Of a DNA stretch of 64,000 bases, positions 1 through 64,000 are shown piece by piece. This DNA comes from Branchiostoma floridae (taxonomy: Eukaryota > Chordata > Leptocardii > Amphioxiformes > Branchiostomatidae), in contig NC_049983.1 of assembly GCF_000003815.2 (NCBI RefSeq), forward strand, positions 25,787,003 to 25,851,002, written 5' to 3'. Numbering within the stretch: position 1 is the stretch's first letter; each line of letters starts with the position of its first letter. The notes below the pieces were generated by a model. The model saw nothing but the letters and a program-made list of their open reading frames with translations, was not told where the DNA came from and searched no databases. A program made the position numbers and the translations under genes.

Positions 1-16
1 GCCACCAGGTCCAAAT

Positions 17-115
17 CCAATCATCGTAATAACCAATCAGCATTCGATAAATGTAATGTTACACTCTGTCATTGGTCACCGGGAAAAAAGTTACCGAGTA
101 TTAGCGCACGTGACG
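17..115. promoter_or_regulatory. CCAAT / E-box cluster, possible promoter
   Basis: CCAAT occurs at 17-21 and 33-37, its reverse ATTGG at 71-75, and a CACGTGACGTT block (E-box next to a CRE half site) near 108-118. Such clusters mark many metazoan promoters. No transcript start can be shown and it may belong to another gene. Confidence 0.2.
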
Positions 116-784
116 TTGGTAGCCGCCGTGTCGTCTGGCAACTTGTGTTTCCTCTCTAGCTGCTAACAATTTACTATTAAAGTTTCCCCATTTATCCAAG
201 TTAGAAAAACGTGCGCGGTAAATAAGTGAAGAATTCAAAACTATACACTTTATTTCTTATTTCCAAAATTTCTTTTTTTTCAAAAAGACAAAATTTGCGG
301 CAGAAAAGGGGTCGCAATATTGTTGTCAGGCGTCGATCGAGTCGGTTGTGCACTAACGTTGGCCTCCGTGGCACATGGCGCGGCACGCCCCCCTCCCCAG
401 ATGGATCGTCGATCGCAGCGCCCAGCACGTTGGGACGTCTTTCTGGCTACTGCTTCAAGGCTACACCGGCACTGATCACTGCCAAAGAGGCAGCAGACCG
501 TCCTCCTTCGAGTAATGTATAACGTCCTTGGTCTATTTAAAAAGAAATCTAGCCAAAGACTTCACTCCGAAAACGGGGTTACCTGAGGTCGCAGGAAACA
601 AACGCACGCTCGTGGAAAATGACGGCGCGGCCTTGTAAAACCCCACCGATTCGAAAAATTTGAGTAAAATCATCGGGCAAAATAGAAAAAAACACAAAGT
701 GTGATGGTGCCGTTATTTTATCGTCTCGGAAAACTACTTGATGCGGGAGGGCGCAATATCGATCACAGGAGGTAGACACTTTTT

Positions 785-853
785 TATTCAATGACGGAAA
801 AAAATTGGCAGAATTTTTCCATGGGTTGACGAACTGGCTAGAGCCCAGTTTCG
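785..853. repeat. Fragment related to a hAT-type MITE
   Basis: The motif ending in ctggctagagccc with a nearby tgacggaaa block resembles the right end of the complete element at 33360-33693. Only this end is seen, without a matching left terminus. Confidence 0.3.
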
Positions 854-914
854 AAGCATCAAAAATCCCAAATTTTGATTTTGAAAATGGGAGTAAAAGA
901 GGCAACCGACGTCC

Positions 915-1110
915 AATCTCAAGTGCATGATTTTCCTCTCAAATTGCAGGAAATTGTGTTCTAGAGGGTTTGAAAATCCAAATTTTCCCGGGGGAGCATG
1001 CCCCCGGACCCCCCTAGAATGCGAGCGCCTGCGGCGCTCGTTTCGCGCCTCCGGCGCTCATTACGCCCCTCCCAAATATTTGGGCGCATACTTTCAAGAA
1101 CCTGGCGGGA
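915..1110. repeat. Interspersed repeat related to the 1.8-kb element at 18928-20713
   Basis: The block with cccgggggagcatgccc followed by ggaccccc and CG-rich gcgcc/ggcgc motifs recurs in reverse orientation near 20070-20130 inside the large unit-2 element. No terminal repeats are seen here. Confidence 0.4.
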
Positions 1111-1703
1111 ACGCTGCTAACAAGAAAAAATGTTTTCATACTGGTACACCGTACTGGCACCCACCCCTAGTTGTGCATGATACAGTGTATTTGGTGGATG
1201 GGTAGGGATTGCAAAAAGGAAGGTAAAGTTCACTAATGGGCCACCTAGTGGTGAGTTGCGGTACATCAGCTGAACTTTAAGGTTGGAGTTAAAATGTACA
1301 ATGTAGGGTTTTGGGTGCATGGTTCTGAAAAGGTCCTTGAATGTGTTGGGACAATTTTTCCTTTTTGTCCATTTCCTTTCATGATCTTCCCTTTTCCAAG
1401 AAGGTTATGTTTTCAGTTGTGCCATGGCGCAGTAGCTATGGTGTGGGTCTGTATGTATGTCAACAGCATAACTTGAGAAGGTGTGGACTTGAGAAGTAGC
1501 TGTTGTGGAAAGGAATGTCAAGTTATGAAATGGTTAACCTGCCATTTTCCTACAGTACTTAAGCAGGCTGTGTGTGTACGTTCATTTGTCTGTGGACAAC
1601 ATAACTCAAATGTTGGCTTTTCTAGTTGTTGATATATCAATGCTGTTATAATGACCCCTCGATGAAACCAACAATACTGACCCTGACCCTCTTCCCTGTA
1701 CAG

Positions 1704-1802
1704 GACAAGCACACAGCACTGGACCGGGCTGCTGGCTGGGGCCACACTGGCACTTGTGAGGTTCTGATTTCCTCTGGTGCTGAGCTAAACCCCCCAAATA
1801 AG
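1704..1802 (+). CDS. Copy 1 exon: ankyrin repeat
   Basis: A 99-nt, phase 0-0 exon encoding one 33-residue ankyrin repeat (TALDRAAGWGHTGTCEVLI core). The acceptor follows ctgtacag and the donor is AAG|gtagat. It corresponds to copy 2 exon 15786-15884. Confidence 0.85.
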
Positions 1803-4800
1803 GTAGATGCAAAAAGATTGACTTTGCTTTTAAAAATAATGTATAATGTATCTGCACATGTATAATGTATAGAGGGTTAAGATCTAATTGATTCACTTTT
1901 ACTGTTGGCATCCGTCTGTCTCGGAAGACAATGGTAGGTGGACGGGTTAAGGCGACCCGTCTGCCTGGCCTGCACTTGGGTTTTTAAGGTGAAGGAGGGG
2001 TGTGCACGTCCTTCTCCACCCTCTCGTCCACTGGCGCACTAGTCCTACAGGGGCAACTGTATGCAACGTGTAAGACGGTCCCAGCAGATGCAGGTTTGTT
2101 GTTTGGAGTTTCCGTCTCCTAGGAGGATTTCCGACCAAGGATGCAAGGGGTTCCTCCTACCCGACTCATGTGTCATGGCGGGTGCGTCATGCCCGAACAT
2201 GCCCCTATGGCCTGTCGCCACCACAAAGGCCTGTCACTGCCACTAGCCGTAGCTATGTACTCATTTACACCTGAGTTAGGTGAGGAAAGTCGTGTAAAGT
2301 GCCTTTCCCAAGGGCACAAGATCGGTGACACGGCAAGCGGATTTGAACCCCGGACCTCTCGGGCCTGAGACCAACGCGCTCCCGATCGTGCCACGCGGTC
2401 CCATACTTTTACTATAGTGTATATGAATAGAAAGTTCAAATCTAATTGATTTATTAATTGAGTTTAAGACAAACATACAAGGGAAAGATGAATGATTAAA
2501 ATACAGAGGGCAGCAGTTTTTCTGGATTATGGTATCCAGGGGGTGCAAGGTAAAATGCAAGGAGAAAAATAAAATCATGTGCACAGATTGACTACAGCAA
2601 TGTTTAATTTACTACTTTACAGCCTGATGTTTTTGACATTTTTCCAATCTGGTTATCCAATCAATATATTGATATATATATTATGTATATATTTATATAC
2701 ATCTATCTATCTACATCTATTTATATATGTGTGTAACTTTATGTATGTAAAGGTTATATATATTGATGATGCTGGGAAATTTGTTTTCTACTATAATAAC
2801 TCTTGAGTTTCTCTTGTTTTTGCTGCCTGTTGTTTCCTTGATGATCAACTGCTTCTTAATGCCCCGATTAATGCACCACTATTGACCCTGACTCTCCTCT
2901 CTGCACACGAACAGGCCACACCTCTTCATTGGGCTGCTAAATACGGCCGCACCGGGACTTGTGAGCTGTTATTGCGGAAGGGTGCAGAAGTGACTGCCAA
3001 AGATGAGGTCATACATGCTTGTTTCACTTTAACTCCTGAAGTCTTCATGGATGCCAGACATTAATCTTTTGATTACAGAATTGTTCACTAAATTCCCTTA
3101 AATAGATCTTGTCAGGACACAAGATTTTAAAAATCTGTTTGTTACACAAATCTTTGAATTACTTCTTCCTGGATTAATTTCTGAACATATTTGTTTGAAA
3201 TATTAAGTGACAGAAGTGACAGAAGGAACCATCTCTTAATTGATAATGTAATAATGCAAGAAAAATGGTGGCCTTTGCATTGTAAAAATCATTTTTTTGC
3301 TGTGACTGCTAATTCTGTGTTGTTTAATTGTTGTTGTCACTCAGTTGCAGGTAATCAAGCAGATGATTTATATATAGAAGTGACTTTCTCTCATGTATCT
3401 TTCTACAGCGTGGGAGGACTCCATTAAACTGTGCAACTGATTGGGAGACTCAGCGTTTCTTGAAGGTAAGTCCAGACTTTGCAGTTTTTCCACTATACTT
3501 GTGATTTTCCTGGTATGAAAACTGAGCTGCTGAGATCACTTGTGGTGAAAATTGATGTCCTGTGCTAAAAAGCAGTTTTATAGGATATAAAAACCCTCTC
3601 TAACAAGATTTCTCCAGTGTCACTGACAAAGAAAAACGGATGTTGTTTGAAAAGTCTGACCGTTTCCAAAATCATATCCAGTTGCTTCAGTGACTGCTTT
3701 TGGCGTATCTTATTACTTGGATGTTTAACCTTCATCGAGATATGTTGTGCTGTTGCCAGTTACCATTTCAGGGCTTCTTGGTTGGCTTTGTACAGGTCTT
3801 GGTTGGTGGTCCCCATTTGCACAGAGAATGTGCTCCATATATGTAGGATCACCACATCATTGGTTGATCTCAAAAGAACCTCTGGATACTTGCTTTGCCT
3901 CAAAGTTGAACGATTGTATTGAATTTTTTCAATTAACATTTTCCCTCTAAGGAAGCGGAGAGAAAGGCAGAACAAGAGAAGTCCTACCGCGAGTTGCTGC
4001 AGACGTCAGGCGGAGTGAAGGTCAACAGGTTTAAGGTGTTCCTGGGAGGGAATGAGACAAATGGGAAGTCAACACTGAAGAAAAGTCTTAGGAAGGCAGG
4101 TTACCTTTAATTATGATTAATCCCTTTTAGATTAAGAAAAATGGAAAGAAATTCATCATTTAATTATGAAGGTATTGATCATTTTAGAATGTCATTTATG
4201 AACTAAATCCTTTTGGCAAATGTTTTGAGTTATGAGTTTTTAAAACTAATTGTGATCAATGTTATTCTTTCACAAACCAGGACCCGTCAACTGAGGGACA
4301 GAGTGTGCCGTCTTCTGATGAGGAGCTTTATGACCCCACCCCTGGGGTGGATATTGAAACGTTTCCTATTCCAGGGGTGGGGGAGGTCAGCCTGTGGGAT
4401 TTTGCTGGGCAGGCGGAGTACGCGGTAACCCACAATATGTTCATGAACTCAGAGAACACCGTCTTCATTGTGCTGTACAACATCATGGACAAGAGTGAGA
4501 CCCAAGAAAAGCAGGTAACCAGAACTTGTATTGCTCATATGAAATCTCATGAAAGGTCTTTGTTGGTAAATAACATCATCAAAGGGATAAACTGCATCCA
4601 ACACAAAGAGAGCCCAAAAAAACTAAAGATGACTGACATGATTCTTCAGAACACGTGTCATATTTTTCCATGGACAGAATATCCTGTTCAATTTTTACAG
4701 ATATGGGATTGCATGTGACAAATTTTTTGCTTGATTAATTGATTAATTGGTTTATTACAGGAGAAATGAATGATCTAATAACTCATGCTTGTTGATGCTG

Positions 4801-7800
4801 GTCATGTGATGTCACAGGTCCACTGGTGGTTGTGTTTCATCAAGGCCTGCAACCCGGACCGGAAGCCTGATGTCATCTTGGTGGCCAGTCATGCGGACAA
4901 GGTGAAACCTGACAGAGGTGAGGATAGACGTAAAGAACGGAAGAACATGTAGTTGTTTATGCAGCCATCTTGAAGATTAAAGAAAAATGTATAATAAATA
5001 TAGCATTTTCTTCCCATCCAGGACAAAATCTAGCAGCCCGTTTGCTTAAGGGGATGAAAGAAGAGTTCAAAGACCACCTCCGTATCGCAGATGAAGTGAT
5101 CCTGATGGACTGTAGGAAGACTCGGACACCAGAGATGGAAGTACTCAAGAGTCTGCTGCTCGAGATGAGAGAGGCCTTGCTGCCAGTGAGTATATTTTTC
5201 AAGATTCAAAGGACCAACATGGTTCCACATATATACATACACAATATATGCCTCATGGGTCAGTATGCACATTTTCTTGTTCAGTGACTTCAAGACGTTA
5301 GTCTTCCCAAAAGGCATTTTCGTCCATGTACTTTAAGTGTTAAGTGACTGATTGCTTTGAAATATAAACTCTAAGGAAAAACAATGATTTGAAAAGACCT
5401 ACGTGTATGCGTTTTTCAACATATTATGTGCGAAGACGAAAGTTATTACCAGGTACCAATTTGTTGTAATTCACAATTTTTCAGAACCAACGAGACATGC
5501 CAGTGCTGTGTGCGAAGATCATGGAGCTCCTACCAGAGTGGGGTAAGAAGTGGACCACCCCCAAATTCCCCGTGATGATGTGGCCTGACTATGTCAGGGA
5601 GGTCAAAGGAATCAACGAGCTTGTGACTGAAGACTTCCTCGAGAAATCCACACAATACTTGCACCATCTGGCAGAGGTATGATATCAAGGCCTCACCTGT
5701 GAATAAAACTTATCATGGTCCATAATATTCATCACGATGGCTCTCACAACAGAACTAACAGGAGTGCCATCGTAGTCTGTTCACCAGGACTAACATGCTT
5801 TCTCTCACTATTGCATAGGATCCTAGTAAACTAACTTGGGTGGCTAGAATGGAACAACACTGCATTACTTTTTCCATGAAAACTGATGGTAACTTTTAAG
5901 ATATCGTGTGTGTAATAAGATTAGTTGTGGAGTAGATTAATGCCATGCAGTATGACAATCTGGAACAAAGTCTAATTTACAATCAGGCAGTTCACTTTTC
6001 TAACACCTTGGTCACCTGTTTTAAATCCAGCTTCTGTTCATCACCCCGGCCACTTCTGATGGTATCCTTGTCCTGAAGCCCAACTGGCTTGGTACAAAGA
6101 TCTTCGGCCCAGTCATGGCACCAGACAACTTCCCCCTTCCCCGCATATTAAGGAAGCGTCGGACTCAGGACTACATCCACAGGTCAGAAATCGAGACAGT
6201 GTTCCAAGACATTACTGATGACGTGGATCTCCTGATCACCCTACTGGAAGAGTTCCAGCTCTGCCACTCCTATGACGGACAGACCTTCATCTTCCCAGGG
6301 CTGCTGACACAAACCATGCCTCCTGACAAGTGGCAACTCACACATGAGCTAAAGGTGGTCTACTTTGGGAAGCAAGTCCAGTGTGCCGACTCAACCGACA
6401 TGTTCTCCTCCGGGTTCTTCCCCCGAGTGCAGACCCGCCTGATGAGGGAGCTGGAGAATCCCCCGCAGCTGTGGAGAGATGGCGCCAAGTGTGCCGACAG
6501 GGATGTGGAAGGTCTGATCAAACTCTCTCCGGACGGCCGTGCTGTCAACATCTGTGTGCGGAGTGCACAGGGTGACAAGGGTCAGTGTAGCAAGATGCTG
6601 CAGCAGCTGGAGAACATCATTGCTGATGTGCTCTATGAGTGCAGCCCTGGTACTGTCACAGTAGAGAATGTGCTCAGTGCTCGTGCACTTAAGGATCACA
6701 TGGAGGAATTCTATTCCTACAGCAAGGAGGAGATCAGCAAGGCAAGAGCAGAGGGTGGTACAATACATCATCACGACCTCGGGTTCACAGAACAGGTCAG
6801 TGACCTACTGTGTGAGGAGACCCCGCTCACCAGGTACCGCCCAGAGCTGGTCCAGGCCTTGCAGGATGTGGAGCCAATCCTGAAGCACCTGCAGGTACTC
6901 AACATCCTGACGGCTGACGAACGCGACATCATCAGGGCTAAGAGCACGCCCCAGGATCGCGCACGAGCGCTGCTGGACACCATGGAGACAAAGAAGGAAG
7001 ATGCACTTCAGGTGTTCACAGCTTATGTTGGCCCAAAAATCTTAGACAGTGTGTTTCCCAACCTGTGCATACACTGCTTGGAATGCAAGCCGTGTAAGTA
7101 CAAGTCTTATGATTCATTTTTACAGCAGACTGAAAATAGTCAATAGTGAAATCGTTCTACTGGTCCGAAAACAATGATGATTCCTGCATCTATTTTTTCA
7201 TGTTTTGACCAAATTTGTAATGGTATTGGCAGAAGTAAATGTCAGTAGGGGAATGTTACAGGGTTAGCCTTGTCTATACCGGTAGTTACAGTGATTCTGT
7301 CTTCTCCATGCAGGCCCCATCCCGCTGGCCTGTGGATGTGACTACTTGCTGTGTGCTGCCTGCATGAAGAGTCAGACCCAGTCGTTCCGCTGCCCCAAGC
7401 ACCGCACTGAAACAACAGGCCTGGGTATGGCACTTATCATTTACACAAAATGTCACCAGCAGCATATATATTGCCATGAATGCCTAACCGAAACCTATTG
7501 TATTTAAAGTGTCTAAGTGTTATTGATATGTGTGTATGTGTTTTTATTATGTATAGTATATACATATATGGGTTATCATAGATACAAATGCATACATGTA
7601 GATAGATAGGTGTTTACTAACACTGATTAATAGAGCAGACAATTGAATATATTCCACATCAGCAATGTTCCTGCTCCAGGTTTTGTTTGTCGGAAGGATC
7701 CTGAAGACCTTTATGAAGGATTCTGGTTTGCTAAAAATTTTGGTATGGTCAGCATAGTACATTTTGGCTACTTTTTTACCAATAGCACATCAAGACTGAC

Positions 7801-8727
7801 AGTTTCCTTTGAACAGTTTCTGAATATCCACCTCATTATGCTGCAGGGTACAACACGTTCGTTATTGCTGTCGGCCAGGACGGGTTCGTGGAAGATGCCG
7901 AGACCTTCAAGGAGGTCGTCACCAATCCCAACATCTGTGGTGTGAGGTACTGGAAACTGCTGCTACTTCCAGACATCACAGATATTAAAGCCGCAGTTAG
8001 AAAAGTAGCAGCAAAGATCCAGCAGGTTCCAAAAGGCCAGCAGTCAGTCTTCATCTACTACCACAGCGGCCATGGAAAAGAGCAGGGCCTCTTCTTCTCA
8101 GAGTGGCAGGAAGAAGACAAATTATATGCTGTGTTGTCCAAGGAACTTCGAGACATCTTAAGTGGAAGTGGTGCCACTAAGTCACTCTTCATCTTGGATG
8201 CGTGCCATGCCTCATCCATTGAGGTCTACACCATAAAGGGCGTACAGCAAGAGAATAACTCGAGCAGTGAGCAAACAAAGATGGAAGATGGCGAGGAAGA
8301 ATTTCCAGGGGACGACAAGTTTTACTCGGAACCACCAAAGGCCATGTATGGTAATGACAAGATTCCAGAGGGTTCTATTCTATGGGCATCCAGCAGGCAA
8401 AACGAAAAGTCTGTGAAGAAGGAAAAGTACAGCGTGTTCACCAAGTACATCCTCAGTGGCCTACAGGGAGGCAACTGTGGGCAGGACAACTGCCCGAACT
8501 GCCAGTCATTCCAGCGGCAGGCCAGGGACACAGGGGCAGTCAGCCTGGACCTCCTTCACGACTACGTGTGTGACCACATGATGCACGATCAGACGTCACT
8601 GCAGAGCCAGACACCTTCATTAGTGGGTCAGAAGGGGAAAAGATACTGGATAGCGTACACACAAGACCAAGCCGGGGGGACGCACGTTGAGGAGGTTGAT
8701 GCAGCTGGTGCAGGCCCTGATCGATGA
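1704..8727 (+). CDS. Ankyrin-Roc-COR-CARD-RING-like-metacaspase protein, copy 1 (5' end outside window)
   Basis: Exons: 1704-1802, 2915-3007, 3409-3465, 3952-4095, 4281-4514, 4818-4917, 5022-5185, 5485-5676, 6031-7093, 7314-7424, 7847-8727. Together they give 3,138 nt, 1,045 aa plus stop, with every junction in phase and no internal stop. Visible domains in order: ankyrin repeats; Roc GTPase with P-loop GNETNGKS, DFAGQ (G3) and SHADK (G4-like); COR with the hydrophobic LLFITP..NWLG core; a CARD-like helical segment at 6838-7027; a Cys-rich RING-like finger split by an intron; and a C14 protease with His in SGHG (8071-8073) and Cys in LDAC (8203-8205). Known for the families: Roc-COR modules bind GTP and dimerise, CARDs make homotypic contacts, C14 proteases cleave after basic or acidic residues. 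Inferred: a cytosolic innate-immune or cell-death regulator carrying its own protease. First exons (four more ankyrin-type exons in copy 2) must lie upstream of position 1. An ordered exon-by-exon paralogue lies at 12331-24755. Confidence 0.88.
1904..2404 (-). mobile_element. tRNA-derived SINE in an ankyrin intron
   Basis: On the - strand a tRNA-like head near 2340-2402 has a box A-like TGGCACGATCGG and a box B-like GGTTCAAATCC. A long body follows, containing the ttgtgccc..aaaggcactt block that recurs near 62575. The 9-bp direct repeat ACTTTTACT at 1895-1903 and 2405-2413 is a good target-site duplication. Confidence 0.75.
2915..3007 (+). CDS. Copy 1 exon: short (31-residue) ankyrin repeat
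   Basis: A 93-nt phase 0-0 exon with core ATPLHWAAKYGRTGTCELLL. It begins two codons later than its 99-nt neighbours: the acceptor AG lies in what would be the usual GAC-CAG start (here GAA-CAG), so those two codons are now intronic. The same shift is present in copy 2 (16464-16556). Confidence 0.85.
3409..3465 (+). CDS. Copy 1 exon: terminal half ankyrin repeat
   Basis: A 57-nt phase 0-0 exon encoding 19 residues beginning RGRTPLNCA, the first half of an ankyrin unit closing the repeat stack. The acceptor is ttctacag and the donor AAG|gtaagt. Copy 2 equivalent is 16916-16972. Confidence 0.8.
3952..4095 (+). CDS. Copy 1 exon: Roc GTPase P-loop
   Basis: A 144-nt exon with a charged helix (EAERKAEQEK) leading into strand VNRFKVFLGG and P-loop GNETNGKST (Walker A, GxxxxGKS/T). 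The reading frame demands that the exon end at AAG|gcaggt, a GC donor, because the next exon begins in phase 0 with GAC. Confidence 0.85.
4281..4514 (+). CDS. Copy 1 exon: Roc switch regions
   Basis: Encodes 78 residues with an acidic loop (SSDEE), the PTPGVDIE switch-I-like motif, WDFAGQAEY (G3, DxxGQ) and the following strand TVFIVLYNI. Donor is CAG|gtaacc. Confidence 0.9.
4818..4917 (+). CDS. Copy 1 exon: Roc G4 region
   Basis: A 100-nt exon (phase 0 to 1) encoding VHWWLCFIKACNP and the strand PDVILVASHADKV. SHADK fills the place of the NKxD guanine-specificity motif, as in Roc domains that use a THxD form. Confidence 0.88.
5022..5185 (+). CDS. Copy 1 exon: C-terminal Roc / Roc-COR linker
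   Basis: A 164-nt exon (phase 1 to 0) encoding RLLKGMKEEFKDHLRI, then VILMDCRKTRTPEM, a late Roc strand with a conserved Cys, and a Leu-rich helix. The copy 2 counterpart is 18722-18885. Confidence 0.88.
5485..5676 (+). CDS. Copy 1 exon: start of COR domain
   Basis: Encodes 64 residues with KIMELLPEWGKKW and PVMMWPDYVREV, typical of the N-terminal part of COR where helices pack on Roc. Acceptor tttttcag, donor GAG|gtatga. Confidence 0.85.
6031..7093 (+). CDS. Copy 1 exon: main COR body, linker, CARD-like fold and first zinc ligands
   Basis: A long 1,063-nt exon (phase 0 to 1). It opens with LLFITP and LVLKPNWLGTKIFGP (COR), continues through FQLCHSYDGQTFIFPGLL and FFPRVQTRLMRELE. From 6838 to 7027 it encodes a six-helix-like CARD pattern (VEPILKHLQ, NILTADERDII, RARALLDTM, ALQVF). 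It ends with IHCLECKPC, the first Cys pairs of a RING-like finger. The last frame codon is completed by the next exon. Confidence 0.88.
7314..7424 (+). CDS. Copy 1 exon: RING-like Cys-rich finger
   Basis: A 111-nt exon (phase 1-1) encoding PIPLACGCDYLLCAACM then FRCPKHR. With the preceding HCLEC it gives C-x2-C...C-x-C...C-x2-C...C-x2-H, resembling RING or B-box zinc fingers with irregular spacing. An E3 role is possible but not shown. Confidence 0.8.
7847..8727 (+). CDS. Copy 1 exon: C14 metacaspase/caspase-type protease, C-terminus
   Basis: An 881-nt terminal exon. NTFVIAVGQDGF opens the caspase fold; FIYYHSGHGKE carries the catalytic His (8071-8073); LFILDACHASS carries the catalytic Cys (8203-8205). 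GSILWASS and KYSVFTKYIL match later p20/p10-like strands, followed by a CGQDNCPNC cluster. The chain ends AGAGPDR-TGA at 8725-8727. The exon is continuous here, whereas copy 2 has an intron after GVR. Confidence 0.9.
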
Positions 8728-8899
8728 TGCACCTTAAGCCGCTCCTGGACCACCTGCAGACAGAGGTCCTCAGCATGGCGGAGTGTGACATCATCATGTC
8801 CAAGGTGTCTTAACACTCCACAATTGCACACTGCCGGCAATGGGACCAAAGGGAGATGATGCACGTCAGGTGTTTAAGGCTCAGGAAACAATGTTGTGA
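8724..8899 (+). pseudogene. Out-of-frame CARD-like remnant after the stop of copy 1
   Basis: An ATG at 8724-8726 overlaps the TGA stop (ATGA). The frame reads LKPLLDHLQTEVLSMAECDI, which aligns with the internal CARD, but stops at 8811-8813. A further match (PAMGPKGDDARQVFKA) resumes in another frame up to about 8899. The intact version lies at 24752-24937. Probably untranslated relic of a second CARD. Confidence 0.6.
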
Positions 8900-9971
8900 A
8901 CTTGATATAGAGTTTTTGCTTCAAAGCTGATTGCATACTGCAAAGCTTATTCTGCTGCAATTTAGTTAAGTGCAATACTTCATTTACCCATTTCGAAGTC
9001 ATTGAAGGGAATAGAGTGGATACATGTACATATATTCAAGGACAGTTTTAAAGCCAAGGCAGGAAATGTTTGAAACAAAGCTACCCATTTGTAGATACAG
9101 ACATGGCCTTACCTTTATGGTGCATGATTTTATGTTTGATGTGATATAATGTTTTATCGCTATATTTCTCGTTTATAGTCTCTGAATTTGAAGATTTTTA
9201 GGCATCTTGCTTTATTTGTCCACATAGTTTTTTTTGCCTTCGCACATTAGATTTTGGAGTCTGCAGAGGATTTCATTCCTAAAATTTACTTGCTGTGGCC
9301 TAATGTAGACAAACATATTGATGCTTCTGAATTCTGATTCAACAGATGAGTGTACTATTTGACGAATAGAGAATCAGCTTCTTAATGGGGAAGTACGTCT
9401 GATCACAAGCCAATGGAGATGTTAACAAAATTTAAGATGGGTGAATGTAAATATACATGTAGATAGTGTAACAAGAGGACATTTAGACTAATATAGATAC
9501 TAGTGGTACTGATTACAAAGAGGCTGGAGAAGTAAGTGTGAAGTCATGACCCGGGTGCAGAAATCCATCACATTTTCACTCCCCAGCCAAGTTTCTAAAT
9601 GGTCCCGAAGGTTTGTTTTTACCGCCAAATTAATAGATGTGACTGACGCACATTTGGTGATAACGGGAGAAAGTCGGTAGTCAAGTGTATTTGGATGCCC
9701 TTCCTAGTACAATACCGTTGTGGTCATGACATCACATGGTGGCAGATGTATAAGATTCATAATGACGATGAAGTTTGTTGCTTATATGCCTAAATATGTA
9801 TAATGATAAGTTTTGTTGCAAAACAGTTGTATACGATACAACTTACATGTATGGTAATGAGGGACATTTTGGTGTAGAAGGCGACAGATAGTTAAATGTA
9901 TATAAAGCATATCATGACATTCAATTACAAATGTATAATATTTGAAATTTTAGCAATGGTGGCAATGGTGT

Positions 9972-10181
9972 TAGAGTGCGGTCACATGTAGGTCGATAAT
10001 AGGATTTTTAAGCAGGATTTTTAAGCAGGCAGTGACAGGAGAATTGAGCCCACAAGGATCAAAGAGAGTGTTTTGTGTAGTAAGACAGCTGAACATTGTA
10101 GGGCACATGCATGGCTGTCCTAAAATATGCCCCAAGTTGGCGATCGTGGGACAATCGCACCAACTATGTGACCGCACCTTT
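9972..10181. repeat. Inverted-repeat element shared by both duplicated units
   Basis: Ends with opposed gtgcggtcacat / atgtgaccgcacc arms. The same element stands at 26256-26462 downstream of copy 2, so it was inserted before the duplication. Confidence 0.55.
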
Positions 10182-10189
10182 AGAAGTGC

Positions 10190-10195
10190 AATAAA
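10190..10195 (+). promoter_or_regulatory. Candidate polyadenylation signal of copy 1
   Basis: AATAAA conserved at the corresponding place of unit 2 (26472-26477). It lies 1.46 kb after the stop codon next to a repeat, so it may be fortuitous. Confidence 0.3.
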
Positions 10196-10607
10196 AGAAA
10201 AAGGGTTCGCCGCACTTTTGGGTTTCATGTCATTTTTTCTACGCCAAAGTGAACAGACTAAAGATGCAAACACGTAAGAGCATGTTTGTCAATAATCATA
10301 ACCATCATAATTATAACAGCACCTAAAATATTGCAGATATATAAATAGACACTTGCATGTTCCAAGACCAGATACAGAATTTGAACGTTCCACTTTGCAT
10401 GTTGCTACATTTTCAAGTTGTTACATTTTTAAATTGTTACAACTTCTGTAACCAAAAGCTGCCTTGGATAATGTTACATACTTGTAAATACCAAGGGCAT
10501 AGTTGAAGATAACTGACCTAAAATTTATGAACTGACACATAGCTTGGTGAGCTGTTAATACTGACTTAATTAAAGTAAAAGAATATAACTTACAAAAGTA
10601 AGTACAG

Positions 10608-10819
10608 TACTGTAAATGCATTTAAGTTCGCGGGGATTTAATTTCGCGGTAGCGGGGAAAATGACTTTTCGCGGTGGATTTAATTTCGCGGTAACACCAT
10701 CGACTGCGATCTAATACCTTTATAGAAAAATGTTCGCGGTGGATTTAAGTTCGCGGTAAAGTGGTCGCCGCGAAAACCGCGAACATTAATCCACCGCGAA
10801 CATTTCTGCATTTACAGTA
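10608..10819. mobile_element. 212-bp MITE with TACTGTAAATGCA termini, only in unit 1
   Basis: Perfect 13-bp terminal inverted repeats (10608-10620 and 10807-10819) enclose palindromic ttcgcggt/accgcgaa motifs. The matching position in unit 2 (near 27150) reads cttacaaaagtaagtacaag then ttcaatggc with no insert, giving an empty site. Confidence 0.8.
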
Positions 10820-11144
10820 CTTCAATGGCAACTTGACAATTTACAGAATCGGCAGCCAGATTTGATAAAAGTGACTTCACAGCACATAACATTCTGTGCT
10901 TGTTAACAATTACTTATTAACAATAAGATAATATAGATGAAAATGCTTACAACATTTTAAAATTAAGGACAACATAGTTCCCCCAAGTCATACCTAGAAA
11001 TAACAACCGGTCTATATCTGTTACAAAAGTGTCATATGATGATAAATCATAAGTATGTACAATTAATAAATTCCAGGGACAACTGCATTCTTCAATGACA
11101 GAGGGTAAGAAATTACTATCATTCTTATGTTACCATGTACTTGC

Positions 11145-11185
11145 AATTAGCCTCCGGGCATTAACTTGTAAATAAACTTTCAATT
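11145..11185 (+). repeat. LINE 3'-tail relic
   Basis: ttgcaattagcctccgggc followed by gtaaataaact closely resembles the 3' end of the LINE fragment at 44900-45504 read on its own strand. No coding part remains. Confidence 0.45.
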
Positions 11186-11335
11186 ATGACGAAAGTGGCA
11201 TATCACAGTCAATGGATTGTCGGAAACATTCTAATTCACTGCGTTCCGTTCGTGAATACAACTCAAAATCCATTCCTCCCATAGTTTCCACTAGTCCGTC
11301 AAAAGATTTGCTTTTCAGAGGTTTGAATTTCGCGC

Positions 11336-11445
11336 CCAATCAGACAGGTTTAGACACATCCGGGCACTTCATGACGTCAGGGAAAAGTCACGTGACCTAC
11401 ATTTAGCGCGAAATTTCAGTGTTGGAGTCACGGCCAAGATGGAAG
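11336..11445 (+). promoter_or_regulatory. Putative promoter of copy 2
   Basis: Within 110 bp: CCAAT (11336-11340), a perfect CRE TGACGTCA (11372-11379), the palindromic E-box GTCACGTGAC (11387-11396), an E2F-like TTTAGCGCGAAA (11402-11413) and a YY1-like CCAAGATGG near 11434. It lies 0.9 kb before the first coding exon, which opens with a splice acceptor and so needs an upstream noncoding exon here. Site functions are inferred from consensus. Confidence 0.45.
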
Positions 11446-12330
11446 CCGACCAAAACGATCACCTGTGTGTTCTGTTGCGCTTGTAGACTTGATCAGGCAA
11501 CTCCAGTGATTTCTGTTCATCTACAAGGATAAAAAGAATTCATCGGGCTCGGCTACGTGGCTTCGAAGGACGTTAACTGTCAGTTCAAAGGTTTGAAAGA
11601 GTTCTTTTATGTTCTCTCGAAAGTGAAAGGGGGAGGGGGGCGGATCGTCTCTGAGTAAACATGTAGTATACTGTAGTACAATAGAAGTCGAATAATATGC
11701 ACCAAATACGCTGGCAAATTAATTGCACACCCAATAGCGTATTTCGTGCAGGTTAGGTGCACCAACTAAAATAAAGTACAGTGTCAGAAAATCCTGTCTG
11801 ATCCAGTGCTCCTCTACTGAGAGGAACATCATTGGGAAATTACAATAATGGAATAATAAATAGATACAATTTCTGTTGTATCTATAATGCTACAGTATAT
11901 GTTTCTAAATAAGTATTTATTGCTATTTTTTATCAATGTGCGTGTAAAATATAAGATGATAGAAATAAAAGACCAATGAAGTGCATATCAATATCAATGA
12001 ATGTTTTATGTGTGTACAAAATCCAACATGTCATCTTTCAGTTTCTTGATAAAACCTCAAATGTTACTGATCGCTTTTCACACATAATTAGACAGTTGCA
12101 TGAAGTGTTGAAGACGGTTTGAAAGCCTCATGATGATGATGTAGCATGATTCAATATCAGTTCCGAAAATTTAACATAATTCATAAACTAATTGGAGGCA
12201 AAAAATTTTGTGTGATATGTATCACTTAACAGTTAACTTAACCCCCACCGGTACCCCCATGCAGGGCCTCCTTATTTCTTTGCCCCTTGTTTCATATTGT
12301 CCTCATTGTGCCACAGCAGGTTGTGACAAG

Positions 12331-12441
12331 ATGGACCTGGACACGTTCTACATGGCCGTGCAGTTTGGTGACGTTCCGACCGTAAAGAGGGGGCTGGAGG
12401 CTGGGGTGGACGTCAATGCCAAGAGAGACTGGGGAGGCTTG
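12331..12441 (+). CDS. Copy 2 exon 1: start and first ankyrin unit
   Basis: The ATG at 12331 follows a pyrimidine-rich acceptor (ccacagcag) and a short leader. It encodes 37 residues, MDLDTFYMAVQFGD then VKRGLEAGVDVNAK, an N-terminal capping ankyrin unit. Donor TTG|gtaagg, phase 0. Confidence 0.85.
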
Positions 12442-15293
12442 GTAAGGGGCAGAAGTGAAAGCACAAGTCCTGCTACATTTGTGATTGACAACAGCAACAA
12501 TCTTTAATAGAATAAGTTTATTTTTGCCGTTTTTTATCCGCACATTCTTTTGCTGTTTTGCATTCTATTTTGGACAGAAACAGCTAAAATCTATGTCAAC
12601 TCTATGTACACAATTTGTAAGATGTAATTAAATAGTCAGATTTTGAGCAAGACCTGGACACACCTATAGATGCCCATTTGAAGAAATTTAACATTTATAC
12701 AGCAGAAATAATTTCCCTTCCCAAGATAAGAATGAAGGTTGTCCGCTGTCACCGCGTCCTGAAAGTGCGACTAACGTGGAGGTGGAAAGTTATGAAAGAT
12801 GATCTATTTGAAAAGGATTGTCTATTGGTTGATTTAATTACACTTTACTTTTACACTGTACAGTCAATAATGCTGACAATAGTCTCTGTACGGTGGTGTA
12901 CTAGTAATGACCAGTTCTTGCCCAACTCTTGCTGTCCCCAGCCTGACCAGACATCCCTGCATGTGGCCTGCGAGTATGGGCAGACTGAGGTTGTAGAGCT
13001 GCTGATCCAACATGGGTCTGATGTGGCGGCGAGGGCGTGGGTAAGTATTAATAACCCTACTCTGATGTCTCCTGTCAATGAATTCCCAACAAGTATGCTG
13101 CAAAACTGTTCAAATTGAAAGTACAATTCAGAACTATTTTGCATCATCAACTTGTAGTACTTAGTTGGGACTGCAAGGACCCATTAGTGTACATGTATGT
13201 ACTCTCACCTCTCAAATAAACGTACCGGTACGTTTATTTTTTTCCGCCTCAAAATCCACTCGGTACGTCCTTATTTTAGACGGTACGTTTATTTTTTTTT
13301 TCAAATTGGGGCTTTCTTTACTAACCAGGGACCCCAAAAATATTGAAAGTTTGGTATTTTCTGCCCATATTTCCGCGGTATTTTGCTTAAAATTCACTAT
13401 TTTTCGGACGAGGCAGCGCGGATTTCCCTGCCGCTAGCGGTATGACCCAAACATCCTAACTAGGGATGCGTACCGGTACGCCGGATCGGTGCTGGATTTG
13501 CAAAAACTTTTCGGTTCATGTCCAAAAATAAGTGATTCGGTACTGCACTCACATATATCCTTTTTGTTTTAGACCATATATAACCTTCCAAAAATCTTGA
13601 AATTTGCGCTGAACAAAGACGAAAACATTGCCAAACATCAAGGTCCATAGGCCGAGCTCAAACACATGCTACACACACAGTCACTCAGATCCGTAAATTC
13701 TCGATCAAAACACAGAAATTAACCACCAACCAAACAAACTAAAAAGTTACCAATACTTTTCCACTATTTTTCACCCGTATTCAACTTGTTTTAATGTTCC
13801 AGCAACGAAAAAATCCTTCCAAAATAAAGCACAGCGTTCAATCGGCTCGAAAACATCCGCCATGTTGGATTTATCAACTCACGCCTAATCTCGCGGTAAT
13901 GCGCGAGAGAATGAATATTTTCTGCAGTACCGTCATCTTTTAATAGGGGGCAGTGTCTATGACCTCCTTGGTTTCTGCAACATTGAAAATAGCACAAGTG
14001 GTGAATAAAATAAGGTATTCTACTAAGTTGGAATGTTTCTTCAAAATGTTATTTTGTAACAATGATTATAAAATAAAGTTCTTTTTTTTATTTCTTCAAT
14101 TTTTATTTTCATTTATGTTTTACTTTTATTATAATCTTTGTTGATGTTGTGACACTCAGATAAAAGAAAATATGTGCAATAACATAGGAATTATTCTGTT
14201 CATTATTTATACAATTAACTGATATGGTACTCAGGCATAAATGAATAAAAAGAGCCTACCTGCTTATGACTGAAGTAGCATGGACACAGTTTACATGTCA
14301 ATTTGGTATTTTTCCGGGGGGTACTTTTATTCCAGGGGGTACTTTTATTGAATTTTGAAGATTTGTCCGGGGGGTACTTTTATTCCAGGGGGTACTTCTA
14401 TTTGAGAGGTGAGAGTAATACTTCAACTTGCTTTGCTTTCTTTTAAAGTGACTGCTATATGGTAACAGTGAATGGAATAGTGCAGCTTTTGGTGTTAAAT
14501 TTCAATTTGCTGTCATTTAGGTAAGAACTTTCAATTGTCTTTTGCCTATGTAGTTGTGGATTATGCTGTACCTTTCTCCCTGTACAGATCCACTCTGAAC
14601 CCCTACATGATGCTACTGCCAATGTTACTCTGTTCGTTTCATTACCCAATTTTTTTATATATCATGTCAATGTTGTTTCATATACCCATTAATGACCCAC
14701 CATTACTGACACCTTTCTGTACAGCACCAGTCCACTCCTCTGCATCTTGCTGCTTATGAGGACCACACCAAGACTTGTGAGGTCCTGATTCGTGCTAAGG
14801 CGGATGTGAACGCCAAAAATGAGGTAATGTAATTACATGTTTCGCATGGACTCACCAAAAGAACAGAAAAAGAACACACCAGCAAAAACAATATGTTGTC
14901 TCTATCGGGAACACATAAAAACTGACTTTTGCTATGTCCCATAAAGATATACACATTTAAAAAGTTTTTGTTGAATGCAGAAAGACGACCTCTGAAACAC
15001 ACCAAATCGTTTACTCCAAGTTCTGTTTTGTTTTCTTTGTTGTTACCCAAATTGTTTACATGTCCATGCAATTATAATGACCCTGACCTCCCCTATGTCC
15101 AGACCCAGTGGACACCCCTGCATCGGGCTGCTTACTGTAACCACACCAGGACTTGTAAAGTTCTGATTGATGCTGGCGCAGAAGTTAATGCTAGAAATCA
15201 AGTAATACATGTGTTTCGTATAGACTCTTGAATGACTGGATGTGAAATTAATTAGTGTTATGCACATTCATTGACTTGCACTAGTGCGTTTCT

Positions 15294-15327
<34 letters not shown>

Positions 15328-18300
15328 TCAGTCCCATTCCATTTTTCTGATCCATTTTTCTAAGCACTGTTCTACAACTTTGGTCGAGACACAAAAACAG
15401 AACAAATTCTGTTTACTAGTGTAATTACTGTTAGACATGTCTCTATTCATGCCATGATTTCTGCCATGTATCATAGAAAACACATTGAATATGAAGAAAT
15501 CAGAGGGCCTTTATAATTATTAAGTGTTAAATACTACCTTTGTCTAGATGTTGGTTTTGTGTAGCATGTCTAATTTCTTTGATTCTGTGTGCTATGGCAG
15601 CCATAGACGGATTGCTTAATGAAAATTGGTCTTTACAGAAATGGTTAGATTTTGGGGTTTTAAGCTTTGCAGTTCAGTGCAACGCTAGATTTGCCTACAT
15701 AACTAATCATTTATGTATGTTATGCTGTTAAAATGACCCCTCGATGAAACAAACAAAACTGACCCTGGCCGTCCTCCCTGTACAGGACCAGCACACACCC
15801 CTGGATCGGGCAGCTGGCTGGGGCCACACCGAGACTTGTGAGCTTCTGATTCGTGAAGGTGCAGAACTGATGGCCCCAAATGTGGTAATACACATGTATA
15901 TGTGTAACACGTGTGCCAAAACAGGGCTCGAAATACTTTTTTATGCATACCTGCACTGGTGCAGGTAACATTGAAAATTACCTGCACCAGACAAATTTTA
16001 CCTGCACCACTATGAATTTAGGAAGTATGGATCATACTAAAATTGTTCAGGAACAATTGCTTTTTTTTCTGTCATACTTAATAGGTGGTAACACCCAATG
16101 TAGCTAATAACAGTTCATATACACCTACATCATAGGACATGTATGTATAAAGCCCAGTGCATGGACCAGTGCAGGTTAGGTGCAGGTAGACACCAAAAAT
16201 ACCTGCACAGCTCCAATTTTACCTGCACTAACATGCATATGCAGGTGGTATTTTGAGCCCTGCAAAAGAATCTATTTTGTTAATAACTAGAGTATATGCT
16301 TATGCAAGCAAACAATGACCTCTGTCATGCACAACTTGCTCTTTATTGTAACTCTTAGTTTTGTTTTGTTTTGCTGTATTCTTACCCAAATCTTTCATAT
16401 ATCAATAATTATTTCATTTTAATGCCTGCCACTTCTGACCCTGATCTCTCTGCACGTGACCAGGCCACGCCCCTGCACTGGGCTGCCAAATACAACCAGA
16501 CCAGGACCTGTGAGCTTCTGATTGAGAAGGGTGCTGACGTGACAGCCAAAGATAAGGTCATACCTGCTTGTTTCACATTTGTTTCTTAAGACCACATTGA
16601 TGATGAACGCAAAAAGATAAACTTGATCACCTTCGCAAGACTTTGGTAGCGTTTGTATGTGTGTACATATGTTTGTGTGTATGGATGGACAGCATAACTC
16701 TGGTCTGGTTTAATAGGATACAAGATTAAAACAAACTGTTCTTAGTAAGGTGAAGGCGAAAACTGACTCTTCATTTAACATGCAAAATAGAAGACAATAC
16801 AATTTCTTTTGTGACTTTTATTTCTTTGTGCATTGTTGTTGTTATTGCCCAGCTTCAAGTAATTAGGTACGTAACAGTTTCTGATGCAACATGTCTCTCA
16901 TGTATCCCTCTACAGAGTGGGCGGACTCCGATAGATATTGCAAATGGTCAGGATACTCGGCGTTTCCTAAAGGTACGTGCTGCAATTGTTTTTTTGTGCT
17001 ATACTTTTCTACCACACTTTAAATTTTCCAGGCATGTAAGCTAAAATGTTGTGATCACTTAAGTCTTGTAGCAAAAATTGATATTCTTGGTAAACCAGTT
17101 CAGGGCTTCTTGGCTACTTTACACATGCCATGGTTGGTGACATTTGGTCCCAGCTTGCACTCAAGGAGAATATGGCCCATAAGTATGGTTAAGATTACCA
17201 GACACTTAAAGTTATATGAGTCTATGTCTACGTCTCAATATTCAAATACCTGTCCTCCCAGGAAGTGGAGAGGAAGGAGAAACAAGAAAAGTTCTACCAC
17301 GAGTTACTGCAGCAGTCTGGCGGGGTGAGGGTGGACAGGTTTAAGGTGTTCCTTGGAGGGAATGGGACAAATGGGAAGTCTACTCTGAAGAAAAGTCTTA
17401 TTAGGAAGGCAAGTAACCTTAATCCCCAGTTACACATAGCCAAAGTTTGCAGTAGGTTGGGAGCAGTCTGACCAGTTTTAGATTGTAGTGAAATTTGACT
17501 ACCGAACACACTCTGACCACTACTGACTTACTCCCATCCACCAGCCAACCCATTCCAGACTTCCCGTCCTGAGCCATGTTTTGAAAATTTCAAAACATCT
17601 GAAAATGATTATCTAATTTCAAAGTCGCTGACCACTTTTAGGATGTTAATGCTTTGTTTGTTAGTATGTATTCATTTATTAACTCATTACTTTAGCAAAA
17701 GTTTTGAATTATAAATTTTTAAAACCAACTGTGATAAATGTTTTTGTCACACCCAGGACCCGTTAACCCAAGCACAAAGTGTATCCTCTTCTGAGAAGGA
17801 ACCCCACGACCCCACCCCAGGTGTAGATATTGGAACGTTCCATGTACCAGGGGTGGGGGAGGTCAGCGTGTGGGACTTCGCTGGGCAGGCGGAGTACGCG
17901 GTGACCCACAGCATGTTCATGGATGCAGAGAACACCGTCTTCATTGTGCTGTACAACATCACGGACAAAGAGGAGACGCAAGAACAACAGGTAACCAGAG
18001 ATGCATTGGTTCTACAATTCTGCAGAGGTTTTACATTTCATTCAGTAATTTGGTCATTGCTGGGATGGCACTGGTCAAGTAGTGGTTATTTACAGTATGA
18101 ATAAATAAATGATCTAGCAACTCATGCTTGTTCATACTGATTACAACAAATGTGATTTTGCTACAGGTCCACTGGTGGCTGTGCTTCATCAAATCCTGCA
18201 ACCCGAACCGGCAGCCTGACGTCATCCTGGTGGCCAGCCATCGCGACAAGGTGGCATCTGCCAGAGGTAAGGATGGCTGTAACTGCCAGGAGGAATGTGT

Positions 18301-21300
18301 ACATGGGGCAAACATGCATGTACCATGGCATGGTTGAACAAGTCTGTCCATTAGCCCGATTGTCCCAGGCAAGTGAAATTTCCAATCGGGCAAGTGCATG
18401 TCCTACATACCTTGTCCAATCAGGCATGTACATGTAAGATTGTTCCAAGAGAGAGGTTTTGACATATTTGTTGCTCAGTCATGGCACCAAGCATTGTTCA
18501 ACACAGTAAAACAGAGCCAATGATAAAATAATTTCTGAAAAACGTACTTAAATTTAGGGCAAGTGAAAAGTTAGTTCAGGCAAGTGAATTTCTTATGCAC
18601 TTGCCTGATAGAACAACTGAATTTTCGAAAACTTGTTAAACCCTGCACAGGCTTGTTTTAATAGCATCTGTAAGGTGAAACACAAATTTAGATATGAATC
18701 TATCATTTTCGTCTTAAACAGGACAGCGCCTAGCAGCCCGTTTGCTTGAGTCGGTGAAAGAAGAGTTCCAAGACCACCTCCGTATCGCAGATGAAGTGAT
18801 CCTGATGGACTGTAGGCAGACTCGGACACCTGAGATGGACCAGCTGAAACGTCGTCTGGTCAGGATAAAACAGGCCTTGCTGCAAGTAAGTACATTAAAT
18901 TCAATCAGTTTTATCAGGAGCTAATTAGGGACCTGACGTTATTTACTGGGGGGGGAGGGCTGGTGCAAAATAGGTCTGGTAAAAAATTTTTCAATGGCCC
19001 CCCCCACGCCCCCAAAAATTTTTTTATGGCCCTCCCCCCGCCCCAAAAAATTTTTCTATGGCCCCCCCCCCCCCAAATTTTTCCTTGCCTTTTCCATTAC
19101 ACACAGTCTGTCATTAAATAATATACACATGTAGCAATAACAATAGCGGTAGCGTTGTTTGAACGTGACGACGATCGGGGTGTCAAGACCCGCGCGTCAA
19201 CAAATTACGCACGTTGGAGTCCTGCTGGGGCATATGTTATCTCCCAAAGTTTTACAACAGCCGAGTTTTCATTTTGATGACATATATACAAACATGTAGC
19301 ACTTGATGTTGTTACACTCACGCTGCAACGGTTATAAGACTTACCTTGTCTGATATCACTTCTCCGATCTACGTGAAAAAAGTCTCTGGTAACGTTTAAT
19401 ACGCAAGATCACGAAACTGAGCGTTTCCGCCAGACCGACGGCTAGCTGTTAAAGGCCGTCCAGGGATCGGAGGGCCGAAGGCCCGACCGGTCTGGGGGGT
19501 TAGGGGCATGCTACCCGGGAAATTTTGATATTTTTGACCCTCTAAAACGAAATTTCCCGCATTCTGTGAGGCAAAAAAATGTGGATTTTATGCGTCCACA
19601 TCAACGAAGAGAAAAGCGGGAGGGGAGGGGCTGTAATACAAGGCGATCTTTTCCACTACACATGTACGAAATTTACACAAAAGAAAACAAATTAATGTTG
19701 TAGTTGGAAGAGACTTGGGTACATTTTAGCGATATCGTTACGAACACTGCTTCAAGACTCCTTCAATCTTTCCAAAACGGGAGTTATTTCGGCCAATTGC
19801 AACCTACAAACTTGCCAAAAAAATTTCGCGCCACCATGATTACGTCATATGCTGCAGAGAGCCCGCTGTCACGAAAGTAAACATCGTAATGTTTTATCCC
19901 GTTGCCGTCCGTGAACCATTCCGTATACAAAGAACAGATGCACGCAGGATTGATATTCATACCAATTTTAGTTTCTATAGTTTTCTTAAACTTCGTGTGA
20001 ACATGGAATCACACGAAAGAGGCGGCTGCAGAAAATTTCTGTCTCAGTATGGGGAGGGCGAACTATATCAACGTAATCCTTGGGGGTCCGGGGCATGCTC
20101 CCCCGGGAAAATTTGGAAATCTTGCATATCTGAAACGATCTTTCCTAAATTTTGATGGGCAAAATTTGCTGGCAGACTAAGCTAAGTTTAATAGCCTTTC
20201 TATTAGAACTTCACATGGTTTTGAGGGCGACGACGCCCCCAACGTATTTCCACGATTTCGAGTGCCGGGCATGGCACGAGCCGTCGCAAGGTAGGTCTGG
20301 AGAAATGTCATTCAAATGATGAAGTTTGGACCCTCTGAGACACGATTTTCTGCATTTTGAGGGATAAATTTCGCTGGTAGACTATGCTAAATGTAATGAC
20401 AATTTTCTGTCAGAGGAAGAGATTTTTGATGGCAACGAGTGCCGAAGTGTTGTGTGCGCCGGAGGCGCAAGCCGTCGCAAGGGACGTCCAGAGAAAAATT
20501 AAAATTTTGACCATCTGAAACTTCATTTCCTGCATTTCAGGGGCACATTTTGCTTGTATTTATCAAGGCCCCTTAAAGGCAATTTTTTTTCAATGGCCCC
20601 CCCCTCGGCTCAACAATTTTTTCAATGGCCCCCCCCTCGGCTCAAAAAATTTTTCAATGGCCCCCCCCCACCTATGCACCAGCCCTCCCCCCCGGTAAAT
20701 ATCGTCAGGTCCCTTACGAGGAGCCATGAGTGAAAGATTCAAAGGACTAACATGGGTTCACATATCTACATAGCATACAGAATGTATGCTTCATGGTTCA
20801 GTAGCTGTGCACATCTCTTTGAGTGACTTTGTCCAGGATTTCAATAGATGAAAGCATCTTACAAGACATTAGTCATTGCTGTAGCGCAAGCTCTATGTTT
20901 GTTCACATCACTACAGACACGTTAGATCGCAGATGCAGAAAGATATGCTATTCCTTCATTAACAGGCTGTATAACACCAATAATAGTAATATACAAGGTC
21001 TTCTGAAGTTAGATTGTCTGTTCAGACATTCTTTTTTTTTTAATGTGTATAAACTGTTGTGTGTATAGTTTGTGTTCTTATGTTTGTATGGCTTATTCTA
21101 TGGGTTGTATACCTGAAATAAAGAAATTCAATTAGTCTTCTTGAATAGAAGACACTTCTATCCTTGTACTTAAAGTACTTAAGGTATAAATTTGTTGTCA
21201 TCCAAACTCTCACAGAACCAACGAGACATGCCTAGGCTGTGTGCAGAGATCATGAAGTGTCTACCAGAGTGGGGTCAGAGGAAAACTGGGCCCAAGTGCC

Positions 21301-24300
21301 CCGTGATGATGTGGCCTGACTACGTCAAGGAGGTCAGAGGAATCAACAAGCATGTGACTGAAGACTTCCTTCAGAAATCTACAAGATACTTGCACCATCT
21401 GGCAGAGGTACGATGTCAAGTCTTCAACATTATAACTATGGCTACGTAATGTGAATAAACCTTACAATAGTCCACACAATTACTGACATTGCTACTGTAC
21501 TGCTACTGTAGCTAAATAACTTTGCATTATTGCACCAGCCGGATAATTGCACAAAATTCACTGGCAAATGCAAAATAGACTGTGCAATTAAGCAGCTTCT
21601 ACTGTACTAAAGAGTCGCTATACATCTTGACATCAAACATGAAAATGATTTGTGTCTGGATATGTAAAACTCATGTCTCCCTGCATTAGGCCATGTTCAC
21701 TCACAAGAACTTTTAAGATTTTGATACAGTGTAGTAAAATGTGCTGTGAACTTTTGAGTGCATGCATCAATGTCACGTAATAGAATTTAGGACAAAGTAA
21801 AATCAACTGCAGTTTACAATAAGGCACTGCACTTTTCAGACGCCTTCATTTCATTTCACCTTTTTGAAATCCAGGTTCTGTTCATCACGCCAACAACTTC
21901 TGACCCTGTCCTTATCCTGAAGCCCAACTGGCTTGGAACAAACGTCTTTGGCCCTATCATGGCACCGGACAAGTTCCCCATACCCCGTATACTCAGGAAA
22001 CGTAGGGACTACATCACCAGATCAGAAATCCAAGAAGTGTTCCAAGACGTTGCTGACGTGGATCTCCTGATCACCCTGCTGCTTGAGTTCCAGCTTTGCC
22101 ACACCTATAATGGGTTGGAGTTCATCTTCCCAGGGCTCCTGACACAAACCATGCCGTCTGACAAGTGGCAACCAACACAAGAGCCAAAGGTGGTCTACTT
22201 TGGGAAGCAACTCCAGTGTGCCGACTCAACTGACATGTTCTCCTCTGGGTTTTTCCCCCGGGTGCAGACCCGCCTGATGAGGGAGCTGGAGAATCACCCG
22301 CTGCTGTGGAGAGATGGCGCCAAGTGTGCGGACAGGGATGTGGAAGGTCTGATCAAACTCTCTCCGGACGGCCGTGCAGTCAACATCTGTGTCCGGAGTG
22401 CGCAGGGCGACAAGGTGCAGTGTGGCAAGATGCTGCAGCAGCTGGAGAACATCATCGCTGATGTGCTCTATGAGTGCAGCCCAGGAACAAACACAGTAGA
22501 GAATGTGCTCAGCGCTCGTGCCCTGAAGGAACACAGGGAGGAATTCTACTCCTACGGCAAGAAGGAGATTAGTGAAGCAACAGCAGAGGGCGGCACAATC
22601 CATCATCCCACCCTTGGGTTCACAGAACAGGTCAGCAACCTGCTGTGTATGGAGACCCCACTCACCAGGAACCGCCCAGAGCTGGTCCAGATCTTGCAGG
22701 ATGTGGAGCCAATCCTGAAGCACCTGCAGGCTCGTGACATCCTGACTGAGGAGGATTGTAGCGTCATCAGGGACCACAGCATGCCCCACGAACGTGCGTG
22801 TGCTCTGCTGGACAAGATGAAGACAAAGAATGATGATGCACGTTGGGTGTTCACGACTTTTCGCACAGTGTTCCCCAACCTATGCATGCACTGCTTGGAA
22901 TGCAAGCCATGTGAGTATCAGTCTAAATCATTCATTTTTCGTAGCAGACTGAAAAGACTAATAATGAAATCGTTCTATTGGTCCGAAAACAATGACTCCT
23001 GCACCTGTTTTATGTCATATTTGGACCAAATTTGTAATGGTATTGGCAGGAGTCAATGTCAGTAGGGGAATGTTACAGGGTTGGCCTCGTCCATATTTAC
23101 AGTGATTCTGTCTTCCCCATGCAGGCCCCATTCCCCTGGCTTGTGGATGTGCCTTCCTGTTGTGTGCTGCCTGCATGAAGAGTCAGACTAAAGGGTTCCA
23201 CTGCCCCAAGCACCACGTGATCACAACAGGGCTGGGTATGGCGCTGATCATTTATACAATATTACCAGCATATATGCGCCATAAATGCCTTACCCCAACC
23301 CCATTGTATCTAACATATCTCTCCCCCCCTCCTCTCTCTCTCTACATATATAACGGTATATATATAGGAGGTTACTAACAACAAAATTCCCTCCACGGCA
23401 TGAGAGTATGACTTGCGTGGCCACGAAGCACAATGATGTAAAACACGATCCCCGCACTGTAGTTGTACCTAGTTTGTTAGATAGATCCGGTAGAAGGGCT
23501 TATAGTTTGTTTTACATTTTGATAAGAACAGCATATGTATATTTGGGCTACTTTTCTATGAATAGAGATGATGACAGTTTTCTTTGTACAGATTTTCTTT
23601 GTTTCTGTTACTGACAATGATGAGTAACATCCATCCCATTATGCTGCAGGGTACAACACATTCGTTATTGCTGTTGGCCAGGACGGGCATGGGGAGGAAG
23701 ACTTCAGAGAGGATGCCATTGGCTTCACCGAGATCATCACTGATCCCAACATCTGTGGTGTGAGGTAAGTACAGAACTGTGCTTGGGAGAACCAACTATG
23801 AAAACATTGCATTTGCATGCATTGTGCAAATTCCATGAAAAAACTCCTTGCTGTGTGTGATAAACACACATTTAGATATCACTCTACTAACTATGCCTTG
23901 TAATAGTTGTGCCCTAAAGCTTAAATATCTGTCCACTTTTATTTTATCAGGAAAGACAACGTGAAGCTGCTGCTAGATGCAGAAATTGCTGATGTTGAAG
24001 CCGCAGTCACAGAAGTAGCAGCAAAGATTCAGCAGGTTCCAGAAGGCCAGGAGTCGTTCTTCATCTACTACCACAGTGGTCATGGAGATGAGCAGTGCCT
24101 CGGCTTCTGGTCCGAGCACATATTACAGGCAGTTTCTTCTGGAGATCTGGAAGAGATCTTTAGGGGAAGTGGCGCGACTAAGTCGCTCTTCATCTTAGAT
24201 GCGTGCCACTCCTCATCCAATCAGGTCTACACCATGAAGGGGGCACCACAAGAGAGCAGCTCTATCAATGGAGAAGAGGTGGATGAGGGCAATCCACAAG

Positions 24301-24755
24301 ACCCAGAACCACCACTCGCCAAGTTTGACAAAGACGTGCTTCCAGAAGGTTCCATGCTCTGGGCGTCCAGCAGAATCACACAGAAGTCCTGGAAGTGGGA
24401 GGAACAGTACAGCGTGTTCACCAAGTACATCATCAGCGGCCTGCAGGGTGGCAACTGTGGACGTGACAGCTGCTCATACTGCCTGACCTTCCAGCGCCGG
24501 GCCAGGGATGCTGGGGCAGTGAGCCTGGACATCCTAAACGACTACGTGTACGATCACGTGAAGAACAAGCTGCGGCAGACACCGTCACTGCAAGGCCAGA
24601 CACCGTCACTGCTGGGTCAGCATGAGAAAACCTACTGGATGGCGTACACACAGGACCAAGCAAGGGCGAAGGCAGAAGATGCACAACAGACATTCCAGGT
24701 ACAGGACAGAGAGGACCAGACATCATCTTCAGCTGGTGCAGGTCCTGATCGATGA
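12331..24755 (+). CDS. Ankyrin-Roc-COR-CARD-RING-like-metacaspase protein, copy 2 (complete)
   Basis: Sixteen coding exons: 12331-12441, 12942-13040, 14725-14823, 15103-15201, 15786-15884, 16464-16556, 16916-16972, 17262-17408, 17757-17990, 18167-18266, 18722-18885, 21216-21407, 21875-22910, 23125-23235, 23650-23764, 23951-24755. They sum to 3,561 nt (1,186 aa plus stop) with consistent phases and no stop. The start ATG follows an acceptor and 11 nt of leader and opens an ankyrin unit (MDLDTFYMAVQFGD). Domains: about seven ankyrin units (residues 1-219), Roc (P-loop GNGTNGKS, DFAGQ, SHRDK), COR, CARD-like fold (22673-22862), RING-like finger, C14 protease with His in SGHG (24081-24083) and Cys in LDAC (24204-24206). 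Both catalytic residues are kept, so activity is plausible. Family knowledge supports GTP-switched oligomerisation and proteolysis; role in immunity or cell death is inference. Differences from copy 1: an extra intron in the protease, a shorter CARD-RING linker, and mobile elements in several introns. Confidence 0.92.
12942..13040 (+). CDS. Copy 2 exon 2: ankyrin repeat
   Basis: A 99-nt phase 0-0 exon, one repeat: PDQTSLHVACEYGQTEVVEL then LIQHGSDVAARAW. Donor TGG|gtaagt. Confidence 0.9.
13201..14416. mobile_element. 1.2-kb terminal-inverted-repeat element, noncoding
   Basis: ACTCTCACCTCTCAAATA at 13201-13218 is inverted at 14399-14416. Further gtac-rich motifs (cgtaccggtacg, ggggggtacttttatt) are repeated at both ends. 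No transposase frame is present, so it is a non-autonomous element or a composite of nested ones; a clear target duplication is not seen. Confidence 0.6.
14725..14823 (+). CDS. Copy 2 exon 3: ankyrin repeat
   Basis: 99 nt, phase 0-0; HQSTPLHLAAYEDHTKTCEV then LIRAKADVNAKNE. Donor GAG|gtaatg. Confidence 0.9.
15103..15201 (+). CDS. Copy 2 exon 4: ankyrin repeat
   Basis: 99 nt, phase 0-0; TQWTPLHRAAYCNHTRTCKV then LIDAGAEVNARNQ. Donor CAA|gtaata. Confidence 0.9.
15298..15323. repeat. (CA)n microsatellite
   Basis: An uninterrupted CA run in the intron between ankyrin exons 4 and 5. Confidence 0.9.
15786..15884 (+). CDS. Copy 2 exon 5: ankyrin repeat
   Basis: 99 nt, phase 0-0; DQHTPLDRAAGWGHTETCEL then LIREGAELMAPNV. 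This is the direct counterpart of copy 1 exon 1704-1802, including the unusual AAGWGHT turn. Confidence 0.9.
15922..16262. mobile_element. hAT-like MITE in an ankyrin intron
   Basis: Terminal repeats CAGGGCTCGAAATAC and GTATTTTGAGCCCTG enclose several copies of the palindromic tacctgcac/gtgcaggta motif. The CAGGG terminus is typical of hAT elements and matches the element at 33360-33693. The flanking 8-mers do not match well. Absent from the matching copy 1 intron. Confidence 0.65.
16464..16556 (+). CDS. Copy 2 exon 6: short ankyrin repeat
   Basis: 93 nt, phase 0-0; ATPLHWAAKYNQTRTCELLI then EKGADVTAKDK. The usual two leading codons (GAC CAG) are still visible but now lie before the acceptor AG. 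Confidence 0.88.
16916..16972 (+). CDS. Copy 2 exon 7: terminal half ankyrin repeat
   Basis: 57 nt, 19 residues SGRTPIDIANGQDTRRFLK; closes the ankyrin stack before the Roc helix. Donor AAG|gtacgt. Confidence 0.85.
17262..17408 (+). CDS. Copy 2 exon 8: Roc P-loop
   Basis: 147 nt; charged helix EVERKEKQEK, strand DRFKVFLGG and P-loop GNGTNGKST. The donor is AAG|gcaagt, a textbook GC donor, required by the phase of the next exon. Confidence 0.9.
17757..17990 (+). CDS. Copy 2 exon 9: Roc switch regions
   Basis: 234 nt; DPTPGVDIG, VWDFAGQAEYAVTH, TVFIVLYNITDKEET. Same boundaries as copy 1 exon 4281-4514. Donor CAG|gtaacc. Confidence 0.92.
18167..18266 (+). CDS. Copy 2 exon 10: Roc G4 region
   Basis: 100 nt, phase 0 to 1; VHWWLCFIKSCNP and VILVASHRDKV. 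Donor AGAG|gtaagg. Confidence 0.9.
18345..18646. repeat. Degenerate interspersed repeat in intron 10
   Basis: The caggcaagtga / cacttgcctg motif recurs in both orientations. The matching copy 1 intron is only about 100 nt, so this is an insertion in unit 2. Confidence 0.45.
18722..18885 (+). CDS. Copy 2 exon 11: C-terminal Roc / linker
   Basis: 164 nt, phase 1 to 0; RLLESVKEEFQDHLRI, EVILMDCRQTRTPEM, then a Leu/Arg-rich helix. Donor CAA|gtaagt. Confidence 0.9.
18928..20713. mobile_element. 1.8-kb non-autonomous TIR element with TTA target duplication
   Basis: Long inverted termini begin GGGACCTGACG and end CGTCAGGTCCC, extending inward through gggggggagggctggtgca. TTA flanks both ends (18925-18927, 20714-20716), as in PIF/Harbinger-type insertions. 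No transposase frame is present. The paralogous copy 1 intron (5186-5484) lacks it. Confidence 0.75.
20825..21135 (+). mobile_element. Truncated LINE 3' end (probable)
   Basis: A segment with a frame reading RRCRKICYSFINRLYN and an A/T-rich 3' end closing with acctgaaataaagaaattc, like a retrotransposed 3' end with polyadenylation signal. Absent from the copy 1 intron. Family not identified. Confidence 0.4.
21216..21407 (+). CDS. Copy 2 exon 12: start of COR
   Basis: 192 nt, phase 0-0; EIMKCLPEWGQRKTGPKCP, VMMWPDYVKEV. Same boundaries as copy 1 exon 5485-5676. Confidence 0.9.
21875..22910 (+). CDS. Copy 2 exon 13: COR body, CARD-like fold, first zinc ligands
   Basis: 1,036 nt, phase 0 to 1. 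COR core VLFITPTTSDPVLILKPNW; FQLCHTYNGLEFIFPGLL; RVQTRLMRELE. CARD-like segment 22673-22862 (VEPILKHLQ, DILTEEDCSVI, ACALLDKM). It ends MHCLECKPC. The CARD-to-zinc linker is six residues shorter than in copy 1. Confidence 0.92.
23125..23235 (+). CDS. Copy 2 exon 14: RING-like finger
   Basis: 111 nt, phase 1-1; PIPLACGCAFLLCAACM and FHCPKHH. Same ligand pattern as copy 1. Confidence 0.85.
23650..23764 (+). CDS. Copy 2 exon 15: start of protease domain
   Basis: 115 nt, phase 1 to 2; YNTFVIAVGQDGHGEEDF, ending NICGVR. Donor AG|gtaagt. The corresponding intron does not exist in copy 1. Confidence 0.88.
23951..24755 (+). CDS. Copy 2 exon 16: C14 protease and C-terminus
   Basis: 805 nt. FIYYHSGHGDEQ has the catalytic His (24081-24083) and LFILDACHSSS the catalytic Cys (24204-24206). 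GSMLWASS and QYSVFTKYIISG follow, then CGRDSCSYC. Ends SAGAGPDR-TGA at 24753-24755. Confidence 0.92.
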
Positions 24756-24937
24756 GGCGGGTGGAGCCGCTCCTGGACCAGCTGCATGCAATGGAGGTCC
24801 TTAGCATGGAGGAGTGTCATGTCATCAGGGCCAAAGGCGTCTTCACACCCCACAATTACGCACACGCATTGCTGGCAATGGGAGCAAAGGGAAATGATGC
24901 ATGTCAGGTGTTCAAGGCTGTGGAAATAATGCTATGA
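24752..24937 (+). CDS. Overlapping CARD-like ORF after the copy 2 stop
   Basis: A 61-residue ORF begins at an ATG that shares bases with the TGA stop (ATGA). It reads VEPLLDQLHAMEVLSMEECH and ALLAMGAKGNDACQVFKAVE, clearly similar to the internal CARD at 22673-22862. Immediately upstream, QLVQVLIDEA (expected first CARD helix) is readable in a third frame. It may be a frame-broken relic, a reinitiation product or the result of unseen splicing. Confidence 0.5.
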   Translation: MRRVEPLLDQLHAMEVLSMEECHVIRAKGVFTPHNYAHALLAMGAKGNDACQVFKAVEIML

Positions 24938-27430
24938 ACTTGATCTAGAGCTTTTGCTGCAAAGCTGATTGCTGCAAAGCTTATTCTGCTGCAATTTAGT
25001 TAAGTGCAACGCTTCATTTTCCAATTTCAGAGTCACTGATGAAATCAAAGAATGGATCATACATGTACATATATTCAAAGAGTTTTAAAGCCAGGGCAGG
25101 ACATGTTTGAAACAAAGCTACCCGTTTGCAGAGACAGACATGGCCTTACTTTTACGATGTTGTATGTATGCTGTTGGTTATGATATGTTTTAGTGCTTCA
25201 ATTCATGTTTAGTCTCTGAATTTGAAAATTTTGCTTTGGTATCTTGCTTTTTCGGCATCGCACATTAGATTTAAAGTCCTTTGGAGGATGTCATTCATAC
25301 AATTACGTGCTGTGGCCTAATGTAGAAAAACATAATGCTGCCTTATTCAGTTGTACCATTCGACAAATAGAGAATCAACCATTAGCAATTACAGCTTGTT
25401 AATGGGAACTACATGTATGATCCAAAATCATGTTCAGTTGCTAACTGCTATTTGGTGCATGGCATCGTTTGTGCTTTAATCAATTTCATTATTCAAGTGG
25501 TATCTATACTGGCAAATCATGTGTGTAAAAGCAAATATGCTGTAATGCAACATAAAAGCTATGTGGAAATGTTTCATCTCTGAAAGTATGTGGAATGTAC
25601 TTTTTCAACTGTATAATGTGACGTATAAATTGAGATTTGTCAGGCATTGCTCTCGCTGACCAAATCATGAAATCTGGAGAATTGAAATGTGATTACTAGA
25701 ATTGGAAAAGTAAAGAAATGTGTTAAATATCACCGTACAAGAGGAGGTTTGTAATACTTTAGATAAAGCACAAAGAGACTGGTGAAGAAAGTGTGAAGTA
25801 TATAGTTTGCCATCATCTGGGTACAAGATTCAAAATGGTGCCAAAGATTCAAAATGATGCCAAAGATTCATATTTACTGCCAAATAAGTTGATGTGACTG
25901 ACTACCGCGCAGACAACAAACACACATCTGGTGATAACAGGTGAAAGTTGGTAGTCTAGTGCATTTGATTGTCCTTGCTAGTGCCATACCGTTGTGGTCA
26001 TTGCGTCACATGGTGACAGATGGATAAGATTCATAATGACAATGAAGTTTGTTGCTTAAATGCATAAATATGTATAATGATAGTTATGTTGCAAAACAGT
26101 TGTATAAGATACAACTTACATGTATAGTAATGGGGGTAATTCTGGTGTAGAAGGAAACAGTTAAATGGATATAAAGCATATGACATTCCATTACAAAATG
26201 TATATTTGAAAAATGTGACGCTTTATCCAGATTTTTGGAATGGTGGAACTGGTGTTAGGGCGCAGTCACATGTAGGTCATTCGATTGTCATACGATTTCG
26301 ATAATAGTATTTTTAAGCAGGCAGTGACAGAGCCAACCAGCAGAACATTGTAGCAGAAAATTGTAGGACTCATGCATGGCTGTCCTAAAAATGCCCTACA
26401 GTTTGTAAGTTAGCGATCGTAGCGATCGTAGGACGATCGCGCCAACTATGTGACCGCGCCTTTAGAAGTGCAATAAAAGAAAAAGCGTTTGCCGCACTTT
26501 ACGGTTTCCTGTGATTTTTTTCTATGCCCAAGTAAAAAGACAAAAGATGCAGACACGTAAGAGCATGTTTCACTTTCTTACTTTATTCAAAATGTTACAA
26601 AAAACTGAATCTCATATAAATATTACAAATCATCATCAGGAACTTAACACAATTCGAAGATACTAAAAAAACAAACATAACAACTGGACTGCATACATTG
26701 CATCTGTCCATAGCTTCAGCAGATCTCAATATGGAAGTTATCAATAACCATAATCATCATAATTATAGTCATAACGTACAGCACCTAAAATATTGCAGAT
26801 ATATAAATAATCACTTGCAAGTTCCGAGACCAGATACATGTTTAATTATATATATATATATAGAAAGCACCATGTTGTTGTTGTTGTTCCTGAGGAATTC
26901 CAATGTTCCACTTTGCATGTTGCTACATTTTCAAGTTGTTACATTTTCAAGTTGTTACTTCTGTAACGAAAAGCTGCCTTGGATAAGGTTACATACTTGT
27001 AAATACCAAGGGCATAGTTGAAGATAACTGACCTAAACATTTATGAACTAACACGTAGCTTGGTGAGCTGTTAATACTTATTTAAAAGAATATTACTGAT
27101 TTCTACACAATATCATCAGCGATCTATAAAACTTACAAAAGTAAGTACAAGTTCAATGGCAACTTAACAATTTACAAAATGGGCAGCCAGATTTAAAAAA
27201 AGTGACTTCAACACATAAATTCTGTGCTTGTTACTAATTCCTTACTAACAATAACATAAAGGTAAAAATGTCTACAACATTTTAAACTTAAGGACAACAT
27301 AGTTCCCAAGTCAAAATAACAACCAGTCTATACCTGTTACAAAAGTGCCATATAATAATAAATCATATTATTACGTATGTACAATGAAGAAATTCCAGGG
27401 ACAACTGCATTCTTAAGTAACAGAAAGAAA
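24938..27430. other. 3' flank of copy 2, colinear with 8900-11110
   Basis: Long matching stretches with the copy 1 flank continue to a ccagggacaactgcattctt block (11073 and 27395). No gene seen. Holds the shared inverted-repeat element and AATAAA at 26472-26477. Confidence 0.7.
26256..26462. repeat. Unit-2 copy of the shared inverted-repeat element
   Basis: Arms gggcgcagtcacatg and ctatgtgaccgcgcc; the orthologous insertion of unit 1 is at 9972-10181. Confidence 0.55.
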
Positions 27431-29598
27431 AATTTGCAAATTTATCGTACACCTTGATGTATTGGATATAATTATACTACCCGATTGCCTTTAAGTCTTG
27501 TTTTCACTACATCTACCGCTACACTAAGAATCAGAGAGCTCAATATGCCAAATGTCGTCATCATATACTCCACCAGCTACATACACATATTACAGAACAC
27601 GACCATAGAAAACTCCGCCCCCCTCCCACCCCACAGCCCTATATACATCCCTGACACTATGGTCATGTGATACACCATGTAATATACATGTTCCCCATGT
27701 ATAAATAATGCAGTTTCAATATACATATATAGGAAAATAAAGTAGCCTCTGGCATGGAATGGTATTTACAACGGAGCAGGAGTCTCAAACTGTCGAAAAC
27801 CTCATCCGGGTTCAACGCAGTAACTCACTGCTCCCTGTACAGTACACTAGTGGACCAATATGGGCAGGCCTGGTACATTCTCTACACGTACATGTACCCA
27901 GGTTGCTATGGAGTTTGTTCTGATAAATGTAGAACAGTCATGTTGCTATGGAGTTTGTGCTGATACATGTAGAACAGACGTTGCTATGGACTTTGTTCTG
28001 GTACATACAACACCAGAACACACATGTAGCTAGAGACTCAGAGTTTGTTCTAATAAATGTAGAATAGAGTTTGTTCTGGTACATATAGAATAGGCATGTT
28101 GTTATAGAGTTTGTTCTGGTACACATGGAATAGGCATGTACTGTTGTCCTTTTTTGTACCAGAGTTACTGAAAGTTACCACTCTTAACAACAGAAAATAA
28201 TGATTGTCACACTTGACCCTTTGGCATACTTAGACTAAAGTGAGATACAGGAGGGTGTGATAGAGGTCAGAAGAAGGATATCAACTTCCAACTTTCTCTG
28301 TTCTGACATGAAGCTTTTCTGGATCTTAATACCTGAATCCACTAAAAGAATTTTTCCATTTTCAAGACAGGTGGCACAATTGCACTTGAGACAAACAAGT
28401 TGGAGTTTCAGAAATCCTTCAAACCATTCCACACCCTCACATCTGATGGTTCGGTTTGCTTAACTCCGTAGTAACCGTAGCAACTTACTATGACAGAAAC
28501 CTGGCTGATGGTATGTGACAGCACACACAGGAACTGAGATGGGAAGACAGACGATTTAGCACCATTCTTACTGCCTGCTGTTTAACATAATAAATACTGC
28601 AGCAGGCAACCCTGTGCATGCAGATGTTGGTTTGATCGGGAAGCTACAAGTATAAAAACTCATGTAGAGACAGAACCTGGTCCAAGTCATCAGGGTAGCA
28701 CCTTTTCCAGTCAATATACAGTCCAGGTCACCAGAGCATCATGTTGCCTAGCCAAAACCATGGCAACACATCACCTTGACTACATTGTGTCCAGGCAACC
28801 GGTTACCATGGGAATACATCCCATTGGCAACATGTCATCGAGGATATTAATTAAGTCTTGCTACCTATTGATCTTGAGTGACATTAAGTTTTCTTATTGA
28901 ATAGTTTGTTCACTTTAGGAAAAAAACGTTTAAAGATCTTAAAGATCAGGCTTCTCAGTTGACGTTATTTTTACATGTTGGACTACAGTGTATGTGTGGT
29001 ATCTAATTACCGACCAACATGTTCGCCGGGGTTCCAATCATAATATTTACTTTAACGAAAAGCCTCTATGCTCCATATTTCTGCTGTGGTGTGCACCGTT
29101 GCTGACCTGCCACCTGGCATGGCTACAGGTACTGCAGGAGTGGTTCGTGTGTTCCTGGCACCACTGCCTAAAGGCTGGCTCTTTTGCCTGGAAGGGACAG
29201 AAGGACAATTGTTATCACTCATGGTCTTCTTCCAGTTTCTCAAGCATTTCTACAGTACAGTACAGGAGAGCCACCTGTTGATCTATCAACAAACTGCAGG
29301 TTTTTATGATTCTTAAATATTTGTTCATCACAGAAATAGTGCCAATATTTTTTGTTAAAGACAAATATGACAAATTTGTCCTTCAAAATTTGTAGTAGTT
29401 ACTGAAAGAACAAAGGCCAAGGTCATGTTCTTCTTCTAAGTCATAATTATCACCTGTTTTATCAGAGGAAGCAGACTTCAATTTACATGTAAGGTGGAAA
29501 GTTATTGACTTTGAAAATCAGACTTTGTCCTTTAAAATCTAGTAACTGATACAACAAAGTCAAGGTCATGCTCTTGTTGAAGGTCGTTCCTACCTGTG
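27431..29598. other. Intergenic / 3' region between copy 2 and the GON-domain gene
   Basis: Contains one tandem array (27902-28136) and short open frames without domains. It may hold the 3' UTR of the - strand gene ending at 29599. Nothing else is recognised. Confidence 0.5.
27902..28136. repeat. Degenerate tandem array, about 40-bp units
   Basis: About six imperfect copies built on gttgctatggagtttgttct plus a gtagaa(c/t)ag motif. Confidence 0.7.
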
Positions 29599-29691
29599 TC
29601 ATCTGAGGAAGCGCACTCTGAGGCCGGAGACTGGGTTGGGGAAGCAGGTGCCACAGTAGCCGCCACATCTGCCCTGCACTACCGACCCGTC
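29599..29691 (-). CDS. GON domain last exon and stop
   Basis: 31 codons: [20 protein letters not shown], then GLRVRFLR and TGA. Acceptor ctttcag. The CGGYCGxC signature is the hallmark of the end of GON. Confidence 0.85.
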   Translation of the reverse strand, partial: DGSVVQGRCGGYCGTCFPNPVSGLRVRFLR

Positions 29692-32600
29692 CTGAAAGGG
29701 GGAGCAACGTACAATGAGTTTGAACCTTAGTACATACAGATTTTATATAGGGAGACAAAATAAAATCAAGTTTTCCTCCCTACTTTAATATCTTGCAGAG
29801 CCTTTTGCCTCAACACTGCACACCACACCAAGCTACAGCACCTGCAAAGCTTCTTATGGTCAGTGAGCGTTAAACAGCTGAAATCCTAACCAGAAATATT
29901 CTCCAAGCAGAGGTTTGGCTCCGGCTAGTTTTTAACATGTTGTTAAGGATTTTTGTCTGGCACTCTAGTTTGTTATAATAGAAAGCCAGACAAGAACACT
30001 ATGACTTGTACAAAACACAACCTCTGCTTGGAGAGTAAACCACAAGCAGTTTATAGCAAAGGCACCCTCTACTCTACTTGTAAGTTGTAGCCAAGTGCAT
30101 GTTAATGGAATGAAGCGCATGTGACATGTAGTTGTGCATGTACAAAAATGTACATGAGCGTATTAATGCAGTGAAGCGCGTGTTAAAATGGAGTGAGGAG
30201 TGCAACCGTGCCTGACCTGTGACCTGTGGATGTCAGCTGTCATGAAAATGCCCTGCATGCAATAACACATGTGCAGTTATGGGTGGAGTTCAAAGTTCAT
30301 ATGGATGGAGTTCAAAGTTCATATGGATGAAGTTCAAAGTTCATCTTTATCTAGTATAAACCCACTTTCTTATATAAAGTTTAAGCTCCCACAACTTATG
30401 AAAAAATTGACATCTGGATGCCATTATGTATGAGCTTGTGTCTTCTGAGGCATATTAAAGGTTAGAGTTCAAAGATTACAGGTCAACTGACATGTGACCT
30501 CTTGATGAACTTGTACCATTCAGACAGCATATCACAGGATTAAGTTCAAAGGTTACAGTGCAAATAACATTAACTTGTGTTGATGAATTTGTGCAATCTG
30601 ATGGTATATCACAAGTTAGAGTTCAAAGGTTATAGGTATACTGACCTGTGACCTGTTGATGTCAGCTGTGATGAACCTGCCCTGCGTGTGCCACTGTGTG
30701 TCGGGGGAGACACCAAGTCCTGTTCCAGACAGGTCGATGTTGAACGCTCCCTGCAAAACACACAACATAAAAAGATTGTTAATTGAGAAATATCAGGGAC
30801 ATTCCGATGTTTTGACACTCCTTCACTCAGATGCACATGTCATTAATGCATGGAGATCCTAATGAAAGAAACAAACAAAACATGTTTCGAAAAACCCTAT
30901 GTTCTTAGTAACCTGGGGTGACCAGTTTTCTTAAGACATGGCCTGGGGAGAACTTGCTTTCAATTGCAAGTGTACACAAACTTCCACCCGTTCCACTCAT
31001 AAAGCAGCACTCTGGACTGTCTGATGTGACTGGCATCCATTCTTCTAACACTTACATCAGTCTTTGAGGATCTGCCAGATTCTCCATTTTATGCAATGAC
31101 CTTGAACAGAGGTCGGAACAAGGGTTCATGAAAACAGATCAGCAAACTGGCAAAGATGGTCTGAACTAACTCATGTTATCTGCCAGAAATGCAACTTCTC
31201 CATTTTGTGTAACGACCTTGAGTAGAGGTCAGATGACAGTAGGTAAAAATAGACGTCACCTTACAAAACTGGCAGATAAAGAAGCAAGCACTTCCAACTC
31301 ATGATCATGTAACTGCCAGAAGTACAACTTGTCCAATTTTCACTGTGACCTTGAGCCCCAGAAAGGTCATGAGAAGTAAAAACAGAAGCTAACACTTGGC
31401 AAAAGTCTTATAGAAGTCTGTACGTGATGACAGAGTCAGCAAGTTTATGTAAACATGGAGGGCTGGATTCAGAAATAGAACTGCTGGATTAGTTCAACTT
31501 TATCCAGAATGACTTCTACCAACACAGATGAACTTTCAAGTTACGTTTTGCATGGATCTGTCTGTTTGCAGAATAAAGAGACTCTTTTTACACAACAACT
31601 ATTGCTTTATTCTCACGGACAATTCAGTGGCCGTCTGTCGCCTTCTTCAGGGTAATTCTGACTGGTTCACATTGTACTGCAGGACATGTGTCGCTGCTTA
31701 CAGTTCAGATGTCATCACAAAACTTAAATCATTTACATTATGTCACCTTAACGTTACAGACAGCTTTATGCAAAATATCTATGATGAAACTATTCATGGA
31801 TGCCTGTTTGCTGGCTATATCTGATCAGCCATGTACACTAGCTATCCACTGCGGCACACCTTTAGCCTCCTGACACACATAAACGAAACATCGAGTAAAT
31901 GTACCAGTAGAAAGCTTTCCCCTGTACCTGTACCTGAACTATTTGGTACCGTCTGAACTGTCTGGGTTCCAGACTACAGCAGCAGAAGATGGCATAATCA
32001 GAAGCTGCCCTGTAAAGCCCTGTAAACTGTCTGGGCTCCAGGCTACAGCAGGAGAGGCAAACATAATCGGAAGCTGGAAAAAGTCTGGGTTCTAGGCTAT
32101 TGTAGCAGTGGCTGACCAAATACATGTACTGTAAGAAACTGGCCTGTACTGCCCTGGGACCAGCATGGGTTCCCAGGTAATATACATTGTAGCAGTGGCT
32201 GGCCTGATAAGAAACTGGCCCTGGGATCAGTCTGAGTTCCAGTCTACTGCAGAAGAGGATGACCTAATTAGAAACTGGCTTGTACAGTCCCTGGGAGCTG
32301 TCTGGTTTCCAGACTAGGGCAGAAGAGGCAGACATAATTGAAAGCTGGCCTGTACATCCCTAGCCTGGATTCCATACCCCAACCTCAAGATATATCTTTC
32401 TGCACGATAGATACTTGAGATCGGGCTGGGGTTTGGTAACCAGGCTAGTACATCCCAGGCAACAGTTTGGGTCCCAGGCTATGATAGAAGATGCTGACCT
32501 AATTAATTCTCCATCCCTGAGTCACACCTACTGTGGAGCAGTGTTCACCCCAGCACCCTCCTGAGGTGTTGAGTTCCAAGGCTATCCATCTTTCAGTAAG

Positions 32601-35600
32601 GGATTACTGTACTGTGCTGAGTGTCCACACTTCCATCTTCCAGTGTCTGGTCAGGCCAAAGCAAAGGTAGATTTCATGGCTGTCTTCCCCAAATAGCACA
32701 CACGCATAACCCCTGTGTACTTTCTTGAATAGTGTTCGCCTGAGGAGGGTTTTGCAGCTAAAATTTGAGTAGAGTTCATTTATCATCAACATCTGATCTA
32801 CTGCATTTCAGTCATACTCAAAACTTCATTCTGCCACTGCAGGTAGGAATTCTTGTTTCCAGGTAGCAGGACTACATGAACGTTAGCAGATGATTATAAA
32901 CGGTGATTATATACTTGTTCACTGGGAACTTTGTTAACTGCATGACTTCGTTGTATGGCATGGACTTTTTCGAAAATTCTAAAAAGGACACTCAGACACA
33001 GAAGTCAGATTTAAACATTAGTCTGTCTGGCAGAAGCAAGGCACACGTTTCTGCTGCTACAGAGGAGACACTATTACAGGATCCATCCCTGGATGACCTC
33101 TGGTGAGCCTGTGATGGACTGAACTGGACCAGAGGACTGAACCAGGGGTGTGGATCACTGGGTGCAGGGTTCGAATCCAGGTCTGACCATTTGTGAGGTG
33201 AAGCCTGATATGTGTGCTACTGGAAGGGATTTGCAGGCCACTTGGAAGGAATGTGGAGGTGTCAGGCCTGTGTGTTTCACACCTTGATCATGTTAAGGCC
33301 TCACCAAGTCATACTGCTGGTTCTGGAGCAACTTTTACATAACTTTAATGGGTCCTTAGCAGGGCTCTAGCCAGCTCGAATTTTTTTTCCGCCAGCCAAT
33401 TCCCATTATCGCGAAATCCGCGAAAATTAAGTTAGAAAGACAGAACTGAGACCTTGAAAAACAAGTTTTTAATGAGATTATCGTATGCAAAAGGGCGCCA
33501 ACACACTAAGTCAACAATCATGACAATAACAAGACAAACAGTGTGTGGCTTTCCGACCGTGGACAGCGTCCCCAAGCCGCCTGTAGCTTCCACCAAGAAT
33601 TTCTGTCCGTCACGGATTGGTTTAAAAACTTTTCCATCACACGCAGCAAATTTCCGTCAATTGACGGAAAAACAGACGCTGGCTAGAGCCCTGGTCCTTA
33701 GTAAGAAATGATGTCCGTCATGGGAGGAAAGGAACAAGAAGAAAGCAAGAGATGAGAGCAACGAGTGATGGGAGGAAAAAATTAATCTGAAGACTCTGAC
33801 TGACATTTGGCCTTCTTCAAAGTATGGATCTCCAGCTCCAAATCCTACCCAACAGGACATCTAACAGAAAAGAATGGTACTCATTTTCACCACCGGAATT
33901 GGGTGATGAATTCAATTAAAGTTGGTCCAACACCTATTTGATGCCTGCTAAGGATTTGGACCCAGAACCTTTAGGTTGTAAGCTAACAAACCTGTTGCTC
34001 AAGGACACCTTTAAGTTGCCATCTCTTACCAAGTGCCATTGAGTGGAGGAATCAGCCTTGAGTACAGCCAAATTCAGACTGCCCAGCCCTGACACCCAGT
34101 GAGTCTGACCACTGCTGAGGTTATCTAAAGGTTATCAGGAGTGTGCATAAATCTGCTGAATCTGCTGTCAGCCCACATGGGGGATGTTTGTTCCGTGCTG
34201 GACTATCTATCAGGTACCTTCCCAGAAGCCCTGTCTGACAAGGGATGCCCTATTAACTGTATCAGGCTTTTGGGAAAGGTAAGTATAAGTCAGGGATGAT
34301 CATTGTAAACTGAGGTGAAGCATGCCACTTTTCAAGTTTTTTTTTTTCAAGTAACAGTCAAATCTGGTAATGCAGTGCTAATGCTAATTTTTGGTCCACA
34401 TTTTTTTGTCAAGTGCACTGGGTCACCCCTGCAGCTCTTCTCCATAAGTGTGTTGGGTTATTAAAAGTGCAGAATTTTGATGCCTGAAGGGGTGGTACCC
34501 TACATCAATTTATTTCTGTGAAGGCAAATAGAGCTTGTCTAAAACAGGCTAGCAATACTGCACAAGATTTTCACTTTCAGAAGATGTCGTCCACTTGAAT
34601 GGAAATACTGAATCCTATCCTGGATACTAGGCTCGATCTCAATAATATCTATTGGGTTTACAAAATGTAACTCAGGGAGGCCTGCTGTAGAATATCCTTT
34701 GTGGTATGTTGGCTCTAAACCTGACGAGTTAGCCTGTCCATGTGTAGGCCCTTGAAACAGTCTGGCATCCAGGCTAACTGAACCCTTACGGAGGTGTTGG
34801 TATGACAGTCCAGTTTAGTGCTGATGCATAAATGATGTATGATAAGAATTTCTTCTGCCTAGCGATTAGCTTTGCGGCCCACAGAAGATGGTATCCATTT
34901 GGTGAAGATAATGTCGCCTTATGGTTCAGTGATGATGATGATGATGATGAAGAAGCATTTCTTCTGCCCAGCAGTTATCTGTCAACCCTTACATCCCTGC
35001 TGAGACCATGATGATGATAATAACCCCTCCAGGTCAGGGTGGTATTTTACATACCAGTAAATCAACTTCTGAATAGGTCTGTTCAATGCATACTAGCCAA
35101 ATTATGGGGAGCTCCACTTACTCATTCAGACTTTGCACAGCAGTGCAGACTGGGCTGGCATCTTGGAAGTTAAGCAATGCGTAGCCCGGTCCGTTCTTGG
35201 ATGGGAGACCAACCAAGGACGACCGGATGCTGTAGCCGGACCAAGAATGTTCATTCCATGAAATCGTCTTCCGGGAGGGACGTAAAACGGAGGTCCTGTG
35301 CTCAAGGAAGCGCCTCGACCACGATAATCAGCCTCATTACTCAACACATTGGGAACCTACTGGCTATGGCACTAGCTGCAAATACACCCGATATATCATT
35401 ATATTATTATTATTATTAGCCAGTCTCAGCCTGCATGGCCATGGCCCGAGTGTAATCCTAATTTTTTTTGCTTTGATCATACTACTACCTTCTCATCTTG
35501 TCAGTGTCAAAAGATATATGTAAGGGCTGCATGGGATAATACATTTTTTGACAGATTAAATAAGGGCTGCATGGGATAATACATTTTTTTGACAGATTAA

Positions 35601-38600
35601 ATTCGTGAATTTGGGAGGTTTAAAAAAAAAAGAACGCCTAGCAAAAAGTCATACAGTCGAACCTGTATTAGCCGCCACCTTTGTATAGCGGCCGTGTGCA
35701 AGTCATTTTCTGTGAATTTACCAACATTCTGCATGGCAATATCAATCATTTTCGGTAGATTAGACTTTGGCAGGGTAAGTTGAATTCTGAGACGAACGAG
35801 ACAATGTTACTTATTGAGAAAGATGAGTGGGTACTGAAATCATGTGTAACTTATTGTTCGTGGCCAATATTTTCTCTATAGTGGCCACCTGTCTACAGTG
35901 GCCACCTGTCTACAGTGGCCACATTTCTCCAGTCCCTTGAGTGGCTGCTATAGACAGGTTTGACTGTAGTTGCTTTTTGGTAAAATTATGGCTAACAGGT
36001 GCCTAACCTTAAACTGTGGGAACTGTCAGTGTCATGACCTCTGCAAGACAAATCTGCACTGCTGGGACATTTTCCTGGGATTCGGGCATGACCGATAAAG
36101 CACTGGACCATCCACCAAGGCCAACAAGGATGGTACCTGATGATTCCTGGGAGAATTGATCAACGGGAGAGCAGCTCTAGCCTGGTTACCAAACCCCAGC
36201 CCGATCTTAAGTATCTATCGTGAAAGATACATTTTGAGGTTGGGGTGTGGTATCCAGGCTAGAGCAGCCCTAACTGGAGTGAAAAGCTCCTGCCTGGCTG
36301 AAATGATCAAGCCTTCTCTACTCTATTCTAGTCAATGTGCAAACTGTAACACTGGTCCCTTCAGCAGTGACACTAAACTATTGGAATTGCATACCAACTT
36401 TGAAAGTCCAGTACTAAGTACAGGTGTTGTTGTTAACTTTGGGAATAACAAGATCTACAAATGTACAAGCATGATATTGTAACAATGGTACCTTAGATGT
36501 ATAGAGGCTGTATTTGGAATTAGTTCAATTACTGACTTTTTTGGAATCTCTAATTTTGGAAGTCAAATGCCTAATGCTATATGCTATGATAAACAAGGTC
36601 ATCAAATTTTTGCGTAACTACCTTTCTTCATTTTAGCGTAAAATTCTGCATTCAGCATAAAGTGTTGATGGGACCCCCCTATGCAGACCCTCACTAGAGC
36701 TTCCATGGTGCCACTGAAATGTTTGAGTGACTTATGACAGACAGATCTGCCCCTCCCCCTGCATGGGTTGATGAAGATAACATCCTGAACATGCAGCACA
36801 TCAAACACAGGCTGATATACCACCTCAGGCCCCAGGATATGGGGAGGATTATGATATACCACCTCAGGCCCTGGATATGGGGAGGATTATGATATATCGC
36901 CTTGGCAACATTACCAGACTCTGTAGCCAAGTGGCAGAACAGCAGTGGGTATAGATGGATGTCAAGTCTCATCACTCTCCCAGGTACCAAAAGTCAGTAT
37001 TATAGAGGCCTTTGGCGTTGGTGTTGGTGTGGCATAATGACAATGACAATGACAATGACAATGATGTTTATTGCATGTTCATGCCCCAATGGGGCTAAAT
37101 GCATTAAGTTTGATATAAAGTTAATGACAACAAATAAACAATGATATATCCTAATAATAACTATTTTCTACAAGCTTCGTCCCTCCTCTTAAAACAAGAG
37201 TAAACGAACTTACACAGTTCTTCCAATATGTAATAGTTAGTTGATGACATCAGATATTTAAACATGTCTACCTTTGTTATGTTTGTATATTTCTCTTTAA
37301 CACGTTTAACATTAACAAGGCTATTACGCATATCATTGTACAGAGAACACTCTAGTACAAAGTGCATTTCATTTTCTATACATCTGACATTCTTATTACA
37401 AAACATGCATATTCTATCGTCAGGAGGAGTTCGGGTGTATCTGCCAGCTTCAATTTGCAGTGGGTGATCGCTGATCCTTAATTTAGTCATGGCTCGGCGA
37501 TAACTAAAATTTGTTATCTCTAGGTACTTTTCTCTTTCATAAGTAAGCTTGAATTTTCTGTAGGATCTTAACTTATTACCTTGGTTTTCCTTCATGCCAG
37601 GAGAATTCATTTCGGAGTAAAAATTTTGAACAAAGTTGTCTTTCAGTCTTTGGTTTACTTCGGACTGAGCGAAAGATGTGTTGCGATCACTGTTAATCAA
37701 AAGATAGGCAAAACCAGACTCCTCCAGGATTTTACTAACATTGGAAAACCAGCATGGTATGTTGCGACTGTGTAAGTCCTGCTGTACAAGAAAAGCTTCA
37801 AATTGTAGACTATTTCTTGGCACTTCTTTAACTAATCTTTTGTAGTATGAATACAATCTAGTATATACTTCGATCCACAGAGGAAACCTGCCTAGTTCTG
37901 CCCTTGTTGCAAGATTACTTGAGTTTTTTCTTACGCCTAATAACGACTTGCAAAACTTCAGATGAACTTGTTCTATGGGTGACTTATCATTTAATCCGAT
38001 TTTGCCCCATACCTCTGCACCATAAGTCAATATTGGGACAACGCAGGCATCAAATAATTTACAATATACTGAAATTGAAGGATTGGTTTCTCCTAGTGTT
38101 GTTTTAATACTGAACAGAGCTCTTAGCGCCTTCTTTTGTAGTGTTTTTAATGCTGTTGTGAAGTTGCAACCTGTTGTAAGCACCACTCCTAAATAGCAAT
38201 ATGAAGAAACTATCTCTATGTCTTCGTTGAGTATATGAAATTTGAGATTTGAGAACATATGACCCTTTTTGTTAAATACGATTATTTTTGTCTTATTTAT
38301 GTTAACTGATAATTTCCATTTGTTGCAATAGAGACCTAGTTTATCAATTGCATTTTGAAGACCATTTTGGCTAGTTGATAGTAGGACAAGGTCGTCGGCA
38401 TAAAATAAACTTGATACTTCAGATGTATTTAGCAAGGGCGCATCAAAATCTCCTGTATTCAGTTCGTCTGCTAAGTCACTGATATATAGGTTAAATAGTG
38501 AGGGACTTAGAACACAACCTTGCCGCACTCCTATTTTGACAGGGAAATTTTCACTTAAACCTATATTTGTTTTCACACTCGCTGCGGATTGACTATATAA

Positions 38601-41600
38601 ACTTTTTAGCATATCAAAAAATCTACCGGAAATGCCTTTTGATATGAGTTTGAATAATAGGCCCTCGTGCCAAATTGAATCAAATGCCTTGGATAGATCC
38701 ACAAAGCAAGCAAATAGTTGATTTCTTGACTGTGTATATTTGGAAATCAACGTTTTCAGAACAAATATGTTATCTGACGTTCTGTAATTCTTCCGGAACC
38801 CTGCTTGATTAGGTTTAAGAATTTTGTTTTCCTCGAGAAAAGAGGAGAGCCTTTTGTTTAGTACAGAGGTAAACAGTTTCCCGAGACAGCTAGAAATGGA
38901 AATCCCGCGGTAGTTGTTAGTGTCGTCTTTTCTCCCTGATTTGAATATGGGCACTATGTAGCTTTTTGACCAGGTTTGGGGGAATTTTCCACTAAAAAAG
39001 GTGCGATTGAATAATGCAACAAGAGGCTTTAAAAGTAAGCTGTGTCCCGCTTTCAGCATTTCGTTAATTATCATGTCTTCGCCGCTCGCCTTTTTGTTTT
39101 TGAGAGCGCGTTATTGCACTACTTATTTCAGCCTCCGTGATGGCCAAGGCCCACGTGCATATCANNNNNNNNNNNNNNNNNNNNNNNNNNNNNNNNNNNN
39201 NNNNNNNNNNNNNNNNNNNNNNNNNNNNNNNNNNNNNNNNNNNNNNNNNNNNNNNNNNNNNNNNTGGTTGGGCTGTTGGTGTTGAGGAGGTGGAATTGGA
39301 GGCTGGTTGGGCTGGGGTGGGTTCTGAGGCTGGTTGGGCTGGGGTGGGTTCTGAGGCTGGTTCGGCTGGGGTGGGTTCAGAGGCTGGTTGGGCTGGGGTG
39401 GGTTCAGAGGCTGGTTCGGCTGGGGTGGGTTCAGAGGCTGGTTCGGCTGGGGTGGGTTCAGAGGCTGGTTCGGCTGGGGTGGGTTCAGAGGCTGGTTCGG
39501 CTGGGGTGGGTTCAGAGGCTGGTTCGGCTGGGGTGGGTTCAGAGGCTGGTTCGGCTGGGGTGGGTTCAGAGGCTGGTTCGGCTGGGGTGGGTTCAGAGGC
39601 TGGTTCGGCTGGGGTGGGTTCAGGGGCAGGTTCAGGTTGTTGGGTGGTTGAATGGGCTGCTGGTTGGGCTGGATGACCGCCATGATGGCAGCGAGCTGGG
39701 CAAACACGGCAGGCTGCAGGGAAAAAAACAACACAATTGTTCTCATGAAAGGTTTTTGGGATGAGTTCTATTCATTGGATTGTTACACTGTAGTCATTTT
39801 ACTATGCAATCAAATGATTTACCAACAATCAAGTTTAACATAGCCATTAGAGTGGCTGGTTTTGATTAACAATGAATTTGAATTATAGCTAATACTACAC
39901 AACAAGGAAATTAGGACAAGCAGACCTTTCTCTGATGGAAGAGTTGTATTGTCAGTCTGAAAGTAAATTTAACTTCCACAGGCTGCTCACAGAGAGATTG
40001 CACTGGGCTAAAATTCTAAGACTAGATTGACGAGATGAATTATCTGTATAATGTATAAACAGATATGCAGTTTGAAATAGAATTAAATGAAAATGTGCTT
40101 ACGAAGTTGGCAGCCAGCTGCTGGATGGTGTTCCGCATGTCTGTGTGAAACGGAAACACAATTATGATAAGCATGTAGTACACTCTCAACTGATATGTCC
40201 AATATTACCACCAATAGATAGTGCATGAAAAACACATGATGCTAGTTCTGTGACCTTTATCTGTGGGGTAACCATTGCATAGACAGTGGTTTCAGCTCAT
40301 AACAAACAACAAATATATGTTACCTCATGGATAAAGGTGAAGTAGCATTAGCTGTCATATGGTAATTTAGTTTTAACCCTTGATGATATAAAACAATTGA
40401 GTCAGAACAAAATAATGATACATTTGGGTTCAAAGCTGGCATTCCTGGTATTTCAATACATTTGAATTCAACAAATGTAGTTACTGACAGGACTGTTACA
40501 TTAATATTTTATCAATTGCAATTCCTATTCTTTGACGTCTGAAAAATGTTTGGCATAATAAGTCCTTATTACAAATACTGTTACATTGCTATTGAGAGAT
40601 TTCACATTCATGCCTTGTACTTAACAAGTGACTACCATTCTCCTCTCAATTTTTAAAATGACTGAGTCCATTCCAAGTCGCTGTGCGGACATTCATTGTT
40701 ATTGCTTGGAATTGTTTTTAAATTAGTTGTTTGTAATTAGGCCGTTTGATTATATGGATGACATCTGCATGTGCACCCATCTTTAAGGCTGTTTCAAATG
40801 AACAAGATTTTCACCATCATGCTGTAAATCATATAAAGCAGATGTAGAATGAGCAAATATATGCTTTAGATTGAAGGAAAATATATCAGAATGTTGATAA
40901 ATGCCAATGTCAATTCCAAGCTCAAAGAATGGAGAATGTGGCCAACATTGATATTTCATAGTTTGTAAACATTTCAAATTTGGTTTCAAAGCCTGTAAAT
41001 AGTTTTACCAAATCAGAAAACATTTGGAACATATTTGTACGATATTATGAATATTGATAATAGGTTCAGACTTAATTCATATATTTTAAAAGTACTGTAA
41101 ATGCAGTTGCCACTTTACAGTGGTTTTGAGTTCAGGGTGAACATTTTTCCATTGCAGAATTGTGACACTACAGTACATGGCAGTGCCGCAAAGTCCAAAC
41201 CACCGCAAACACCCCACGTTTCCCCTACCAAAATTAAAACCCTGCAAACTTAAATGGCATTTACAGTGTAATTACGACCTAACAACCCACATGGTGATTT
41301 GGAATGGACTAATTAGAAGAAAAAGGACACCAACTTTGATTCTCCTGGCGAAGCTGGACGTTTTCACCACTCAGACGCTGCGTTTCACCATTCAGACGCT
41401 GTGTTTCACCATTCAGACGCTGTAAAAAATTGTTTGCATTGTTTAATAACCACCAAAAATGGTTTCCAATTTGGTAGGCCTTATATCAAGCTGGTTTATC
41501 TGCAGTGTAACAGTCAATACACAGTAAAAACATGAAAAGAAAGACTGGACATGGACACAAAACATTGACAACGTATATTGTTATTATTGTACATTGTATT

Positions 41601-44600
41601 GTATAGTGTGTTGCACTATAAATGTATTTTATGTACAGGAGGCAGCCTTCAAAGGTGCATGTCAGCTGGGTGGTGCTGGATTTGAGGAGTCATGCAGGGA
41701 TGCCACACAGCAGAGGAGACAAGCTAGGAAGGAGTGTGCTGTCAACCCCTCCCAACCCCAAGATTCATTCCCAAGAAATACATCTTCAAGAGATGCCCAC
41801 AGTTTATTAACTGCATGCATATCATTATGTAATTGTTTAACCATCAGAGCATTTTGGGACTGTCTCAAAAAATGATACACATGGGCAATCATCACTGCAG
41901 GAGAAAAAAGGCTGTATCCATACCTCAAAGTCATTTCTACATAAAGATACATTTTGTATTTGCACTATCAATCAATCAATCAAAACAGCTACACACAGTT
42001 TCCTATCTTAGGGTGAAGGCCCACAACATGGTCTGACAATGACAGACTGTGTGAACAAAGAAGTGAATGTAAGATTGTATCTTTATTTGAAACCAAATTC
42101 AACTTACTTGCAACTCATTCCAGATCAAAGCATTGTTCGCCGCGGCCGCCATGACTCAGTACCTAGGGTAGGTTGGATGGATTGAATGAAAAAAATGAAT
42201 GAAAGAATGGATGGATGATCAAATATCATTTACTCTTATACCACATAAGACCATATCGATTTGATTATATGAATGTCATTGGTCTGTCAAACCAGCAGGC
42301 CACCTGATTTCATTTGACTTACTGAAATTCTGTAACAGTACAATGTACTACACTAGTTCAACTCTACAACAAGAGGATGGGCATGGCGACATACAGGAAA
42401 CCTTTAAACAAACAGAAAGCCGGACAAAAACGTCTAAGAAAACGTCCAAATTTAACGGGCGCCAAATCTGCTGGAGCGCCGTCTGGCGAACTACCGAATA
42501 TTTGCATAAAAGGCGCGAAATTTGAAATACACGTTGTGCCCATTCACCGACTCCGATTCGAACCGGGGTTGTACAACTCAGTTCCACACGAGATTCTAAA
42601 ACGTCAAGAATTCAGTTCTGCTTCAGAAGAATGGTTGCACAGAAACTAATGTATCGCAGTCCACTTGAACTAGAGTGTTTTCCATGCGTTGACAGTCTTT
42701 AAAATGTACCATAATCGTGACCATCTACAATGGGATGGGGAGGGGGATGAAATGGCGTTCATCACATGCCGTGACCAAAAATATTGACATAAAATATAAA
42801 ACAATGACTACAAGCAATTGTTTCATTGTTAGCTTCTACACTTTGACGAAAAGAGACAGGATTCAGTCGGCGTGTTGTAAATTGAACACACCAATTGGCT
42901 ATTGTTCTTCGTTATGACAATGATTTATTATAGGGGGAGGGCGACACTGTTTATCATGAACAGTCAAAAGTTATAGATTGAAAGTTTCCTCGTGTCGGTA
43001 AAAATTTATTCTGGAACAAAATTAAGTTGTAGCATCAAACACAAAGTAGAAAGATGATTTTTCTTACCATACACTAGGTGGGCAGCCGCCACACCTATAC
43101 ACGTACTGTACGTAAGGAAAGCAATACTCGAGCGGGGCGTCCTGTCACCCAGGACGCGTTCAGGAGAATGTGACGTATCACTTGTCTTAGTGAGCTTGCG
43201 CGGACCGGTCACACCTGGATCACACCTGGCCTATAACAAATGTAAATGTGTTCAGGCCTAAAGAAAAAAAATATGGTGTTTCCGGTTGCCTGACCGGCCC
43301 CAGCAAAAACCACAAACTTGTCCGGAACTCACTACCACATGACGTTAGAGCAGCAGCTTCTCGTTCAAGACTAGTGTCTCTACTCTCCCAGCAGAAGTTT
43401 GTTTGTTTGTTTGTTTATTATTGAATCTCCATTAGTTTTGACATACAACCACTACTCTTCCTGGAGTCCTCTTCCCTAAAATACAATGAATTATAACTAC
43501 TATTTGCAAAACGTTGTCATGTTAACATTTATGACCTACTAATTTTAATACAGTACGTTACATATTTAACATCAACAACACTAGCAGCATTACATGGTGA
43601 GATGTTAACATGAATCAATAATTGCTGGGTTTCGGACGGTAAATGACACAATTAACTCAATCAATAACATTATCTAAAATCAACCAATAGCATTCTTTAG
43701 CAATATACAGGCTTTTCATTGACGTCATACTAATTACAACTTGAATCCTCCGACGACCATGTTGTTGGCGGGTAATTAAATTATGTAGTAGCATCTTCGT
43801 GTTGCTAACAGACGTATGCTGTAATCCGACATGGCGCAGATGACGTCAAATGAAAAGCCTGTATCATATCAAATGCATAAGTCAATAATACACTTAATAT
43901 CAATTAATTAATCACAGTTCGGCTCCGGCTGTTTTTTGACGTTCCTTTAGACGTTTGTGTCGGGCTTTCTATTTTGTACTGTTTTCTTTATAGTATGATT
44001 GTATCATTGCTATGTTATAGTAGAAATTGGGCATATATAGTCAGATAACATGCCAGACGAGTTGGCTGGATCGCAAACCATACTCCCCGGTCAGCAGAGT
44101 TTAATTTGCATTTTGTCACATGAGTCACATAGTATTTTGTTCAAACAGATGATTGTAGAATTCTGGAAAAAAATTGTGAAATTGGCCAGGGGAGTCAGTC
44201 CACGCTTAGGTTCATGTTTCTGCGCGGCCGGCCAACTCCTCTGGTAAGTTATTCTCCATATAATAGCCAGCGTTGTCAGTCTGGTCGAAATCACATTAAG
44301 AATTTGCCAATATTGTAATTTAAAAGATAGAAGACGAGTGTCATTTTATTGTTGACTGTTCACTATACAACAATGAGAGAAATATCCTCTTCAATTGTGT
44401 ACAGGATAAGTTTCCATGCTTTCCATATTTAAATAACACTGAAAATTTACATTCCTCATGCAATTAGACAAACCATGTATTCTAAAGTCCACCTGCAACT
44501 ACGTTTACAACTGTCTTAAGCGAGAAGAAGTTGAACCTGTACATACTAGTATACTTTAGACTTTGTAGTTTTAGTCATGTATCACACCCTACACAAATTG

Positions 44601-47600
44601 TACCTCACTGGGAGATGTGTCCTATCCACTTTGACCTGTGCTTAGCTTGTTAGAAAGCAAAAACGTACAATAAAGGTCTTCATTCATTCATTAATACACG
44701 AATGGGGGTTGTCAGGAGGGGATCATGATAAGTCTATCTCTTTCAGAAGGAGGGACTGTTCACTTCATACTGCAGAAATTCCGTCCTTCAGAAGGGACTG
44801 TTTAGGAGGGGACAGTCCATTTCTTACTCCTGGAACTGTATATGTTTAAGTGTGCCGACTTACGTATACCTACTTAAATTTAAAATTTCTTCTGACATTA
44901 ATAATAATTTATTTGCAAATCCATGCCCGTAGGCTAATTGCAATGATACAGACAGTGAAAAGTAACAAGTGTCTATTCTAAATACACACACGTCAGCTAT
45001 CTATGTACATGCTTCTACTTTCTTTACTGGGTGGTTTGACTTCTTCTTTGGAGGCAGTGGCTGATGAAAAGTCCCACTTCTTTAATGATTAGTGGGTTCT
45101 GTGATTTTAACAGAAATATAGTTTTTTTGAGGTCTATTAACTAGTGAAAAGTTGGAAATATTGTTTTGATTGTGTCAAAAAGGTTGTTTCTTTCGTCCTC
45201 ATAATGGGGGCAGTTACATATAAAATGTATTTCATCTTCCACTGCATCCGTCTCACAGTATTTACACAATCTATCTTGAACTGGCACTTTTTTATAACGA
45301 CCCTTTTCTATCTCTAGTGAGTGAGCACTGATTCTTATCTTACATACATTGGATCTCTTGTCAGTGTCGTTCTGGTATAGATAGGTTTCCATGGCATATT
45401 CGGTTTTGATATGTTTGTAAAATCTTAGTTTGCCGTTATCTTTAGACAATTGCTGGAAAAAGGTTTGGACATACAAGTCTGACAGTCTTTTCCTTAACAA
45501 TGATGACAATGATGACAATGATGTTTATTGCATGTTCATGCCCCAATGGGGCTAAATGCATTAAGTTTGATATAAAGTTAATGACAACAAATAAACAATG
45601 ATGTATCCTAAAAATAACTATTTTCTACAAGCTTCGTCCCTCCTCTTAAAACAAGAGTAAACGAACTTACACAGTTCTTCCAATATGTAATAGTTAGTTG
45701 ATGACATCAGATATTTAAACATGTCTACCTTTGTTATGTTTGTATATTTCTCTTTAACACGTTTAACATTAACAAGGCTATTACGCATATCATTGTACAG
45801 AGAACACTCTAGTACAAAGTGCATTTCATTTTCTATACATCTGACATTCTTATTACAAAACATGCATATTCTATCGTCAGGAGGAGTTCGGGTGTATCTG
45901 CCAGCTTCAATTTGCAGTGGGTGATCGCTGATCCTTAATTTAGTCATGGCTCGGCGATAACTAAAATTTGTTATCTCTAGGTACTTTTCTCTTTCATAAG
46001 TAAGCTTGAATTTTCTGTAGGTTCTTAACTTATTACCTTGGTTTTCCTTCATGCCAGGAGAATTCATTTCGGAGTAAAAATTTTGAACAAAGTTGTCTTT
46101 CAGTCTTTGGTTTACTTCGGACTGAGCGAAAGATGTGTTGCGATCACTGTTAATCAAAAGATAGGCAAAACCAGACTCCTCCAGGATTTTACTAACATTG
46201 GAAAACCAGCATGGTATGTTGCGACTGTGTAAGTCCTGCTGTACAAGAAAAGCTTCAAATTGTAGACTATTTCTTGGCACTTCTTTAACTAATCTTTTGT
46301 AGTATGAATACAATCTAGTATATACTTCGATCCACAGAGGAAACCTGCCTAGTTCTGCCCTTGTTGCAAGATTACTTGAGTTTTTTCTTACGCCTAATAA
46401 CGACTTGCAAAACTTCAGATGAACTTGTTCTATGGGTGACTTATCATTTAATCCGATTTTGCCCCATACCTCTGCACCATAAGTCAATATTGGGACAACG
46501 CAGGCATCAAATAATTTACAATATACTGAAATTGAAGGATTGGTTTCTCCTAGTGTTGTTTTAATACTGAACAGAGCTCTTAGCGCCTTCTTTTGTAGTG
46601 TTTTTAATGCTGTTGTGAAGTTGCAACCTGTTGTAAGCACCACTCCTAAATAGCAATATGAAGAAACTATCTCTATGTCTTCGTTGAGTATATGAAATTT
46701 GAGATTTGAGAACATATGACCCTTTTTGTTAAATACGATTATTTTTGTCTTATTTATGTTAACTGATAATTTCCATTTGTTGCAATAGAGACCTAGTTTA
46801 TCAATTGCATTTTGAAGACCATTTTGGCTAGTTGATAGTAGGACAAGGTCGTCGGCATAAAATAAACTTGATACTTCAGATGTATTTAGCAAGGGCGCAT
46901 CAAAATCTCCTGTATTCAGTTCGTCTGCTAAGTCACTGATATATAGGTTAAATAGTGAGGGACTTAGAACACAACCTTGCCGCACTCCTATTTTGACAGG
47001 GAAATTTTCACTTAAACCTATATTTGTTTTCACACTCGCTGCGGATTGACTATATAAACTTTTTAGCATATCAAAAAATCTACCGGAAATGCCTTTTGAT
47101 ATGAGTTTGAATAATAGGCCCTCGTGCCAAATTGAATCAAATGCCTTGGATAGATCCACAAAGCAAGCAAATAGTTGATTTCTTGACTGTGTATATTTGG
47201 AAATCAACGTTTTCAGAACAAATATGTTATCTGACGTTCTGTAATTCTTCCGGAACCCTGCTTGATTAGGTTTAAGAATTTTGTTTTCCTCGAGAAAAGA
47301 GGAGAGCCTTTTGTTTAGTACAGAGGTAAACAGTTTCCCGAGACAGCTAGAAATGGAAATCCCGCGGTAGTTGTTAGTGTCGTCTTTTCTCCCTGATTTG
47401 AATATGGGCACTATGTAGCTTTTTGACCAGGTTTGGGGGAATTTTCCACTAAAAAAGATGCGATTGAATAATGCAACAAGAGGCTTTAAAAGTAAGCTGT
47501 GTCCCGCTTTCAGCATTTCGTTAATTATCATGTCTTCGCCGCTCGCCTTTTTGTTTTTGAGAGCCGTTATTGCACTACTTATTTCAGCCTCCGTGATTTG

Positions 47601-50600
47601 GCAATCAAGAGGCCCTTGCTCTGTGTTGAGTTCCTCCAGTGCCTTTAGATTGTCTTTAATTTTCATTTCAAATTCAGTGTCAAAATTTTGCCTCTCAAGC
47701 CTACGTTTTTCATGTAATGCTTTGAAGTGAGTTACCCATGAATCAGGCGGAATTTCTTCTAACCTTTGTAACACTTAATTGTCACCATACATGTAGCTTG
47801 TTCAGAACGCAAGATATCAAAAAATGAAGTTCCGCTGCAATACCAAAAAAAGCCACTAGGAGGCCCAAAGTCTTATAATTTAGAATACAGATAGCTTGGA
47901 AATTAGTATACAGATAGCTTGCCTATTCCTTATAAACGTACATGTATGCATCATACCAATTCGCCCCCTTCTGTCAGTAATGACCATTGTATGATGGGTA
48001 TATGCAGGTCCTGTAAAAGCCCCCATCCCCTGTCCCCCCCCAGGTGACCCCACTTGCCCCCAGCCCATCAGTGTCCCATGCCTGCAGCAGGCCCATGTGG
48101 TTCCAATAACCCAGGAACTGGAGCGGCTAGCCGGCAGGGGCTCCTCCACACACTCATGATCTACACAGACAGAACTCTGCTCCTTCCAGGCAAGGCAAAC
48201 ACACTGCAAACTTTACAGGCAGGCAGAAAGAGTGAGAGAGAGACTTGTCCAACATCTGGCTGCAAGATGTTCCTGGCAGGTAGGCAAGAATTACTTTGCA
48301 CAGACTACAGGGCTCGGTAAACATTTATTCTGCTGGCACAATTGTGTACACATGCCGGCAGCCCTGCTCTTCAAGCAGTCTCCAGAACGTGTCCAGGTTC
48401 GGTAAGTGTGTGTTAACAATGCCTCGTTCATCCTTTGCCATACGTGAAGGTTTCCAGCAGCAACTTTGACACCACGGAAAGTCTTTCTTCGAGTTTGCAA
48501 CTTTGCTGTCTTCTTCGGTTTCAAGAAGTACGACTGGGTCAGGGTCAGCAGTGTCTTAGGAGAAGGAGACATTTCTTCCAACCACAGCACTTTCTTTTTC
48601 CTCTAGCTACTCAAGTCTGGCCTGTCATTCAAGACAGAGGTAAGGAAGGCACTTGTCTTTGGGTTGTCTCAAGTCTGGAGATTTAACTTAAAGAGGATGG
48701 AGTTAGTTAACACAGTGACCCGCTCTCCTATCATCGGGTCAGACAGAGTATCAGCGCTCCATCAGAGGCCGTAAAACTTATCCCTGACTTCCTGAAACAT
48801 TTCTGTAGCTCTGAGGGTCCTAGTTATCCTGCAAAGTCCAGTACTGCTCTCCGCTAAACCTGTTGTTACTACCTGGGCAGCATTTGACATCCGAGGTTCG
48901 CTGAAGTGAGGACTTCTTCGCTCTCAGGCACCCCATAACTGGCTCCTCAGTCAAAACAACTACCTGACCCGGCATCGTTAGCTGCAGGTTTTATCTTCAA
49001 TCTCACAGAACTATGCAAACTTTTCTCCTGCGCTGGGTTACTGCTCACTGCGCTCGCCGCATGTGGTTCTTATTTTTGACTTGCCGTTCGTCACCTTTGC
49101 AGTAGTGCACGGATCAAAGATTTCTGGTGGAGACCTCAACAAACCCTACCTGCAACTTTGCCCCATTCCCAGCTATTTGTGGAGCCTCCAATTACTACAA
49201 TTTGCAAGGTGGGAAGCATGAAAACTTGCCAGGTTCATTTTAAGCCAACCTGCAATGTTTTCTGTCTAACTTTATTTCTAAGACCTTATATTCTAACGTC
49301 TTGCTATAAATCTTTGGATTTTTTTTGCCATTTGATTCTTCCATCAATTAATTTGTTGACAAAAGCCATGATATTTACACCTTTTGCTTATAACTCTATA
49401 AAACTCAAACTTCCTTACTTAATAGGATTTCCCAAGCATACATGTAGGTTAACAAAATTGATTATGCTGTTATATCAACTTTTGACCACTTCAGAGTTCA
49501 GTTGTATCTATTCACCATGGCTCTTTCCAGTCATAATATACACATATGTTCATTTGCTGGTTCTTGGATTGACATACAAAGAAACTGTTGATAGTTGATC
49601 ATGATGCTACTACTTCTTCTCTATTGAATACAATGCATATATTACAGGCATATGCAAGCTAGTGAATGCATGCAAATATACTAATACGTTTTCCTCCAAG
49701 TTTTCTGTTTTCACAACGCCATCTTGTTCGAAAAATTCCACCTAACAAAATGTCATGAGAACCAAGGGAACAAATTGGTGTGGCCTAAAGCAAGGGCCAT
49801 TATCTAAGAGCAAAGAACCAAAATTGGACCTGCTCAAAGTTTGGTTCAGAGCCTCTCCAGGCTGCCAGGAGGGATGTTTCAGCTCAGTGACAGCGATCAG
49901 CCCTTGATGACCATCTGTTTATAAACAAGTTCAAGGCTAATTGCCTGCAGTCAGTGATCTTGGCACCATTGTGTACAGCCAAACGCACGACCTTGTCGTC
50001 TCTGAAAGGCACACCATTGTCAGGGGAAAACACACCACGCACCCCGCCACAAATGGATCCAACCTAAACTTGAGAGTTTCCATGGAAATAAATGTCATGT
50101 TTAGAAGTCTAACTTTACTTGCCATGTCCCAGAAGACTACTTGTCAATTGTTCCATATCCCTGGATTTGCACAGGGAAAATCTACTGATGCTTTGGAGTT
50201 TCTGAGGAAAGAAAATGCCAGTACAAATGTCATGTTTAAAGGTGCAAAGTCCAGATGCACACTTGCCTATTGTTCCCTGCTTCTGTATAGGGAGAATGTT
50301 TTCAACCAGAACTTGGGACTTTCTAAGTCAAGAAATGCCAGCACAAGAAAGGTCAAGTCTACCAGTGCAAAGTCTAGGAGGCAGATCCCTCCATTGTTCG
50401 CTGCCACCTGGAAATGTCTAGCCCCCCTGGAAATAGCCTGGCATTCAGGCTAAGTCTGTGTAGGCCCCAGAAATAGCCTGGCATCCAGGCTATGTCTGTG
50501 TAGGCCCTGGAAATAGCCTGGTATTCAGGCTAAGTCTCTGAAGACTGTTGACTCCAGGTAGCAACTGAGGAGAGTACAGAGGAGACTCAAGAGCCTTGCA

Positions 50601-53600
50601 AGCTATGATACATCTAATACCAGAGGCTAGACTCCCAGCCCAACTGTGTAGGCCTTAGAAACAGCCTGGCCTCCAGGCTACATTGTGTGGGTCCCAGAAG
50701 ACTGCTTGGTGCTGCCTCAGAGCCCAACTGACCTGAAACCCAGTGTAGGCCCTGGAAGCAGCCAGCTGCCTGGCATCCAGACTACAAATGTAAGCTAGTG
50801 TAGGCCCTGGAAACAGCCTGGAATCCAGTCTACATTATATGGGTCTCTGAAGACTACTTGGTACGTGCTGATGACTCCCAACCCAACTGACCTGGCTGAA
50901 ACCCTGTGTAGGCCCAGTAAACAGCCTGGCATCCAGGCTAGGTCTGAAAAGGCCCTGGAAACAGCCTGGCATCCAGGCTATGTCTGAAAAGGCCCTGGAG
51001 CAGCCTATTGTGTGGTTCCCTGAAGACTGCTTGGTGCTGCCTCCCAGCCAGGCTGATGACCTGAAACCCTAACCAGCCTGTACCAGCCCACTACAAGACA
51101 GACTGCCGGCCCAGCGGGGCTCACATGGGACCTATTTAGGAGGCATCCCTCCAGACAGGGCTGGGAATCAGGGCCTGATTAGTCAGGGAAGGGAGGGAGG
51201 TTTCCCCTGCCAGCATCAATCCTCATCACCAGCTCATCCGCAGATCCAGAACTGGGGCAGTCAGCTGATTCATCGAAGCTGCACTTGAACTTTTTTTCCT
51301 ATGCAAATTGAAACCAATCTTCAGCTTTATCAGCTGACCTTAAAGGTGCTGATATGAGTCACTGAAGTGGTTGTTGATGCTGGTCTTAAACTTTTGTCGG
51401 TCCCCTATAGTCACTAGTATGTGCTGTGGCAGGGAGTTCCAGACTTTTGTTGTGGCCGGGAGGAAGGTACGACGCTGCAGCTTTACTCCAGAGTACTTAC
51501 TTGACTGGCTTTGGTGAAGCTGCAATACTTCTTACTGTACATAAAGTTTAGTTGGCAGGAAAGTCATCAGTAGGTACAGGGGACTCCCGCTCCGAGCGGA
51601 CGTGACTGAGACCAGGTTTACCACTGGGAGCAACGGATGCTTGCTAAAGACCAGTTCTCAGGGAAAGCCCAAGGACTAAAGCCAACTGAGAGCCAGGAAT
51701 ATCTCAAGGTACTGAAATTGCAAAGACCCATGGCTAAGGACTTTTTCCACCTTCTTCCAGAGACAAGTGAATTTCAAGGAGCACCACAGGAAGGGATGGA
51801 TGCCCAAGGAAATGGCAGATTCAACCACACAACAGCCCAAAGACTCTGCAAGAGAATAAGCAACCATCATACAAGGTAGGAGAACAGGAAAAGGTCTGGC
51901 ATTGCATGTGTGCAGAGGCAGTACCTTGACTATCTGGTCTATTTATCAGGAGTACCAAATCCACAGGCAACAAGTTGTTCAGTATCAACTAGAAATTCAG
52001 TCAACCTTTTGACTAATATAATATCTATATAAATCTTAATAACAAGCAATCTATCTTTTGCACATCTCATGCACAGCTATTGTGTCCTCTTGCATTTCTG
52101 GTACTAAAATCATCCTGTTGAATGCACTTGACACAAAGCCTACTTACACCATACTTAAGATATTGGATCAAAGAAAGGTCTTTGTCAATGTTTAGCCAAT
52201 AGCACCTCACCTTTGCACTCAGACCTTATAGCTAGTTAGTGGCTGGTTTGACAACTACTGTATAGGTGCCTTTTCTATTGTCACTTTGATATGCTAAAAA
52301 TTTCAGCCACGTATCAAGATTATTTCCTCACTCGAAAAGGAAAACATTAGGAACAGGAAAACACCTCGACTGGGTGCACAGTTGGCAAGCACCACAGTAA
52401 TGTCAGAAAGTTTTTTGGCACCAATTCATCTGACCAGCTGAACTCTAACTAAAGCTGCCACACAACAACAGTGCACAGTAATAGTATATGTTTATGTAGA
52501 CATGTAGGACTTTAAACTGAACAATTAAATGGTTCTTCTCTACTGGTGTTCAGTAGGGCTGAACCAAGTTAACTGGTTGGTTCTCAGATGTTAAATTCCG
52601 TCTAAAATCTTATGAACATGAAGCCAGAGACTGAGTCACAGGAAAACTGGAGCCTTGGTACATAGTACTTTTGAACACATAGTTACAGAGAGTGCATACA
52701 TGCAGTCAAAATTTTAAGTTTCCTCGAAACCCTCTGTTTTCACCTGTCCTTTGTTGAACTTTCACTTTGATTTTCCTTGAACCAAGAAAATAAATAGGAG
52801 CCTAGGTTTCAAATTCTAGCTGGAACTCTGCTTAAGTAGAAACTTTCCAGAAGACTGTTCATTAGTGCTCCATGTAGCTGGGTGTAGCAGGGATAGGCTT
52901 GGCAAGTGTCCCCAAGACACCTGTTTGTCAGGACCTCTCTCTCAGTAAAACTGTGTGATTCATGGGATGAAATACCCCATATGGTCAATACAAACTTCTG
53001 TACAAGAAGTCTGGAAACTCTGTTCTAAATCCAAAGTGTACAATGTGGGGTAAAATGTTAACTATGCCAAAAAATACCATTTTGAAGTCCCACATTTCCT
53101 TCTTCTTACATTTGTATATCAAAGTTCAGAAATACAAGTTAAGTTTACCATGTCATGGAAGAGAACATCGGTACATAAAATTCTATCTCTATTGGCAATG
53201 CTCTTTCCCCGACTTTTTCCTTGCATCAGCTGAGAAATGACCATGACCTTGATCACCACATGTGGCAGCAGTGTGTTTTTCCATTCTTCTTATCATCTAC
53301 AGTTGTTCTAACACACTGGCTCCTTTTTCACATCCATTTCTAACTAGGTCATTATCCGGTTAAGCTTATGATGCCTCGCACCAAACACAGTTGGGACCAA
53401 GTCTGGATACTAGGCTAATTCATTCATTTCCCTTTTAAGTATCATTTACTTGGATGAAGGCATTCTTTCCAGCAGAAGAAGTCTTAATGACGGAACTTTT
53501 AAGGGAGGGAGAACTATTTCCTTTGTAACAAGACTCTAATTCCGTTAAGGCACGCACTCCCAGAACTCTTAAAGTTGTCTTAAAATACCTTAAATCAATC

Positions 53601-56600
53601 ACAAAAGCTGCCTGCTTAAGAGTTGATCTGGTTTCACTCAGGAAGTTCTACCCATTTCCTTCCTGAGGTTTTGTGCTGAGAAGTACCAAATGCATCTTCA
53701 AGTTGTGAAAACACAATCTTCTGTAGACAGAAAACTTCTTTAAGACTGTACTAGGAAAACTGCCAGAGGGGACAAGAAGTAAAGGTTGTTGTGTTCCGAT
53801 CTAACTTCTCTTCCTTCTTATCTGCCTTCAATACTCCGCAGAGGTACAGGTTGGACATTATACTCCTGAACAACTCTGGGTTCGAAATGCGCTTTGACAC
53901 AAAAATCCAGCCACTAGGTCATTAAGTCCTGTAGGATGCATCGGGAAACACTTGAATGTACTGTTAAGCATTGTCAGCCTTTCTGAATCTATAGCAATAA
54001 CATAACTTACACTTATAAAATTTACAATTAGGCATTGCCAAGATCCCCCCATTATATATTTATGACCCTGCCAAATCAGAACCAATTTTCCCATACGGAT
54101 TCCAAGAACACCCAACCAAACACCAATGCCGCCCTTTTCTCAGGGTCTTCACCACTTGTGAGATATCTGCTCAGACAACCTGCCGTCTTTCTTAGACACT
54201 AAACCACCCTCTCAGCTTGAGTTCTTCCACTCAATGACTCAAGTGCTTCCCAGGCGGAGATTCCCCTGTCTGTATTGGCAGAACGTCAAGCTCCCCTGGC
54301 TGTAAAGGTTTCCAAAAGGGCAGCAAATGGTCCATGATGGAGCTTCATTAGCGTAGTTTGTAACTGGAGTCTTGAACCCTGTAAGCCAGGGGGAAGGGGA
54401 GATGTTCTAAGGCGTCTTAGAAAGGATAGAAGATGTGTTCCGGCTTGGGGGTGGTGGTTCGGAGGATTCTTCTTTATTTGACGGTGACTTCTACTTTTCT
54501 TATTTGAAGGTAAGTACATCTGTGACGCAACTTACAAATTCAAGGCTTTGGGTCATTGGAAGCTTATTGGTTTAGCTCGGAGTCCAGCCTTGTTCGTTTT
54601 GGTCTGCTCTAGAAGGTCGCTACTTGATGGTGAGTAGCGACCTTCGGGAGCGGACCAAAGCGAACAAGGCTGGATTCCAGGCTATATAAAGTATATTGGT
54701 TTGCGCTTTACTTTGTGAAAGGAAATAGTGTGTAAATTCTTAATGGTGATCACTTCCTTTAAGACTTTCCCTAGGTAGGAAAATGGCTGTGTAAGAAGCC
54801 TGCTCAAGGACATGATTAGCATCGTTCTTTTACCATTTTAACTTTTGGTACAGGTGACAATGTTAACTGGGAACTCAGAATCTATGGCAAATGGTTATGT
54901 CATCCATTTTCTTTGTATACAATGTATATGGTGATAATACACAGCACATTAATTGCACATCATGACAGAAATAACATCAACACAGATGAACTTCTAACCA
55001 ACTCAAAAAGGCACACTTTTGGATGGTATGTGATATCTAACAATAGACCCTGGGGCAAGTTGTAACATTGGGTTTACATTTGAAATTTGCAAACAAATGT
55101 CTTCCTAAACCCGAAGTGACTAGTGTTATGCCAGGTTAGGGCATCTTTCCTGTAAGAGATTCCCTCAGACTATGAGAAAGTCTGTCTTTAATCTTAAGAA
55201 ACCATCCGTCTTGGTGCTGCACAGACAAGACGTCTTAAAGTTCTGCCCCTTCACCTTGTTTCTGGAAAGGGGCACTAAAGACTTAACAGTCTTGGCAGAC
55301 GCCCAGGTCTGTTCCTCATGAACTTGAAGATGCCAAGTCAAAGTGAATGACTGGTGATCTTGAAACAGTTTAGTCCAAATGAACTCAATTAAGAAGAAGA
55401 AGTTTATTTTGCAAGTTAATGAACTGTTGAGCTACTCGTCCCCGGTACCTTATATCTTTATAGGGGTTCATTATACAGGTGAAATTCTCCTAGCTCTTTT
55501 TAACAAGTATGGTGAACAGTACTTATGGAGCCCAGCTTATAAAAGGCTGTGGATGGGGAATATGGGACACAGCTTATAGAAAGATGTGGATAAGGGGATA
55601 TAGGGCACAGCTTACAGATGGCTGTGGATGGGGTGATACAGGACACATCTTTAATAGAGAAGGCTGTGTGGATGGGGGGATACTGGGGACAGCTTACAGA
55701 AGGCTGTGGATGGGGGAGTACAGGATACAGGCTTCTTACGAATCATGTACATGTAGGTGCAAGGTCTTAGCATACATGTACATGTAGCTCTTTCCGTACC
55801 TTTTCTATTTAGTTCAGGTTTACAGTTGACACAACAACTATTTGTGTACTGTGCTTATAACGATGTGTTCCTGTTGTGCCTAATTTGTTTCCTCCTTAAT
55901 GAACAACAAACAGGACACATACACTTGAGCACCACCCTGCTGTGTGTGCCACAAACACAGGAGATGTCTGCACTACAAACTCATCATCTCCCCATTCCAT
56001 TCCCAGTCTTTCTTTCACATGCCTGTATTCCTGAATTCTGTTAGGCTGTCCTGCTGCCATTTCAGCACAAAATAGTGAATGTCTCACATCCAACAATTTT
56101 TGTAATTCAATTCATAATGTTCTTGTTTTAACAAGACACCTGTATGTGCATATTTACTGGTCAGACAACAAGCTACACAAAGGCACACACACACACACAC
56201 ACACATACATACAGACACACACACACACACACATATACATACAGACACACACACACACACACATACATACAGACACACACACACACACATACATACATAC
56301 AGACACACACACACACACACACATACATACAGACAGACACACACACATTCAAAGACACACAGACACACACAAGACAGACAGACAAGCTAAAACAATTGAA
56401 GTAGTTCACTCCCCACTTGGAGCAACCTACTGTAAATCAAATCATTGCTATTTTGTTCCAAAAGAAACCAAAACCACCCAGTCTCCTTGGCAGCCCCAAC
56501 AACCCAGGGAGACCCTACAGTATCTTGGCAGATCTAGATGTGCAGATAACATCAGTAAACATGTAGCTAATCCCCCTGGAGTGCACTGCCTGCTATGCCC

Positions 56601-59600
56601 CATTGCCCCCCTCCTTCCCCCCACAAACATTTATCATTTATCTGGGCTTTGCACAGGGCAGAATAGATAGATTTTGTTTGCGTTGTCTGTCACAACAACT
56701 GATCCTGTCTCTTGCATTGCAGACCTAAGGTCTGATGGCAGAGACTGCTGGCTACAGTGCTACATGCATCATTAGCAGAGACATCATCAAAGGTAAGTGT
56801 GCGCACTCACTAAGTCTCTACAATACTTTAAATAAGTTTCAAGCCCTTTCCACACGAGACCATGTATAGGTCGGCGCCCATCTCCGTTTCTATAGCCTTG
56901 GGCCACACAACGTTGTGCAATCACTACAGGAGGGGGCTAGTCTGCTTGTATTGGTGTGTGTTCAGCTACCATTATACTCTTTCCCAAAGACTGAGTGCTA
57001 TGCAGAGAAAGCAGCAGTTACCATTTTAAAGTCTTTGACTTATGACGCGGGTGGGGATAGAACTCACGACATAGAGAATGCAAGGCCTTGACTAAGCAAG
57101 AGCAGTATACAAAGTTTAAACTTTCATTGAGAGTCTTGCGAACAAAATGTTGCAACTTTTCTGTCAAGTATACAGTCCCATTCATTGTAGCAATAGAATG
57201 TACATCACACAGACTAAACATTTCAGCTATAACTGAAATACTGCGGTTCCCTTGATTTAAGAGTCAAAGCTACTGGTGTTTCAAGTGTGCCACTTTGACA
57301 TGCTTAAGACTGTAATAGCAGTGATATCAGACAGTGTTTAGGGAGAGAGAGAAAGATCAGCCCTTTTTCTGTGGACTTCAGAGCCATCTGGGCCTGTACC
57401 TTATCTGTAGTATACATGACTATGAGGTGTGACTGAGGCTTTACATGGTAGCCAGGATCCACAAGAAGCTCTTACAAATTACAGAAAAAAGGACATTCTG
57501 AAGGTGCTTCAGGAATTTCTGATCACACCCGCTGATAACACTGGTGGGTTGAAGTTTCCTGAGATAAGGAATCAAACAGATCTGGTTACGTCTAGTTATG
57601 TTTCTGAAGTAACTGTAAGGAAATCACCACAAATCAACTGTGTTCGGAAATCCTCACTAATCAACTGAGTCAAACACTTAGTGACAGTAAATGCATTTAC
57701 GTTAGTTTACCATTAGGAGGAGAAAGAAGGATTCCGTGGTGTTTTTTAAGTTTGCCATTGAAACAATTTTGTAGCGTGAGACAAAACACATATTCACGAT
57801 GTCATTATTTTGAGCCAGACCAGTCACAGCAAAACCAACGCAAACATTTTGAGGACTTACCGTATACAAGGACTGACCGTAGTTTTTTATTATTTTTCTT
57901 TGAAAACTTTACTTGATTGAGGAAAGTTGCTTCAAAAGTTACAATGATAAGATCTTTGCTAATGCTTTGTTACTTTTAGTATAGTAAATATGCATATCAT
58001 ATTTTATTGCCTATGGCAATGTTTGATATGACTTTAAGAATTCAAAGTAAATACTATTCAGATAAGTTCAAATTGACAGAATGCTTTTGTTTAGAGACTT
58101 TCTGTATGATTCTTACAGATTATAACAACCACAAAAGTTTGAATGATGCGTTAAACAGCAATTTTCCTGAAGATTCTTGATCGCCTATTGTAAAATTCCA
58201 GCAACAAGAGTCGCACTGTACAGGGAAACCCTGTGTAAACCTTACAGTGATAAGCAGCGGCTATCTCCTGGGCACAGCACATAGCTTCTGCTATCTCCCT
58301 TTGTGTAGGTTCCCTGAGAGGCCAGGCACAACATTTGCACAGCTGGGACGCCCTCCCCACAACAGAACTACTCCAAACCCTGCGCACACAGCTTAGAACG
58401 GCCCTGCCTTTATTAATCTGAGGATGATTGTGCAACGAGCCATGCTAATAACCCAGACTCTCTTAATGGGATCTTTTCAATAACTTCCTGTGGGGGAGAG
58501 ATATGATCTTGTAAACTCAGTGTCTTGTGCTCAACCAAGGGAGGCAGGCAGGCAAATTTGTGCAGTTCAGGTCCGCTGGCCATGATAGGCCTGCAAATTA
58601 GGAAGAGTACACTACTTCACTACTGGTCACTGTTTGCTGAGGGGCGCTTAATCTTCAATGTAAACAGGCAGGCCATGTGCGCTGGCTTGGAGCCCCCCTC
58701 CCGACAATTAGGGCTGCCCTGCGGAGCTGTCAATCATTCGGGGGACATGTCAATCACTATCTGGACCTGCATGGGATTCGTCCAACTGTCATACCATATA
58801 AGGCATGAGGAGAGAGGGCACTGGGGCAGTCTAGGTCTGGATCATTGCAGAAAATGGGTCTACATTCAGATCTCCTGCCATGGGGGCTCATGAGTGGACC
58901 ACCCTCTGTGACCCTGATGACCTTGAACAATCAAAATGGCTGCATTCTAATTGCGAGAGAGTGCTGGGAGACTCTGGATGAAGACAAGCTGATCTGTTGC
59001 CAGAGGTTTCCATGAGGACTTGAGCTGGAGATGGAATATCTTCAATGACCCCGCTGACCTTGAACAATCAAAATGGCTGCTATTCAGTGGAAGTGAACAT
59101 ACATGTGTACTGTCTGTCTGTCTACTGGAAGATTCCGCAGACCACTGTCAAACTCAGAGGACATTTCTGCATGGAGCTGTCTCCAGAAAAATGGGATGTC
59201 AGGGCTGAGGGATGGATTGAAAGAAGAAAGGAGGGGGCCAGAAAAGACATTTTTTTCCGATCCAAGGAATCTCCAGGACTAAGTTGTTGCCATGGTGAGG
59301 GGACCTCCCGTCAAAGGTCTTGCAGGGGATGGGCCGACTCTCCCAGCTCTGTGAGTACATCGCCTTCACATAGACATAGTCTTGATTTTTGCTGTGTTTT
59401 CTTTACTTTCTTTGCAGTATGTTAATTGGTCTTGCTGTATCAGGTTGGAGGTGGAAACCTTTATCACATCAAGATAGATATGGAAGCAGTGCATCATTAC
59501 TTAGCATACAGTACAAGTACCAGAAATGGTGCTTGGTTGTAGCAAAGCAACCCTAGAAGGCCGGACATATTGCAATATGCTAAAAAATGCCTGAAGCTCC

Positions 59601-61454
59601 CTCTAAATGAAGTTGCCAGCCTTATATTACCATCTGAAATGGCGAATGCCTCAAAACATGTCAGACCTGGGAGCGATCTGGCATGGAACTCCACCCACAG
59701 AATTTGATCTGCATGGTGAAACTGTGGCATTGCCCTACCCTTCTTAGTAATGGATCCAGAGAATCGCACCAGTCTACATTGCGTATCATGAAGAGTCCCT
59801 ACTTGTTCCTTACCTGTGGGCATCTCGCCGTGCTGTAGCAGTCTCCGGCGTTCCCGAACGGCACCGCTTTCCCCTGGACTGTTCGCGAGAACTGCATGTC
59901 GCTTACTGGGGGGATGCAAACAAACAATAGCAAATATTCAAAATTCATATTTTTGTATGCCACGCTTGTTTCAAAGGCTTTGAATTCGATCATTTAGTTC
60001 CCCGGGTGGTTTTCGAACAGAAAAAAACACTTGAAAAAAATTCCGAAATTATAGACATACTCTACAACATTCCGTCTAGCTGTTGCATTGCATTTGGACA
60101 CCCGAAGAACTCTATAAAGTCTTCAAACGATCGAGATAAGTTACCTAGGTCGGGCATTCAATGATCGTGTTCTATGCTGCGTAGATCGTGCGTTCGAACT
60201 AAGTGCCTACAGTGTAACAGGCGTGATATATACATCATTTGCACCATGTTGGATTACAGTATACATCTCTTAAACATACCAACATGCTGCCTAGATTCCA
60301 ATAACCTGCTAACTTGGTCACAAGAGGATTCAAATTATTATGATGACGCCATTGGAAACCTCTATTGGGTAAACTTGATGATTCTTAATGTATCTGAGGT
60401 TCAACATTCAAGTGAGAAACTTTCCTCATTCTTTTACAAATTTAAAAAAAAAATGTCTTTCAAGAAGTGTGCCGTTTGAATCAGAGTGCATTTCGTATCA
60501 AAACTGCTTCTTCAAGTTCTAGCTACTATTCTTGCACAATTTAACTGCCGCTATATTCCGTGATCAAAGGGCTCAAACGTCTTGTCGTCAAGTTTTCGTA
60601 CCAAGCCGTGGTGGACGTTGCTTAGTCTATGAGGATGTCTGCTGGGAATGCATAGTCGCTCCGAGGATGTTTTTCTACCACTGTCTGTCATCGCAGAGGG
60701 CATTTCTACAAGCTGTGTTTGGGTTGGCAGAGATTAGAGAGGGAGGTTTGACCCACGGCTTGTGACGGCTGACGGACATGTTAGTGTTCATTCTGTACCC
60801 ACCACCGCTGAGGTACCACAGGTGGGATAACTTTTCTTACTTTCCACTGAAGTTCTAGCCTGGGTATTACTTTACTGGGGCTCCCATACTCTAATTATAA
60901 GGTGGTCCAACTTTTCTTGGCTTCCACTGAAGTTATAGCCCGAGTATCAGCCTGGTTAGTTTACCTGGCCTCAGTTTAGCCATACTCCAAGGTGGTCTAA
61001 CTTCTCTCGCCTTTCTCAGTGGGGTGAGAAATGCTGGGTCTACGTGCTGTTATACTGGCTATGCAGATGCAGAAGCTGGTGTGTTATGCCGATGGGCGGT
61101 TATACAGGCTATATAGATACAGATCCAGCCCCCTACACCCCATCATAGATGCAGAAGCTGGTATATTTTGCCACAAATTTTTTAATTGGATCGCAAAATT
61201 CTGAGTCTGATCAATGTACCAATCTGCCTTGTTTAATATTATAGTGTGAACAGGGTTTTAGAAGAATTCAGACTTTGGGCCATGCGTGTATTCACGAGTT
61301 TGAGTGTCGGTACCCACCGCTGATCTGCATGGTGTCTAGGTTGATGCGGACCTTCTCGTACACGGTGTATCCGGCGTCTGGGTGGCCTTTGTCGTGGCAC
61401 AGGCAGGAGCTGTTCCGGCTCCCGTTGTGTGGGCACTGGTTAGGGTTGAACAGG
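29599..61454 (-). CDS. ADAMTS-type metalloprotease, C-terminal GON domain (5' part outside window)
   Basis: Four - strand exons in order: 61454-61318, 59905-59814, 30750-30646, 29691-29599, giving 142 residues and a stop with all phases consistent. The text follows the GON domain of ADAMTS9/20 and nematode gon-1: [73 protein letters not shown]. Known role of the family: secreted zinc metalloproteases that cleave proteoglycans; in gon-1 the GON module also influences ER-to-Golgi transport. At least ten Cys are present, fitting a disulphide-bonded extracellular domain. The protease, disintegrin and thrombospondin exons are not in the window and must lie beyond 64000. The second intron seen here is 29,063 nt and contains LINEs, tandem arrays and another gene candidate. 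Assignment to ADAMTS rests on the GON domain, which is almost exclusive to that family. Confidence 0.82.
29901..30033. mobile_element. 133-bp MITE with perfect 15-bp termini
   Basis: CTCCAAGCAGAGGTT at 29901-29915 is inverted at 30019-30033. The interior also holds a partial hairpin (gtctggc / gccagac). No clear target duplication. Confidence 0.65.
30285..30350. repeat. Short tandem repeat, 23-bp units
   Basis: Three copies of gagttcaaagttcatatgga with minor changes. Confidence 0.75.
30646..30750 (-). CDS. GON domain exon ([12 protein letters not shown])
   Basis: 105 nt, 35 residues, phase 0-0; [14 protein letters not shown] then [16 protein letters not shown]. Acceptor gttttgcag, donor CAG|gtcagt. 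Confidence 0.88.
31950..32510. repeat. Degenerate tandem array with tctgggttccag core
   Basis: About six irregular units of roughly 70-100 bp, each with gtctgggttccagactac then gcagaagagg and ataatcagaagctggcc variants. Interrupted by the foldback element at 32360-32448. Confidence 0.65.
32360..32448. mobile_element. 89-bp foldback element, copy A
   Basis: Near-palindrome from ctagcctggattccatacc to ggtaaccaggctag. The same sequence occurs in reverse orientation at 36177-36262. Confidence 0.7.
33360..33693. mobile_element. 334-bp hAT-type MITE
   Basis: Termini CAGGGCTCTAGCCAGC and GCTGGCTAGAGCCCTG (16-bp perfect inverted repeats), flanked by the perfect 8-bp duplication GTCCTTAG (33352-33359, 33694-33701), as expected for hAT transposition. 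No transposase frame. Confidence 0.88.
34931..34950. repeat. (GAT)n microsatellite
   Basis: gatgatgatgatgatgatga run. Confidence 0.85.
35128..35419 (+). mobile_element. 5S-rRNA-derived SINE (SINE3 type)
   Basis: The head matches 5S rRNA, including the internal promoter A box AAGTTAAGCA (35167-35176) and C box TTGGATGGGAGACC (35197-35210), followed by ggatgctgtagcc. A body of about 150 bp follows, ending in a (TTA)n tail at about 35400-35419. It is a SINE and not a 5S gene, because the 5S 5' end is diverged and a SINE body with a simple-repeat tail is attached. Confidence 0.85.
35654..35966. mobile_element. 313-bp Tc1/mariner-type MITE
   Basis: Termini CAGTCGAACCTGT and ACAGGTTTGACTG with TA on both sides (35652-35653, 35967-35968). 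The interior has a triplicated ctgtctacagtggccac stretch near 35885-35935. No transposase. Confidence 0.75.
36177..36262. mobile_element. 86-bp foldback element, copy B
   Basis: Near-palindrome ctagcctggttaccaaacc to ggtatccaggctag; reverse-orientation partner of 32360-32448. Confidence 0.7.
36813..36895. repeat. Two-copy tandem repeat, about 40 bp
   Basis: tgatataccacctcaggccc plus ggatatggggaggatta, twice. Confidence 0.75.
37037..39164 (-). mobile_element. Non-LTR retrotransposon copy 1 (5' truncated at assembly gap)
   Basis: A 637-codon frame (39074-37161) with the reverse-transcriptase blocks [28 protein letters not shown] and [10 protein letters not shown], and a C-terminal C-x2-C..H..C knuckle (CMFCNK, MHFVLEC). 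The frame reads further upstream but is broken near 39108 by one extra base relative to copy 2. The endonuclease domain is absent. The 3' end closes with a short tandem (CATTGT)n tail, as in CR1/L2-like elements. Only about two residue differences from copy 2 (T/I in FNRxFFSG, S/T in KLRxYRKF). Sequence stops matching copy 2 some 23 bases before the gap. Clade not assigned. Confidence 0.88.
39165..39264. other. Assembly gap (100 N)
   Basis: Exactly 100 N, the usual placeholder for a gap of unknown size. It lies between LINE copy 1 and a tandem-repeat exon, both hard to assemble. Confidence 0.98.
39265..42152 (-). CDS. Hypothetical Pro/Asn/Gln-repeat protein, 3' part lost in gap
   Basis: Candidate exons on the - strand: 42152-42108 ([18 protein letters not shown]), 40140-40103 and 39713-39265 (open into the gap). 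Exons 2 and 3 join naturally ([12 protein letters not shown] then [18 protein letters not shown]), followed by about 12 nonapeptides of the form PLNPPQPNQ. Splice signals are good (CAA|gtaagt, cacacag, TTC|gtaagc, ccctgcag). Exon 1 does not keep frame with exon 2, so either translation begins at the exon 2 ATG (40136-40138), or another exon lies between. No known domain; the hydrophobic/Gln-rich helix followed by a Pro-rich tail could be a structural or gag-like protein. It lies inside the GON-gene intron on the same strand. Confidence 0.42.
39304..39625. repeat. 27-bp minisatellite (about 12 units)
   Basis: Unit ggctggggtgggttcagag plus gctggttc. Unit length is a multiple of three, so several frames stay open on both strands. 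The - strand frame continues a spliced exon and is preferred. Terminal units nearest the gap are more diverged. Confidence 0.92.
41093..41270. mobile_element. MITE related to the 10608-10819 element
   Basis: Opposed ends TACTGTAAATGCA and GGCATTTACAGTG, interior diverged. Confidence 0.5.
43303..43425 (+). mobile_element. LINE C-terminal fragment
   Basis: Frame reads [20 protein letters not shown], resembling the (W)NxLP tail at the end of many LINE reverse-transcriptase proteins, and runs into a (GTTT)n stretch. Short and degenerate. Confidence 0.45.
44327..44694 (+). mobile_element. LINE 3' fragment, + orientation
   Basis: [20 protein letters not shown] matches the [14 protein letters not shown] region of the two large copies, stops at TAG near 44463, and is followed by a 3' UTR ending in (CATT)n at 44681-44694. 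A related but different family member. Confidence 0.7.
44900..45504 (-). mobile_element. LINE 3' fragment, - orientation
   Basis: The frame down to TAG at 45141 reads [19 protein letters not shown] and [20 protein letters not shown], the same C-terminal knuckle as the large copies but clearly diverged. The 3' UTR ends in an (ATT)n tail near 44900. It abuts the tail of copy 2. Confidence 0.8.
45505..47775 (-). mobile_element. Non-LTR retrotransposon copy 2
   Basis: A 718-codon uninterrupted frame (47774-45618) extends 81 residues beyond copy 1 ([18 protein letters not shown] upstream of the RT). RT motifs [13 protein letters not shown] and [10 protein letters not shown] are intact; no endonuclease domain, so it is 5' truncated near 47775. 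The 3' tail is (CATCATTGT)n at about 45500-45530. The absence of any stop and near identity with copy 1 point to recent insertion or to a duplicated assembly segment. Confidence 0.9.
50417..51080. repeat. Array of small palindromes AGCCTGG-N3-CCAGGCT
   Basis: At least seven occurrences (about 50437, 50474, 50515, 50663, 50818, 50922, 50966) of a 17-bp inverted repeat, spaced by gtgtaggccctggaaac-type linkers. Its ends match the termini of the foldback elements at 32360 and 36177. Confidence 0.75.
51340..51525 (-). mobile_element. LINE C-terminal fragment
   Basis: Frame reads [18 protein letters not shown] and FKTSINNHF to TAA at 51340-51342. The WNxLP motif followed by FK..L is the usual C-terminus of CR1/Jockey-type reverse-transcriptase proteins. 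Confidence 0.75.
54582..54674. mobile_element. 93-bp foldback hairpin
   Basis: Long arms: tccagccttgttcg ... ggtctgctc / gagcggacc ... cgaacaaggctgga, with an inner gtcgctact / agtagcgac pair. Followed by ttccaggctat, again the AGCCTGG-type motif. Confidence 0.75.
55533..55730. repeat. Tandem array, about 42-bp units
   Basis: About five copies of cagcttacagaaggctgtgg followed by atggggg and a gataca motif. Confidence 0.75.
56180..56375. repeat. Compound (CA)n/(CATA)n microsatellite
   Basis: Higher-order units of (CA)n followed by catacatacagac, about five times. Open frames here are artefacts of the repeat. Confidence 0.92.
59814..59905 (-). CDS. GON domain exon ([20 protein letters not shown])
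   Basis: 92 nt, phase 1 to 0, encoding VSDMQF then [18 protein letters not shown] and RCPQ. Acceptor atccccccag, donor CAG|gtaagg. It joins FNIDL of the next exon after a 29-kb intron. Confidence 0.88.
59906..61317. other. GON-gene intron
   Basis: 1.4 kb. Repeated ctgaagttctagcctgg / ggtggtccaacttttct phrases at 60840-61015 form a degenerate two- to three-copy repeat. No exon. Confidence 0.6.
61318..61454 (-). CDS. GON domain exon (GSRNSSCLC)
   Basis: 137 nt, beginning with the last base of a split codon: [19 protein letters not shown], then [19 protein letters not shown], ending phase 1 at AGCG|gtgggt. Acceptor ccctcag. NGS and NSS are potential N-glycosylation sites. Confidence 0.88.
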
Positions 61455-61775
61455 CTGAGGGCAAAACATTCAATGTTAATATAATAAGAATAATTTGACT
61501 GCAAATCCATGCATGACACATGGTTAATTGCAAATCAATGGAACAGAATGTGTGCATACTTCAATCATAGAGAAGGAATTAATGGCAAAATGACCTCTAT
61601 TCTACATCTATTTCTTTTTCAGCTATTTTTGTACTTGAAGGGTTAAACTTCTAGACAGTCAACAAAGATATGATAGTGGCTTCTTTATCAGTTGAGAAAG
61701 CACCAACTTGGAGTCTGTTAGATAATAAGTTTTAAAATGATTGCAGATTTATGTTTAATCAGGATTAACCTGGCC

Positions 61776-61848
61776 ATGATTTTAACTCCTAGCCTATCCA
61801 ATGCAAGACAGACGCCCTATCCCCTAGGCCATGGTACCGGTTTTCTGT
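61776..61848 (-). repeat. tRNA-like SINE head
   Basis: On the - strand TGGCCTAGGGG fits a box A, and GGAGTTAAAATC is a degraded box B at the expected spacing. No cloverleaf of a functional tRNA. Confidence 0.4.
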
Positions 61849-62555
61849 ACCAATTTTCGTCATCATAGGCAAGGAATGGAAAGGGAGTTTATACAAAACT
61901 GCTGCTTAATATACACTGTACATGTCTTCCCAAATCGCTGTTCACATTTAGCTTACTATGACAGAAAACTTTACGGGTAGATTAATTCAGTTCACAGACT
62001 ATATATATCCCATCCTGCACTGTTTATTCCAGGTTCGGAGAGGGTATCCGTTGCTACGGCAACAGCAAGCGCCCTGCGCACCACTGCAGAGCGTGTGTGC
62101 AGAACACATACACGTGTTACTGCCGGGGGAAACAGCACATTGTTGTGCAGTGATAACGGATTTGTCTGCATGTTTGCGCAGGTACTGAGCCGTGACGTGT
62201 TTAGCTAGCCCAAAAGCGTTCCCATGACAGCGCACAAAGGACGTAAACTGCTGACACGGCAGTTTTGGTAGCAGGAGCCGTAGAAAGCAAACAACATTAG
62301 CTATAACGTGGACCAGCATCCTATTCAGCTTAGTGGTTAAACAGTCGTTAATCCATGTTTTTTTCCAGCAAAACATAACCTTTTTTTTTCAATAGCATAG
62401 TTTTTGTGTTCTGGTAAATACAGAAACAGGAGTTGCATATTTCTTGCTTTCTGAATATGGAAGAGCAGTCAATGACAGTTTTAGAGAGTATTTCTGGTTA
62501 TGTTACATGTGGGTCATTTTCAATAAATGCAGAATTTAGGTTCTAAGTCTAGGTG

Positions 62556-62720
62556 CTGCTACCGATCTTGTGCCCTTGAGAAAGGCACTTTATTAGACTT
62601 TCCTCACTTCACTCAGGTGAAAAAAATGGATACCTGACTTTGGTTGGGGAGGTGAAAGGCATTGGAAGGAGAGGGTTGGGCTCTGCCTTCCAACACAGTG
62701 CCCTTGACACAGTGGATAAC
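62556..62720 (+). mobile_element. Partial SINE (body and tail)
   Basis: accgatcttgtgcccttgag and aaggcacttt..tttcctcac match the body of the SINE at 1904-2404 in sense orientation. The tRNA head is missing. Confidence 0.6.
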
Positions 62721-64000
62721 AAGCCACTGCCCCTACAGCCTCAAAATGGCTATGGGACTATCCTTTTTTACTACATGTGCAAAGTACCTAATGACTGTTC
62801 ACACCTGATTAGACCTATAATAGCCTCTGGCTAGTTGGGCAGCCCTTGCTGTACTTCCTTCTATTCAGCCAAATAAATCAAGTCAAATCAATGCCTAACT
62901 CAAAGCATTGTTTCTTCCTTGCTATTTTTCCTGGCATGCCAAGCTCCCAGCAAAGTCAGGTGCACCTGTTACGCTGGGCGCTCCCAGCTGTTTCCGCCAT
63001 TACTGTGACCTTGACAGCCCTCTAAGGTTTCCCCGGAAAGTCTGTTTCCTGCCATATCGGCTTAGTGCAGAATGACTTTGACTCAGAGTGTGTGTGTGCT
63101 CTCCCAGAGTTCATAGGTCAGGCAGGAACAACTGTGTTGCAGGCTGTCGGCCACTGTGTGCAGGTGCAGTGTGGGAACATGATTGTGAACACTCAGACCA
63201 CTACTAGCCCCCTGCTGTATGTAGTGATTGCACAAAGTTGTGTGGCCCAAGGGCTTTTGAAGAGCAGTTACCACTAATACAAATCTGCATAGGCGATAAT
63301 GTAAAAGTTAGCAAGTTCAGGGTGTCATAATCTCATCCGTGAACATTCCAGGTCATAAGAACTCACCCCACACAGCAGCCCGCTATCTCAAGTGTCCAAA
63401 AGTCTAATCTTTAAACTTTCTGACCAGTGCAACTATTCCAGCGGTCAAACCTGCCGCCATCTTGCTTTTTCATGACGTCATTTTTGGGACTCAGCACTTC
63501 AAATTAGGGGTCGAAAAGATGGACCAAAACCTAGTTTTTTGGCCGAATCTGAACATCTGCAACCTACACTGTCTCACCAATATGAAATGTACTTACATTT
63601 TCCTGCTAAAAGTCGAAAATAGGCTAAAATACTGTATGGACTCGTTTTGGGCCTTCTGCGCCTGCGTCAATTAGGGTCATTGCCCTGAAACAGAGATGGG
63701 CACCTCCCTATGCACCATCTGGTTCTGGAAGGACTTAACCTAAACGTGCAAAGGGATGGCACCTGACTGGACATGTCTGATGGTGATATTTTGGGCATCG
63801 GCATTCACTTAGAGAAATGATGCTTGAGTATAGTGGATACATGGGGCAGCATTGTAGAAGAGATCATAGCATGTAGAGTTCACCGGAACGAACAGTCGCA
63901 AAGATGGCACTGGGCTGGATATGCAAGATGGTGATTTGTTTGAGAAAAGATGCTTGATTGGGGTTGGAGGGGGGTAGCATGTGGAAGAGGTCACAGCTAG

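Follow-up and report, generated by a model that had tools for sequence, protein, structure and literature searches.

The locus described here raises the question of whether a repeat array, a GTPase module, an adaptor and a protease are encoded in one chain or by two neighbouring genes, and what kind of protease closes the chain. In this study we analysed a 64,000-nucleotide stretch of Branchiostoma floridae DNA (the window), in which a sequence-only reading had proposed sixteen in-phase exons between positions 12331 and 24755. Rebuilt from the raw sequence, these exons (gene B, + strand) indeed splice in phase into 1,186 open codons with no internal stop, from a start codon at 12331 to a stop codon at 24753-24755. 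All 15 introns end with an AG acceptor and 14 begin with a GT donor, the remaining one (after exon 8) having a GC donor that gene B shares with its paralogue, copy A. The order of domains in gene B is ankyrin repeats, Roc, COR, CARD, RING-like Cys cluster and C14-family protease with His and Cys. The features are the following:

1704..8727, + strand: tandem paralogue (copy A), exons 5-15, Ank-Roc-COR-CARD-RING-like-protease, found by tblastn of the gene B model against the window
12331..16972, + strand: N-terminal ankyrin array, exons 1-7 (splice model; Pfam Ank 3e-43 in 5 stretches, above the curated cut-off)
17262..18885, + strand: Roc GTPase, exons 8-11 (Pfam Roc 1e-10, above the curated cut-off)
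21216..22615, + strand: COR region, exon 12 and 5' part of exon 13 (Pfam COR-B; coverage by bacterial Roc-COR proteins)
22661..22852, + strand: CARD, in exon 13 (Pfam CARD 2.3e-8)
22883..23216, + strand, interrupted by intron 13 (22911-23124): putative RING-like Cys cluster (Cys spacing kept in both copies)
23650..24755, + strand: metacaspase-like C14 protease, exons 15-16 (Pfam Peptidase_C14 5.3e-8, above the curated cut-off)
24756..26490, + strand: probable 3' untranslated region, ending after AATAAA at 26472

One gene or two

The strongest evidence on this question had been overlooked by the sequence-only reading. Copy A, which lies upstream of gene B, is 74% identical to it over 1,025 aligned codons and keeps exons 5-14 plus a fused exon 15+16, without the intron that separates these two in gene B. 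Its exons 1-4 were not found in the window, and may lie before it or have been lost. Common to both copies are the domain order, the splice phases, the same stop, and the HSGHG and DACH motifs, and in 11 of 11 comparisons the exon lengths either match or are offset by a multiple of three. Over the 1,025 codons dN is 0.164 and dS 0.426, giving a dN/dS of 0.38 (95% interval 0.32-0.47), which shows that the pair has overall been under purifying selection. A paralogue that repeats the architecture and the phases, ends at the same stop, and differs by indels that keep the frame at such a dN/dS provides a strong argument for one coding unit. Thus the earlier proposal of a single gene with this order of domains is supported by the splice model, the Pfam matches, the paralogue and the dN/dS.

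Constraint is not evenly spread along the chain. The ratio is 0.36 for the ankyrin repeats, 0.30 for Roc, 0.27 for COR, 0.23 for the RING-like cluster and 0.29 for the p10-like part, against 0.62 for the CARD (95% 0.34-1.17), 0.62 for p20 (95% 0.37-1.04), 0.64 for the linker and 0.88 for the C-terminal tail, four parts whose intervals extend to 1. The highest dN among the recognised domains is that of p20 (0.257). The signal from CARD and p20 is weaker, so that constraint there is left unproven by this one pair.

At the 3' end, the poly(A) signal AATAAA at 26472 in gene B has an aligned counterpart in copy A (AATAAA at 10190). Between 21454 and 26472 gene B is free of AATAAA and ATTAAA, and copy A has one ATTAAA (7984), inside the protease exon. 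Read upstream, the frame of exon 14 meets a stop at 23103 in intron 13, with no ATG from there to the exon; furthermore, intron 13 shares out the Cys cluster between exons 13 and 14. With the paralogue, the poly(A) hexamers and the upstream frame of exon 14 all tested, the two-gene reading is unlikely, and one transcription unit is on balance favoured by the sequence.

The introns of gene B contain repeats, intron 11 carries a DNA-transposon-like insertion, and the window has an N gap, which lies elsewhere than the gene B exons. Such features might speak for a set of neighbouring domain genes strung together by chance or by mis-assembly, but the paralogue shows this order again, with the same phases and stop, and this explanation, already largely refuted, is highly improbable. 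Rfam gave no match at gathering threshold anywhere within the window.

Intron 13 is unusual. Among ten introns compared between the copies, nine are 0.47-0.69 identical, whereas intron 13 reaches 0.88, and 0.91 over an inner stretch. Regulation might explain this conservation, as might gene conversion or the making of an alternative product. The last of these would mean that the locus yields two overlapping products: a Roco form, either complete or stopping at the CARD, and a separate form that is either RING-like/protease or truncated. They could arise through alternative splicing, retention of an intron or an internal promoter. Retention of intron 13 would indeed end gene B after 50 extra residues; however, the corresponding tail is not conserved, being only 16 residues in copy A, and a transcript begun in intron 13 would find its first in-frame ATG only within exon 14, amid the Cys cluster. 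Moreover, gene conversion may account for the identity: within exon 13, the stretch 22189-22508 reaches 0.91-0.97 between the copies as well. We regard overlapping products as unlikely, and continue with one chain per copy.

Ankyrin repeats, Roc-COR, CARD and the Cys cluster

Exons 2-5 are 99 nt each, that is 33 residues or one ankyrin repeat, and exon 6 is 93 nt, all in phase 0. This layout, mostly one repeat per phase-0 exon, resembles that of the brown-algal ROCO genes, in which each exon encodes one LRR and for which exon shuffling has been reported (PMC11378527); by this analogy, shuffling of the gene B ankyrin exons is just possible.

An HMM search with Ank, Roc, COR, CARD and Peptidase_C14, the check suggested along with the sequence-only reading, placed all of these above their cut-offs in gene B apart from COR, where COR-B is slightly under (1.3e-5, 25.5 bits against 27). 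The Roc domain carries the motifs GNGTNGKST (P-loop), DFAGQ (DxxG) and ASHRD (THxD-like), and Roc is also found in copy A (Pfam 4.3e-10). Its closest PDB match is the Roc of LRRK2 (1.4e-7), with chain 3dpu, labelled 'Rab family protein' in the PDB and which we take to be the Chlorobium Roco protein, farther away (1e-5); the GTPase therefore looks animal, and not newly bacterial. In copy A both halves of COR are under their cut-offs (COR-A 9.6e-6, 26.0 bits against 35.3; COR-B 22 bits against 27). The Roc-COR stretch, however weak these scores, matched 8 bacterial plasmid records by tblastn, four of which cover 95-100% of the query (E 3e-8 to 5e-3). The proteins of these four score highly for both COR-A and COR-B, and on these grounds we accept the COR assignment. 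With Roc and COR directly behind it, gene B and copy A can be assigned to the Roco (Roc-COR) family.

The CARD is above the Pfam cut-off of 23.9 bits in both copies (34.4 in gene B and 52.2 in copy A). With a profile of exon 13, the first PDB matches are BIRC2 (cIAP1) chains (1.5e-5 and 1.3e-4). In BIRC2 the CARD is followed by a RING, and the tail of cIAP1 is thus similar to gene B, where a RING-like finger comes after the CARD; unlike cIAP1, the gene B protein has no BIR domain in the Pfam search, and its finger is not recognised as a RING by library search. Indeed, the cluster (C-x2-C-x2-C-x2-C-x5-C-x-C-x4-C-x2-C-x9-C-x2-H) has no significant match in Pfam, NCBIfam or PDB, and the spacing between the fourth and fifth ligands is shorter in a usual RING. 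Of the zinc finger described as RING-like in the sequence-only reading, the conserved Cys/His spacing in both copies stands, and it is this spacing that the label denotes here, while a match to known RING fingers does not follow.

Type of the protease

By itself the protease domain of gene B matches Peptidase_C14 at 4.3e-9. Both catalytic residues are present as claimed: the His is encoded at 24081-24083 and the Cys at 24204-24206, and gene B and copy A both retain HSGHG and DACH around them. The Cys lies in DACHS/DACHA in the two copies, in contrast to the QACxG of animal caspases, QACXG being the caspase active site (PMC2575513). Furthermore, the Asp preference of caspases has been attributed to Gln161 and Arg164 (caspase-3) beside the Cys (PMC5756287), and the equivalent positions are Asp and His in both copies. 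Lacking both QACxG and the Gln161/Arg164 pocket, the predicted enzyme does not qualify as an animal caspase (C14A). The characterised non-caspase C14 enzymes prefer Arg or Lys (PMC5756287), and from this type together with the Asp and His at the pocket positions, cleavage after Arg/Lys is predicted. The earlier term 'executioner protease' is consequently unsupported, while 'metacaspase' describes the type fairly.

In NCBIfam the only match of either protease is NF047832 (EACC1-associated caspase; 2e-13 and 1.7e-12), with 50.4 and 47.3 bits in the two copies against a cut-off of 140 bits, which five bacterial relatives likewise fail to reach (89-137 bits). A tblastn search of plasmids with the protease hit 14 records within an E limit of 10, the best at 1e-3, and five of the 14, bacterial caspase-family proteins, were aligned with both copies. 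The seven sequences are colinear over most of their length at 22-26% identity. Eleven columns are invariant, those of a C-terminal Pro, D-x-C and GHG among them; four of the five bacterial rows retain SGHG and D-x-C-H, and three retain DP-x-x-C. Both copies have an extra C-x4-C-x2-C in the p10-like part, which as a set is absent from the five relatives. Thus the proteases resemble the bacterial EACC1-type proteins in their sole NCBIfam match and their colinearity, and differ from them in the low score (47-50 bits against 140), the low identity, the fusion to an animal Roco protein and this insert.

A profile of the seven rows matched 16 PDB sequences, ten of which are metacaspases (6.9e-15 to 1.9e-7), followed by bacterial GSU0716 (2.6e-5) and, as late as 0.94, by caspase-1; the 16 include no MALT1 chain. 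When the bacterial rows were left out, a PDB search with both copies gave no matches, whether to caspases or to metacaspases, so that the metacaspase link hangs on the bacterial rows. The gene B protease alone gave only weak PDB matches, to legumain, asparaginyl endopeptidase, vacuolar processing enzyme and GPI transamidase (0.032 to 1.8), and the PADLOC caspase model scored 7.2e-5 and 0.0013. The features of metacaspase-like or orthocaspase C14 enzymes, namely a p20, the His in GHG, the D-x-C and an acidic residue before the Cys, can all be recognised, and judged by these the protease is of the metacaspase/bacterial type, not an animal-type caspase.

Scans of viral and of genome contigs with a few short peptide patterns of the protease returned 7 and 63 stretches respectively, none of them confirmed, and with so few and short patterns these misses say little on distant relatives. 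Type-2 paracaspases or metacaspase-like proteases have been reported from early-branching animals and cnidarians (PMC5978004, PMC5756287), so acquisition of the protease from bacteria is to be taken as just possible. The metazoan type-2 paracaspases and metacaspase-like p20 proteins are similar to gene B in being non-caspase C14 proteases, with characterised relatives that prefer a basic P1; as described, they consist of a p20/paracaspase domain and, unlike gene B, have neither Roc-COR nor CARD.

Whether this part of the chain works as an enzyme should also be weighed. It might be a pseudo-protease or scaffold, the chain then acting as a Roco receptor that presents its CARD and calls in separate caspases, which we consider improbable. 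The relaxed dN/dS of p20 would fit such a role, and in one class of bacterial conflict systems about 70% of the caspase domains at the effector position are reported to be catalytically inactive (PMC7159879); yet the catalytic His and Cys and their surroundings are kept in both copies, and the p10-like part has the low ratio given above.

Precedents and a possible mode of action

Six plasmid Roco proteins, out of the 8 records matched by the Roc-COR stretch, were scanned for what follows COR: one has a CHAT domain (L006, LRR-Roc-COR-CHAT), three an EAD (L008 and L009 are EAD-ended; one of the three EAD matches is below cut-off), and two have nothing listed. CHAT is a member of the caspase superfamily. 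Gene B is therefore similar to bacterial LRR-Roc-COR conflict proteins, in which N-terminal repeats, a Roc-COR switch and a C-terminal caspase-superfamily domain or adaptor form one chain, but it has ankyrin repeats where theirs are leucine-rich and a C14 protease where theirs is CHAT (one example), and neither CARD nor RING-like finger was reported in the six proteins scanned. The statement in the sequence-only reading that a kinase or death domain is the usual end of Roc-COR proteins holds in part, given this CHAT-ended protein and the at least 24 kinds of C-terminal domain, caspase among them, described for bacterial AP-GTPase (Roc-COR) proteins (PMC8195603).

Ankyrin repeats and Roc-COR are also found together in animal Roco proteins (DAPK1, LRRK1/2, placozoan); unlike DAPK1 and LRRK1/2, the gene B protein has no kinase domain in the Pfam search. 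Some Trichoplax ROCO proteins have CARD and death domains (PMC4104024), and in the sections available of PMC6337361, PMC4104024 and PMC11378527 no protease fusion was found. The introns, the CARD and the ankyrin-Roc-COR part point to an animal host. In amphioxus, expansions of caspases and death domains are known (PMC3196919, PMC2575513), with at least 45 caspase genes (PMC3196919) and 'shortcut' hybrids of the TNFR-caspase and LRR-caspase kinds that have QACXG sites (PMC2575513). Gene B is similar to these hybrids in that a receptor-type part is fused directly to a caspase-fold protease, but they have a true QACXG, whereas gene B has DACH, metacaspase/bacterial-type features and an added GTPase switch. 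The open-licence literature, as far as its accessible parts go, contained no description of an Ank-Roc-COR-CARD-RING-like-C14 architecture. With bacterial Roc-COR-caspase proteins, amphioxus hybrids and CARD-bearing Trichoplax ROCO proteins as precedents, the putative sensor-switch-protease logic is not new in itself, and only the present combination would count as such.

In each copy a single open spliced frame (from exon 5 in copy A) runs through the same order of domains, with intact GTPase and protease motifs. It is rather probable that each is one protein-coding gene for an intracellular sensor of the Roco type that carries its own protease. In such a protein the ankyrin array could bind a ligand or client, and the nucleotide state of Roc-COR could set the monomer/dimer state as in bacterial Roco proteins, for which a dimer switch has been described (PMC6337361). 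Dimerisation would bring the CARDs and the proteases together, while the RING-like finger might ubiquitinate or hold the CARD-protease junction; proximity would then turn on the protease, which could cut after Arg/Lys in its own chain or in a partner. The setting would probably be immunity or cell-death signalling through limited proteolysis, and not Asp-directed caspase execution. The earlier suggestion that adaptor recruitment would be bypassed is not obvious, since the chain keeps an adaptor of its own, the CARD; the direct joining of the protease stands.

Provided that the chain is produced and has activity, sensor, switch and protease would be combined in one self-contained animal protein, with an enzyme that belongs to the Arg/Lys-cutting bacterial/metacaspase type and is not a caspase. 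It would then be an animal counterpart of bacterial Roc-COR-protease defence proteins. More tentatively, an animal lineage could have incorporated a bacterial-type caspase (orthocaspase) in a Roco protein. The repeat-GTPase-protease format of bacterial defence would thereby have been re-created within an animal genome, with the CARD and zinc finger as links to animal death signalling and with ankyrin cassettes, one repeat to an exon, that can be reshuffled. In addition, it could be asked in this simple system whether a protease can be activated by Roc-COR dimerisation, which has a bearing on the way in which LRRK2, DAPK1 and other Roco proteins pass on their GTP state.

A minor feature was observed behind the stop codons of the two copies:

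24749..24937, + strand: relic of a second CARD behind the gene B stop, in a shifted frame (CARD 8.6e-6, 26.1 bits)
8728..8898, + strand: counterpart behind the copy A stop, also broken

Inspection of the sequence by eye found no splice that would bring 24749-24937 into phase. A functional second CARD was rejected, and the stretch is called a relic because it is out of frame and broken in gene B and copy A alike.

Introns of the tandem copies

Intron 13, which follows the CARD exon (exon 13), lies at 22911-23124 in copy B, the 16-exon gene, and at 7094-7313 in copy A, its upstream tandem paralogue, and is 88% identical between the two. This identity is well above that of the nine other introns compared, and also exceeds that of the end of the adjoining CARD exon. 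Such high identity may reflect function or gene conversion.

Intron 11 measures 2,330 nt in copy B versus 299 nt in copy A. Within the copy B intron, inverted repeats of 28 nt (93% complementary) are found at 18927-20714, with a spacing of 1,732 nt, and the segment looks like the insertion of a non-autonomous DNA transposon.

The protease and its 3′ flank

The metacaspase-like protease of copy B is interrupted by an intron (23765-23950) that copy A does not have, and that is lost or gained between the tandem copies. A C-x4-C-x2-C stretch (24456-24482) in the p10-like part of the protease is present in both copies, is not found as a full set in the five bacterial relatives aligned with the protease, and is a possible metal site.

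Past the stop codon, a relic of a second CARD is seen at 24749-24937 in copy B and 8728-8898 in copy A. Both relics lie out of frame, and the stop upstream of them is common to both copies. In the ancestral gene, the protease was probably flanked by a CARD on either side.

LINE-type frames and neighbouring repeats

37164-39110, minus strand, LINE-type reverse-transcriptase reading frame (RVT_1 match, 4.1e-37)
45621-47774, minus strand, LINE-type reverse-transcriptase reading frame, near-identical to that at 37164-39110
39165-39264, N gap of 100 bases
39299-39633, minisatellite, 27-bp unit, about 12 copies

The two LINE-type frames share 99.9% identity over the 1,944 bases compared. The minisatellite adjoins the N gap.
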